Shown piece by piece: positions 1 through 64,000 of a stretch of 64,000 bases of DNA. How positions within the stretch are numbered: position 1 is the first letter of the stretch; every line of letters begins with the position of its first letter. Below the pieces are notes generated by a model. The model ran no database searches, had not been told where the DNA came from, and worked only from the letters and a program-made list of their open reading frames with translations. Source of the stretch: Crambe crambe (taxonomy: Eukaryota > Porifera > Demospongiae > Poecilosclerida > Crambeidae); NCBI GenBank assembly GCA_963924555.1, contig OZ004592.1, positions 7,180,624 to 7,244,623 of the forward strand. Reading direction: 5' to 3'. The translations under genes were made by a program, and so were the position numbers.

Positions 1-678
<678 letters not shown>

Positions 679-757
679 TCATTGTGTTTATATCCATGCA
701 ACCTTTCTTATGCAAAGCACTCTATACTATTATGTCTCTTCAAAGATTCTGTTAGAT

Positions 758-763
758 ATTAAA
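758..763 (+). terminator. EGR: ATTAAA poly(A) signal for the EGR gene
   Basis: ATTAAA lies 80 bp past the EGR stop in an AT-rich stretch between the two convergent stop codons. It is the commonest variant of AATAAA. This is a position and motif call only. Confidence 0.45.
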
Positions 764-796
764 CATGATTATTTGTAATAATGTTTTTAATATTTA

Positions 797-2153
797 TTAT
801 GAAAAGGCATTGCTACTACCAACAATAGATAGCAATTTGATATCAGTCAAATGAGAAGCTGTAGCTCGTTGAATTTCTTCTTCAGTCCTAACAGGTTCAC
901 TTCCTTGCAAGTTTCTCAAACCGGCCAAGAGACTAGTGCTGCATTCACGGTAGTAGAGAGCCTATCAATAATTTTAGTACGATATATGTACGAACCCGAT
1001 GAAAACTGATCAACCAATACCTGAGCCTTTATAACAGCAAATAAACAAAGGTCGAAATAGTCGACTCTTCCTTCTAGCAACTGGGGGATCTCCAACATCA
1101 TTCTTTCATGTACCCGCTCATAATCAGTTCGTGCTGCTGTTACAGCCCGCTGGTTCTAAGAGGTAGAAGTACACTTGGCTAGTGACGGCAATACCATCTA
1201 ACACATTTTTACCTGTTCTAACTTTGACTGATTACCAGACTGTTGCTGAAGTTGTGAACTGCTCGTCTTCCTACCATGTTTCTCTAATTTCACTTGCTGT
1301 CGTTCGTATTCCTTATACAAACAAGGAATAAAAAATCGTATGCCGCCTGCTTCATCTGAAAGTCACTTACTTGAAGCTTTTGTTCTCTTTGTTTAGCATG
1401 AAACTCTACCAACTTGTACACACCATTTAACCTGCAACAGGAAACAGCGACCAACACATAATACATATTCTATGGACTGATCACTTTTTAATGGGATCCA
1501 CAAATACAGCATTCTGGTTGATTCTGAGTTCCATGGAGTGATTGTGAAGAGGAACCATTATAGCTCCAAACACTTCTGCCTGAAAGTTAAAGAAAAATTC
1601 GGTATCTACCCTAGCAAAGAATGAACGGAATGAGTGGGAGATCATATCAAAGCACCAAGTACTGCAACTGATTTCGTGAGTAAAGAGTTACAAGTCGTAC
1701 TTAAATGGGACGAAATACCCTGCTAAAATTACCTCTTTTACAAAGAGCAAATGAAATCATTACAGCTTCCTTTATGCTAACCACCACAAACTTGGCTTCC
1801 ACACACCAACTGGTATGTGGTCAGAATTATGGCCTGGTTTGAGGGGGTGGTGTGGTCTACACACCCACACATTTTCCACATCAACAACACAATGAGCCAT
1901 TCATCTCTTGCCAACATAATCATATTAGGCTCACATCTAAATGGTGTAAATCTTGATCAACTTTATCTATGAACCCTTGACCTTATGGATAGCTTCAGAA
2001 AAAAAATAAAAAAGGTTGGCTATAGCAATTCATTCGTACCTGCTAATGGATAGAGGTGCTGGAGTTTATGGTTATGGCATGCAGTGTCTATGGCAATGCC
2101 ACTGGCTGCTAATGGGTGCATGTCAGAATATATATATATATATATTATATATA

Positions 2154-2184
<31 letters not shown>

Positions 2185-3213
2185 CATACATACATACATA
2201 CATACATACACATACTTCCAAAACAAACATATGCACTCTAGATACTAACCAAGAAACAAACACTTTATCTCATAATAACAGTCAAGAAGGCAATTAAAGA
2301 CATTAGATTGCTTTAAAGATGTTGACGTTTCTATTGCTGCTAAGATTGCTTGTTTTTGGGCTTAAATCATCAATGTTATCACAGCTACTGCAGCTGGCCT
2401 AATACCTTATAGCACCATATCCAGAAAGATGGGGGTGAAATACAAACCGAAAAACTCAGATATACATAGCTACATTCATACATACGATGCATATCTACAT
2501 ACATCTAGAATATTATGTGCAGTTATGTAAGAAGGTGCAGGAAGGTGGGCGTTTTAGTTATGATTGAGTAGGCTAGCTAGCATCTGTAGATTACACAAAC
2601 AACATACCACAAACTTTAAAGGTTCCTGTCTGGCTATAACGGAAGATTTGATATCAATAACCAAGCGTTGATTACTGCGCAGAAACCCTATAATGTTAAC
2701 AGCATTAATTCCTATAATCATCTTTCAGAGGTAATCATCTGCTTACCAGTTTCCACCTCATTACATCTTTTCATATCTTTATACATTCTCTTACTGACTG
2801 CCTGAATTCTGTTGGCAATGTAAGTTTGTGGTGCATAATATCAGTGAATCTAACTGATATGGCTGGCATAATTGGTGAAAACACAATGTTTTAAGGGTTC
2901 AGTATCTGCGACACCAAGACATAAACAAGATGCCGCAGATACTGGGAACACTCGTGACTTACTGCCTTAGCTTATTCACTTCTCTCTCGAATTCTACATC
3001 TTCCTGTAATATGATATTCCATTCAGCTAAATAGTAGCAGCTAGCTAGAGCCTTACAGTTCTAGTTCTCTTCCCAGAAAAAGCCTACAGGCACAGATTAT
3101 TGTTTAGATACATGGTATGAGAAACTGGTATTTACCTTCTTAAACGGATTCCTATTAACAAAAATAGCGTCGTTAATGTCATGTGTCGATATTGCAACAA
3201 CTCACCAACTCAT
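797..3213 (-). CDS. BIN3: BIN3-like N-terminal/BAR domain protein, multi-exon
   Basis: Bridging integrator 3 is a BAR-domain protein that binds curved membrane and is linked to actin and small-GTPase signalling. I assembled it from minus-strand exons at 3213-3206, 3151-3136, 3083-3057, 3003-2963, 2808-2747, about 2633-2608, 1579-1485, 1431-1371, 1311-1213, 1155-1021 and 961-797. The protein starts MSWNPFKK (human BIN3 starts MSWIPFK) and continues with EDVEFEREVNKLRQIQ and RMYKDMKR. Later segments include KQREQKLQEYERQ, MLEIPQLLEGRVDYF, VIKAQALYYRE and a tail ending LLSIVGSSNAFS; these line up in order with BIN3. The first two exons are 8 and 16 nt, splitting the Trp codon. The join around 2633-1580 is unresolved: one frame there (VDQDLHHLD near 1950) looks like the missing BAR helix, but I could not phase it. 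There is no SH3 domain, as expected for BIN3. Confidence 0.85.
2126..2216. repeat. (AT)n / (CATA)n microsatellite
   Basis: An alternating AT tract with two TTA interruptions is followed by about eight CATA units. It lies in the unresolved intron region of BIN3. Short open frames over it are low-complexity artefacts. Confidence 0.9.
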
Positions 3214-3257
3214 CTTGCCAGGCAGGTATATCAGCTAGCACCACCCACTTATGGCTA

Positions 3258-3269
3258 CGCGCACGCGCA
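3258..3269. promoter_or_regulatory. NRF1-type palindrome upstream of BIN3
   Basis: CGCGCACGCGCA matches the NRF1 consensus (YGCGCAYGCGCR) base for base. It lies 45 bp upstream of the BIN3 ATG, inside the 131-bp gap between the T-box stop and the BIN3 start. A second GC-alternating run follows at about 3281-3292. Binding is inferred from motif alone. Confidence 0.5.
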
Positions 3270-3296
3270 TATTGTTGGCACCCGCGCGCGCGGCAT

Positions 3297-3302
3297 TTTA
3301 TT
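3297..3302 (-). terminator. AATAAA poly(A) signal of the T-box gene
   Basis: On the minus strand AATAAA lies 43 bp downstream of the T-box stop, next to a T/A homopolymer run, so the T-box transcript appears to end within the BIN3 promoter gap. Confidence 0.6.
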
Positions 3303-3344
3303 AAAAAATTTTTTTTTTTTTACATTAAAGTCTAACAGATAAAT

Positions 3345-5022
3345 TTAGCTAGACAGTGTCGTGAACACTGTATCAAAGTCAGGAAGATTGGCTGGACCTG
3401 TTGAAGAAGAATGTTCAATTTTGTGGTATGCCTGATGGTATGGAGGTGGCAGTTCGTGCTGCACTCGGTTAGACTGGGATGAATAATGGATTGGCCACTG
3501 AAAATAATGTGGACTAGAAAAAGTCACAGAAGAAGTGTGAGAAAGCTGTCCTGGTGTTAAGAACCCAGCAGTGCAGGCCGTATTGGGGGTAAGAAAGCCA
3601 GGGAGAGGAGAGAGTGGAGGGAGAGATCCAGTTAAAGGAGTAGGAGGGAGCAAAGGACTAGGAAACGGCCAACTACCACTGGGCATCATGTGACTTCCTA
3701 AATCATTGAACTACTGATAGAGAATCCACTATGAATTACTACAAACCTAGATGATGATCAGTTGCTTGTCGAGATAAAGTGTTCTGGTTACCGTACAGCA
3801 TCTGTGCAGTCTCCCAATCCCTAAAATTAACTCCAGCATTTAATAATTCTCTTATCGGTATGAACTATCTTACATGTCTGCTGCACTTTCTCTGAAAGCC
3901 TTTGCAAACGGATTGTTGGTGATTTTGAGCTGTGTAACTTCTTCATTCTGATAGGCGGTTACGGCTACAAATGTTGTCTCGGGAAAATCAGCCTGCAGAA
4001 CTACTCTTGGTGACATTTTTTCTTCCCCCGGTGGAACTTTCCGCTCTTCTTCCACAATCAAGCGCAAATAGTATTTATGCATGGAATAAAGGAGTACCTG
4101 AAAAAGTCACATTCGGGCTTTAACAGAAATGATCATGCACTTGGCTATGTACGTTATTTCCAGGCCTTTCTTTGTTATTAGTAATTTTCAGTTTCCTAAA
4201 GGAAACGCCGTGCCTCATCCAGAATGCGCCTGTGTTTGGAGAGTCTGGATGCAGATAAGATTCACTAAGTGGTTGTGGCTCTGCACTACCAACTGCTAGC
4301 CATCTCGAATTAAGGAATTTAAATCGATGGTTGTCAGCAAGAACCACTTCCAGCTTCATAGAGTACTTTGCCTTTGGTTTGAGAGAGCAGATTGCTACAG
4401 AGAATCCTGGGAACATGCGCCTGCAGTTATCGAAGCTCGTATAAACCTTTGAGAAAACTGGAATGACTCACCTCCCAGCTCTGTTAACAATCATTTCTGT
4501 TCCTCTGCTATAAAACTCGTCCCACAGGGGCTTCCCTTCGAGAGATACCTCAATATTACCTTTGTGGCCAGCTGCTGTAGCCGAGAGCCTAAGTCTCTTT
4601 CTTGGGGCATCACGATCTTCTATCATTGGGGCTATGGCAATAGCGTTGGAATTATTATTCGAATTGGTCCTTAGCGTGTGATCAGCTTGTACTGTGGGAC
4701 GAGGCTGAAAGGAACTGCTAGAAGAGGCCTAGGCATAAGTAGACAGATTAAAAAATTACACCAAACATAACTCAGTAATGTATACCTCGGAGGACGCAAT
4801 CAGAGCTGAGTTGAGCTGTGAACGATTGCCTTCAATTTTGTCACAATCATCAGTGCCAATAGAAAAAGTACCATTTATAGTTTCAAGACCAGAGCATATT
4901 AGTGAAGAAACAGGATCATTGTCAGTAGCTTCAATAACACTGACTTCCGTAGTCACCACGCCAACGGAATCTTCGTGCTGTGGCAAGAATTCTTCTTTCA
5001 CAGCTGGGGAGGTCAAGGCCAT
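3345..5022 (-). CDS. T-box transcription factor
   Basis: Six exons (5022-4786, 4728-4472, 4420-4153, 4097-3874, 3820-3747, 3697-3345) join in frame to 470 residues. The T-box domain (roughly 115-325) runs from VSLEGKPLWDEF through RGTEMIV and RRMFPGF. It continues with HPDSPNTGAFWM, KLKITNN, SMHKYYLRL and FPETTFVAVTAYQNEE to NNPFAKAFRE. T-box proteins are nuclear DNA-binding regulators of development. EMIV and FAKAF resemble Brachyury, whereas HPDSPNTG and KLKITNN resemble Eomes/Tbr, so I leave the subfamily open; a sponge-specific T-box class is possible. The N-terminus holds AVKEEF, a sumoylation-like motif, and the C-terminus is Pro/Ser-rich. The ATG at 5022 (AAAG before, G after) was chosen. 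The frame is open upstream to an acceptor-like site near 5131, so an extra 5' exon is possible. Confidence 0.92.
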
Positions 5023-5317
5023 CTTTGCAGGAGAATTTTCCAGTAGAGGATAACCAAACAAACTTAGTCCTCGTACGTTCGATTTCGGGCATGGTGGTAG
5101 ATTTCTAGAATCATAAGAGGAGATAACCTACGAAAGAATGCTTTAGATATCAGCGGATGAAAGAATACTTGAAATTAACACTCTCTAGAACAGTGCATAG
5201 GTGTCAATCATCCAAAGGTGCAGGTAAAGGAGCGCTAACAATAATAAACTGTCAAGGAATTCGCAAATGAGCCCCACCCATTGTCATTATCACAAAAGAA
5301 CAAGCAAACAACTGATG

Positions 5318-7987
5318 TCATCTCGGGGATAAAGTGAGAATATTCAAACTCGTTTTCGCAAACAAAATTGCACTCAATTCCTGTGTGAGAGAGAGAGAGA
5401 GAGATCACATTCTATCCCCCCTCAAAAAGAAAAGATGACATACCTTAACCAACTCTTCTAATACAATGGCCCCCTCTAGAAGATTATTATGAGGCATGCT
5501 CAATAAATCAGAGGTCAGCTGTCCGACTAATCTTCGTCTGGCTTCAACAACGTGAACCAGTAAACCTGGTGTTCTCTCCACTCGTCCTTGCAATGTTCCA
5601 GCAACCTGAATGCAAGTAGCTACTATTTTCGTTTTCTCATTTTTATAAAGTGCTACCTTTTTCAAAATCGTATATACGTTTCTCTCTTGAGAGTGCGTGT
5701 CGAATAACCACACGATAGCAGGATGTGGGGAAGCTGCCAACCGAGTGATCAGAGCCGACACCAGGAGATTCATTTCGTAAGGCTGGAAATCAGCAATATA
5801 CTAATTAATATACACACAAAAAAGAGTATACCTGGTCCAATAGAGCCTCAAGTTTATTAAGCAACATGACAAGGAATGGAGTTTGAACTCTCGTTTCCAA
5901 AATGGCTGTTGTGGGTAGAGTAGAAACTGGCAAATTTCTACAGAGCTGGTGACTCCCGCCCACCTGTAAAACGATAATTATATCTATTAAGGAGCAAATC
6001 AATAAGTTCTCCACCTCGGAATGAGCTTCTATAAGGTATGGGTCCAAACTCTCTTGTTCTCCGTCTTTTGAAGACGAAAGATTGTCTGGTATCAGTAATA
6101 AATAAGCAGTTATATCTTCCCGAAGTTTTGACCTTGCAGAATTCAATAGTCGAGGTTCTACAATGCAGTAATGTGAAAGAGGTTGAGAATTAGTAAACTC
6201 CTGTATAACCACGGAGAGAGGAGACTGGAGCAGTGCATCAAATAAACGCAGTGTCACTTGGCAAACCTGGGGAAAATCACGTCACTACTAGTGACAGGGT
6301 GACTGAGAAGTGATCTTACATCTTCATTAATATGATCGATTCTACATATCAGCTTATTGACAAGAACACCATCTGTGACAGTTTCATTGATTGTGGCATC
6401 TACTGCCGCAGAAAAACAAGGCTCTCTAAGGGTAAAGAGCACCAACTCTGAAATGTAGACACAGGTTATCTTTGAATGACAATGGAAACGCTACCGACCT
6501 TCCAAAAAAAGCTTGCAATTTATAGCCTGAATGGCTCGTGCCAAGACAGAAGTTCCAATCAAGATATCCTCTTCCTTACTATATACAGAGAACGTGAATT
6601 TAACTACTATAGAAATGATCATTCACTTCACTCACGCTTTAAGTAGTTTGGGGAGAAGGGATGCCGAAAGAAATATCTCGTGAATACTTTCACATACAGC
6701 CTTTCCCAAGGGAGCTTGTGCCGAACCGACAATTTGCTCACAGTAATCTAACCAGGAAAAAAAGGCTTCAATGTGCCCCAGGCCGTAAGTTGAAGGAGAG
6801 TGATTGAGAGTCCGACACCGTGCTGCGTAATCTGTCCTATATCCACTGCAGTAATCACTGATCATAGGATTATATCGAAGACTCACCCCCATCCTGCTTG
6901 ACACGTGAAGATGGCAGCATATGTGGCATTTGGTGGAATCAATTGAAAGTGATATTGCAGTTTCGAAGCAAGTAACATTGGTAGCTTGCCAGTAGCTAGT
7001 GCCATAGCAACCGAGGAATGATGCAGAGATGCACAAGTCAACAAGCATTCGTAAGCCTTCATCATTATGGGGATGTTTGAGCTATTTGTCAGCCGAACGA
7101 GAGCTTCTGATATCAAAAAAACCTTCTCATCTCCTTTTTCCTGCAATAATACAATATCGTTATAAGGCAACTAGCTCCCTTACAATTACACCTTCACGAA
7201 GAAATCCGCAAGACGAGGATCTCTGGTCAAACGCAGACATATCGTTTTAATAAACTGCACGTGATTGGCAGCCAGCAGGCCCGAAGGATCATCACCACAA
7301 GAGTTGATCTGCAGCTATAAGTGCTACACGAATCAACCACAACCGACGAGATGCAATACCGAATCTCATACCAAAATTGGCTGATGAATACTGACGTGAT
7401 GTAATAGAGGTCTTTCCAAACGATCCAGGAGAAAAGTATAGAATTTCAGAACTTGTTGTGCCATACCAGCGGGAAACTATACAATAAATATAATGAATTT
7501 TAAATGAATAGACACAACCCTCACTAACATCACTCTCAGTAGTGGTAAATAGGGTGTCCAGGAGTTTATGTCTCAAGACAAATTCCATACAGGGACCCTA
7601 AGGGAGCAAAAACAATAACAAAAACAACAAAACAAAAACAACAAAGCTTAGTTACCACTGTGCCAGGGTCTTTAAAATCTCCCAGTTTCTCCTCTGAACA
7701 TAGCAGTTCTAGCATGGCCTCAAGTCTTTCCTCAATTATGCCGATAGATCCTGCATTGGTAGAAGTCACAGAACTACAACCATTAATTATGATAATACCA
7801 TTATCTGTAATGTTATCGGTGATAATTTTCCAATGATTCTTGAACACATCTCTCTGGTTAAGGTTTTCATCAGCCGATAGCTACATGTAATGATGATCGA
7901 TAAACATACAAGCCTAGAGTTCCTACTTACAACTTGAGACGAAAGTTCAGCAGCTTGGTGAAAGAGGGCTGTCAGCTTGCTCAACAT
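5318..7987 (-). CDS. FHIP2: FHIP2 / FAM160B family (FTS-Hook-interacting protein)
   Basis: FHIP proteins form the FHF complex with FTS and Hook, coupling Rab-marked vesicles to dynein. FHIP2 types have been tied to Rab1 carriers. The gene starts MLSKLTALFHQAAEL (human FHIP2A: MFSKFTSILQHAVEAL). Exons recovered include 7987-7931, 7880-7656, about 7606-7538 (GPCMEFVLRHKLLDTL), about 7485-7375 (AGMAQQVLKFYTFLL) and about 7322-7187. Further pieces lie through 7140-6885, 6865-6640 (AFFSWLDYCEQ), 6445-6254, 6254-5830 (TLRLFDALLQ), 5773-5444 with one 52-nt intron, and 5380-5318. The C-terminus NNLLEGAIVLEELVKELSA matches the family closely. There is no transmembrane segment. The start at 7987 matches the family; an in-frame ATG at 8026 also exists. 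Middle exon joins are approximate. Confidence 0.9.
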
Positions 7988-8020
7988 TGGGATCGTACAA
8001 TTATTGCCCACCTTCGTTCG

Positions 8021-8031
8021 ACGCATGCGCG
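8021..8031. promoter_or_regulatory. GCATGCGC palindrome upstream of FHIP2
   Basis: ACGCATGCGCG sits 34 bp before the FHIP2 ATG in the 68-bp gap after the ADPGK stop. It is a partial NRF1-like core. It supports a short promoter placed directly in the ADPGK 3' region. Confidence 0.35.
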
Positions 8032-8055
8032 CAATAATTAACGAATAATTAATTG

Positions 8056-9701
8056 TTACAATTGATTGAACTGAGAATAGAGGAGTCCCAGGGAGGATAC
8101 AGCATCTCCTAATCCAACAGTTTTTGCTGGTTGCTTGCAGACCAACACTGGGCTCATATAATATAAAATTCCTTCTCTAGACCACGTCGTCCAACCATCT
8201 ATTGCCATCTGCTTTGTAGAAAGTAAGCTGTCAGTTTTAGAAACATGAAATTTTTCAGGAAGAATGACTCTGAAATCATTTGGACTAAAAGCACCAATGC
8301 CACAAGCTTGCAAACCAGCAACCTGGGCCCCAGCCATAACTGCTTCTTTATTATTAGACCAAGGCCCTCCTTCCACAGTAGCAATGACGTGGAAGGACAA
8401 GGTGTGAAGATGCACTCGGGTCAAAATAGATTGCGGTCCACCAATGACACCGTACTCGTGCATGAGCCAGTGCAGCAAGTCAGCCACCCACTCGATGCCA
8501 GGTTTCTGAGGAATAGCGTCAAAGTCGAATGGAGCATTACACGATTTTGCAACTGATAAAAGTTCCTGTTCATTTAGACCGAGAGATTCAATTCTGGGGA
8601 GGAGAGTTTGAATCAACTGACGGAGAAAGTCCATGTTTCCCACTGTAGCCAATTCCCAGTGTACAGGGACCGAGCGAAGAGCACCTTCCAAGAGTGCTGC
8701 TATATCCTTCAAACGCAGTTCCCACCCTTTTCTTCCTTGTCCTTCCAATAAATGGGCTCCCGATAACACAGCTAAGTCAGGAACAGATTCACGCACTACT
8801 TTAGGAATAGATTCTAGAGCTGTCATTTTTGAATTGGAGACATCATGAGAAAAGATTACCCTATTAGCACAAGATGATTCGACTTTGCCCCATTCAGCTC
8901 CAGAGGAGTACTCCAAGATCACATGCACCTCCTCTCGGCTATGGCTCACAAATGTTGGCGTCAGAAGATCATCTCGTAAGAGTGACTTCAACTTATTACC
9001 TACCGGTCCAATCAGCTGGACCTGCAACCAGAAATACAGTCATATACCTGATACACTAGGTTTAGTAAAACTACCTCTAGTGACGGCTCTGTGGACTTCA
9101 TTTTCTGTGCAATAAGGGCAGCATTTCCTCCCACATGACGCTGTTAATTTTCTAATGAATTTAAGCATCTACACACGGATGGACTTACAGTGTGAGGAAG
9201 GGTTTCAGCCACTTGTACTATATGAGTAAACAATTCTGGATCAGAGAAAACCCTCTCGATGCCTGCACAGTGAAGCATAGAAAAAGAAACTAGCTGCTCC
9301 AACTGCATAACAGAATTCAAACTGGAGTGGTCAGAGGGTGCAGTGTGGCTCACATTCAGAGCTTTTAAGAGACTCAGTGCTGGTACAATCAAATCTATAT
9401 TGGCATTGACCCTATTAAAACAAACAAGACAAATAATAAAAAAAAAAAAAAAAAAAAAAAGCTGCCACTGGATGTAATTACGTACCACGGTCATTGTGTT
9501 GTGATGTGATTGTTACCGAGTGCTAAGCTGGCTAGAAACTTACCCAGTCAGTATCCTCTTGAGACCCTTGGCAGGTTTTGAGATTTCATTCTTCCATACT
9601 GAAGAGATTTTGATCACAGGGTTCTTGTCGGGATGCCTGTAAACTTCGTACAGCACCGCTGTGACCATTAGCACAGCAGCTAAATAGAGCTGCTTGGCCA
9701 T
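8056..9701 (-). CDS. ADPGK: ADP-dependent glucokinase
   Basis: ADPGK phosphorylates glucose using ADP and in animals sits at the ER. Four exons (9701-9544, 9411-9189, 9140-9075, 9021-8056) give 470 residues, close to the human length. The N-terminus (MAKQLYLAAVLMVTAVLYEV) is a hydrophobic signal-anchor-like segment. Family blocks follow: GVNANIDLIVPA, HVGGNAALIAQK, LIGPVGNKL, HVILEYSSGAEWG, NRVIFSHDVSN, PDLAVLSGAHLLEGQ, SLGLNEQELL, FHVIATVEGG and finally TVGLGDAVSS. The last holds the GxGD motif with the catalytic Asp of the ribokinase fold. It appears intact. Intron 1 contains a 20-nt A run (T run on the coding strand) upstream of its acceptor. It shares a 67-bp divergent promoter with RIM-BP. 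Confidence 0.96.
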
Positions 9702-9768
9702 CCCGACCGATCCCAATTAATAGATCACGTGTTTCATTGCATAAAGGGGGTGTAGCTACTACCTGGGC
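9702..9768. promoter_or_regulatory. 67-bp bidirectional promoter with CACGTG E-box (ADPGK / RIM-BP)
   Basis: Only 67 bp separate the ADPGK ATG (minus) and the first RIM-BP ATG (plus). It contains the palindromic E-box CACGTG at 9726-9731 and no TATA box. Shared regulation is inferred from geometry. Confidence 0.6.
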
Positions 9769-12700
9769 ATGGAGAAGAAACTGGTAGGTTTATACTTTCA
9801 CGAATTGCAATGAAGAACGTATCCATCTCTCTGTTCTAGGATCAGCAACAAAAGACTGAAATAGCTGAATTAAAAGCACGGAACCAGCAACTACATGAGT
9901 CTCTTAGGAGGAAAGATGCTGTGCACAGAGCAGAACTGGAGAAAAGAAGGAGATTAGAATGGAGAGCTCAACAACAAAAGGTAAGAATAACATACTTTAA
10001 TGGTAGCTATTGACTGCATCAATTGAAGTTGGAGGAATTAGAGGGTGCTAAGAGAAGTGCAACAGCAAAAGACAAAGAACTCGGGATCCTCAATGAGCGT
10101 TTACTGTCTAAACAAAGAGAATGTGATAAATTAGAAGATGAAGTTAAAAGAATGAAAAATGCCGAATCATGGAAGGCGTCATCGCCCTGTTCTAGTACAG
10201 ACGATTTATCTACGGTATGCTGAAATATCTAATAAATTATTCTTATGAAAGTGAGATTATCGTTTCACTAGCCTATAACCAAACGCGAGAGGGACATGGC
10301 AATGCGAAACAGTGAACTCAGTTATCGAATACGCCAGCTTGAAGATACCATTGGTACCTTAAGGGAAAAAAGGAAGTCCTTGGTAAGTGATAGAATAACA
10401 ATCATTGAGTCATAATTACTTCAATTATAGGAAGAAGAACGCGACGCTATTCGTGGTGAAATTGCTCCACTGAAGGTTCAAAATGAAAAATCGAAATCAC
10501 GGTGCAACGAACTCAATGACACTGTGAGAAAAAGAGAAAAAAAGGTGAATCAGCTGTCGCAAGAGTTGTTGAACACAAAGACAAAGTATCAACAAACACA
10601 AGAAGAAAATGGAAAGCAGCAGAAAAGTATCCAACAATTGAACCACCGACTATCAGAATACAGGACTCAGGAGCAAAAGCTGATTCTGAAAAACCAAAAG
10701 CTGAGAGAAGCCTACGAAGTAAATTAACGCAAACTAAATCGTTTTACTCTAATTCATTTATAATTATAGAAGTTAGGCCAGCGTGTCAAGGAGCTGGAAT
10801 ATAGCAACAACGAACTGCAGGAACAAGCTAGATGCTTTTCCCTTCCCACTTCTCCCATTCCAACTTCACTAGAAGAGGATCGACTGTCAGTTTCTAGCAG
10901 CAGCAGCCAACTTCTGGAACAGAGAGATCAGCTGGAATTTGAAAGAGACGAAATGCAAGCCAAGTATGACGAAGTTGGAAGTAAATATGAAGAAATGAAG
11001 GTAGGCTTTTGGATTGTAGTGACAAGAATAACTAGAGAAACAATTTCTGTTAAAGAACGAATACAGAGATATACGTGAAAAGTATAAAGCTCTATACAGA
11101 AGTCACCATCAGCTGCAGAGTAGTCATGACGATGCTCTCTTACAGGTACGCAGTAATAACACTTGGTACTATGCATGAACGATATTCTTAATAGGTTCAA
11201 AAGAAAAGCATGCTCGATCAATTATCTCTCGAAAGAGAGGTGATGTTGCTGAGATCTTCCAAGGAAGAAAATGTTATCGATCAAGAAAGGCATGAATACG
11301 TCCTGCTTGCAATGGATGCAAAATTGAAGGACAAAAATGACAGAATAGAAGGGCTCGAAAATTTCATCGTAGAGCAAGACAGTGTGAGTAACCGTTATAG
11401 TTTAATTATAGACTATACTTGATGTCTGATTGGTATAGTTGATGTCGAGAAAAGAGCAAAAATGGAAAGAGGAATACAATAAGCTCTTTGACATTCTAAA
11501 GGAATTGAGAGCTCAGATATTGGCTATACACATTGTCAAATCGGAGTGTTCTGATTCGAAGAGCGATCCAAAAATGGTATCTGAAGATACCGGTCAAAAG
11601 TATGCAACAATTAATTTCCCAATGGAGCAGGAAGTACCAAATGAACAAGCTAAACATTCTCCAGAAACTGCGGAGGTGTCTGAAGATACTTTGACACAAG
11701 TAGACGAAAGCCCAGATGGTGTAATTTTGTTCAAGAAAGAGATTACGCATCCTCGAGATGGAGCAGATCTCATCAGCACGTCATTGCCTCTAGAACCAAC
11801 GTCAAAGAAAAACATCCCAGAACGAAACGATCTTGCAGAGGGCATACGAGAATCTCTTGAACTCGAAGAAGAGTGTACAGACGATCACGCAGGCGTTATA
11901 AATCTAGAGCAACAGCACTACAGCAATGACCCAGTGGCTAATACGCAAGAGCATTCAGATGATCAAATTGCTAAATCCTCAATAGAGTCCTCTCATTCAC
12001 CACCGTTAATCGAGTGTGAATCTCCTATTCACGATACAGCAACAAAGCCAATTACTGACGCATTTGTGGAGCATGCAGAATTGATACACGAATTAGAGGA
12101 TTGTGTGAAGAGTCTCAAGGGGCAGTTGGCGAAGAAAGAGAATGAAGTAAATATGTTACTCTTCAATCTTGAATTTAATATATCTCACTTCTAATATCCC
12201 AGATAAAAAAGTTGAGAAGACTGCTGTCAGAAGCCAAAGTGCGGAGATTTGAACTGCAAGATTCGCTACAAGAATTAGACAAGAAGCTGAGTGAACAAGA
12301 AGAGATTAGTAGTTTGCAAGTCCAGGAAAAAGACGATGCCATTCATGAGCTTAGTTCAAAGGTAAAATTAACCTCAAAGCACTAGATATAATAGACTACA
12401 TCACTTCTTCCAGGTGAGACACTTGAACAATAAGGTGATTCGTCTGAAAAAAAGAGACGATCAGGAACCTGAATACGATAGAGATGAAGCACTTAAATCA
12501 GCACACGAAATTGGGGACGCTCTAAACCAGGTTATAATTATACATTGTACACTACCATACTGCCATCGTAGTCATCACTGTAGGTCGAAGACTCTTCAAG
12601 CAGTGCAAGTGTAGCCGAAAAGCTCCACATCCTTCGGGAAATCTTGAGAAATTTTCTCCAAACTATTTTGAAGAAAGATTTGCTTCAACCCAGAAATGAC

Positions 12701-14268
12701 TACCCTGTTGCAGGAAAGGGATCTCATTTCACAAGACAACTCTCAACTCAAGAATATTTGGAATCTGCTCGAGAGCAATATGCTAGTGATTCAGAAGAAT
12801 CTTCTGTGCCAGCACACGTCTTACAACCCGAAGGAACTTCATGTGATGTAACAAATTTAGAAGACTTCGCTAGAGTATTTGTGGTCGTGATGGATTACGA
12901 TCCACAGTCGTTGTGCATCACAGGACAGCCCGAGTTGGAATTACATCTCCAAGCAGGTGAGAATCAGTGCATATATTAACTCATTGGTCGAGACGATCAT
13001 CCCTATAGGATCGGTGATTACTGTTACTGGAGGAATGGATGATGATGGCTACTACATTGCATCATGCGGTGATAAAACAGGCATGGTGCCTGCCAACTTT
13101 ATTCAAGAAATTGAGTTGCGGGACAAAGAGTTGATTACGAGATTGACGAATAAGGTGGTTGCTATCGTGGGATGCACATCCAACTAACATATACGATTGC
13201 TTGTTTCCAGACCATATTACTGCCGAGTCTGAAGAAGAAAGACAGCAGTTCCAGCTGGTTTGATACACAGTATCCCGAAGTGTCTGATATTTCACATAGT
13301 GGTAAATGCACGAACCTTGAAAGTGAATGTAAACAGTAATTTTTTGGGAAACAATTAGTTGAGATCTCGTACAACATGAGCACTAGTTCCAGCCAAGAAA
13401 CGGCCACTGCTATACCAGAAGCAAAAGCACCAGATGATGTGACATGTCAGGAAAAGGTAAGCTATCGGATATCATACAGTGATCAGCTAACACGAATCAA
13501 TCCTTTTCAGGGTGAGGGAACTTCAGATAGTGGGCATTATAAGACGGTATGTTTTTTCCAATTCAAAGGCGGTTAGGCCACAATTTTATCATCTGTTAAC
13601 AGTACATAGCTCTGTACGACTATGATCCACTAACCTCCTCGTCAAGTGCCAATCCAGAATTTGAACTGAGTTTTAGGGAAGGATCGCTTCTGAAAATATT
13701 TGGAGAAGAATTATCTGATGGTTATTTGGTTGGAGAGGTATGACGATTATCGGTTAAGACTTTTCTTATGTGTATAATCTTGCTCTAGTTGAATGGAAGA
13801 CGTGGACTTATACCTGCAAATTTCGTTTTGGATACGTCACAAAATTTGGTAACAACGGTCAATGTCAACGTGTAGTAAAATTATTTCCTGTGTAAATTTG
13901 AACTTTGTAGGAAAAACCTCCCACATCGTCGATTGTAACATCAAAGGTATTTTTCCATCAGTGTTCACTATCAACGATGTCAGGATTTAGGTAAAAAATT
14001 ATAGGTCATGGTTGCTCTGTATGATTATAAACCCGAGAGAGACTCTCCAAATCCATACCACGACATGGAACTCGAATTTAACGTTGGAGATCTTATAACA
14101 GTTTACGGATGCATGGTACGTGAAACAAAACAACAGTATAATTATATACGTGACAATTATTGTGTTAATTCACAGCACAGTGATGGTTTCTACAGTGGAC
14201 AGCTGAAAGGAAAATTTGGCTTGGTGCCTTCTAACTTTGTTCAAGAAGATACCAAAACTAGAGTATAA
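9769..14268 (+). CDS. RIMBP: RIM-binding-protein-like scaffold: coiled coil plus three SH3 domains
   Basis: Twenty-one exons join in frame to 1,137 residues: 9769-9783, 9840-9980, 10029-10214, 10272-10382, 10431-10718, 10770-11000, 11056-11145, 11195-11383, 11439-12146, 12203-12361, 12414-12530, 12584-12956, 13009-13154, 13211-13301, 13359-13456, 13511-13546, 13603-13737, 13789-13848, 13911-13946, 14005-14115, 14176-14268. Residues 1 to about 420 are long Glu/Lys/Gln coiled coil. An acidic disordered region and more coiled coil follow. SH3-1 (about 838-900) has VVVMDYDP and GMVPANFIQE. SH3-2 (994-1055) has YIALYDYDP and GLIPANFV. SH3-3 (1071-1132) has MVALYDYKPERDSPN and GLVPSNFVQE. The ALYDY...SPN and GLVPSNF style is diagnostic of RIM-BP SH3-II/III. 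In bilaterians RIM-BP tethers calcium channels to RIM at active zones. Unlike those proteins I see no fibronectin-III repeats. A general trafficking scaffold role is inferred. Confidence 0.88.
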
Positions 14269-14272
14269 TAGT

Positions 14273-16483
14273 TTAAGTCAGTATTCTAAAATACAGTATT
14301 TCATACAGCTTTATATCAAAGGAAGCAAATGTCCCTCCAGGACAAATATTGTTGGGACAACCTGTTGAATTCTTGGACGATTCAATAGAATAATTGAAAC
14401 CTGCTGGAAAGTACACTCTGCGGGGGTACGAGCTTTGGTTAGGCATAGGTTTTAACACGGGTGCTACCATGTACTCGTCACCTATATAGAATTGATCTGA
14501 TATCGTCCACGTCTCGTTATCATTAGCCATCCACCACAGAGGACGAACGATAGGATACCCAGTGTCCAAAGAATCTCTTGCAAAAGTGTCAAAACCCAAA
14601 CTGTAATGAAGTCGAGTTAGGTAACTGATGTGACTCGTCACACCACCATCATAAGACCACGGCGTTATCGAGAATTGCATTACTGGTAAAAAGGTATTCA
14701 ACTGAGCCCATCTGACGTACAATTCGGAATCTGGTTTGGAAGTAGAAGTGAGATCAGTAGCTGTTACTCCATTTCCTCCAATCAGATCGGGTAGCACAAA
14801 AGTATAACCTCCAAGGCCAATAGAAAGTGCTGCATTTAGTACCGACTGCAAACCGTCCCAAGTAGATGCTCTATCTAAGAGACGAACCAACACCGGTTCG
14901 TCCTGGGTGAAGTATCCCACACGAACCTCGGCACGGGAAGCATATCGCTGACTGCCAACAAACTTTACGTATGCTTTAGTAAACTCTCCAGGATGGTTCA
15001 AGCCATTGATATAGACACACTTTGGCAAGTACGTATATTCTCCTGCATCGAATTTCAACGACGACAAACCAGTATCATTCACAAACTTTAAGAGAGCCTC
15101 TTCATGAAGTCTCGATACATTGCTATCAATGAAATTTATGACTGCTCCGTATCCTTGCCACCACCTGACGAGGCTGACACTGTTGCCTCCTATCACAGAA
15201 AAACCAGGAAGGTACATACTGCTGTACAAACCTGTCTCAAAATTGGAAGCATTGTAGTTAACAAACGGATGAACCCACGCAGTGATGTTGTACTCTCGAC
15301 AGTGGTTGGCCGAAAGGATCGTAACGTTTATTTCTGCATTGAATTCTAGTTCGCCATAGAAGCGGGAATAGCCGTCATCTATTGACAATTGACTGACATT
15401 GAAATTCTCAGACGATATCCTCGAACAATAATTGGCTACATTATCAGTTGTTATATTTGCTTTGAATTCAGCCCAGGTAGACCACATTGGTTTCCGGAAT
15501 AAAGTTGCTTCGGGTATTTTTTTTGGGCGAGGTATCATCCCAGATTCACCAAGGAAATATCGAGCAGCTTGAGCGATTGTGTCAAAGACACACACGGTGT
15601 AGTTTAAAAAGGTACGATCCAAAGCATCAGTAGCACAACCGAGCTCGAAAGGTTGTGCACTTAAACATATCCTCTTCTGATCCATACTCACGTACAATGG
15701 GACACGTTCGTCGACCAGTATGCCGGTTCCGTTGGTATTCAGCCACAATGGATGCAATATCGGACCAAAGGGAGATTGATCAGATAAATAGTCATGAGGA
15801 AGAAAAGGTGACGACTGTGTAGGTTCAAAGTTAGATACGTTGAGTGGCCACATTTGCAACTCGTCTTCGTATGCTGCATACCAGTAAGAATCACCGAAAT
15901 CGTAGCAATCTTGAAGAGGACTCTCTCTGGACGACAGTCCCGTCCACTCGACTCGAAGGCAGTTATGAGTCTTGTTTGGTATGCTAGAGATCTTAAGCGT
16001 AGATTCGTTGGAAAGTTTGTACACGTTTATCTTGACTTCCGAAATATAGTTGCGACCAACACCTATGATACCTTTTAGCACTGTCTTTCCATTACGGCAT
16101 ACCTCAAAATCTCCATGGCCATCGATATTGTACAAGAAAGGCAAATCTTCGGTAAGTTGTTGTCCCTCAAAATCTGAACAATTACGCTTTATACGAGTTT
16201 CATCAACGACAAGAGGGACAAGCACGAGTAGCAGTGACAAGATTCCCAAAATTGAAACAGAGATCCACCAGTAAAGTAGTTTACCACGAGGAGATACTGT
16301 TTTGGTTATAATTCTTCTCTTAAGCACAGCAAGAGGACGTGGTATTACATGGTTCTCTTCTCTGATTCTCGGAGATGAAACTTGAACATTGGAAGCATCG
16401 GGGTCGTCTTGTTTATCCTCCACTAATTCAATCTCATCATCCATACTCCTATCAGCTTCGTTAAGAGTTCTTCTTCTGTACAT
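14273..16483 (-). CDS. MYORG: MYORG-like GH31 glycosidase, type II membrane protein
   Basis: A single uninterrupted 736-residue frame. It has a cytosolic N-tail of about 68 residues and one membrane span (about 69-93, SVSILGILSLLLVLVPLVV). A lumenal GH31 domain follows, rich in NxS/T sites. The nucleophile motif KFDAGEYTYLP is near residue 478 and the acid/base region PDLIGGNG near 564; RPLWWM and DQFYIGDEYMVAPV are also typical. Human MYORG is an ER/Golgi-lumen alpha-galactosidase of GH31, so a similar hydrolase is expected. The absence of introns, beside neighbours with many, suggests retroposition or intron loss. Its stop lies 4 bp from the convergent RIM-BP stop, so 3' UTRs must overlap. 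A lysosomal-alpha-glucosidase-type GH31 is less likely given the anchor and KFDAGE motif. Confidence 0.93.
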   Translation of the reverse strand: MYRRRTLNEADRSMDDEIELVEDKQDDPDASNVQVSSPRIREENHVIPRPLAVLKRRIITKTVSPRGKLLYWWISVSILGILSLLLVLVPLVVDETRIKRNCSDFEGQQLTEDLPFLYNIDGHGDFEVCRNGKTVLKGIIGVGRNYISEVKINVYKLSNESTLKISSIPNKTHNCLRVEWTGLSSRESPLQDCYDFGDSYWYAAYEDELQMWPLNVSNFEPTQSSPFLPHDYLSDQSPFGPILHPLWLNTNGTGILVDERVPLYVSMDQKRICLSAQPFELGCATDALDRTFLNYTVCVFDTIAQAARYFLGESGMIPRPKKIPEATLFRKPMWSTWAEFKANITTDNVANYCSRISSENFNVSQLSIDDGYSRFYGELEFNAEINVTILSANHCREYNITAWVHPFVNYNASNFETGLYSSMYLPGFSVIGGNSVSLVRWWQGYGAVINFIDSNVSRLHEEALLKFVNDTGLSSLKFDAGEYTYLPKCVYINGLNHPGEFTKAYVKFVGSQRYASRAEVRVGYFTQDEPVLVRLLDRASTWDGLQSVLNAALSIGLGGYTFVLPDLIGGNGVTATDLTSTSKPDSELYVRWAQLNTFLPVMQFSITPWSYDGGVTSHISYLTRLHYSLGFDTFARDSLDTGYPIVRPLWWMANDNETWTISDQFYIGDEYMVAPVLKPMPNQSSYPRRVYFPAGFNYSIESSKNSTGCPNNICPGGTFASFDIKLYEILYFRILT

Positions 16484-16930
16484 TGCTCAGTTTAATATTA
16501 GCCGGCCTGGCCTGGGGGGCGGTACCGTCCGATTATAAGATTTCCAGAAGTGGTCTCGTCATTTTTCAAGCCTTGGTAATTTTTCGTGACCAATCCTGGG
16601 TTTACTTCCATGGTGAATGTAGCAGCACTGTAGAAGGGCCATAGCCATAGCCATAGCCATAGCCAATGGAGAGAGTCGTAAGTCAAAGACTGAAGGATCA
16701 GCCAGCACCCGACTTCTGCTGATGCATAATTAGCCTTGCTGATTAAGAGTTGGGTTTGCTATTATCTATTGAAGTGTGAACCAGCTACATAGGTAAGATT
16801 GTGTGTGATGAAAGGATGTAGCTATAGTGTTTGCTATATATAGCCTCGTACCTAGTCAGTCGTTACGCCAGCGGTAATAATAATTTATGCACACTTTTAT
16901 TTGCACGGTTACGTCATAATTTTATTAAAA
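16484..16930. other. MYORG upstream region with hexamer repeat and a dispersed-repeat fragment
   Basis: A (CCATAG)-type hexamer array is at 16638-16664. From about 16703 to 16830 there is a fragment of a dispersed repeat (CACCCGACTTCTGCTGATGC, then a small hairpin, then GGGTTTGCTATT). Its relatives are at 37,575 and 39,798, and more distantly at 21,575, 28,745 and 29,980. No gene is visible. Confidence 0.6.
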
Positions 16931-17212
16931 ATGGCTATTCGACCGCGTGGAAGGTGTCCGTGTTTGACTGATGCTGTTGGTGTGATGCTTATTGCTACGA
17001 TTATTTGGATAGTTTGTAGCTCCTTTGAAGGAAGCTTTCTATCTTTTATCACCAGCTTTAGATGCCAGGACTAAGCCTTTCCTAAGTACCACTAGTTTTT
17101 GTGGATGTGCTACAATTAGAAACAAAGATGATCGAACAGAAGAGGATGCTATGCAGCATTGGCTGGACAGAACAACTCTAAATTGGATATTACAATGGAG
17201 GTGTGAGTAAAG
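16931..17212 (+). other. Possible exons of an unrecognised gene
   Basis: An ATG at about 16931 opens a 29-codon stretch (MAIRPRGRCPCLTDAVGVML, then a hydrophobic run ATIIWIV). A following acceptor-like site near 17025 leads to an open stretch with KEAFYLLSPALDARTK and HWLDRTTLNWILQWR, then a GTGTGAGT donor-like site at 17203. I do not recognise a family; ALDARTK is faintly reminiscent of hAT transposase C-termini. It may be a gene remnant or a chance frame. Confidence 0.25.
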
Positions 17213-17377
17213 ACTGTAACTACCAAGTTTCATAACCTAGGAGAAAACAGAAAATTTGTTTGCACGTGTCCACCATTAGCTAGCTCTGTTTCACACTAAT
17301 TGAACTCTCATTTGCATCCAACTCCAGATTACCTTGATTGTCCTCTTCTCCAAATATCATGTCCATGATTTCTTCTG

Positions 17378-17543
17378 AGTGGTTACAAGTGCATCACAGG
17401 CTGCTCCACCAGACGCTGCAGCTGCCTCAGGAAACAGACCCAGTGTGGCTAAGAGTGCCAGTGCCAGAATTGTGACAATCTCTATCCCCCCTCTGATGAC
17501 AACACCCAGCAAGAGGCTAGTGAACCCTTACAATGGTAAGCTT
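17378..17543 (+). pseudogene. CXC-type cysteine-rich fragment with internal stop
   Basis: One frame reads GYKCITGCSTRRCSCLRKQ, then QCG, a TAA stop, then ECQCQNCDNL. The spacing of nine cysteines resembles the CXC (tesmin/TSO1-like) module often seen in repetitive-element proteins. The stop and lack of context make this a decayed fragment. Confidence 0.45.
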
Positions 17544-20044
17544 TACTTCCCACCCATGATTAACTAGTGGTTCCAGAATCATAGAATTTGGTCGGCTTGT
17601 TGCCACATGTCAACATGTTCTTTGCCAATGTCATCTGAGGGTGTAGCCAGGTGTTTTGTTGTATATCCTCCAACCATTCAGAATGTTGTTTGTTTGTTTG
17701 ATTTTGGCTTTCTAAATTTTAGAAAATGGGCTGTCGGTGATACATTAGCAAAGCCAGTGGCATATTTCTTGTCATATGCAGTTCCAATTAAATGTATAAA
17801 TACCAACTGTATATTGGTGTTAGGGTGTTATACACCATAATTATGATAGTTTGACTTGCACATGGGGGTTGGTGAAGGTACATCTATTGCTCTGTATAGC
17901 TCTAGCTATGCTTTGTGGATTCATTTTTGTGGCTACAAATGAAGTGTCTTCACACCCTGGTACTTAGCATTTCTAACCCAATGAGCCCTTCGGGTATGTG
18001 TTGGCATATTCATAACTTTATTGATATCCACCCTACAGGGCCGGCAGCGCAGATGGCTGCATCAAGAGGCAACTCTGGAGAGACAGGGCATACTCCCAAG
18101 CTGGCTCACATACCTATTGTCTTGTGTGGCTATTACATATTTGCCTTGTATCTCTACTCATAATGACTCTCTTAATAATTCATTATCAACAACTGATTAC
18201 CTTGTGGTCAGGTATGGATGTTCATACAAAAAAGGTAGCGTGCTTTCTACCGTTGGGAACAAAATGTATTTTGCGTGAGTGTAACTTCAGTTCATGGTCT
18301 CAAAGATGGTGCAGAATTTAAGTCGTGGCCACTTACAGAAAATCCAGTTGCACCTCTACTGTCAAGGCACTTGTTTCCAAGCACAGGAAATCTTTCTATA
18401 GAATCACTCATGTGTGATTTTGTATATGATTCATAGACTGATTCTATAGATGATTTTCTTAGTCAAATCATCTGTTGAATCAATGATTGATTTGATAGTG
18501 CAGGAATCAATGCATGATTTTTCATTTGATTTTGGAATCATATGTATAATCAGTGCTTGATTTCACACTATAAAATCATTTGTACAATACACACATGATT
18601 CCATTATGTGATTCATAGATTGATTGAATGGTGATTTTATTTGACAAAATCATCTATTACTGTTTATGAATCAATACCTGATTCCATAAAATTAGGGGTA
18701 TATACACAGTCATGTGATATCAAAGAGTCTGACATTATGTATCCAACTAGTAAAGCAATTCCAGTCCTTCATAGAGTCCTTCACAGATTATTTTTGTTCT
18801 CCTTTTTGTTCCAGTCAAGATTTTGTTGTACCAGCTACCAAATTTAATATTGTGATTTTCTAGCTACCTTGGTCTAGCTCAGTACTAGCTAGTTAGCTGA
18901 GTTCTAGCTTTTGTTAATTTTAACATGCTGCTGATTAAATAAACAAGCCTTGTACAATAAATTATGTAGCTATGTGCTTGTGTAAGAGCCACAATCATGT
19001 AGTCTAAGTGTGTCCTATTATATACCAGTCACTTTCCAATATCACTCTTTGATTTTCTATATCATATTCAGTCTCTTATTTATTACCTTATTTTAGTACT
19101 CAAGAAGTGGACAGGGAGAAAAAGCGAAATGGCAGAATCAAATTAAGGGACTAACTGATATACCAGTATAATGGATAGCTAGGTAGTCTCATGTAGCCAC
19201 ACTCTAGGACTGGGGAAGGTGCCTTTGTAGTTATGTAACTACATTAAAAGGGTCCATCCATGTACAGAACGTACTAATCGATTTGAGCATAGCACAGCTG
19301 GTCAGTACGTATCCAAAGAATTTAGCTAACTGTGAGCAATTCATTAATCTGACACAATTCAGGTATCTCAGAGAATCTTTTAGGTATGCCTAGCATTTGG
19401 CATTAGCTAACTGGACAGCTTATGACTACAATGTATTTTCGATGTGCATTTGTTCGATATGGCCATGCACAGCTCCACCCACAAAGACATGTAATCATTT
19501 TCTATAATTAACTTTATTTATAGAAGAAATCTCCAAACCAGGGAACTCTGAAAAGCAGGGAACTCTCTACAACAGCCAAACTGAATGGAACGAAATGATC
19601 TTTCCTATAGTATTATAACCTCTGAGAAGGGCCAAGCTCTCTACAAAGGTCAATAACCTGTCCCCAACTTGGCTGTTCAGAGGTTTCACTGTAGGTATGG
19701 CCATGTGTTTGAAATGATATGTAAAAACATATAAAAACATATTTTATATATGTAAAAGCAAAAGAAGAAACAAAACAAAAAACAACAACAAAACCAACAA
19801 AAATAATGGTGGAAGGAAATGGATATGGGTCCATCAATCTAAATAATAAAAATGGTAAAGTTTATCTATTACTCCATTGTATGATGATGGGATGCACATA
19901 CAATCAAACATAACCACAAAAAGCTATTTCACATGTGAGCACTCTGAACCTACATGACACATGTATAGCTATATAGTAGCTAGCAGCTATTTAATCAAGT
20001 GACTCACCTACTTTGGCACAAATGATACAAAGTAAAAAAGGTTC
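17544..20044. other. Gene-free AT-rich region
   Basis: No convincing coding exon or RNA gene is seen. Short open frames show no family motif. The only organised stretch is the GATTC-rich block at 18395-18700. Confidence 0.5.
18395..18700. repeat. Degenerate GATT/AATC palindrome-rich block
   Basis: About 20 interspersed GATTC, GATTT, GAATCA and AAATCA words on both strands, spaced roughly 10-20 bp, form many small inverted repeats. No exact period exists. It looks like a decayed minisatellite or snap-back element. Confidence 0.5.
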
Positions 20045-20152
20045 ATTGGCCTTTGTAGCAACAAGAACACATTGACACAACCTTGAAGAGATGAAGGAGA
20101 GAGAGAAGACATTGGCACAACCTTGAAGAGATGAAGGAGAGAGAGATAGCTA
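20045..20152 (+). repeat. Two-copy tandem repeat (CACAACCTTGAAGAGATGAA)
   Basis: A unit of just under 40 bp ending in GGAGAGAGAGA occurs twice (about 20076 and 20115), immediately left of duplicated copy A. Confidence 0.75.
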
Positions 20153-20233
20153 TCTGTGGAAAGCAGATAAATTAGAAGATCAGCTGGTTGGTTGGAACAT
20201 TGGTTGAAGCGTTAATAGAAAGTTAAGTTGGTA

Positions 20234-20999
20234 CTTCATTGTGTAGTAGCTGTCAGTCTCCTGTTCGCTGTTGTGGGACTGTTCCCTCGTCGGCTTGTTC
20301 CTGTCATCAGTCTCCTGACCCGTGTAAGTGTTCAACCGTAGCTAGATAGAACTAGCTACACCACAACTAACATTCACTTTTGAGATTTACATTGCTGAAT
20401 TGAAATATCGTCTCAGTCTTTCTCTCGCTCCTGTTTTCCTGCTGCCTGCTGTGGGACTGTTCCCTCGTCTGCTTGTTCCTATCAGTCTCCCTCCTGCTCT
20501 GTTTTGTCTGTTGTTGGCCTTCTTCCCGTTAACTGGTAAGTGAACACGTGTAGTCGAGTCATGTTCTCCTGTCTGTGACTCTTTTTGTTGTCTTGATGGA
20601 TGGCTCTAAATTGCAATGGCTGTAACCTATTTCTCTATCAAATTTTTCGTTCTGCAGACAGTTGGAGCTGTTGGCTGGCCTTCTGTTTTATACTAGTAAG
20701 AACATGCATGCAATGAATTAATAAATAGCCAACTAGTCTACTCGTTTATGTAACGGTTCAAATTTGAGATTTAAATTGCGAAATATTTCATTGTGTAATA
20801 GCTGTCGGTCTCCCTCCTGCTGCTTTCTCTGGGACTGTTCCCTCGTCTGTAGTCAGTTTCGTGACCTGTAAGTGTTCAACCGTAGCAGGCTACACACCAC
20901 AATTAACATTGCGCATGCACATCCATCAATGAGCCCATCTTGCATTATTGTAATCTATTGTATGATTTACAAGGTCCAAAGAAACATAGGAGAGAAGAC
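20234..20999 (+). promoter_or_regulatory. Leader region of orphan gene copy A
   Basis: Homologous to about 34146-34887 of copy C. It has repeated splice-donor-like GTAAG sites and TTCTGCAG acceptor-like sites. Homology starts abruptly at about 20234, so copy A lacks the DR1/TATA promoter present in B and C. Confidence 0.65.
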
Positions 21000-21471
21000 A
21001 TGGCGGCTAATAAGGCAGTAAGTGCATTTGTGTTTAGAAATGAAGGGTTATACATGCACACCCTCTTAATTATAATTATTCTTAATATAGAAGAGACATA
21101 AGGCCGACGAGGTCGAGGCAGTCCTATTTTATTTCGGAACTGTACCGTTAAAAATTAGTATGAAAGTCCCATTCTATGATACTATTAACATTGATCGTGT
21201 TCCTGAGCTTTCGGACATGTCACCAGAGATACAAGGGAAATTCGAATACTTGCTTACTGTGCGGGAAGGGGACATGGCACAATCTGTGTACATATTCAAA
21301 TTTTCACGTGGTGAGGGGTGCAGAGACATCGCTAGCCCCTTACATGAAGTTCTACCACCATGTACGCCTAATAAAGTGATTTCAGACCGAGAACTAATAC
21401 TGTTGAAAGGAGATGGTAAATTAGGCACTGCCTATTTTTACATGAATCAACCGAATAAGCCATTGATTGAG
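21000..21471 (+). pseudogene. Orphan family copy A, 3'-truncated
   Basis: Exon 1 (21000-21017, MAANKA) and exon 2 from 21091 (KRHKADEVEAVLFYFGT) match copies B and C. Homology stops at 21471 after NKPLIE, about one third of the way into the protein. The frame then runs through unrelated repeat sequence to a stop at 21615. It is truncated at both promoter and 3' side, so probably non-functional. Confidence 0.8.
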
Positions 21472-21574
21472 CAAGCTACCCTACCTTGTTTCTGTACTTT
21501 TATTGTTTCCTATTATACATTACGTATGCAATTAAATGTATTCCAACAGACTTGCAAACTGAGATCAGCCAATG

Positions 21575-21935
21575 CACCTGATTGCTGCCGATGCCTAATT
21601 GGCCTTGCCAATTAGGTACCAGAAGAGTCAGGTTTGCTCTCTCCACTAAAGTTATCACTAATAATGTCAGTGATGATACGTGCAGCACACTAATTGCCAA
21701 TTAATTTGCGTTTTACCCAACAGAGAATAGGTGGAGAATAGACCAGCTGACTAGTGGTGCTTGAAGATTTTTTTTTTTTTTTTTTTTTTTTGGCTGAGGG
21801 CATCTAGAGATTACCCTTCGTCGTTATCTCCCTCTCCACATCTGGTGAGACCCTACGAGTTATTATAGATGTTACTTTTGCAACTGCATCACATCTGTCT
21901 TGCTATATTCTTAGTTTAACTCTATATGTAGCAAC
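21575..21935 (+). mobile_element. Half copy of a fold-back/MITE-like element
   Basis: From CACCTGATTGCTGC through the hairpin CCTAATTGGCCTTGCCAATTAGG, this matches one arm of the fold-back element at 28745-30008. It has a T run at about 21768-21790 and the CTGGTGAGACC stretch. It lies just past the break in copy A, so it may mark the truncating insertion. Confidence 0.6.
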
Positions 21936-22199
21936 CTAGCCAGTTTGTTAAGATCGTAGCTGATTGAGCCACCTGTGTGTGTGTGGCTGTCACGTATATT
22001 TCATTCTCGTCACTGCCCCAGTTGTGATATTAAAAATCTTTGTTACGTAAAGCATGATGTCAGCCTACACCACTGCCCCGTGTACACCCCCACAGATGCC
22101 ATCGCCCCATGTAAAACAATACTCCATATTGGATATATTATACGGGTACAAACTTCGTTATCCCTTTACCGTCTATGTGTATGTTAAAGTTAGTAGAAA

Positions 22200-22830
22200 T
22201 CCCCACGAAGATGGAAGCGCCATGAGATTATCCTCGAGTCATGCCACCTGAGTTATCTATAGCCAGTTTGGTCTAACTATAGGCTTGTTTCCATTTCTGA
22301 TGGTACGACTGTAGGTACAGTGGCTATGGTAGCTATAGCCGATATGTTTTCCATAGCTGATGTTTCCATTTCTGATGGTCCTACTGTACCGTAGGTACCA
22401 AATGGCAGTCTAAATGATATTTCCGTGGCTGAAGTTTCCTTTTCTGATGGTCCAACCGTGGCTATAGCTGTAGTTGCTATAGTCTATATCCGTGGCAGTC
22501 TAAATAGCTGTAGCTGTTGTGTTTCCTAAACCACCTTATAATTTAGGTGTGTGTATTATTTCCGTTCCTTCTAGCTGCCACGCTACCACAGATGGCCCTT
22601 ATTCCTATCTGAATATCAATCGTCGACTCAATCTTCTAGCTGGATGGCTCTACTGTAGTTCTACCAGCTTTCCTATCTGAATATCGATTGTGCAGACCCT
22701 CGACTCTCGCCAATTTGCATCTCGTCTTTGAATGCAGTAGGCCTCTCGATATCAGATTTGGAAAATCTATCTGAAAACCGTACAGCTTTCCTATATTTAT
22801 ATCGATAGTCATCTGTGTGTTAACTTGTAT
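22200..22830 (+). repeat. Repeat block, inverted relative to 40130-41170
   Basis: It contains iterated GCTATAGC, TTTCTGATGGT and GATGTTTCCATTTC words, then CGACTC-TC and CCTATCTGAATATCGATTG segments. The same series appears on the opposite strand near 40440-41130. It is probably a non-autonomous dispersed element; no coding frame was found. Confidence 0.6.
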
Positions 22831-23039
22831 TCGTTATTATTAGTTATGACTTTACAACTAATGATCAGTAGAGTGTTTTACTGCAGAACAATTGTCACTG
22901 TGGGAGAGGCTGGAGCTGTTTTCGTAGCTCTATTGTTCTTAGCCACTAGACTCCCAGCCCGTTATGGTAGGAGCCATCGACTGGCTACTGAGGCCCAGGG
23001 AGACGGAAGCACCGGGAGATCAGCCTCAATCAAACGACC

Positions 23040-23330
23040 GAAGAAAGCCTCTTCTTGAGGGCCCAGGAAGATGGAAGCACCGTGAGATGAGCCTCGTGTC
23101 GAGCTAAATTCTCTTTCCAACCCGGTGTCACAGTGGATTTGGTACCCCCCCAATATTTTGTACCCCCGTGCGAAATATCCTAGTGGATTTTTCACCCCCA
23201 CAAGAGATATCCTAGTGTATTTTGAATCCCTCCAGTGGTTTTGGTATCCCGTGGTATGGCTTTTGTATCCCCGATATTTTGTACCCCGACACCATCGGTC
23301 TAGTGGTTTTGGTGTCCCTGTGGCATGATT
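23040..23330 (+). repeat. Degenerate tandem repeats of GTGG-TTTGGTACCCC type
   Basis: About six imperfect units of about 30-45 bp with words AGTGGATTTGGTACCCCC, ATATTTTGTACCCC and GAGATATCCTAGTG. The preceding GGAAGATGGAAGCACCGTGA word recurs at 22208 and, inverted, at 40145 and 41160. Confidence 0.65.
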
Positions 23331-23344
23331 ACTTACTGATGGAT

Positions 23345-23600
23345 TTGGTATATGCTGGTTCCAAGTCCGAAAAAAAACAACAAAAAAACAAGAGGCTCCA
23401 TACACCTAGCAATCCGAATAATGGACACCTAGAGGCCCTATACACCTAGCAATACTAATAATGGACAACTAGCCCTCAGAATAACCACACCCTCTGGCGG
23501 CCTTAGCCAAACCCTTACAGATATATGCTGGTTCTATGTCCGAAAAAACAAGAGGCCCTATACACCTAGCAATCCAAATAATCAAAGTCAATATTAGCAT
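23345..23600 (+). repeat. Short tandem repeats (ACACCTAGCAATCC type)
   Basis: Two nested duplications: GCTGGTTC-AGTCCGAAAAAA at 23353 and 23527, and TACACCTAGCAAT at 23400, 23442 and 23562. No coding potential was seen. Confidence 0.6.
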
Positions 23601-23912
23601 ACCCATTTGGTAATGGTGCAGTGATGCCTGCTCTTGTGACCACCTGTATTCGGACCACTTGGTCCCATGCATTTTAACCTATATTAAGAGATCAGATCTA
23701 TGGTTTCTTTCACTGTACTGTACTGTCCTGATTGTCGTGCCTTTTTATACACGTTTGTCAATGAACTAATAAAGCAGAACTGACATCAAGGTCACATGTA
23801 TTCAACATAATTATACAATTTTCAGTTTCGAGTGTGTAATAGAGTGTTTGGTGTTAGTGAAAGATACTGGAACTTGAGCCTATCTTCAAAGCTCAGTGAT
23901 GATAGTGGACAT

Positions 23913-25080
23913 TTAAACTTCTCGAGGCTCTGGTGATTGGCTAGTCATTCTTGTTATGACATACTCCATGGCACATGCCAGTCTCGGAGCTTTATCTGCA
24001 TCCGTAACAGATTCGTATCTTTTTTCGTATCTCAATTTCCCATCGACGAGATCCATTGTCAACTTCAAGATGACTACTGGTTTTATTTGTCCAAATGACA
24101 CTCCATACGACGTGAAAGTTTTCAGTTCCTTCAGCCACGTGACTGGCCTGTCCACGTTTTCAAGTTCCTTCAACTTCGCAACAGCTAGCGAGGAAGACAT
24201 CAAATGCATATTTGCTTTCAATTGCTTCTCGACAGCCTTGTCTGACTGACTGGTCAAATCTTTCATTTCGACGTTTGTGGCCAGTCTCTGCTCCCCGTTG
24301 TCTATTGGCGAACACTCGGAACACTCACTGGGACCATCTCCATCATCTTGCACCACTAGTTTTTTTTCGAGGGGCCAACCGAATAATACCATATCACCCC
24401 CCCCTGAAAAGGGAGAGACTTTGTCTTCAGCACCTAGAATTTTCTTTGCTGAGAATCTCATAAATTTTAAGTCAGGTCGATTGGTCTTCAGATATTCACT
24501 GACAGCTGTAATGAAGCAATCTCCACGTTCCTCTTCCTGGGAGTGACTCCCTGTAAGAGACGAATTATCACATGTCACACATTTGAGGTTGTACCCCTCA
24601 TCTGTGTATTCAATCAATGGCTTATTCGGTTGATTCTTGTAAAAATAGGCAGTGCCTAATTTACCATCTCCTTTCAACAGTATTAGTTCTCTGTCCGAAA
24701 TCACTTTATTAAGCGTACATGGTGGTAGAACTTCATGTAAGGGGCTAGTGATGTCTCTGCACCCCTTACCACGTGAAAATTTGAATATGTACACAGATTG
24801 TGCCTTGTCCCCTTCCCGCACAGTAAGCAAGTATTCGAATTTCCCTTGTATCTCTGGTGACACGTCCATCAGCTCAGGAACACGTTCAATGTTAATAGTA
24901 TCGTAGAATGGGACTTTCATATTAATTTTTAACGGTACAGTTCCGAAATAAAATAGGACTGCCTCGACCTCGTCGGCCTTATGTCTCTTCTATATTAAGA
25001 ATAATTATAATTAAGAGGGTGTGCATGTATAACCCTTCATTTCTAAACACAAATGCACTTACTGCCTGGTTAGCCGCCAT
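23913..25080 (-). CDS. Orphan family protein, copy B (intact)
   Basis: I do not recognise this family. Exon 1 (25080-25063) encodes MAANQA; after a 73-nt intron, exon 2 (24989-23913) runs to the stop, giving 364 residues. Visible segments are a basic start (KRHK), DEVEAVLFYFGTVPLKI, a middle region with FKFSRGKGCRD and LLKGDGKLGTAYFY, then EEERGDCFITAVSEYLK, KFMRFSAKKILGAEDK, SGGGDMVLFGWPLEKKLVV and an acidic ECSECSPIDNGEQ linker. A C-terminal block (TWLKELKTFTSYGVSFGQIK, PVVILKLTMDLVDGKLRYEK) follows. There is no signal peptide or membrane span, so it is likely intracellular. Eight consecutive Gs encode the GGGD turn. It is highly similar to copy C, including introns and promoter, so duplication was recent. 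Confidence 0.8.
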
Positions 25081-26814
25081 GTTTTCTCTCCCACGTTTCT
25101 TTGGACCTTGTAAACCGTACAATTCATTACAATAATGCAAGATGATGAATTGTGGTACGTAGCTTGCTACGGTTGAACACTTACAGGTCATGAATCAGAC
25201 TACAGACGAGGGAACAGTCCCAGAGAAAGCAGCAGGAGGGAGACCGACAGCTATTACACAATGAAATATTTCGCAATTTAAATCTCAAATTTGAACCGTT
25301 ACATAAACGAGTAGACTAGTTGGCTATTTATTAATTCATTGCATACATGTTCTTACTAGTATAAAACAGAAGAAGGCCAGCCAACAGCTCCAACTGTCTG
25401 CAGAACGAAAAATTTGATAGAGAAATAGGTTACAGACATTGCAATTTAGAGCCATCCATCAAGACAACAAAAAGAGTCACAGACAGGAGAACACGACTTG
25501 ACTACACGTGTTCACTTACCAGTTAACGGGAAGAAGGCCAACAACAGACAAAACAGAGCGGGAGGGAGACTGATAGGAACAAGAACAGTCCCACAGCAGG
25601 CAGCAGGAAAACAGGAGCGAGAGAAAGACTGAGACGATATTTCAATTCAGCAATGTAAATCTCAAAAGTGAATGTTAGTTGTGGTGTAGCTAGTTCTATC
25701 TAGCTACGGTTGAACACTTACACGGGTCAGGAGACTGATGACAGGAACAAGCCGACGAGGGAACAGTCCCACAACAGCGAACAGGAGACTGACAGCTACT
25801 ACACAATGAAATATTTAAGTCTTAATTTGCCAAGGAATGACCATTACATAAATGACAGCAACAGTAGACTAGTTGGCTATTTATTGATCACTGCAAAAGT
25901 GTTTCTTACCGGTATAAAACAGGAAGAAGGTCAACGCTCCAACTGTCTGCAGAATGAAAGATTTGATCGAGTGGTAACAATTTACAGCCATTCATCGAGA
26001 CAACAGAAAGACTCGCAGCAAGGAGAACACAACTTAACTACACACGTTCACTTACCAGTTGACTGGAAGAAGGCCGACAGCAGACAAAACAGAGCAGGAG
26101 GGAGACTGACAGTCCCACAGCAAACGGGAGCGGGAGGAAGACTGACAGCTATTACACAATAAAATATTTCAATTCGAGGGTAGCTAGCAAAGTTAGCTGC
26201 AGTTTTTGCAGGCAAATGGGAGCCACAGCAGGCAGAAGCGGGAGGGAGACTCGGTGATAGCTATTACACAAAGAAATATGCCGCATCAAATTAATTACTT
26301 GTTTGTCATCCTAGCTGCGGTTGGATGCTTACGGGTAGGGAGACTGACAACAGGACTAGGGAACAGTCCCACGCAGGCAAACGGGAGCAACAGCAGGCAG
26401 GAGTGGGGGGAGACTCAGTGACAGCTATTACACAACGAAGTATCTAGCAATTGTGACCGGTTCTGTTCTAACTAGGTATGGTGGAACACTTTATACTGGT
26501 CGGGAAACTGACTACAGGAACAAGCCGACGAGGCAACAGTCCCACAGCAGGCAAACGGGAGCGGGAGAGAGGACTGACAGCTACTACACAGTGAAATATT
26601 TCAGTAGCTAGCTAGTTAGCAAAAGTGACAGACATGTAGTTACGGTTTTTAGCTTGTATCTAGCTACAGTTTGATACTCACAGCCCAGGAGACCGACGAC
26701 AGGAACAAGCAAACGACAGCAAATACCTCCAGCGAGCAATGGTTAGGGCCTAACTCGGGAGACTGACAAAGGAAACTGACGAAGGAAACTGACGAAGGAA
26801 GCGAGGCCTTCGTA
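25081..26814 (-). promoter_or_regulatory. Iterated leader of copy B
   Basis: Reads right to left from the TATA box to the ATG. The repeated module carries CAGTCTCC, GGGACTGTTCCCTCGTC, a GTAAGTGTTCAACCGTAG donor-like stretch and GAATTGAAATAT. It occurs about eight times with variation, more than in copy A. It is probably a set of non-coding 5' exons and introns; no long frame crosses it. Confidence 0.6.
26762..26800. repeat. Short tandem repeat GGAAACTGACGAA
   Basis: About three 13-bp units immediately downstream of the copy B TATA box, in what would be the transcription start region. Confidence 0.8.
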
Positions 26815-26822
26815 CTTTTATA
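26815..26822 (-). promoter_or_regulatory. TATA box of copy B (TATAAAAG)
   Basis: A perfect TATAAAAG on the minus strand, upstream of the leader. It is matched by the same octamer at the same place in copy C. Confidence 0.7.
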
Positions 26823-26854
26823 GGCCCTGCTAGCCTCGCCCTTTCATTTTGGCC

Positions 26855-26867
26855 TGACCTTTGACCC
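26855..26867 (-). promoter_or_regulatory. DR1 nuclear-receptor-type element of copy B
   Basis: On the minus strand GGGTCAAAGGTCA: two half-sites with a 1-bp spacer, 32 bp upstream of the TATA box. DR1 sites are the classical targets of HNF4, RXR and COUP-TF receptors; demosponges carry HNF4-related receptors. Confidence 0.6.
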
Positions 26868-27179
26868 TCATTCACTTTGTGTGTGTGTAATGCTGTCTAG
26901 TTGGTACAAGTGGCATGTTCCAGGTTTGTAAAGTAGTGGCAGTAGTGGCACAGATGGGGCAGTATTTCATAACTGGGGTAGGCACCATCTCTTGTGATAC
27001 TCGGTTTGCAGTGTGTGGAAATGTGACTGATATTAAGCCTGTAAGATCTCAATCTGGGAACAAACCAACTCACTGCTAGCTGTCTCAGAAGGGGGAAAAA
27101 ATGTAATGTGGATGTGATTATTTAAATTAGGTATGATAAGCATGTCTACCCATAGTGAGGATACCATTGTGAGGATCAC

Positions 27180-27310
27180 AAGTCCAATCGGAAATCTATG
27201 TAAACTTGAGGCCGTTCCTGAATAGATGCAGGTTTTTATTGCAGTCAATTTGTGCTTTACATTTGGACAACCGACTTGCAGACGAGACTGACCTGTGGTA
27301 ACCACAATCC
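27180..27310 (+). repeat. Dispersed module (AAACTTGAGGCCGTTCCTGA)
   Basis: A roughly 130-bp block ending in the CTGACCTGTGGTAACCAC word. Other copies are at 28255-28400 (+), about 31190-31345 (-) and, partly, 36780-36890 (-). It probably belongs to a short dispersed element; no coding frame is shared. Confidence 0.65.
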
Positions 27311-27611
27311 AACCTTTCTGCAGAGCATAAAATTATTGTGTGGAATGCTAAGTTGGGGTAAATCAATATAATGCCATCCATTATGTCACCCGTTATAATT
27401 ATGGGCAAACCCACCAGCACGGATGGAATATCGGTGACATAATGGACGAGTTCAGGCCACATTATTTGGATAAACCTATATCTGATATTATGAATATTAT
27501 TGCTGCTTTTCTCTACTAAATGTTCCAGCAAACTAACTCGGAAGGAAGACTAAACAAGGCTGCAATTTATCAACTAGGGCAATGTACATTTGAGTCACAG
27601 AAGATTTCCAT

Positions 27612-27860
27612 GTGAGTTTTATATGTAAGTGGCAGGCAGCTGCATACATAGGAAACTGTAATGCTTACCTCAAAGTACAATCCGCTGTAGAAACTGATAG
27701 TTGATTTGTGCTCTGCTGTTGATTCATGTAAGTGGCAGGCAGCTGCATGCAAGTACTTACCACAAAGTACAATCCGCTGTAGAAACTGATGTGCTTTGCT
27801 GTCAGAGTTGTGTAAGTGGCAGGCAGCTGCATGCAAGTACTCGCCACAAAGCACGTCTAG
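27612..27860 (+). repeat. Tandem repeat, about 84-116 bp, three copies
   Basis: Copies begin at about 27624, 27728 and 27812 with GTAAGTGGCAGGCAGCTGCA, followed by CAAAGTACAATCCGCTGTAG. Part recurs inverted at 36690. GTAAGT and the PvuII-like CAGCTG core are conserved in each. Confidence 0.8.
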
Positions 27861-28744
27861 TGCCTACAATCCTACAGAGCGATGTACAAAGCAATTATAA
27901 ACATGTATGTACGCCCGGGGCATTTTGTATCACTAAGGAAGCCAAAGAGCTCGAGGTCAAAGGTTTAGTCAGGTATCCCGATTCGTAATCTTCTTAGATG
28001 CAATATGGGTAGCCAATAGCATATCAATTCAGGGTTCAATACCACTCTGATGGGGCCCATTGTATTTGAATAGCCACGTGGAAATCCTTTAATGTGGCAT
28101 TCGAGCACCTTTTTCACCGGCTGGCAGGAATAATTCTTTGACCTGAATTTTAATACACCTTATGGGCCCCCGAGTGAAGTAGTTTGGTAATATGGGTGTG
28201 ATATGGGTGTGATTATTGAAATTTGGTATCATATGTCTCCTTCGGGGAACCCATAGTGAGGATGAGATTGTAAGGATTGCAAGTTGGTTGTCCAATCAAA
28301 TCTGTGTAAACTTGAGGCCGTTTCTGAATAGATGCAGGTTTTTATTGCAGTCAATTTGTGCTTTACATTTGCAGACCCAGACTGACCTGTGGTAACCACG
28401 TGCTATCTGACCATTTCAGAAACTTGTATTAGTGTGTGGAATGCTAAGTTGTGTGTTCCAGCACAGGTGGGGCATCACATACCATTGTAATTACAAGCTA
28501 GAGCCAATTCGAAATAACGTGGCCTGAACCCATCCGTGGTATCGATCTAGAGCATGGATATAGGAGCAGAGTTCGACAGAACACGAACATACAATGTATA
28601 ATTATGTCGATATAATGTGTCAGAGAGAACCTACCAATGAGGACCGTTAACACGAGGTTAAAAATAATTGTGTAATGAATACTGGATAGGAATTCTTCGT
28701 GTGATCAGTGATTGTAGTCCTGCATAATTATGATCTGGTCCGGG
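27861..28744. other. Repeat-rich region without genes
   Basis: Contains the second copy of the AAACTTGAGGCC module (28255-28400) and a lone AGGTCAAAGG half of a DR1-like site at about 27955. Nothing coding was recognised. Confidence 0.5.
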
Positions 28745-30008
28745 ACTAACACCTGATTGCTGCTGATGCCTAATTGGCCTTGCCAGTTAGGTACCAGAAT
28801 GGTCAGGTTTGCTCTCTCTCCACTAAAGTGATCATACGAGGTAACTTGCAGCACACTGATTGCCAATTAAAGCATTTCTTTTTTTTATATCCAGACTAGC
28901 TGACTAGTGGTGCGTAATCGGATCCAAGCTGGCAGTTCCACTGTCTAGAGATTACCCCCTCCATAGCTTCTACATCATCTGGTAAGATCATACTATGAGT
29001 TATGTTACAACACTTTTTAGCATAATAGAACAACTATGCCCAGCAATAATTACAACAGCTGCAGTCTGCATATCTGATGTCCAAGTATCATAGTACAAGC
29101 CTCACACTGCAAATAGACAACACAGCAAGTGTCATAAACCCAATGGGAACGTAGTGACTAACTAATTCTGCTGCTAGGAATGCTTGTAATGAATTCATTG
29201 GAAGCTAGCAAAAGAAGTGGCTGCAAGGACAAGCAACAGTTGACCTGTATTGAAGAGACAAAACAGTGTTAACAATATGAACAGGAGCTCTGGCTAAATT
29301 GTAGTGGCTTACCAAACCTGACCCTATAGAGAATATGCAGCTGTGTAAACCATATAGGCCTATGCGTGCAATGTGTCCTCTTTTGGGGCCTGAGGTCCAA
29401 TTAATGCAATAATATTATTGGCAATTTTTATTTATTATAAGAATTTGTATTTCTTGGGCTGGATTTACAATTTTGAAAGAACGAACAATGAATACAAACT
29501 TGGATTAACAGGGGCACTCGAAGCTAAAGCTGCAGCTTTCTCAAGAGCTAGGTGTTACTTCGTTCCCATTGACTACACTTACTGTGGTGATTGTGTCGTC
29601 CATTTGTAGTGTGAGGCTTGTACTATGATACTTGGACGTCAGACTGCAGCTGTTGTAAGTTGGGTTATTGCTGGGCATAGTTGTTCTATTGTGCTAAAAA
29701 GTGACAGATGTGATTCGGTCGCAAAAGTAACATAACTCATATGGTCTTACCAGATGATGTCGAAGCTATGGAGGGGGTAATCTAGATGAGTGGAACTGCC
29801 AGCTTGGATCCAATTACGCACCACTAGTCAGCTAGTCCGAACGATATCTCCTGTGTCTTCTCTACACCTTGCTTCAACTGTTGGGTAAAAAAAAAAATGT
29901 TTACCTCGTATCGTGATCGAGTGATCACTTTAGTGGAGAGAGCAAACCTGACTCTTCTGATACCTAACTGGCAAGGCCAATTAGGCATCAGCAGCAATCA
30001 GGTGTTAG
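28745..30008. mobile_element. Fold-back element with long imperfect terminal inverted repeats
   Basis: Left arm 28745-29170 and right arm 29550-30008 are inverted, diverged copies. Both start GACTAACACCTGATTGCTGC, contain the CCTAATTGGCC hairpin, CCACTAAAGTGATC, ACTAGTGGTGC and CTGCAGTCTG words. A spacer of about 380 bp with no transposase frame separates them. This looks like a non-autonomous fold-back/MITE-type transposon. Confidence 0.7.
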
Positions 30009-30189
30009 TCTAAGCTGGAATACAAAGTTTTATCGTTCTACAGCTATGCACTACTTCTTAACATTGACCCCAGGCATTAAAAGAGAGTAAAGTGCCATAG
30101 AGGTTGCCATTCAGTCGACTGTAATTACATCACACCATGGAGAACTAACACTTTCCCCCCTTCTGAGACAGCTAGCAGTGACATAGCAA

Positions 30190-32660
30190 CAACTGTGTTA
30201 TTCTGTCAGTTGGTTTGTTCCCAGATTAAGATCTATCATTGGCAAACCATAGCCTTACTATTCACATGCAGCACACTGGTCAGTTATCACTCAACCCTGA
30301 GGCTTCTATTCAAAGCACTGTCTTGTCAACAGCATACAGCTAATCAACACTATCTCGAGTGAGGTTGACCTCAAGGGAACAGTCAACCACCTGTTGACGA
30401 GCTGTTGGGGTTGCTAGTGTGCTGACCTTCTGCCATTTCTGTGATTAGCCAACAACATAAGATGGTCAAATCAAGTGTGGGCCTATACTTTAGAAGGTGA
30501 CAGTGATAAAAGTGACGAGGCACGATAAATTTTACCATTGGCAGACAAGGTTGAATTGCCTGGTCTCTAGATATCCAGTCCCTTGCACCTTCCTACCGAG
30601 TTTCTTCTGTGGATTCCTGGACAAATGGTTATGACTCCTTAATAACAAAGGGTAGATTGAATAAACATCAAAGTCTTATTGTATTTACGTGGGCGTAATA
30701 ATTAGGACATGGGTGGTATACCTCTCGGGTCTTAATCCTTAAACCTTAGCGGCAACCACCAATGCAAATAAAGTAATCTTGCATAGCCAGCATCCGTGCC
30801 ATCCGTATTACATAGGTGGCTACTCTTAAGAACTCGACATCAATATCTGCCAACCTCTGGAAGTATATCATGCCAGCATTTGCATGTCCCTACCAATGAT
30901 ATAGGCAAGACGGTGATAAGAACTTCACACAGGCCAAATCGAAATAATGTGGCCTGAACTCATCCATCATGTCACCACTATTCCATAATGTGTCTACTCA
31001 GCAGATATCCCATGTGGTGTGGCTTGGGATCCATGCTGGTGGGTTTGCTCCACCTGCAGGTTACCTAGCTCAAGCCCATAATTATAATGGGTGACATAAT
31101 GGATGGGTTCAGGCCACATTATTTTTATTTGGCTCTAGCTCATAATTATAATGGTACCACCTGTGCCTGAACACACAACTTACTGATTTAAGGTTGTGGT
31201 TACCACAGGTCAGTCTCGTCTGCAAGTCGGTTGTCCAAATGTAAAGCACAAATTGACTGCAATAAAAACCTGCATCTATTCAGGAACGGCCTCAAGTTTA
31301 CATAGATTTCGATTGGACAACCGACTTGCAATCGTCACAATCTCGTCCTTGCTATGGGTTCTCTGAAGGAGACATGCTTATCGTACCTAATTTCGATAAT
31401 CACACCCATATTACTGTTAGGGTCAAAGAATTATTCCTGCCAGCCATGCCACATTGAAGGATTTCCATGTGGCTATTCAAATACAATGGGCCCCTGAATT
31501 GATATGGTATTGGCTACCCATATTGCATCTATATGAATCAGGATACCTGGTTTCCTTGGGGATCCCCTGCACTGCAAGCTGTGTGAGTCAGATGATATGC
31601 CTATAGTGACGAGAATATACGTGTCACGATACAGCCAGGTGTCAGTCTAAGCTTGTTTCAGATGACACTAACCCCAGGCAGTAAAGTGCCATAGAGGTGG
31701 TTTTTCATTAGGACTGGAGGGTTGTAATTATATCACATAGACAGCTAGCAGTGACATAGTTACCATCTGTGTTATTCTGTCATTGGAATATCAGTCATAT
31801 TTCCATACACTGCAAACCAAGTATACTGGCATAGCCTTCTAGAGAGGAGAAGGGAAAATGGAATCAGTTTACTATCCACATGATTTGCTAGAAATCAGTT
31901 GGCAGCACACTGGTCAGTTATCACTTGATTACCCAAAGCACTGTCCTATCAACAGCATCAACACTATGTTGACCTCGAGGGAACAGTCAACCACCTGTTG
32001 ACGAGCTGTTGAGGTTGCTAGTGTGCTGACCTTCACTCTACTATGCCGGGCTTTTCCCCCTCAAATCAAGTGTGGGCCTATACTTAAGAAGGTGACAGTA
32101 ATAAAGGTGACGATTAGGTTGAATTGCCTGGTCTCTAGATATCCGGTCCCTTGCACCTTCCTACCGAGTTTCTCCTGTGGATTCCTGGACAAATGGTTAT
32201 GACTCCTTAATGACAAAGGGTCAATTGAATAAACATTGCTGACTATATGCCTATAGTGATGACAATATACATGTCATGGTACAGCCAGGTGTTAGTCTAA
32301 GCAGAGTGCCATAGAGGTGGTTTTCATTTTCCGTTCAGTCCACTAAAGTGGCTTCAGTTGCACTAATCATTGGAATATCAGTCACATTTCCATACACTGC
32401 AAACCAAGTATACTGGCATAGCCTTCTAGAGAGGAAAAGGGAATCAGTTTACTATACACGTGATTTGCTAGAAATCGTTATCACTTGATTAGCCGCTTCT
32501 AGTCAAAATACTGTCTTATCCGACAGCATACAGCTCGTCATGGGAACAGTCAATCACCTGTTGATGAGCTGTTGAGATATGGCCATTTCTGCGATTAGCC
32601 AGATGGTAGCCCTCAAATTAATACTTCAGTAATAAAGGTGATGAGGCAGCAGTGACAGCA
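30190..32660 (+). repeat. Large block repeated three times
   Basis: A segment containing CACTGGTCAGTTATCACT, GGGAACAGTCAACCACCTGT, GACGAGCTGTTG and CTGGTCTCTAGATATCC occurs at about 30270-30670, 31905-32240 and (shortened) 32460-32690, with another partial copy at 36960-37150. No coding frame persists, so it is a non-coding segmental repeat. 30009-30190 and 31350-31900 hold related fragments. Confidence 0.65.
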
Positions 32661-32699
32661 TTGGCAAACATGTAGGCCTGGTCTCTAGTTAGCCTTACT

Positions 32700-33138
32700 T
32701 GTCTGTGGCTGACTATAGCAACAGATTTGTATTGTTGTGTTTGTATTCAGACCTGTGTTAGAGGTCAAATATGAACCTCCCATTCAAACCTGGCGTCTAT
32801 TGAAAGAAAGGCTACTCTCCATTTTTTAAGCAAAGTACAGACATGTCTGCCAATGCTGTCGCTGCCAATTTAGAGGAAACCAAATCAAATTTGAGATTAC
32901 CGTCACGGTAATTCACTTATTTCTCTCAAGTATTAATCTGTGATTCGAGTACAAGGCACCTTAAATTTTAACCACATTTCCATGGGAGCCCTCCTCCCTA
33001 TGACTGAAATCCCCCAACTGTCCTAGTACAGAATCGTAGGCATCAGTTAAGCAGCCTCGTCACATGCGCCTATCACAAGAGATGGTGCCTACCTCAAAAT
33101 TGTCCACCACTTTATAAGGTTAAGGAACACGCCACTTG
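32700..33138. other. Gene-free repeat fragments
   Basis: Part (about 32760-32940) recurs at 37165-37320. No gene was recognised. Confidence 0.45.
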
Positions 33139-33216
33139 TACCAAATCTATCAATACAATCCTCACCAAATCTATCAATACAATCCTCACCAAATCTATCA
33201 ATACAATCCTCACCGT
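33139..33216 (+). repeat. 24-bp tandem repeat, three copies
   Basis: CAAATCTATCAATACAATCC plus CACC repeats three times just before copy C. A related single unit is at 37380-37400. Confidence 0.9.
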
Positions 33217-33363
33217 GGGTACCCCGAAGGAGACATGTCATGCATTCTCAAAAATAGCATCCATCGTAGTAGCTGGCAGCGCTCCAGTTCAAAGGAAGCT
33301 CTTCAGTCCTTAAGCTGGCTTGCCTGTGAGGGGATAAAATTTACTAGTACTTGGCAACAGTGA

Positions 33364-33376
33364 AGGTCAAAGGTCA
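33364..33376 (+). promoter_or_regulatory. Perfect DR1 element of copy C
   Basis: AGGTCAAAGGTCA: two consensus half-sites with one A spacer, 32 bp upstream of the TATA box. Orientation and spacing to TATA equal those of copy B. Confidence 0.65.
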
Positions 33377-33408
33377 GGCCAGACAAATTAAAGGGTGGGG
33401 CTTTATGC

Positions 33409-33416
33409 TATAAAAG
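33409..33416 (+). promoter_or_regulatory. TATA box of copy C (TATAAAAG)
   Basis: A perfect octamer about 75 bp before the first iterated leader module. A GGGTGGGGC box lies between it and the DR1. Confidence 0.7.
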
Positions 33417-33479
33417 CAGGCTGCTTGGCCCGCGCCCAGAGCAGCGCTGCTGGAGCTCCGAGCCTTGTACAAGCTAGCT

Positions 33480-34887
33480 AAAAACGCAACTGTTGCTTGT
33501 TCCTGTCGTCAGTCTCCTGACGTGTAAGTGTTCAACCGTAGCTAGCTAGATAGAACAAGGTCCACACCGCAACTGACTTTCGAAACCTGTCACCTTTGAG
33601 ATTTATTGCTAGCTACTCTTGAATTGAAATATTTCTATGCAGTCAGTCTTCCCCCGTTTGCTGCCTGCTTGGGACTGTTCCCTCCTCGGCTTGTTCCTGT
33701 TTCCAGTCTCCTGACTCGTAAGCATTCAACCTTAGCTAGATACAAGCTAACCGCAACTAACTTTCAAGACCCGTATCTATTGCTAGCTACTCTCGAATTG
33801 AAATATTTTATAATAGCTTTCCTCCCGCTCCCGTTTGCCTGCTGTGGGACTGTCTCCCTCCTGCTCTGTTTTGTCTGCTGTCGGCCTTCTTCCAGTCAAC
33901 TGGTAAGTGAACATGTGTAGTTAAGTTGTGTTCTCCTTGCTGCGAGTCTTTCTGTTGTCTTGATGAATGGCTGTAAATTGTTACCACTCGATCAAATCTT
34001 TCATTCTGCAGACAGTTAGAGCGTTGGCCTTCTTCCCGTTTTACACCGGTAAGAAACACTTTTGCAGTGATCAATAAATAGCCAACTAGTCTACTCTTGC
34101 TGTCATTTATGTAATGGTCGTTCCTTGGCAAATTAAGACTTAAATATTTCATTGTGTAGTAGCTGTCAGTCTCCTGTTCGCTGTTGTGGGACTGTTCCCT
34201 CGTCGGCTTGTTCCTGTCATCAGTCTCCCGACCCGTGTAAGTGTTCAACCGTAGCTAGATAGAACTAGCTACACCACAACTAACATTCACTTTTGAGATT
34301 TACATTGCTGAATTGAAATATCGTCTCAGTCTTTCTCTCGCTCCTGTTTTCCTGCTGCCTGCTGTGGGACTGTTCCCTCGTCTGCTTGTTCCTATCAGTC
34401 TCCCTCCCGCTCTGTTTTGTCTGTTGTTGGCCTTCTTCCCGTTAACTGGTAAGTGAACACGTGTAGTCAAGTCGTGTTCTCCTGTCTGTGACTCTTTTTG
34501 TTGTCTTGATGGATGGCTCTAAATTGCAATGTCTGTAACCTATTTCTCTATCAAATTTTTCGTTCTGCAGACAGTTGGAGCTGTTGGCTGGCCTTCTTCT
34601 GTTTTATACTAGTAAGAACATGCATGCAATGAATTAATAAATAGCCAACTAGTCTACTCGTTTATGTAATGGTTCAAATTTGAGATTTAAATTGCGAAAT
34701 ATTTCATTGTGTAATAGCTGTCGGTCTCCCTCCTGCTGCTTTCTCTGGGACTGTTCCCTCGTCTGTAGTCTGATTCATGACCTGTAAGTGTTCAACCGTA
34801 GCAAGCTATGTACCACAATTCATCATCTTGCATTATTGTAATGAATTGTATGGTTTACAAGGTCCAAAGAAACGTGGGAGAGAAAAC
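33480..34887 (+). promoter_or_regulatory. Iterated leader of copy C with many donor-like sites
   Basis: GTAAG(T/A/C) donor-like sites occur at 33524, 33718, 33903, 34049, 34237, 34449, 34612 and 34784, before the true exon 1 donor at 34906. They are spaced about 120-210 bp. TTCTGCAG acceptor-like sites precede ACAGTT at about 34011 and 34571. The segments look like duplicated non-coding exon/intron pairs. Confidence 0.6.
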
Positions 34888-36101
34888 ATGGCGGCTAACC
34901 AGGCAGTAAGTGCATTTGTGTTTAGAAATGAAGGGATATGCATGCACACCCACTCACTCAAATTCCAAGGTCTAAGATTGTCTGCATTTTCACATCTTAA
35001 TTATAATTATTCTCAATATAGAAGAAACATAAGCCTGACGAGGTCGAGGCGGTCCTATTTTATTTTGGAACTGAACCACTAAAAATTTGCAAGAAAGTCC
35101 CATTCCGTAATACTGTTAGCATTGATCGCGTTCCTGAGCTTTCGGACATGTCACCGGAGATAGCTCAAGGGAAATTCAAATACTTAGTTACTGTGCGGGA
35201 AGGGGACGTGGAACTATCTGTGTACATTTTCAAGTTTTCACGTGGTAAGGGGTGCAGAGACGTCAGTAGCCCCTTCCACGAAGATCTACCACCAAGTATA
35301 CCTAATAAAGTCATTTCAGACTTAGAACTGTTACACTTGAAAGGAGACGGTAAATTAGGCACTGCCTTTTTTTACATCAATCAACCGAATAGACCATTGA
35401 TTGAATACACGGATAGGGGGTATAACCTCAAATGTGAGGCAACTGACAATTCGTCTCGTATAGGGAGTCACTCCCAGGAAGAGGACCGTGGAGATTCATT
35501 CATTAAGGCGGTCTGTGAATATCTGAAGACCAATCGACCTGACTTAAAATTTATGAGATTCTCAGCAAAGAAAATTCTAGGTGCTGAAGACAAAGTCTCT
35601 CCCTTTTCAGGGGGGGGTGATATGGTATTATTCGGTTGGCCCCTCGAAAAAAAACTAGTGGTGCAAAGTGATGGAGATGGTCCCAGTGAGTGTTCCGAGT
35701 GTTCGCCAATAGATGATGGGGAGCAGAGACTGGCCACAAACGTCGAAATGAAAGATTTGACCTGTCAGTCTGACGAGACGCAATTAAAAGCAAATATGCA
35801 TTTGATGTCTTCCTCGCTAGCTGTTGCGAAGTTGAAGGAACTTGAAAACGTGGACAGGCCAGTCACGTGGCTGAAGGAACTGAAAACTTTCACGTCGTAT
35901 GGAGTGTCATTTGGACAAATAAAACCAGTAGTCATCTTGAAGTTGACAATGGATCTCGTCAATGGGAAATTGAGATACGAAAAAAGATATGAATCTGTTA
36001 TGGATGCAGATAAAGCTCCGAGACTGGCATGTGCCATGGAGTATGTCATAACAAGAATGACTAGTCAATCACCAGAACCCGAAAAGCCTCGAGAAGTGTA
36101 A
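34888..36101 (+). CDS. Orphan family protein, copy C (intact)
   Basis: Two exons (34888-34905 encoding MAANQA; 35022-36101) give 365 residues. The product aligns over its whole length with copy B. Differences are scattered substitutions (e.g. KKHKPDEVEAV for KRHKADEVEAV), one inserted Ala (EIAQGK) and a small deletion after KDLTCQSDE. The C-terminal third (from MHLMSSSLAVAK to the end) is almost identical, as is the intron. The conserved GGGDMVLFG turn is again encoded by a G8 run. The function is unknown; no catalytic signature is convincing. Conservation of the reading frame in two copies, with a shared promoter, argues it is a real gene. Confidence 0.8.
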
Positions 36102-36183
36102 ACCACTGGAACTCGAGATACTTTGTAACATCTCATGTATAGTCTATTGTTTATTTTAAAATTTTCGCGGAGTTATCATCAAC

Positions 36184-36228
36184 AATAAAAAACAAAAACA
36201 AAAAAACAAAAAAACAAAAAAAAAAATT
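36184..36228 (+). repeat. A-rich (A5-9 C)n tract
   Basis: An A-rich run with interspersed C begins 83 bp after the copy C stop, containing AATAAA at about 36184. It could be the poly(A) signal plus a retroposition scar or simply a microsatellite. Confidence 0.6.
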
Positions 36229-36239
36229 TGTTTGACCAG

Positions 36240-38000
36240 CAGTCAACCACCTGCACTATGCAACATGAGATGCAACATGAGATGGCAGAGTGGGGGCTTT
36301 CCCCCCTCAAAGTTTAGAAGATGACAGTAATAAAGGTGATGAGGCACAATAAATTTTACGATCGACAGTGACAGCAACTACCAATGTAATCTTGCATAGC
36401 CAGCATCCGTGCCACCATCCCTAGGCCCTAGAGTAGAAGGCTTGTTGTCACTATGTCAATTTTAATAGTGAAGGTTGTGGCATGCCAAAATGTAATTCTT
36501 ATTGCAGCAACAGTCTGTGGGTCTACATTTATGCCAATATGTAGAGATATGCTTTCCCCCTTCCTATTATATAATGCTTAATAAAAAAATCTGGGCAAGA
36601 GCAATATATATCTACCAAAATCCCCCTGGCTACATACAGTAATTGCTCGATTGATTCCTACATGTAGGATTGTAGGCACTAGACATGCGTACTTGCATGC
36701 AGCTAGCTGCCGAGTGCCTGCCACTTTTATAACTTCCAAATTATAGCGGGTGACATAGGGGCTAGGATCCCTATTCAGGATCAGCCTTGGACAACCGACT
36801 TGCAATCCTCTCAATCTTATCCTCGCTATGTGTTCCCTGAAGGAGACATGCTTATCGTACCTAATTTCAATAATCACACCAATAATTATTACTGTATTTT
36901 AGTTCTGCAATTAATCCATAATTAATTGCACAATTCCTCTCTCTGTGTTATCAAACAAAGTATACTCCTTCTAGAGAGGGTTTACTATCCACATGGTTCA
37001 GGGTCACTTGATTACCCAAAGTCAACCATTCCAACAACATAATGGGCCTATACTTTAGTAGGTGACGGTAATAAAGGTGATGAGGCACAATAAGCCTTAA
37101 GACTGGCAGTGACAGCATTGGCAGACACCTTGCCTGTCTGGTCTCTAACCTATTTCTTTGCCTCATTTCAGACCCCGTGTTGTAGCTCCAACAGTTTCAT
37201 TCAAACCTGGTGTCTATTAAAAGAAAGGCTACTCTCCACTTTATAAGGAAAGTATGCTGTCGCTGCCAATTTAGAGGAAATAAAATCAAATTTGAGATTA
37301 CTGTCACGGTAATTCACTTGTTACACGCACCGGACAGCATTCCACACACTAATAATATTAATTAATTAATTATATGGAATCTATCATATATACAATCCTC
37401 ACCGTGGGTACCCTGAAGGAGACATAAAAATAGCATCCATCATAGTAGCCGGCAGCGCTCCAGTTCAAACCAAACTGTTCAGTCTTTAAGCTGGCTCGCC
37501 TGCAAGGGGATAAACTTTTTTAGCATTTAGATTAGGGTCAAGGATCGGTCAATGCGAAGCTGAAGGTTCAATATGCAATGCACCCGATTTCTGCTGATGC
37601 CTTGCCAGAGTTGCAAGAAGTGTGTGATTAGCTTGAACCAGCTACATAGCTACATTACGTCTCTCAGGTCTAACATGTACATTAGCGGTAGCAGGTTCAA
37701 CTTGGTCAGTCTCTTCTTGTAATCCGCCTCTGAACCTTTCCCCCACCGAAAAAACCCGCTGTACGGTACTGTGTGAACATTCTCACCCTGTCGAGCTGTA
37801 TGCAATAACATACAGCACAAAGTATAATACGATCTGCAGCCCGGGGGGTAATTTGTCCATTTTTAGAGTATATCCTTTCTATAGCAAGGCTTCCATATTT
37901 CTGAGCAGTAAACCAGCTGAGATCTGACCAGGGATATGTATAACATCTTCTTTTCGTGCATAGAGTTTGTTGAAGAAAAGGTACGTCTCAATAGACCCAA
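36240..38000. other. Mosaic of fragments of the 27-33 kb repeats
   Basis: Partial copies of the block at 30-32 kb (36240-36420, 36960-37200), of the AAACTTGAGGCC module (36780-36890, inverted), of 32760-32940 (37165-37320) and of the copy C upstream flank (37380-37520). A dispersed-element fragment is at 37563-37670. No gene. Confidence 0.55.
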
Positions 38001-38049
38001 AATCTTGTATGCTCTTGCTGTGATATGTCTTACTCCACGTCTGTTAGTA

Positions 38050-39479
38050 TTCCCAGATCCTTATTGATTGACCGGGTAGGGATAGGAACGTTATTATTCA
38101 CCACCTATACGCACTTGGGATTCGTTAAATTTCAGTTTCCATTGTAAGCTCCAATCATTCAAGGAATCGAGATCTTGTAGGCGGGCGATGTCCTCCGAAA
38201 ACACTTTACATCGTCTGCAAACAACAGCAGCTTTGAATGGATGACATAGTCTGGTAAATCATTAACATAGACCAAGAAGAACAAAGGACCAAGGATACAA
38301 CCTTGTGGCACCCTGAGACTACTGGTAGAAGACCTGACTTGACTCCATCTATACTTACACAGTTCATTCTTCCCAGCACTCTTTCAACCAAAGCCATAGC
38401 TTTCCAGTGATTCCTATATTTCGTAACTTTAGTAATAATTGGTGATGGGGCACAGTACCAAATGCTTTAGCGAAGTCAAGTAATATTACGTCTGCCAAGT
38501 TACAAGCTCCTTCTTGGTCATATACTTGACTATAGAACATTAGAAGTTGCAGTGATTAACTCTAAACCCAAAATATGCTGCTGACAATTTTGTTTCTATG
38601 AATCTATGTATACGAGGCGTTCCACGACTTTAGATGCAGTACTAAGCATTGTTGACCATGGCTCTATCTCCTGATTTGAGACACAATGTATTTTCGATTA
38701 AGTGGGGATTTTGTGCTGACGTAGGGAGTTCAGGAACAAGTGGTGCAGTGGCTGGTATATTGCATCTAGTCCCATGGCTTTTCTTGGATCAAGGCAAGAG
38801 AGGATCTCTAACACATCCTCTTCCAGTATCTTCAAATCTGCAGAGTCAGGATCGCCTATGGGGAGATTTTTATCGGGTGGCAAGGTGTAGGAGCTCACTG
38901 TAAATACAGAATTGAAATACTTGTCGAAAAGTGAAGCTCTCTCCTCATCATCAGATACTGTCTCAGAATTCAAGTAGACTGTCTTTGGGATCACTCCTCT
39001 TTCAAGTACGCAATGTACTTGAATAGATCTCTACTCCCAGAATTTGCCACTCTGTCAATAAGCCTTTTCTCATATGCTGTTTTTGCTATTCGACAGTCTT
39101 CTTCGAAGCATTTTTCGGTCTGCATAAGCTTGTCTTTAGCTGCCTCATTTTTGTTCACAGGACATTTTCTCCACAATGTATTAAGGCAATTGGACTTATG
39201 CCTCAGATCGGCATCAAACCATTTCGGGAATTGGTGATTCTTCAGTCTCACTCTATGTATAAACTTCTCCATAGCTGATGTAGTTATTAGCTTAAATATT
39301 GCCCAGATTAATTTTACATCTTCTGACTCAAAACAAGCACTAAAGTCCTCATCCATCCATCCAGTCAGCTTTCTGATAATCATAGGCTTCTTACTGCATT
39401 CCTGTTTCGTTCTTATATTTAAGTTTAGATGTATTGGGAAGTGATCTGATCGTATAGGATCACTGGATGGTAGAGCCAT
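38050..39479 (-). pseudogene. Degenerate non-LTR retrotransposon (LINE) fragment
   Basis: The minus strand encodes the end of an APE endonuclease (SDHFPIHLNLN near 39440), an EN-RT linker, the RT entry (LDPRKAMGLDAIY near 38790), motif A-like LLDFAKAFGTVPH (about 38460), GVPQGCILGPLFF (about 38310), FADDVKCF (about 38210) and a thumb-like WSLQWKLKFNES (about 38130). The pieces are in several frames with stops, so the element is dead. The style fits the CR1/Jockey-like group. The 5' half is missing. Confidence 0.85.
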
Positions 39480-41175
39480 TCAGTTAGAAGATTGATATGC
39501 AGCTAGAAGATTGAGTCGACGATTGCTATTCAGATAGGAATAAGGGCCATCTGTGGTAGTGTGATAAGATCATCCAATATACACACAACAATTATAAGGT
39601 GGTTTTTGCTAAGACTGGAAACATCAGTGTACCTACAGTTTGAATGGCTATGGAAACACAACAGCTACAGCTGTTTAGACTGCCATGGATAGATAAACCG
39701 TATAACCGACCAAAATGGGGTGGGAAACTGTCACGACGAATGGACAAGAAATCGAATTCAAAAAATGTCACGTGTGAATGGACAAGGTTCAACATGCAAT
39801 GCACCCGATTTCTGCTGATGGCTAATCAGCAAGGCTGATTACGTATCAGAAGAGTTGGGTTTGCTATCATCATCTACTGAAGTGTGTAGATCAACTCGAA
39901 TCAGGTACGAAGGTAAGATTGCGTGTGTAGCTATAGCTAAATATTCCATTTCCAACCTCGTGTCCACCTACTGGATAATTTTAACAAACTGGTTACGACA
40001 TTTCAACAAACTGGCTATAGTCAATGTAACTCACCTACGTCAGAAATGGAAACATCAGCTATAGCTATTTAGACTGCCATTTAATAAACTGGCTATAGCC
40101 ACGGACTTACGTAGGGGTACCCGCTTGGAAAGAGGATTATGTCACGGTGCTTCCATCTTCCAGAAGAGGCTTTCTCGAGGTTGATCTCCTGGTGCTTCCA
40201 TCTCCCTGGTCTCGGTGCCCAGTCGATGCTCCATAACCAACCAACGAGCTGAAGGCTAAGAACAATAGGGCTACGAAAACAGCTACACAGTGACAATTGT
40301 TCTGAAGTAGATAAAGTCATAAAATAATAATAATAACGAATACAAATTAACAACAAAATGATATAGGAAAGCTGTAGCAGGGCTATGATCTCCAAATCTG
40401 ATTTCGAGGTAGGCTTATACTGTAGATGCAAATTGGACCAAAATAGTGAGAGTCGAGGGTCTGCACAATTGATATTCGGATAGGAAGCTGTGGTAGAACT
40501 ATAATAGAGCCATCTGTTAGAAGATTCATATCCAGCTAGAAGATTAAGTTGACAATTTATATTCAGATAGGAATAAGGGCTATCTGTGGTTCCAGCTATA
40601 TACACACAACAAAAATAAATTATAATGTGGTTTTTGCTAAGACTGGAAACATCAGCGTACCTACAGTTGGAATGGCTATGGAAACACAACAGTTACAGGT
40701 AGTTAGACTGAATAAACTAGCTATATGCTATAACCACAAACCTACAGTTGGAAATCAGAAATGGAAACATCAGCAATAGCAATTTAGACTGCCATTCAAC
40801 AAAAGGACTATAACCATTGCATTAATAAACTGGCTATAGCCAATGCACCTACAGTCGGACCATCAAAAATGGAAACATAAGCTACGTGGCATATTAGACT
40901 GACATTAATTTCCATTTAACCATCTAGCTATAGCCATTAACAAACTGGCTATATCCGCGGTTGGACGGAGACATCAGCCATGGAAATACCATTTAGACTG
41001 CCATTTGGTACCTACAGTACATAGGACCATCACAAATGGAAACATCAGCTATGGAAACATGTTGGCTATAGCTACCACACTGTACCTACGGTTGTACCAT
41101 CAAAAATGGAAACATATAGCTATTTAGACAAAACTGGTGAGGCTACTCTCTATGGCGCTTCCATCTTCCTAGGCT
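39480..41175 (-). repeat. Dispersed repeat cluster, inverse of 22200-22830
   Basis: Repeated words ATGGAAACATCAGC, GCTATAGCCA and GACTGCCATT. A SINE/MITE-like fragment lies at about 39786-39920 (GGTTCAACATGCAATGCACC start and a TAATCAGC/GCTGATTA hairpin). GGTGCTTCCATCTTCC words are at 40145, 40190 and 41160. About 650 bp match 22200-22830 on the opposite strand. No gene. Confidence 0.6.
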
Positions 41176-41179
41176 GCCC

Positions 41180-41360
41180 CGAATGAAAGTTACTGCAGGT
41201 TACAGGAGGTTACAGGAGGTTACTGGAGGTTACTGCAGGTTACAGGAGGTTACTAGAAGTTACAGGAGGTTATCAGAGGTTACTAGGAGGTTACAGGAGG
41301 TTACTGCAGTTACAGTAGGTTACTAGGAGGTTACAGGAGTTATTGCAGGTTACAGTAGCA
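41180..41360 (+). repeat. GGAGGTTACA minisatellite
   Basis: About 17 degenerate 9-11-bp units of (GG)AGGTTAC(A/T)G. GGTTAC recurs at every step. Confidence 0.9.
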
Positions 41361-41461
41361 GTGGAGTAGGAATAGGAAATTTATTGGGGGGCAGGAACAA
41401 TAATAAGTTAATCACAGTAATAACAACAATCTTTCTGTCATTAACTAGCCCTAGCCCAAAC

Positions 41462-41622
41462 ATTTTGATGGAATGAAAGTATTGTGGGTATCATATTTTA
41501 CTGATATCCACAAATTAAACATGTGATCAGAAAGTACACACAGAGAGCAATGTACTGATATTAAAATTATTTGTGGATATCAGTAAAATATGATACCCAC
41601 AATACTTTCATTCCATCAAAAT
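41462..41622. repeat. Perfect 53-bp inverted repeat with 55-nt loop
   Basis: Arms 41462-41514 and 41570-41622 are exact reverse complements, starting ATTTTGATGGAATGAAAG. Flanks are not complementary. Confidence 0.95.
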
Positions 41623-41629
41623 TTTTGAA

Positions 41630-42200
41630 ATATAAAGAAATACAATAGCATTGCCCTCTGTTTAAGCTTTCTATCGATATGATTAGTTTAGCCATACTGA
41701 TAATTTCGAAAATATATTATAAAAGGTCTTCAAAATAACTGACGATTAACATAACTTTTGAAATATCAAGTGTATACAGATAATTTCGATATCATAGCAT
41801 TGCTCTTTACGTAAGCTTTCTGTTCATATGCTTACTTTCTCCATTCCGACAATTTTCAAAACAAAGGTAAAGGGTCGTCAAAATTTCAACCTACTCATAA
41901 CTGATGGTGATTTCTGGCTATCATAACTTTTGAAATATCATGTATATACATACAATTTTAATACCATAGCATTGCTCTTTATGTATGCTTTCTGTTCATA
42001 TGCTTACTTTATCCATTCCGATAATTAAAAAATATGGTAATGTTTCTTCAAAGTTCATAACTGATGGTGACTTCTAGCTATCATAACTTTTGAAATATCA
42101 AGTATATACATATAATTTTGATATCATCAAATTGCTCTCTGTGTAAGCTTTCTGCTAATATGCATATTTTGTCCATATTGACAAAGTTCAACTATCCAGA
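41630..42200 (+). repeat. Tandem repeat of about 150-180 bp, three to four copies
   Basis: CATAACTTTTGAAATATCA recurs at about 41749, 41932 and 42084, each followed by ATAGCATTGCTCTTTA-like and AAGCTTTCTG-TCATATGC words. A first, weaker unit starts at about 41630. Confidence 0.8.
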
Positions 42201-42316
42201 ACATTCTTTTCACTATTAACTTTCGAAATATTCACCCACATTTTTTAAAACTTTTCTTAACACACATATTTAAGACAATTGCGCATGTCAATTACCAACT
42301 ACGCATATTTCTCCAG

Positions 42317-42930
42317 TTGATGCCCACCATATCTAATTGATGCCCACCATATCTAATTGATGCCCACCATATCTAATTGATGCCCACCATATCTAATTGA
42401 TGCCCACCATATCTAATTGATGCCCACCATATCTAATTGATGCCCACCATATCTAATTGATGCCCACCATATCTAATTGATGCCCACCATATCTAATTGA
42501 TGCCCACCATATCTAATTGATGCCCACCATATCTAATTGATGCCCACCATATCTAATTGATGCCCACCATATCTAATTGATGCCCACCATATCTAATTGA
42601 TGCCCACCATATCTAATTGATGCCCACCATATCTAATTGATGCCACCATATCTAATTGATGCCCACCATATCTAATTGATGCCCACCATATCTAATTGAT
42701 GCCCACCATATCTAATTGATGCCCACCATATCTAATTGATGCCCACCATATCTAATTGATGCCCACCATATCTAATTGATGCCCACCATATCTAATTGAT
42801 GCCCACCATATCTAATTGATGCCCACCATATCTAATTGATGCCCACCATATCTAATTGATGCCCACCATATCTAATTGATGCCCACCATATCTAATTGAT
42901 GCCCACCATATCTAATTGATGCCCACCATA
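42317..42930 (+). repeat. 20-bp satellite (TGATGCCCACCATATCTAAT), about 31 copies
   Basis: Units are identical except one with a C deletion near 42641. The last unit ends in CCCACCATA and joins directly to GGGCTAGGGCTAGGGG, the seed that opens subtelomeric unit 1. Confidence 0.97.
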
Positions 42931-43144
42931 GGGCTAGGGCTAGGGGCATGGAGAAGGATCCCTCACCATCCCTCATATATATAATATGATCCCTTATATT
43001 CATATACTTGAGTGTTTTATCCCTCAAATTCGCAAATTTGAGTCTTTTTTCCCCTTATGGTCATATACTTGGAGGATTTTACCCTTAAGTCAACCTCAAC
43101 TTCATGGATAAATCTTATCTCGATTTAGGGGTAAAATATCCATG

Positions 43145-43555
43145 AGGTTAGGTTTCTTTAACCTGGGTTGAGGTTTCCAGAGGTAAAATAGCCATGAGGT
43201 TATGTATTGTTAACCTGGGTTGAGGTTTCCAGAGGTAAAATAGCCATGAGGTTATGTCCTGTTAACCTGGGTTGAGGTTTCCAGAGGTAAAATAGCCATG
43301 AGGTTATGTCTTGTTAACCTGGGTTGAGGTTTCCAGAGGTAAAATAGCCATGAGGTTATGTCCTGTTAACCTGGGTTGAGGTTTCCAGAGGTAAAATAGC
43401 CATGAGGTTATGTCTTGTTAACCTGGGTTGAGGTTTCCAGAGGTAAAATAGCCATGAGGTTATCCAACGTTAACCTGGGTTGAGGTTTCCAGAGGTAAAA
43501 TAGCCATGAGGTTTTGTTTCGTTAACAGGGGTTGAGGTAAAGTATCCATGAGGTT
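43145..43555 (+). repeat. 52-bp array, type I (unit 1)
   Basis: Units of AACCTGGGTTGAGGTTTCCA + GAGGTAAAATAGCCATGAGG + TTATGTCYTGTT, seven copies; another run is at 44715-45450 with variants TTATCCAACG alternating with TTATGTCTTG. Unit 2 equivalents are 52058-52350 and 53535-54215. Confidence 0.95.
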
Positions 43556-43812
43556 AGTTAAGTATTTATGAAGTCCCTCAAGTCACGGTAATGCACAGTA
43601 GATGTCCCTCAAGTCTATTCCTACACTTTGAAGTATTACCAAGTACACTTAAGTCCCTCAAGTATAGATAAAGACATTCAAAGTCCCTCAAGGCCAGATA
43701 GAGATTACGGAAGTCCCTCAAGTCATGGTAATGCACAGTAGATGTCCCTCAAGTCTATTCCTACACTTTGAAGTATTACGAAGTACACTTAAGTCCCTCA
43801 AGTCCATGCATC
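43556..43812 (+). repeat. CCCTCAAGT block
   Basis: AAGTCCCTCAAGT recurs about nine times with TGGTAATGCACAGTAGATGT and TATTCCTACACTTTGAAGTA between. Further copies at 45465-45625, 52378-52615 and 54245-54400. Confidence 0.85.
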
Positions 43813-43871
43813 CGTAGCGCAGGCTGAAGGGGAAGTGCACGCCGTAGCCAGCCATATGACACACTCAGTAG

Positions 43872-44261
43872 ATGTCCACCAGTCAACCTACCAACAGGCC
43901 GGCAACACTGAAAAGACTGTCGAAACGTAAGTCATTTACAGTCTGCACACACACTAGTTCAACTCACGTTGTACCATTCAGATACAAGAAGTTGTGGCCA
44001 CGCCTTCCCAAAGCACATCAAACTCCACCCCCAGCAAAAAAGAGACGACTCTATTCCGAAGAAGAATACTCAATCCTAAAGAGATATTTCGACATTGGCG
44101 GAGAGAGGTCTAAAGTGGCAAAACTTTCTGAGTGTGCAGATTTCCTTAGAGAGTACCAGAGAGATATGCAGTTTGAGGGGAAGGACACAGGACAAGATCA
44201 AAAACATGATAAAGCAGAGCAAGTGACAGCAAACCAACAGTTCTTTTTATTTAAAATGTAA
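43872..44261 (+). CDS. Subtelomeric 129-aa ORF, Myb/SANT-like segment (unit 1)
   Basis: An ATG at 43872 opens 129 codons to TAA at 44261. The product is basic at the start (LKRLSKRKS), has an NLS-like PPPAKKRRLYSEEEYSILKR, then KVAKLSECADFLREYQ and a Gln/Lys-rich tail. KKRRxYSEEE...L..CADFL resembles short Myb/SANT-like modules found in repeat-borne animal proteins; this is a weak family match. A GTAAGT at 43927 followed by TTCAG at 43981 could be an intron, but splicing it breaks this frame. The second copy (unit 2) is frameshifted. It may be a host-gene fragment captured in the subtelomere. Confidence 0.45.
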   Translation: MSTSQPTNRPATLKRLSKRKSFTVCTHTSSTHVVPFRYKKLWPRLPKAHQTPPPAKKRRLYSEEEYSILKRYFDIGGERSKVAKLSECADFLREYQRDMQFEGKDTGQDQKHDKAEQVTANQQFFLFKM

Positions 44262-44384
44262 TCAATCATTCTCACAAAAAACAGTACTAATGTAATCAAT
44301 CATTCTCACAATTTCTTTCTATTTCTAATCAAGTCTCACAATTCAAATTTTTCCTCTAGAAATTTAGATACTTTTTGCTGGACA

Positions 44385-44725
44385 TCCCTCCTAGCTATAC
44401 ACTTATCTTTCCCTCCCGGCTTGCACGTCTCGGTGAATATCCTTCATGGATCCTTCCTGGATATTCTGGGACTTTGAAATTTCAGATACTTCTAGGAGGA
44501 CAATTGGTGGCCCCCATGGATTCTGAGAGGACAATTGGTGACCCCCATGGATTCTGGGAGGACAATTGGTGACCCCCATGGGCCAGATATATCATCCCTC
44601 CTAGCTATGACCTTACCTTTCCCTCCTGGCTTGCACATCTCAGTGAATATCCTTCATGGTTTCGTATTCGATCCTTCCTGGATATTCTGGGACTTTGAAA
44701 TTTCAGCTCCTTCTTGGAGGATCCA
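44385..44725 (+). repeat. First two about 230-bp satellite units
   Basis: Each begins CCCTCCTAGCTAT, carries GTGAATATCCTTCATGG, GATCCTTCCTGGATATTCTG and one to four GGAGGACAATTGGTG-CCCCCATGG sub-repeats. The long array is at 45905-47700. Confidence 0.9.
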
Positions 44726-45450
44726 GAGGTAAAATAGCCATGAGGTTATGTCTTGTTAACCTGGGTTGAGGTTTCCAGAGGTAAAATAGCCATGAAGTTA
44801 TCCATCGTTAACTTGGGTTGAGGTTTCCAGAGGTAAAATAGCCATGAGGTTATGTCTTGTTAACCTGGGTTGAGGTTTCCAGAGGTAAAATAGCCATGAG
44901 GTTATCCAACGTTAACCTGGGTTGAGGTTTCCAGAGGTAAAATAGCCATGAGGTTATGTCTTGTTAATCTGGGTTGAGGTTTCCAGAGGTAAAATAGCCA
45001 TGAGGTTATGTCTTGTTAACCTGGGTTGAAGTTTCCAGAGGTAAAATAGCCATGAGGTTATGTCTTGTTAATCTGGGTTGAGGTTTCCAGAGGTAAAATA
45101 GCCATGAGGTTATCCAATGTTAACCTGGGTTGAGGTTTCCAGAGGTAAAATAGCCATGAGGTTATGTCTTGTTAACCTGGGTTGAGGTTTCCAGAGGTAA
45201 AATAGCCATGAGGTTATCCAACGTTAACCTGGGTTGAGGTTTCCAGAGGTAAAATAGCTATGAGGTTATGTCTTGTTAACCTGGGTTGAGGTAAAATAGC
45301 CATGAGGTTATCCAACGTTAACCTGGGTTGAGGTTTCCAGAGGTAAAATAGCCATGAGGTTATGTCTTGTTAACCTGGGTTGAGGTTTTCAGAGGTAAAA
45401 TAGCCATGAGGTTTTGTTTCGTTAACAGGGGTTGAGGTAAAGTATCCATG
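44715..45450 (+). repeat. 52-bp array, type I, second run (unit 1)
   Basis: About 13 copies of the same 52-bp unit as at 43145; one copy has an internal deletion near 45288. Confidence 0.93.
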
Positions 45451-45626
45451 AGGTTAGTTAAGTATTTATGAAGTCCCTCAAGTCATGGTAATGCACAGTA
45501 GATGTCCCTCAAGTCTATTCCTACATTTGGAAGTATTACCAAGTACACTTAAGTCCCTCAAGTCCATGCAAAGTCCCTAAAGGCCTGATAGAGATTACAA
45601 AAGTCCCTCAAGTCATGGTAATGCAC

Positions 45627-45912
45627 AAGAAGTTGTGGCCACGCCTTCCCAAAGCACATCAAACTCCACCCCTCAACCACCAGCAAGTGTATAGCTAGGA
45701 GGGATGTCCAGCCAAAAGTATCTAAATTTCTAGTCCTAATCGAGAGGAAAAATTTTTTATAATTGAATTGTGAGACTTGATTTGAAATATAAAGAAATTG
45801 TGAGAATGATTGATTACATTAGAACTGTTTTTTGTGAGAATGATTGATTAGTCGAAATATCTCTTTAGGATTGAGTATTCTTCTTCGGAATAGAGTCGTC
45901 TCTTTTTTATCT
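45627..45912. repeat. Fold-back copy of the ORF region
   Basis: 45627-45672 repeats 43986-44030 forwards (AAGAAGTTGTGGCCACGCC); from about 45690 to 45907 the sequence is the reverse complement of 44037-44400 with an internal deletion. Repeated at about 54400-54685 in unit 2. Confidence 0.85.
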
Positions 45913-47700
45913 TTCCCTCCCGGCTTGCACGTCTCGGTGAATATCCTTCATGGATCCTTCCTGGATATTCTGGGACCTTGAAATTTCAGATACTTCTAGG
46001 AGGACAATTGGTGGCCCCCATGGATTCTGAGAGGACAATTGGTGACCCCCATGGGCCAGATATATCATCCCTCCTAGCTATGACCTTACCTTGCACATCT
46101 CAGTGGATATCCTTCATGGTTTCGTATTCGATCCTTCCTGGATATTCTGGGACTTTGAAATTTCAGCTCCTTCTTGGAGGACAATTGGTGGCCCCCATGG
46201 ATTCTTGGAGGACAATTGGTGGCCCCCATGGATCCTGAGAGGACAATTGGTGACCCCCATGGATTCTGGGAGGACAATTGGTGACCCCCATGGGCCAGAT
46301 ATATCATCCCTCCTAGCTATGACCTTACCTTTCCCTCCTGGCTTGCACATCTCAGTGAATATCCTTCATGGTTTCGTATTCGATCCTTCCTGGATATTCT
46401 GGGACTTTGAAATTTCAGCTCCTTCTTGGAGGACAATTGGTGGCCCCCATGGATTCTTGGAGGACAATTGGTGGCCCCCATGGATCCTGAGAGGACAATT
46501 GGTGACCCCCATGGATTCTGGGAGGACAATTGGTGACCCCCCATGGGCCAGATATATCATCCCTCCTAGCTATGACCTTACCTTTCCCTCCTGGCTTGCA
46601 CATCTCAGTGAATATCCTTCATGGTTTCGTATTCGATCCTTCCTGGATATTCTGGGACTTTGAAATTTCAGCTCCTTCTTGGAGGACAATTGGTGGCCCC
46701 CATGGATTCTTGGAGGACAATTGGTGGCCCCCATGGATCCTGAGAGGACAATTGGTGACCCCCATCATCCCTCCTAGCTATGACCTTACCTTTCCCTCCT
46801 GGCTTGCACATCTCAGTGAATATCCTTCATGGTTTCATATTCGATCCTTCCTGGATATTCTGGGACTTTGAAATTTCAGCTCCTTCTTGGAGGACAATTG
46901 GTGGCCCCCATGGATTCTTGGAGGACAATTGGTGGCCCCCATGGATCCTGAGAGGACAATTGGTGACCCCCATGGATTCTGGGAGGACAATTGGTGATCC
47001 CCCATGGGCCAGATATATCATCCCTCCTAGCTATGACCTTACCTTTCCCTCCTGGCTTGCACGTCTCAGTGAATATCCTTCATGGTTTCGTATTCGATCC
47101 TTCCTGGATATTCTGGGACTTTGAAATTTCAGATACTTCTAGGAGGACAATTGGTGGCCCCCATGGATTCTGAGAGGACAATTGGTGACCAGATATATCA
47201 TCCCTCCTAGCTATGACCTTACCTTTCCCTCCTGGCTTGCATATCTCAGTGAATATCCTTCATGGTTTCGTATTCGATCCTTCCTGGATATTCTGGGACT
47301 TTGAAATTTCAGCTCCTTCTTGGAGGACAATTGGTGGCCCCCATGGATTCTTGGAGGACAATTGGTGGCCCCCATGGATCCTGAGAGGACAATTGGTGAC
47401 CCCCATGGATTCTGGGAGGACAATTGGTGACCCCCCATGGGCCAGATATATCATCCCTCCTAGCTATGACCTTACCTTTCCCTCCTGGCTTGCACATCTC
47501 AGTGAATATCCTTCATGGTTTCGTATTCGATCCTTCCTGGATATTCTGGGACTTTGAAATTTCAGATACTTCTAGGAGGACAATTGGTGGCCCCCATGGA
47601 TTCTGAGAGGACAATTGGTGACCAGATATATCATCCCTCCTAGCTATGACCTTACCTTTCCCTCCTGGCTTGCACGTCTCAGTGAATATCCTTCATGGTT
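45905..47700 (+). repeat. About 230-bp satellite array (unit 1)
   Basis: Eight units, 185-245 bp, differing in the number of GGAGGACAATTGGTG sub-repeats. They are open in several frames on both strands, giving 60-190-aa frames; this is a property of the repeat, not evidence of genes. Confidence 0.93.
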
Positions 47701-47704
47701 TCAT

Positions 47705-47962
47705 AGAAGGGATGACTAGGGCTAGATGCAACTCGGAAGGGATGACTAGAGCTAGATTCAACTTGGAAGGGATGTCTAGGGCTAGATGCAACTTGGAAGG
47801 GATGTCTAGGGCTAAATGCAACTCAGAAGGGATGACTAGGGCTAGATGCAACTCGGAAGGGATGACTAGGGCTAGATGCAACTTGGAAGGGATGACTAGG
47901 GCTAGATGCAACTTGGAAGGGATGATTAGGGCAAGATGCAACTCGGAAGGGCTAGATTTCAA
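47705..47962 (+). repeat. 30-bp array containing CTAGGG (unit 1)
   Basis: Units of GAAGGGATGACTAGGGCTAG + ATGCAACTCG, nine copies. GACTAGGGCTAG embeds one telomere-type motif per unit. In one frame it reads a ten-residue repeat (EGMTRARCNS). Confidence 0.95.
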
Positions 47963-48420
47963 AGTATATAACCTACATGGCTAAATTAGGTGCCCCGGGT
48001 TAATACAGGTTGAGGTTATAAACCTACATGGCTAAATTAGGTGCCCCCGGGTTAATACAGGTTGAGGTTATAAACCTACATGGCTAAATTAGGTGCCCCC
48101 GGGTTAATACAGGTTGAGGTTATAAACCTACATGGCTAAATTAGGTGCCCCCGGGTTAATACAGGTTGAGGTTATAAACCTACATGGCTAAATTAGGTGC
48201 CCCCGGGTTAATACAGGTTGAGGTTATAAACCTACATGGCTAAATTAGGTGCCCCCGGGTTAATACAGGTTGAGGTTATAAACCTACATGGCTAAATTAG
48301 GTGCCCCCGGGTTAATACAGGTTGAGGTTATAAACCTACATGGCTAAATTAGGTGCCCCCGGGTTAATACAGGTTGAGGTTATAAACCTACATGGCTAAA
48401 TTAGGTGCCCCTGGGTTAAG
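47963..48420 (+). repeat. 52-bp array, type II (unit 1)
   Basis: Units of CTACATGGCTAAATTAGGTG + CCCCCGGGTTAATACAGGTT + GAGGTTATAAAC, about nine copies, almost identical. Confidence 0.97.
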
Positions 48421-51250
48421 ACCTCAACCTACAGGTTAAGGAGATAAGCCCTCAGATTTCTTCAGGTTTCTTCAGGTTAGGTTCAGGTTAGGTTAGGTTG
48501 AGGTTAGAGGTCCAAATCGGCCCGAAGGGCATATGTACACCCCCTAGGGGATCTCTATGGCACATGGGGGCAGGGTTAGCTGTCCTGGGGGCAATTTCAT
48601 CTGGATTACCACGAAATTATCCCTCATGCTTCTCAGGTTATCCCTCCTGACTGTTTTCCACCCATTCAGGTTTCTTCAGGTTTCTTCAGGTTAGGTTAGG
48701 TTGAGGTTAGGTTGAGGTTAGAGGTCCAAATCGGCCCTAAGGGCATATGTACACCCCCTAGGGGATCTCTATGGTACATGAGGGCAGGGTTAGCTGTCCT
48801 GGGGGCATTTTCATCCGGACTACCACGAGGTTATCCCCCATGCCTCTCGGGTTATCCCTCCTGACTGTTTTCCACCCATTCAGGTTTCTTCAGGTTTCTT
48901 CAGGTTTCTTCAGGTTAGGTTAGGTTGAGGTTAGGTTGAGGTTAGAGGTCCAAATCGGCCTGAAGGGCATATGTACACCCCCTAGGGGATCTCTATGGCA
49001 CATGAGGGCAGGGTTAGCTGTCCTGGGGGCATTTTCATCCGGACTACCACGAGGTTATCCCTCATGCTTCTCAGGTTATCCCTCCTGACTGTTTTCCACC
49101 CATTCAGGTTTCTTCAGGTTTCTTCAGGTTTCTTCAGGTTAGGTTAGGTTGAGGTTAGGTTGAGGTTAGAGGTCCAAATCGGCCCTAAGGGCATATGTAC
49201 ACCCCCTAGGGGATCTCTATGGCACATGGGGGCAGGGTTAGCTGTCCTGGGGGCAATTTCATCTGGATTACCACGAAATTATCCCTCATGCTTCTCAGGT
49301 TATCCCTCCTGACTGTTTTCCACCCATTCAGGTTTCTTCAGGTTTCTTCAGGTTAGGTTAGGTTGAGGTTAGGTTGAGGTTAGAGGTCCAAATCGGCCCT
49401 AAGGGCATATGTACACCCCCTAGGGGATCTCTATGGCACATGGGGGCAGGGTTAGCTGTCCTGGGGGCAATTTCATCTGGATTACCACGAAATTATCCCT
49501 CATGCTTCTCAGGTTATCCCTCCTGACTGTTTTCCACCCATTCAGGTTTCTTCAGGTTTCTTCAGGTTTCTTCAGGTTAGGTTAGGTTGAGGTTAGGTTG
49601 AGGTTAGAGGTCCAAATCGGCCCTAAGGGCATATGTACACCCCCTAGGGGATCTCTATGGTACATGAGGGCAGGGTTAGCTGTCCTGGGGGCATTTTCAT
49701 CCGGACTACCACGAGGTTATCCCCCATGCCTCTCGGGTTATCCCTCCTGACTGTTTTCCACCCATTCAGGTTTCTTCAGGTTTCTTCAGGTTTCTTCAGG
49801 TTAGGTTAGGTTGAGGTTAGGTTGAGGTTAGAGGTCCAAATCGGCCTGAAGGGCATATGTACACCCCCTAGGGGATCTCTATGGCACATGAGGGCAGGGT
49901 TAGCTGTCCTGGGGGCATTTTCATCCGGACTACCACGAGGTTATCCCTCATGCTTCTCAGGTTATCCCTCCTGACTGTTTTCCACCCATTCAGGTTTCTT
50001 CAGGTTTCTTCAGGTTTCTTCAGGTTAGGTTAGGTTGAGGTTAGGTTGAGGTTAGAGGTCCAAATCGGCCCTAAGGGCATATGTACACCCCCTAGGGGAT
50101 CTCTATGGCACATGGGGGCAGGGTTAGCTGTCCTGGGGGCAATTTCATCTGGATTACCACGAAATTATCCCTCATGCTTCTCAGGTTATCCCTCCTGACT
50201 GTTTTCCACCCATTCAGGTTTCTTCAGGTTTCTTCAGGTTAGGTTAGGTTGAGGTTAGGTTGAGGTTAGAGGTCCAAATCGGCCCTAAGGGCATATGTAC
50301 ACCCCCTAGGGGATCTCTATGGCACATGGGGGCAGGGTTAGCTGTCCTGGGGGCAATTTCATCTGGATTACCACGAAATTATCCCTCATGCTTCTCAGGT
50401 TATCCCTCCTGACTGTTTTCCACCCATTCAGGTTTCTTCAGGTTTCTTCAGGTTTCTTCAGGTTAGGTTAGGTTGAGGTTAGGTTGAGGTTAGAGGTCCA
50501 AATCGGCCCTAAGGGCATATGTACACCCCCTAGGGGATCTCTATGGTACATGAGGGCAGGGTTAGCTGTCCTGGGGGCATTTTCATCCGGACTACCACGA
50601 GGTTATCCCTCATGCTTCTCAAGTTATCCCTTCTGACTGTTTTCCACCCATTCAGGTTTCTTCAGGTTTCTTCAGGTTTCTTCAGGTTAGGTTAGGTTGA
50701 GGTTAGAGGTCCAAATCGGCCCGAAGGGCATATGTACACCCCCTAGGGGATCTCTGTGGCACATGGGGGCAGGGTTACCTGTCCTGGGGGCATTTTCATC
50801 CGAGGTTATCCCCCATGCTTCTCAGGTTATCCCTCCTGACTGTTTTCCACCCATTCAGGTTTCTTCAGGTTAGGTTCAGGTTAGGTTAGGTTGAGGTTAG
50901 AGGTCCAAATCGGCCCGAAGGGCAAATGTACACCTCCTGGGGGATCTGTAGTGCTCATGGGGGCTAGGTTAGCTGTCCTAGGGGCATTTTCATCCGGATT
51001 ACCATGAAATTATCCCTCATGCTTCTCAGGTTATCCCTCCTGACTGTTTTCCACCCATTCAGGTTTCTTCAGGTTAGGTTCAGGTTAGGTTAGGTTGAGG
51101 TTAGAGGTCAAAATCGGCCCGAAGGGCAAATGTACACCCCCTGGGGGATCTGGAGTGCTCATGGGGGCAAGGTTAAATGTCCTGGGGGGATTTTATTCAG
51201 AGGTTATCCCCCATGCTTCTCAGGTTATCCCTCCTGACTGTTTTCTACCC
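48421..51250 (+). repeat. About 215-225-bp satellite array (unit 1), about 13 copies
   Basis: Each unit has CAGGTTTCTT (1-3 times), GGTTAGGTTAGGTTGAGG, GAGGTCCAAATCGGCC, GGGCATATGTACACCCCCTA, GGGGCAGGGTTAGCTGTCCT and GGTTATCCCTCCTGACTG. Length varies with the CAGGTTTCTT number. Two sub-types (GGCACATGGGG and GGTACATGAGG) alternate in blocks, indicating multi-unit amplification. Confidence 0.95.
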
Positions 51251-51842
51251 ATTCATGGCTATTTTTGGGGCCCCCTAGGTTTGATCAGGTTTGATCAGGT
51301 TTGATTATTGGTCGAAAACGACCATGGGGGCCTCGAATTTAGCCGTGAGGGCATTTTTTTAGTCCTAAGGGACGTTTTTTTAGCCATTAGGGCTTGATAT
51401 TATCCATGAGGGATGCCATGAGGGCCTTGCTCAAAAGAAAATTGTAGTTTATCCCCCAAGGTTGGTAACCTAACCCTTGTGGCATCAAAACCCATCCCTC
51501 AACTCAAAATAAGACCAGTTTTTAGTCCTAAGGGCCGGGTTATGTTGCCACGAGGGATAACCGGGTGTTCATGAGGGCAAGGTTAAGGTAGCTTTAGGGA
51601 TATTTCCCTCATGCTACCGAACCTGGCCCCCATGCTTATCAGGTTTGCCCTCAGGCTCGAAACCTAACCTCAGGTTAAACCTGAGGTTTCTTCAGTTTTC
51701 TTTAAATCCCTAGTTTTCGAGATCGATTTTGCCCTCAAGGGCCAAGGTTTCTCGGCATGGGGGCGATTTTTAGCCCTAAGGGAACCTAGGTTTCTCTAGG
51801 TTAGGTTAAGCAAAACCTCAGGCATCCCCGACTCCATAGCTA
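51251..51842 (+). repeat. Terminal segment of subtelomeric unit 1
   Basis: TTTGATCAGG repeats, then text dense in CCTAAGGG, CATTAGGG, CCATGAGGG and TAACCTCAGG words. It ends CAGGCATCCCCGACTCCATA, directly before the next CTAGGG seed. Confidence 0.9.
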
Positions 51843-52688
51843 GGGCTAGGGCTAGGGGCATGGAGAAGGATCCCTCACCATCCCTCATATATATAATATG
51901 ATCCCTTATATTCATATACTTGAGTGTTTTATCCCTCAAATTCGCAAATTTGAGTCTTTTTTCCCCTTATGGTCATATACTTGGAGGATTTTACCCTTAA
52001 GTCAACCTCAACTTCATGGATAAATCTTATCTCGATTTAGGGGTAAAATATCCATGAGGTTAGGTTTCTTTAACCTGGGTTGAGGTTTCCAGAGGTAAAA
52101 TAGCCATGAGGTTAAGTATTGTTAACCTGGGTTGAGGTTTCCAGAGGTAAAATAGCCATGAGGTTATGTCCTGTTAACCTGGGTTGAGGTTTTCAGAGGT
52201 AAAATAGCCATGAGGTTATGTCTTGTTAACCTGGGTTGAGGTTTCCAGAGGTAAAATAGCCATGAGGTTATCCAACGTTAACCTGGGTTGAGGTTTCCAG
52301 AGGTAAAATAGCCATGAGGTTTTGTTTCGTTAACAGGGGTTGAGGTAAAGTATCCATGAGGTTAGTTAAGTATTTATGAAGTCCCTCAAGTCACGGTAAT
52401 GCACAGTAGATGTCCCTCAAGTCTATTCCTACACTTTGAAGTATTACCAAGTACACTTAAGTCCCTCAAGTATAGATAAAGACATTCAAAGTCCCTCAAG
52501 GCCAGATAGAGATTACGGAAGTCCCTCAAGTCATGGTAATGCACAGTAGATGTCCCTCAAGTCTATTCCTACACTTTGAAGTATTACGAAGTACACTTAA
52601 GTCCCTCAAGTCCATTCATCCGTAGCGCAGGCTGAAACCACAGAAGGGGAAGTGCACGCCGTAGCCAGCCATATGACGCACTCAGTAG

Positions 52689-53076
52689 ATGTCCACCAGT
52701 CAACCTACCAACAGGCCGGCAACACTGAAAAGACTGTCGAAACGTAAGTCATTTACAGTCTGCACACACACTAGTTCAACTCACGTTGTACCATTCAGAT
52801 ACAAGAAGTTGTGGCCACGCCTTCCCAAAGCACATCAAACTCCACCCCCAGCAAAAAAGAGGACTCTATTCCGAAGAAGAATACTCAATCCTAAAGAGAT
52901 ATTTCGACATTGGCGGAGAGAGGTCTAAAGTGGCAAAACTTTCTGAGTGTGCAGATTTCCTTAGAGAGTACCAGAGAGATATGCAGTTTGAGGGGAAGGA
53001 CACAGGACAAGATCAAAAACATGATAAAGCAGAGCAAGTGACAGCAAACCAACAGTTCTTTTTATTTAAAATGTAA
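52689..53076 (+). pseudogene. Frameshifted copy of the subtelomeric ORF (unit 2)
   Basis: Compared with 43872-44261, two bases are missing after CAGCAAAAAAGAG (near 52862). The first frame then runs to a stop at 52928, whereas the second half (LYSEEEYSILKRYFD) is in another frame. Confidence 0.85.
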
Positions 53077-53189
53077 TCAATCATTCTCACAAAAAACAGT
53101 ACTAATGTAATCAATCATTCTCACAATTTCTTTCTATTTCTAATCAAGTCTCACAATTCAAATTTTTCCTCTAGAAATTTAGATACTTT

Positions 53190-54685
53190 TTGCTGGACAT
53201 CCCTCCTAGCTATACACTTATCTTTCCCTCCCGGCTTGCACGTCTCGGTGAATATCCTTCATGGATCCTTCCTGGATATTCTGGGACTTTGAAATTTCAG
53301 ATACTTCTAGGAGGACAATTGGTGGCCCCCATGGATTCTGAGAGGACAATTGGTGACCCCCATGGATTCTGGGAGGACAATTGGTGACCCCCATGGGCCA
53401 GATATATCATCCCTCCTAGCTATGACCTTACCTTTCCCTCCTGGCTTGCACATCTCAGTGAATATCCTTCATGGTTTCGTATTCGATCCTTCCTGGATAT
53501 TCTGGGACTTTGAAATTTCAGCTCCTTCTTGGAGGATCCAGAGGTAAAATAGCCATGAGGTTATGTCTTGTTAACCTGGGTTGAGGTTTCCAGAGGTAAA
53601 ATAGCCATGAGGTTATCCATCGTTAACTTGGGTTGAGGTTTCCAGAGGTAAAATAGCCATGAGGTTATGTCTTGTTAACCTGGGTTGAGGTTTCCAGAGG
53701 TAAAATAGCCATGAGGTTATCCAACGTTAACCTGGGTTGAGGTTTCCAGAGGTAAAATAGCCATGAGGTTATGTCTTGTTAATCTGGGTTGAGGTTTCCA
53801 GAGGTAAAATAGCCATGAGGTTATGTCTTGTTAACCTGGGTTGAAGTTTCCAGAGGTAAAATAGCCATGAGGTTATGTCTTGTTAATCTGGGTTGAGGTT
53901 TCCAGAGGTAAAATAGCCATGAGGTTATCCAATGTTAACCTGGGTTGAGGTTTCCAGAGGTAAAATAGCCATGAGGTTATGTCTTGTTAACCTGGGTTGA
54001 GGTTTCCAGAGGTAAAATAGCCATGAGGTTATGTCTTGTTAACCTGGGTTGAGGTTTCCAGAGGTAAAATAGCCATGAGGTTATCCAACGTTAACCTGGG
54101 TTGAGGTTTCCAGAGGTAAAATAGCCATGAGGTTATGTCTTGTTAACCTGGGTTGAGGTTTTCAGAGGTAAAATAGCCATGAGGTTTTGTTTCGTTAACA
54201 GGGGTTGAGGTAAAGTATCCATGAGGTTAGTTAAGTATTTATGAAGTCCCTCAAGTCATGGTAATGCACAGTAGATGTCCCTCAAGTCTATTCCTACATT
54301 TGGAAGTATTACCAAGTACACTTAAGTCCCTCAAGTCCATGCAAAGTCCCTAAAGGCCTGATAGAGATTACAAAAGTCCCTCAAGTCATGGTAATGCACA
54401 AGAAGTTGTGGCCACGCCTTCCCAAAGCACATCAAACTCCACCCCTCAACCACCAGCAAGTGTATAGCTAGGAGGGATGTCCAGCCAAAAGTATCTAAAT
54501 TTCTAGTCCTAATCGAGAGGAAAAATTTTTTATAATTGAATTGTGAGACTTGATTTTAAATATAAAGAAATTGTGAGAATGATTGATTACATTAGAACTG
54601 TTTTTTGTGAGAATGATTGATTAGTCGAAATATCTCTTTAGGATTGAGTATTCTTCTTCGGAATAGAGTCGTCTCTTTTTTATCT
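53190..54685 (+). repeat. Unit 2: 230-bp units, 52-bp array, CCCTCAAGT block, fold-back
   Basis: Same order as 44385-45912 in unit 1, with 53190-53535, 53535-54215, 54245-54400 and 54400-54685 respectively. Confidence 0.9.
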
Positions 54686-56655
54686 TTCCCTCCCGGCTTG
54701 CACGTCTCGGTGAATATCCTTCATGGATCCTTCCTGGATATTCTGGGACCTTGAAATTTCAGATACTTCTAGGAGGACAATTGGTGGCCCCCATGGATTC
54801 TGAGAGGACAATTGGTGACCCCCATGGGCCAGATATATCATCCCTCCTAGCTATGACCTTACCTTGCACATCTCAGTGGATATCCTTCATGGTTTCGTAT
54901 TCGATCCTTCCTGGATATTCTGGGACTTTGAAATTTCAGCTCCTTCTTGGAGGACAATTGGTGGCCCCCATGGATTCTTGGAGGACAATTGGTGGCCCCC
55001 ATGGATCCTGAGAGGACAATTGGTGACCCCCATGGATTCTGGGAGGACAATTGGTGACCCCCATGGGCCAGATATATCATCCCTCCTAGCTATGACCTTA
55101 CCTTTCCCTCCTGGCTTGCACATCTCAGTGAATATCCTTCATGGTTTCGTATTCGATCCTTCCTGGATATTCTGGGACTTTGAAATTTCAGATACTTCTA
55201 GGAGGACAATTGGTGGCCCCCATGGATTCTGAGAGGACAATTGGTGACCAGATATATCATCCCTCCTAGCTATGACCTTACCTTTCCCTCCTGGCTTGCA
55301 CATCTCAGTGAATATCCTTCATGGTTTCGTATTCGATCCTTCCTGGATATTCTGGGACTTTGAAATTTCAGCTCCTTCTTGGAGGACAATTGGTGGCCCC
55401 CATGGATTCTTGGAGGACAATTGGTGGCCCCCATGGATCCTGAGAGGACAATTGGTGATCCCCATGGATTCTGGGAGGACAATTGGTGACCCCCCATGGG
55501 CCAGATATATCATCCCTCCTAGCTATGACCTTACCTTTCCCTCCTGGCTTGCACATCTCAGTGAATATCCTTCATGGTTTCGTATTCGATCCTTCCTGGA
55601 TATTCTGGGACTTTGAAATTTCAGCTCCTTCTTGGAGGACAATTGGTGGCCCCCATGGATTCTTGGAGGACAATTGGTGGCCCCCATGGATCCTGAGAGG
55701 ACAATTGGTGACCCCCATCATCCCTCCTAGCTATGACCTTACCTTTCCCTCCTGGCTTGCACATCTCAGTGAATATCCTTCATGGTTTCATATTCGATCC
55801 TTCCTGGATATTCTGGGACTTTGAAATTTCAGCTCCTTCTTGGAGGACAATTGGTGGCCCCCATGGATTCTTGGAGGACAATTGGTGGCCCCCATGGATC
55901 CTGAGAGGACAATTGGTGACCCCCATGGATTCTGGGAGGACAATTGGTGATCCCCCATGGGCCAGATATATCATCCCTCCTAGCTATGACCTTACCTTTC
56001 CCTCCTGGCTTGCACGTCTCAGTGAATATCCTTCATGGTTTCGTATTCGATCCTTCCTGGATATTCTGGGACTTTGAAATTTCAGATACTTCTAGGAGGA
56101 CAATTGGTGGCCCCCATGGATTCTGAGAGGACAATTGGTGACCAGATATATCATCCCTCCTAGCTATGACCTTACCTTTCCCTCCTGGCTTGCATATCTC
56201 AGTGAATATCCTTCATGGTTTCGTATTCGATCCTTCCTGGATATTCTGGGACTTTGAAATTTCAGCTCCTTCTTGGAGGACAATTGGTGGCCCCCATGGA
56301 TTCTTGGAGGACAATTGGTGGCCCCCATGGATCCTGAGAGGACAATTGGTGACCCCCATGGATTCTGGGAGGACAATTGGTGACCCCCCATGGGCCAGAT
56401 ATATCATCCCTCCTTGCTATGACCTTACCTTTCCCTCCTGGCTTGCACATCTCAGTGAATATCCTTCATGGTTTCGTATTCGATCCTTCCTGGATATTCT
56501 GGGACTTTGAAATTTCAGATACTTCTAGGAGGACAATTGGTGGCCCCCATGGATTCTGAGAGGACAATTGGTGACCAGATATATCATCCCTCCTAGCTAT
56601 GACCTTACCTTTCCCTCCTGGCTTGCACGTCTCAGTGAATATCCTTCATGGTTTC
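54686..56655 (+). repeat. About 230-bp satellite array (unit 2)
   Basis: Nine units, one more than unit 1. Otherwise base-for-base close, including the truncated CCCCCATCATCCCTCC unit at 55713. Confidence 0.92.
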
Positions 56656-57375
56656 ATAGAAGGGATGACTAGGGCTAGATGCAACTCGGAAGGGATGACT
56701 AGAGCTAGATTCAACTTGGAAGGGATGTCTAGGGCTAGATGCAACTTGGAAGGGATGTCTAGGACTAAATGCAACTCAGAAGGGATGACTAGGGCTAGAT
56801 GCAACTCGGAAGGGATGACTAGGGCTAGATGCAACTCGGAAGGGATGACTAGGGCTAGATGCAACTTGGAAGGGATGATTAGGGCAAGATGCAACTCGGA
56901 AGGGCTAGATTTCAAAGTATATAACCTACATGGCTAAATTAGGTGCCCCGGGTTAATACAGGTTGAGGTTATAAACCTACATGGCTAAATTAGGTGCCCC
57001 CGGGTTAATACAGGTTGAGGTTATAAACCTACATGGCTAAATTAGGTGCCCCCGGGTTAATACAGGTTGAGGTTATAAACCTACATGGCTAAATTAGGTG
57101 CCCCCGGGTTAATACAGGTTGAGGTTATAAACCTACATGGCTAAATTAGGTGCCCCCGGGTTAATACAGGTTGAGGTTATAAACCTACATGGCTAAATTA
57201 GGTGCCCCCGGGTTAATACAGGTTGAGGTTATAAACCTACATGGCTAAATTAGGTGCCCCCGGGTTAATACAGGTTGAGGTTATAAACCTACATGGCTAA
57301 ATTAGGTGCCCCCGGGTTAATACAGGTTGAGGTTATAAACCTACATGGCTAAATTAGGTGCCCCTGGGTTAAGAC
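56656..57375 (+). repeat. 30-bp and type II 52-bp arrays (unit 2)
   Basis: The 30-bp array is at 56656-56915 and the type II 52-bp array at 56916-57375, with the same copy numbers as unit 1. Confidence 0.93.
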
Positions 57376-59345
57376 CTCAACCTACAGGTTAAGGAGATAA
57401 GCCCTCAGATTTCTTCAGGTTTCTTCAGGTTAGGTTCAGGTTAGGTTAGGTTGAGGTTAGAGGTCCAAATCGGCCCGAAGGGCATATGTACACCCCCTAG
57501 GGGATCTCTATGGCACATGGGGGCAGGGTTAGCTGTCCTGGGGGCAATTTCATCTGGATTACCACGAAATTATCCCTCATGCTTCTCAGGTTATCCCTCC
57601 TGACTGTTTTCCACCCATTCAGGTTTCTTCAGGTTTCTTCAGGTTAGGTTAGGTTGAGGTTAGGTTGAGGTTAGAGGTCCAAATCGGCCCTAAGGGCATA
57701 TGTACACCCCCTAGGGGATCTCTATGGTACATGAGGGCAGGGTTAGCTGTCCTGGGGGCATTTTCATCCGGACTACCACGAGGTTATCCCCCATGCCTCT
57801 CGGGTTATCCCTCCTGACTGTTTTCCACCCATTCAGGTTTCTTCAGGTTTCTTCAGGTTTCTTCAGGTTAGGTTAGGTTGAGGTTAGGTTGAGGTTAGAG
57901 GTCCAAATCGGCCCTAAGGGCATATGTACACCCCCTAGGGGATCTCTATGGCACATGGGGGCAGGGTTAGCTGTCCTGGGGGCAATTTCATCTGGATTAC
58001 CACGAAATTATCCCTCATGCTTCTCAGGTTATCCCTCCTGACTGTTTTCCACCCATTCAGGTTTCTTCAGGTTTCTTCAGGTTAGGTTAGGTTGAGGTTA
58101 GGTTGAGGTTAGAGGTCCAAATCGGCCCTAAGGGCATATGTACACCCCCTAGGGGATCTCTATGGCACATGGGGGCAGGGTTAGCTGTCCTGGGGGCAAT
58201 TTCATCTGGATTACCACGAAATTATCCCTCATGCTTCTCAGGTTATCCCTCCTGACTGTTTTCCACCCATTCAGGTTTCTTCAGGTTTCTTCAGGTTTCT
58301 TCAGGTTAGGTTAGGTTGAGGTTAGGTTGAGGTTAGAGGTCCAAATCGGCCCTAAGGGCATATGTACACCCCCTAGGGGATCTCTATGGTACATGAGGGC
58401 AGGGTTAGCTGTCCTGGGGGCATTTTCATCCGGACTACCACGAGGTTATCCCCCATGCCTCTCGGGTTATCCCTCCTGACTGTTTTCCACCCATTCAGGT
58501 TTCTTCAGGTTTCTTCAGGTTTCTTCAGGTTAGGTTAGGTTGAGGTTAGGTTGAGGTTAGAGGTCCAAATCGGCCCTAAGGGCATATGTACACCCCCTAG
58601 GGGATCTCTATGGCACATGGGGGCAGGGTTAGCTGTCCTGGGGGCAATTTCATCTGGATTACCACGAAATTATCCCTCATGCTTCTCAGGTTATCCCTCC
58701 TGACTGTTTTCCACCCATTCAGGTTTCTTCAGGTTTCTTCAGGTTAGGTTAGGTTGAGGTTAGGTTGAGGTTAGAGGTCCAAATCGGCCCTAAGGGCATA
58801 TGTACACCCCCTAGGGGATCTCTATGGCACATGGGGGCAGGGTTAGCTGTCCTGGGGGCAATTTCATCTGGATTACCACGAAATTATCCCTCATGCTTCT
58901 CAGGTTATCCCTCCTGACTGTTTTCCACCCATTCAGGTTTCTTCAGGTTTCTTCAGGTTAGGTTAGGTTGAGGTTAGGTTGAGGTTAGAGGTCCAAATCG
59001 GCCCTAAGGGCATATGTACACCCCCTAGGGGATCTCTATGGCACATGGGGGCAGGGTTAGCTGTCCTGGGGGCAATTTCATCTGGATTACCACGAAATTA
59101 TCCCTCATGCTTCTCAGGTTATCCCTCCTGACTGTTTTCCACCCATTCAGGTTTCTTCAGGTTAGGTTCAGGTTAGGTTAGGTCGAGGTTAGAGGTCAAA
59201 ATCGGCCCGAAGGGCAAATGTACACCCCCTGGGGGATCTGTAGTGCTCATGGGGGCAAGGTTAAATGTCCTGGGGGGATTTTATTCAGAGGTTATCCCCC
59301 ATGCTTCTCAGGTTATCCCTCCTGACTGTTTTCTACCCATTCATG
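57376..59345 (+). repeat. About 215-bp satellite array (unit 2), about 9 copies
   Basis: Same sub-types as unit 1 but about four units fewer, accounting for most of the length difference between the two units. One copy has TTAGGTCGAGG in place of TTAGGTTGAGG at 59180. Confidence 0.93.
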
Positions 59346-59925
59346 GCTATTTTTGGGGCCCCCTAGGTTTGATCAGGTTTGATCAGGTTTGATTATTGGT
59401 CGAAAACGACCATGGGGGCCTCGAATTTAGCCGTGAGGGCATTTTTTTAGTCCTAAGGGACGTTTTTTTAGCCATTAGGGCTCGATATTATCCATGAGGG
59501 ATGCCATGAGGGCCTTGCTCAAAAGAAAATTGTAGTTTATCCCCCAAGGTTGGTAACCTGACCCCTGTGGCATCAAAACCCATCCCTCAACTCAAAATAA
59601 GACCAGTTTTTAGTCCTAAGGGCCGGGTTATGTTGCCACGAGGGATAACCGGGTGCTCATGAGGGCAAGGTTAAGGTAGCTTTAGGGATATTTCCCTCAT
59701 GCTACCGAACCTGGCCCCCATGCTTATCAGGTTTGCCCTCAGGCTCGAAACCTAACCTCAGGTTAAACCTGAGGTTTCTTCAGTTTTCTTTAAATCCCTA
59801 GTTTTCGAGATCGATTTTGCCCTCAAGGGCCAAGGTTTCTTGGCATGGGGGCGATTTTTAGCCCTAAGGGAACCTAGGTTTCTCTAGGTTAGGTGAGGCA
59901 AAACCTCAGGCATCCCCCACTCCAT

Positions 59926-60604
59926 AGCTAGGGCTAGGGCCAGGGCTAGGGCTAGGGCTAGGGCCAGGGCTAGGGCTAGGGCTAGGGCCAGGGCTAGGGC
60001 TAGGGCTAGGGCCAGGGCTAGGGCTAGGGCTAGGGCCAGGGCTAGGGCTAGGGCTAGGGCCAGGGCTAGGGCTAGGGCTAGGGCCAGGGCTAGGGCTAGG
60101 GCTAGGGCCAGGGCTAGGGCTAGGGCTAGGGCCAGGGCTAGGGCTAGGGCTAGGGCCAGGGCTAGGGCTAGGGCTAGGGCCAGGGCTAGGGCTAGGGCTA
60201 GGGCCAGGGCTAGGGCTAGGGCTAGGGCCAGGGCTAGGGCTAGGGCTAGGGCCAGGGCTAGGGCTAGGGCTAGGGCCAGGGCTAGGGCTAGGGCTAGGGC
60301 CAGGGCTAGGGCTAGGGCTAGGGCCAGGGCTAGGGCTAGGGCTAGGGCCAGGGCTAGGGCTAGGGCCAGGGCCAGGGCTAGGGCTAGGGCCAGGGCCAGG
60401 GCTAGGGCTAGGGCCAGGGCCAGGGCTAGGGCTAGGGCCAGGGCCAGGGCTAGGGCTAGGGCCAGGGCCAGGGCTAGGGCTAGGGCCAGGGCCAGGGCTA
60501 GGGCTAGGGCCAGGGCCAGGGCTAGGGCTAGGGCCAGGGCCAGGGCTAGGGCTAGGGCCAGGGCCAGGGCTAGGGCTAGGGCCAGGGCTAGGGCTAGGGC
60601 CAGG
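59926..60604 (+). repeat. Proximal telomeric array with CCAGGG/CTAGGG higher-order repeats
   Basis: First (CCAGGG)1(CTAGGG)3, a 24-bp unit, for about 17-18 copies to about 60365; then (CCAGGG)2(CTAGGG)2, also 24 bp, for about nine copies to about 60580, then a short transition. Phase with the distal array is kept. Confidence 0.95.
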
Positions 60605-63600
60605 GCCTAGGGCTAGGGCTAGGGCAGGGCTAGGGCTAGGGCTAGGGCTAGGGCTAGGGCTAGGGCTAGGGCTAGGGCTAGGGCTAGGGCTAGGGCTAGG
60701 GCTAGGGCTAGGGCTAGGGCTAGGGCTAGGGCTAGGGCTAGGGCTAGGGCTAGGGCTAGGGCTAGGGCTAGGGCTAGGGCGGCTAGGGCTAGGGCTAGGG
60801 CTAGGGCTAGGGCTAGGGCTAGGGCTAGCTAGGGCTAGGGCTAGGGCTAGGGCTAGGGCTAGGGCTAGGGCTAGGCTAGGGCTAGGGCTAGGGCTAGGGG
60901 CTAGGGCTAGGGCTAGGGCTAGGGCTAGGGCTAGGGCTAGGGCTAGGGCTAGGGCTAGGGCTAGGGCTAGGGCTAGGGCTAGGGCTAGGGCTAGGGCTAG
61001 GGCTAGGGCTAGGGCTAGGGCTAGGGCTAGGGCTAGGGCTAGGGCTAGGGCTAGGGCTAGGGCTAGGGCTAGGGCTAGGGCTAGGGCTAGGGCTAGGGCT
61101 AGGGCTAGGGCTAGGGCTAGGGCTAGGGCTAGGGCTAGGGCTAGGGCTAGGGCTAGGGCTAGGGCTAGGGCTAGGGCTAGGGCTAGGGCTAGGGCTAGGG
61201 CTAGGGCTAGGGCTAGGGCTAGGGCTAGGGCTAGGGCTAGGGCTAGGGCTAGGGCTAGGGCTAGGGCTAGGGCTAGGGCTAGGGCTAGGGCTAGGGCTAG
61301 GGCTAGGGCTAGGGCTAGGGCTAGGGCTAGGGCTAGGGCTAGGGCTAGGCTAGGCTGGGCTAGGGCTAGGGCTAGGGCTAGGGCTAGGGCTAGGGCTAGG
61401 GCTAGGGCTAGGGCTAGGGCTAGGGCTAGGGCTAGGGCTAGGGCTAGGGCTAGGGCTAGGGCTAGGGCTAGGGCTAGGGCTAGGGCTAGGGCTAGGGCTA
61501 GGGCTAGGGCTAGGCTAGGGCTAGGGCTAGGGCTAGGGCTAGGGCTAGGGCTGGGCTAGGGCTAGGGCTAGGGCTAGGGCTAGGGCTAGGGCTAGGGCTA
61601 GGGCTAGGGCTAGGGCTAGGGCTAGGGCTAGGGCTAGGGCTAGGGCTAGGGCTAGGGCTAGGGCTAGGGCTAGGGCTAGGGCTAGGGCTAGGGCTAGGGC
61701 TAGGGCTAGGGCTAGGGCTAGGGCTAGGGCTAGGGCTAGGGCTAGGGCTAGGGCTAGGGCTAGGGCTAGGGCTAGGGCTAGGGCTAGGGCTAGGGCTAGG
61801 GCTAGGGCTAGGGCTAGGGCTAGGGCTAGGGCTAGGGCTAGGGCAGGGCTAGGGCTAGGGCTAGGGCTAGGGCTAGGGCTAGGGCTAGGGCTAGGGCTAG
61901 GGCTAGGGCTAGGGCTAGGGCTAGGGCTAGGGCTAGGGCTAGGGCTAGGGCTAGGGCTAGGGCTAGGGTAGGGCTAGGGCTAGGGCTAGGGCTAGGGCTA
62001 GGGCTAGGGCTAGGGCTAGGGCTAGGGCTAGGGCTAGGGCTAGGGCTAGGGCTAGGGCTAGGGCTAGGGCTAGGGCTAGGGCTAGGGCTAGGGCTAGGGC
62101 TAGGGCTAGGGCTAGGGCTAGGGCTAGGGCTAGGGCTAGGGCTAGGGCTAGGGCTAGGGCTAGGGCTAGGGCTAGGGCTAGGGCTAGGGCTAGGGCTAGG
62201 GCTAGGGCTAGGGCTAGGGCTAGGGCTAGGGCTAGGGCTAGGGCTAGGGCTAGGGCTAGGGCTAGGGCTAGGGCTAGGGCTAGGGCTAGGGCTAGGGCTA
62301 GGGCTAGGGCTAGGGCTAGGGCTAGGGCTAGGGCTAGGGCTAGGGCTAGGGCTAGGGCTAGGGCTAGGGCTAGGGCTAGGGCTAGGGCTAGGGCTAGGGC
62401 TAGGGCTAGGGCTAGGGCTAGGGCTAGGGCTAGGGCTAGGGCTAGGGCTAGGGCTAGGGCTAGGGCTAGGGCTAGGGCTAGGGCTAGGGCTAGGGCTAGG
62501 GCTAGGGCTAGGGCTAGGGCTAGGCTAGGGCTAGGGCTAGGGCTAGGGCTAGGGCTAGGGCTAGGGCTAGGGCTAGGGCTAGGGCTAGGGCTAGGGCTAG
62601 GGCTAGGGCTAGGGCTAGGGCTAGGGCTAGGGCTAGGGCTAGGGCTAGGGCTAGGGGCTAGGGCTAGGGCTAGGGCTAGGGCTAGGGCTAGGGCTAGGGC
62701 TAGGGCTAGGGCTAGGGCTAGGGCTAGGGCTAGGGCTAGGGCTAGGGCTAGGGCTAGGGCTAGGGCTAGGGCTAGGGCTAGGGCTAGGGCTAGGGCTAGG
62801 GCTAGGGCTAGGGCTAGGGCTAGGGCTAGGGCTAGGGCTAGGGCTAGGGCTAGGGCTAGGGCTAGGGCTAGGGCTAGGGCTAGGGCTAGGGCTAGGGCTA
62901 GGGCTAGGGCTAGGGCTAGGGCTAGGGCTAGGGCTAGGGCTAGGGCTAGGGCTAGGGCTAGGGCTAGGGCTAGGGCTAGGGCTAGGGCTAGGGCTAGGGC
63001 TAGGGCTAGGGCTAGGGCTAGGGCTAGGGCTAGGGCTAGGGCTAGGGCTAGGGCTAGGGCTAGGGCTAGGGCTAGGGCTAGGGCTAGGGCTAGGGCTAGG
63101 CTAGGGCTAGGGCTAGGGCTAGGGCTAGGGCTAGGGCTAGGGCTAGGGCTAGGGCTAGGGCTAGGGCTAGGGCTAGGGCTAGGGCTAGGGCTAGGGCTAG
63201 GGCTAGGGCTAGGGCTAGGGCTAGGGCTAGGGCTAGGGCTAGGGCTAGGGCTAGGGCTAGGGCTAGGGCTAGGGCTAGGGCTAGGGCTAGGGCTAGGGCT
63301 AGGGGCTAGGGCTAGGGCTAGGGCTAGGGGCTTAGGGCTAGGGCTAGGGCTAGGGCTAGGGCTAGGGCTAGGGCTAGGGCTAGGGCTAGGGCTAGGGCTA
63401 GGGCTAGGGCTAGGGCTAGGGCTAGGGCTAGGGCTAGGGCTAGGGCTAGGGCTAGGGCTAGGGCTAGGGCTAGGGCTAGGGCTAGGGCTAGGGCTAGGGC
63501 TAGGGCTAGGGCTAGGGCTAGGGCTAGGGCTAGGGCTAGGGCTAGGGCTAGGGCTAGGGCTAGGGCTAGGGCTAGGGCTAGGGCTAGGGCTAGGGCTAGG

Positions 63601-64000
63601 CTAGGGCTAGGGCTAGGGCTAGGGCTAGGGCTAGGGCTAGGGCTAGGGCTAGGGCTAGGGCTAGGGCTAGGGCTAGGGCTAGGGCTAGGGCTAGGGCTAG
63701 GGCTAGGGCTAGGGCTAGGCCCTAGGCTAGGGCTAGGGCTAGGGCTAGGGCTAGGGCTAGGGCTAGGGCTAGGGCTAGGGCTAGGGCTAGGGCTAGGGCT
63801 AGGGCTAGGGCTAGGGCTAGGGCTAGGGCTAGGGCTAGGGCTAGGGCTAGGGCTAGGGCTAGGGCTAGGGCTAGGGCTAGGGCTAGGGCTAGGGCTAGGG
63901 CTAGGGCTAGGGCTAGGGCTAGGGCTAGGGCTAGGGCTAGGGCTAGGGCTAGGGCTAGGGCTAGGGCTAGGGCTAGGGCTAGGGCTAGGGCTAGGGCTAG
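60605..64000 (+). repeat. CTAGGG telomere-like array to the window end
   Basis: About 3.4 kb of CTAGGG hexamers, G-rich strand 5'->3' towards the right edge, as expected for a right-hand chromosome end. Rare one- or two-base slips (e.g. 60781, 60873, 61347, 61844, 62523, 63330, 63720). No TTAGGG tract was seen. Confidence 0.93.

What the first reader, a model, noticed from the sequence alone, without database searches (positions are those of the whole stretch)
60605..64000. Telomere-like array made of CTAGGG instead of the animal TTAGGG
Over 3.3 kb of near-pure CTAGGG closes the window in telomere orientation. Sponges and nearly all non-arthropod animals are known for TTAGGG. If this is the real terminus, telomerase RNA must template CTAGGG, and shelterin-like proteins must bind a repeat containing the self-complementary CTAG. 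In human telomeres CTAGGG is known only as a proximal, unstable variant. The same motif occurs as seeds inside the subtelomere, so it is not confined to one array.
Basis: partly seen in the sequence, partly recalled or inferred. Interest (0 to 1): 0.85.

Follow-up and report, generated by a model that had tools for sequence, protein, structure and literature searches.

The report
Sponge telomeres made of CTAGGG repeats
The chromosome ends of this animal, most likely a demosponge, are capped by the repeat CTAGGG instead of the usual animal TTAGGG, a one-letter change that in human telomeres is a minor and unstable variant.

Summary
The window's end is the end of contig C15. Of 36 ends of 18 chromosome-scale contigs (98.5% of the assembly), 28 finish in CTAGGG arrays in telomere orientation and none shows tandem TTAGGG in the stretch read. 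CTAGGGx4 has 40,889 matches in the assembly and TTAGGGx4 has two, both internal. In the last 900 bp of the 28 ends, 4,128 units are CTAGGG and 49 are anything else. The eight other ends are tail-to-tail joins, one array in the opposite direction, or no array. TERT-like exons and a POT1 OB fold are present. A silicatein-like exon on C15 points to a demosponge. Two fossil CTAGGG tracts join subtelomeric blocks of 8-9 kb, so CTAGGG predates them. Best explanation: a telomerase-maintained telomere whose RNA template now reads CUAGCC. That RNA was sought and not found; raw reads were unavailable. New variant of a known kind. It is notable because human (CTAGGG)n is reported as unstable, poorly bound by TRF1/TRF2 and well bound by POT1 (passages).

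The parts
60605..64000 (+). Near-pure (CTAGGG)n telomere array running to the contig end
   Evidence: 544 of 566 units exact; contig end
59928..60604 (+). Proximal mixed zone of CTAGGG and CCAGGG, first CCAGGG(CTAGGG)3 (17 copies), then (CCAGGG)2(CTAGGG)2 (9 copies)
   Evidence: 17 of 18 exact genome hits of CCAGGG(CTAGGG)3CCAGGG lie here, the other at C16:1075663; absent at the C16 end
51858..59927 (+). Distal satellite-rich subtelomeric block (copy 2), ending ...ACTCCATAG at the telomere
   Evidence: In-register pieces over 1.5 kb 95.5-97.5% identical to copy 1, first ~2.5 kb 91%; last 1.87 kb 98% identical to the C16 end
51840..51857 (+). Fossil telomere tract (CTAGGG)3 between the two blocks
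   Evidence: Left side matches the live junctions at C15 and C16, right side (GCATGGAGAAGG) matches the sequence after 42945
42946..51839 (+). Proximal subtelomeric block (copy 1)
42934..42945 (+). Fossil telomere tract (CTAGGG)2 between a 20-bp satellite and block 1
   Evidence: at the C12 start a related 20-bp satellite runs directly into a CTAGGG array
42317..42930 (+). 20-bp satellite, 30.8 copies
   Evidence: 88.8-90% identical to the satellite at the C12 start

Best explanation
The array is the genuine telomere of this chromosome, and the species uses CTAGGG as the telomere repeat of its chromosomes. Shown here: terminal position, orientation, purity and presence at 28 of 36 chromosome-scale contig ends; near absence of tandem TTAGGG; TERT-like exons and a POT1 OB fold; older tracts of the same unit inside the subtelomere. 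Inferred: telomerase makes it, from an RNA template changed from the animal type 5'-CUAACCCUAAC (human register, recalled) to 5'-CUAGCCCUAGC or a shorter form. POT1-type overhang binding would tolerate T-to-C at repeat position 1, while the double-strand binder must have adapted or be of another type. Subtelomeric blocks of 8-9 kb were added outside older telomere ends by recombination, leaving short CTAGGG linkers.
For: 28 of 36 ends terminal and correctly oriented; 4,128 CTAGGG against 49 other units in the last 900 bp of those ends; 40,889 CTAGGGx4 against 2 TTAGGGx4 matches; PF12009 hits over cut-off on C6 and the motif LRFIPKVSKVRPIVNLG; POT1 OB1 against human POT1, E 6.7e-20; CTAGGG linkers at two old junctions; same junction at C16.
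Against: The telomerase RNA was not found. Eight of 36 ends lack a terminal array in the right direction. A 48-residue TERT piece had no PDB match at E 0.001, and the stronger PF12009 hit carries one in-frame TAG, which may be an intron or a defect. TRF was not found, but no control genome rang. No raw reads.
Confidence: 0.85

Rival explanations
1. CTAGGG is only a subterminal variant block, as in human telomeres, and a TTAGGG cap lies distal to it but was lost from the assembly.
For: In human telomeres CTAGGG is a variant enriched in proximal regions (PMC8905155, passage). Contig ends are where assemblies lose sequence.
Against: 0 of 28 arrays show tandem TTAGGG although each was read to the contig end; only two TTAGGGx4 matches exist in 143 Mb; fossil tracts at 42934 and 51840 are CTAGGG too.
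Confidence: 0.06
2. The arrays are kept by recombination of a CTAGGG satellite, with telomerase lost or inactive.
For: Telomerase RNA not found; block duplications in the subtelomere show recombination there; fusion-like joins at C10 and C12.
Against: TERT-like exons persist; the distal arrays are homogeneous hexamers at 28 ends while blocks and satellites differ.
Confidence: 0.06
3. The unit is a base-calling or consensus artefact of TTAGGG.
For: Consensus is visibly garbled (CCTAGG mixtures) where arrays flip in C10 and C12 and in the last ~27 bases of C6.
Against: Starts read CCCTAG and ends read CTAGGG; short CTAGGG tracts occur in internal sequence (C1:1246-1306, window 42934 and 51840, C15:1263986). 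The nanopore telomere errors that I recall give other motifs (TTAAAA, CTTCTT, CCCTGG).
Confidence: 0.03

Closest known systems
Animal (TTAGGG)n telomeres, reported by FISH in three sponge species (PMC5793068 citing Sakai 2007, passage)
   Same: Terminal G-rich hexamer array, same length and frame, TERT and POT1 relatives present
   Different: Position 1 is C instead of T at every unit; no tandem TTAGGG at any end read
Human CTAGGG telomere variant repeats (PMC3919612, PMC8905155, PMC8492063, passages)
   Same: Same hexamer
   Different: In human a minor variant among TTAGGG, enriched proximally; here the bulk and the distal end of the array
Non-canonical telomeres of other eukaryotes, e.g. Mimulus AAACCG/AAACCCG through duplicated telomerase RNA genes (PMC12169523, abstract and outline)
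   Same: A lineage-specific change of the telomere unit, best explained by a changed RNA template
   Different: Here the RNA gene was not found; animal, and another base changed
Yeast Y' subtelomeric elements joined by short telomere tracts (recalled)
   Same: Tandem subtelomeric blocks separated by short telomere-repeat linkers; at the C12 start the same kind of satellite meets the array without the block
   Different: No sequence or coding relation tested; blocks are satellite-rich

Membership tests
Telomere (chromosome-terminal repeat) | Tandem repeat at the physical end of the contig, G-rich strand towards the end | tested here: met
   28 of 36 chromosome-scale contig ends
Telomere (chromosome-terminal repeat) | Sensitive to end-digestion (BAL31) in real chromosomes | not testable with these tools
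   Bench test
Telomerase-maintained telomere | TERT gene | tested here: met
   PF12009 E 1.0e-13 and 1.9e-6 on C6, one TAG inside the first match; motif LRFIPKVSKVRPIVNLG; no PDB match with a 48-residue piece. Completeness of the gene not tested
Telomerase-maintained telomere | Telomerase RNA with a template complementary to the repeat | tested here: inconclusive
   RF00024 none; 57 of 74 and 20 of 71 template-like places and 6 of 6 P6.1-like places read, none convincing
Animal TTAGGG telomere type | Terminal unit TTAGGG | tested here: not met
   0 of 36 ends with tandem TTAGGG in the stretch read; 2 TTAGGGx4 matches in the genome, both internal
Human-type proximal CTAGGG variant repeat | Variant confined to the proximal part, canonical unit distal | tested here: not met
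   Distal 900 bp of 28 ends are 4,128 CTAGGG against 49 other units
Shelterin-capped telomere | POT1 with OB folds | tested here: met
   PF02765 on C20 (7.4e-25) and C21 (4.4e-11); human POT1 1xjv E 6.7e-20
Shelterin-capped telomere | TRF-type double-strand binder | tested here: inconclusive
   PF08558 no match, no control genome rang
Demosponge origin | Silicatein gene (restriction to demosponges is recalled) | tested here: met
   One exon on C15: best PDB match silicatein alpha 6zq3, E 1.7e-13, next a cathepsin L1 at 4.7e-12; two other C1 peptidase loci looked at (L134, L147) are ordinary cathepsins

The most novel reading that the evidence does not exclude
A sponge lineage has fixed, genome-wide and for a long time, exactly the variant repeat that in human telomeres is unstable and weakly bound by TRF1/TRF2. 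Its end protection would then rest on a re-specified double-strand binder or on a mainly POT1-based cap, with an overhang that can pair through CTAG or fold into a G.C.G.C-tetrad quadruplex as its normal state.
Probability: 0.35. Interest if true: 0.8.

Novelty: new variant of a known kind. Interest (0 to 1): 0.62.

Why it matters
Telomere repeat and end-binding proteins are thought to hold each other in place. An animal whose whole telomere is CTAGGG is a natural experiment on which base of the repeat is free to change, and on how POT1, the double-strand binder and the telomerase RNA change together. Position 1 is one of the positions at which human telomerase is reported to make variant repeats (PMC3919612, passage), which suggests a path: position-1 errors tolerated by POT1, then fixation in the template. 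It also warns that TTAGGG-based telomere searches of sponge assemblies may miss real ends.

Tried and rejected
Telomerase RNA. RF00024 over the whole genome: no match. Isolated CTAGCCCTAGC: 74 places, 57 loci read; the 17 others are further copies in the same C12 array (12), C14 cluster (4) or C8 pair (1). Template plus U-run: 71 places, 20 loci read. P6.1-like motif: 6 places, all read, none with a template-like string upstream. Motif scan of the 57 loci: exact P6.1-like matches only in L082, three copies in a repeated TCTTAATGGAG[A/G]TGGTCTC context, taken as a repeat and not pursued. Pseudoknot scan of 77 loci (78 oriented rows): only L113, which reads as a MITE-like hairpin; L132 was judged alike by eye. 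The P6.1 and pseudoknot criteria come from my recall of the human RNA.

Interstitial enrichment. 74 isolated CTAGCCCTAGC against 12 for the reversed pattern looked strong, but the reversed pattern holds two CpGs and CpG o/e is 0.55 in window 1-42000. A Markov model from that stretch expects 23-33, and 13 of the 74 are one array, 5 one cluster and several a repeated MITE-like family. I claim only a modest excess. The TTAGGG counterpart gave 18 against 28 in its control and 11-35 expected.

Folding.

TRF. PF08558 found nothing and no control rang; not used as evidence of absence. Species. Not identified; Tethya wilhelma (PMC11347921, passages) was considered for genome size and Petrosia ficiformis (PMC12648040, passages) for 18 chromosomes; neither was tested.

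Full report
WHAT IS THERE. Window 60605-64000 is a near-pure (CTAGGG)n array: 544 of 566 units exact, 97.5% identity at lag 6, longest pure run 546 bp. It is preceded at 59928-60604 by a mixed zone, first CCAGGG(CTAGGG)3 (17 copies), then (CCAGGG)2(CTAGGG)2 (9 copies). The window is C15:7180624-7244623 and C15 is 7,244,623 bases long, so the array ends the contig.

IS IT THE TELOMERE OF THE GENOME. The assembly is 143.1 Mb in 119 contigs. Eighteen contigs of 5.7-9.7 Mb (C1, C3, C5, C6, C8-C21) hold 140.97 Mb, 98.5% of it. I read both ends of all 18. Of 36 ends, 28 finish in CTAGGG in telomere orientation: 15 starts (C3, 5, 6, 8, 9, 10, 11, 13, 14, 16-21) and 13 ends (C3, 5, 6, 8, 9, 11, 12, 14, 15, 16, 18, 19, 20). 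The stretch read was 4 kb per end, 1 kb for the ends of C19, C20 and C21, more for C1, C10, C12 and C15. In the last 900 bp of the 28 ends, 4,128 units are CTAGGG and 49 are other, chiefly one-base gains or losses, a few cut by the 900-bp limit. None of the 36 stretches holds two TTAGGG in tandem.

THE EIGHT OTHER ENDS. The start of C15 and the ends of C1, C13, C17 and C21 show no array in the stretch read. The C1 start has a 61-bp tract at 1246-1306 and an array in the opposite direction from 10.2 kb to at least 18 kb. The C12 start and the C10 end hold arrays that flip from CTAGGG to CCCTAG through a garbled CCTAGG stretch without N, i.e. two telomeres joined tail to tail, by assembly or in life. 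Six small contigs (C2, C4, C7, C22, C23, C24) had no array in their first 4 kb; the ends of the other 95 small contigs were not looked at.

GENOME COUNTS. CTAGGGx4 has 19,099 forward and 21,790 reverse matches; TTAGGGx4 has one of each, both internal. 40,889 x 6 bp is about 245 kb, roughly 7-9 kb per end if shared over 28-33 arrays (my estimate).

HOW OLD IS IT. Window 42946-51839 and 51858-59927 are two copies of a satellite-rich subtelomeric block; in-register pieces over 1.5 kb are 95.5-97.5% identical, the first ~2.5 kb 91%. Block 1 is joined to a 20-bp satellite by (CTAGGG)2 at 42934, block 2 to block 1 by (CTAGGG)3 at 51840. The left side of the 51840 linker (GACTCCATAG) is the same as at the live telomere junction of C16 and, with one base different, of C15; its right side (GCATGGAGAAGG) is the same as after 42945. 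At the start of C12 a related 20-bp satellite (88.8-90%) runs straight into an array. The simple reading is that blocks were added by recombination outside old telomere ends, trapping short telomere tracts, as yeast Y' elements do (recalled). The trapped tracts are CTAGGG, so the unit predates the blocks. C16 shares the last 1.87 kb at 98% but lacks the CCAGGG zone, and 17 of 18 exact genome hits of CCAGGG(CTAGGG)3CCAGGG are in this window, so that zone is a local proximal variant, comparable to human telomere variant repeats.

WHAT ANIMAL. An exon of a C1-peptidase-like gene on C15 itself, with Ser in place of the catalytic Cys (QGDCGSSYAF), has silicatein alpha 6zq3 as its best PDB match (E 1.7e-13; next a cathepsin L1 at 4.7e-12). 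Other frames of the same locus read GNMYYAYQYVLGNDGVDTSSGYPYKG and [28 protein letters not shown], which I recognise from recall as silicatein-like. PF00112 gave 121 matches; two others that I looked at, L134 and L147, are ordinary cathepsins. With 18 chromosomes this fits a demosponge. The species was not identified.

MECHANISM. Shown: TERT RNA-binding domain matches on C6, both over the cut-off, the stronger with one in-frame TAG; the motif LRFIPKVSKVRPIVNLG in the same locus, which I recognise from recall as TERT motif 1-2; a 48-residue piece around it had no PDB match at E 0.001. POT1 OB1 on C20 aligns to human POT1 at E 6.7e-20, and a second POT1-type OB lies on C21. Inferred: a telomerase RNA with a CUAGCC template. 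It was not found: RF00024 gave nothing, and template-like places (57 of 74 and 20 of 71 read) and 6 of 6 P6.1-like places gave no convincing candidate. Sponge telomerase RNAs are known from three species (PMC8480181, abstract and passages), so the family exists; a divergent one can escape the criteria used here.

WHAT IS KNOWN. A review states that sponge telomeres consist of TTAGGG in three species, citing FISH (PMC5793068, passage). A TTAGGG probe might cross-hybridise with a one-base variant (inference). In human cells CTAGGG is a variant: telomerase makes position-1 variants among others, and TRF1/TRF2 bind it less (PMC3919612, passages); it is described as unstable and as binding POT1 efficiently (PMC8492063, passage). 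A human family with a template variant shows partial tolerance of another unit, TTAGGT (PMC11144197, abstract and passages). In Mimulus, telomere units changed through duplicated telomerase RNA genes (PMC12169523, abstract and outline). The main text of TeloBase does not contain CTAGGG (PMC10767889, term count and passages); its tables were not available. Ten library searches showed no listed title or abstract that reports CTAGGG as the telomere unit of a species; lists were cut (0 to 30 papers shown each, e.g. 30 of 62), and preprints and online telomere databases were not searchable, so it may already be recorded there.

VERDICT. Real, genome-wide and old in its lineage. It is a new variant of an ordinary thing, a telomerase-type telomere, with an unusually informative change. 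The weak points are the missing telomerase RNA, the missing raw reads and the unnamed species.

Noticed in passing
G000 C12:762-9000 (L022, L148) and C10:8724412-8732411 (L149, L035): Telomere arrays joined tail to tail (CTAGGG then CCCTAG) through a garbled CCTAGG stretch without N: an assembly join or a real telomere fusion.
   Followed up: partly
window 59928-60604: CCAGGG/CTAGGG zone of two successive 24-bp arrangements, nearly unique in the genome (17 of 18 hits of one arrangement).
   Followed up: partly
window 21091-21615 (+), 23913-24989 (-), 35022-36101 (+): Three open frames of one protein family (K[R/K]HK[A/P]DEVEAVLFYFGT...) near the subtelomere; the one scanned (35022-36101) had no Pfam match at E 0.01.
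   Followed up: no
window 8056-9039 (-) and 14273-16486 (-): Ordinary genes proximal to the subtelomere: ADP-specific glucokinase/phosphofructokinase family (PF04587) and a glycosyl hydrolase family 31 protein.
   Followed up: no
window 47706-47951 and 56659-56904: 30-bp satellite GAAGGGATGACTAGGGCTAGATGCAACTCG whose unit itself carries CTAGGGCTAG.
   Followed up: no
G000 C5:4402460, C13:241142, C13:295349, C16:3927586, C16:4655230, C19:2902770, C1:4262103 (L078, L090, L091, L099, L100, L108, L074): A dispersed repeat family with GCTAGCTAGCCCTAGCT near one conserved stretch (ATCAATGAAGTTGGAAAAGTAAA...), possibly a MITE.
   Followed up: no
G000 C20:502097 and C21:151856: Two POT1-type OB-fold genes; whether they divide labour on CTAGGG overhangs is unknown.
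   Followed up: partly
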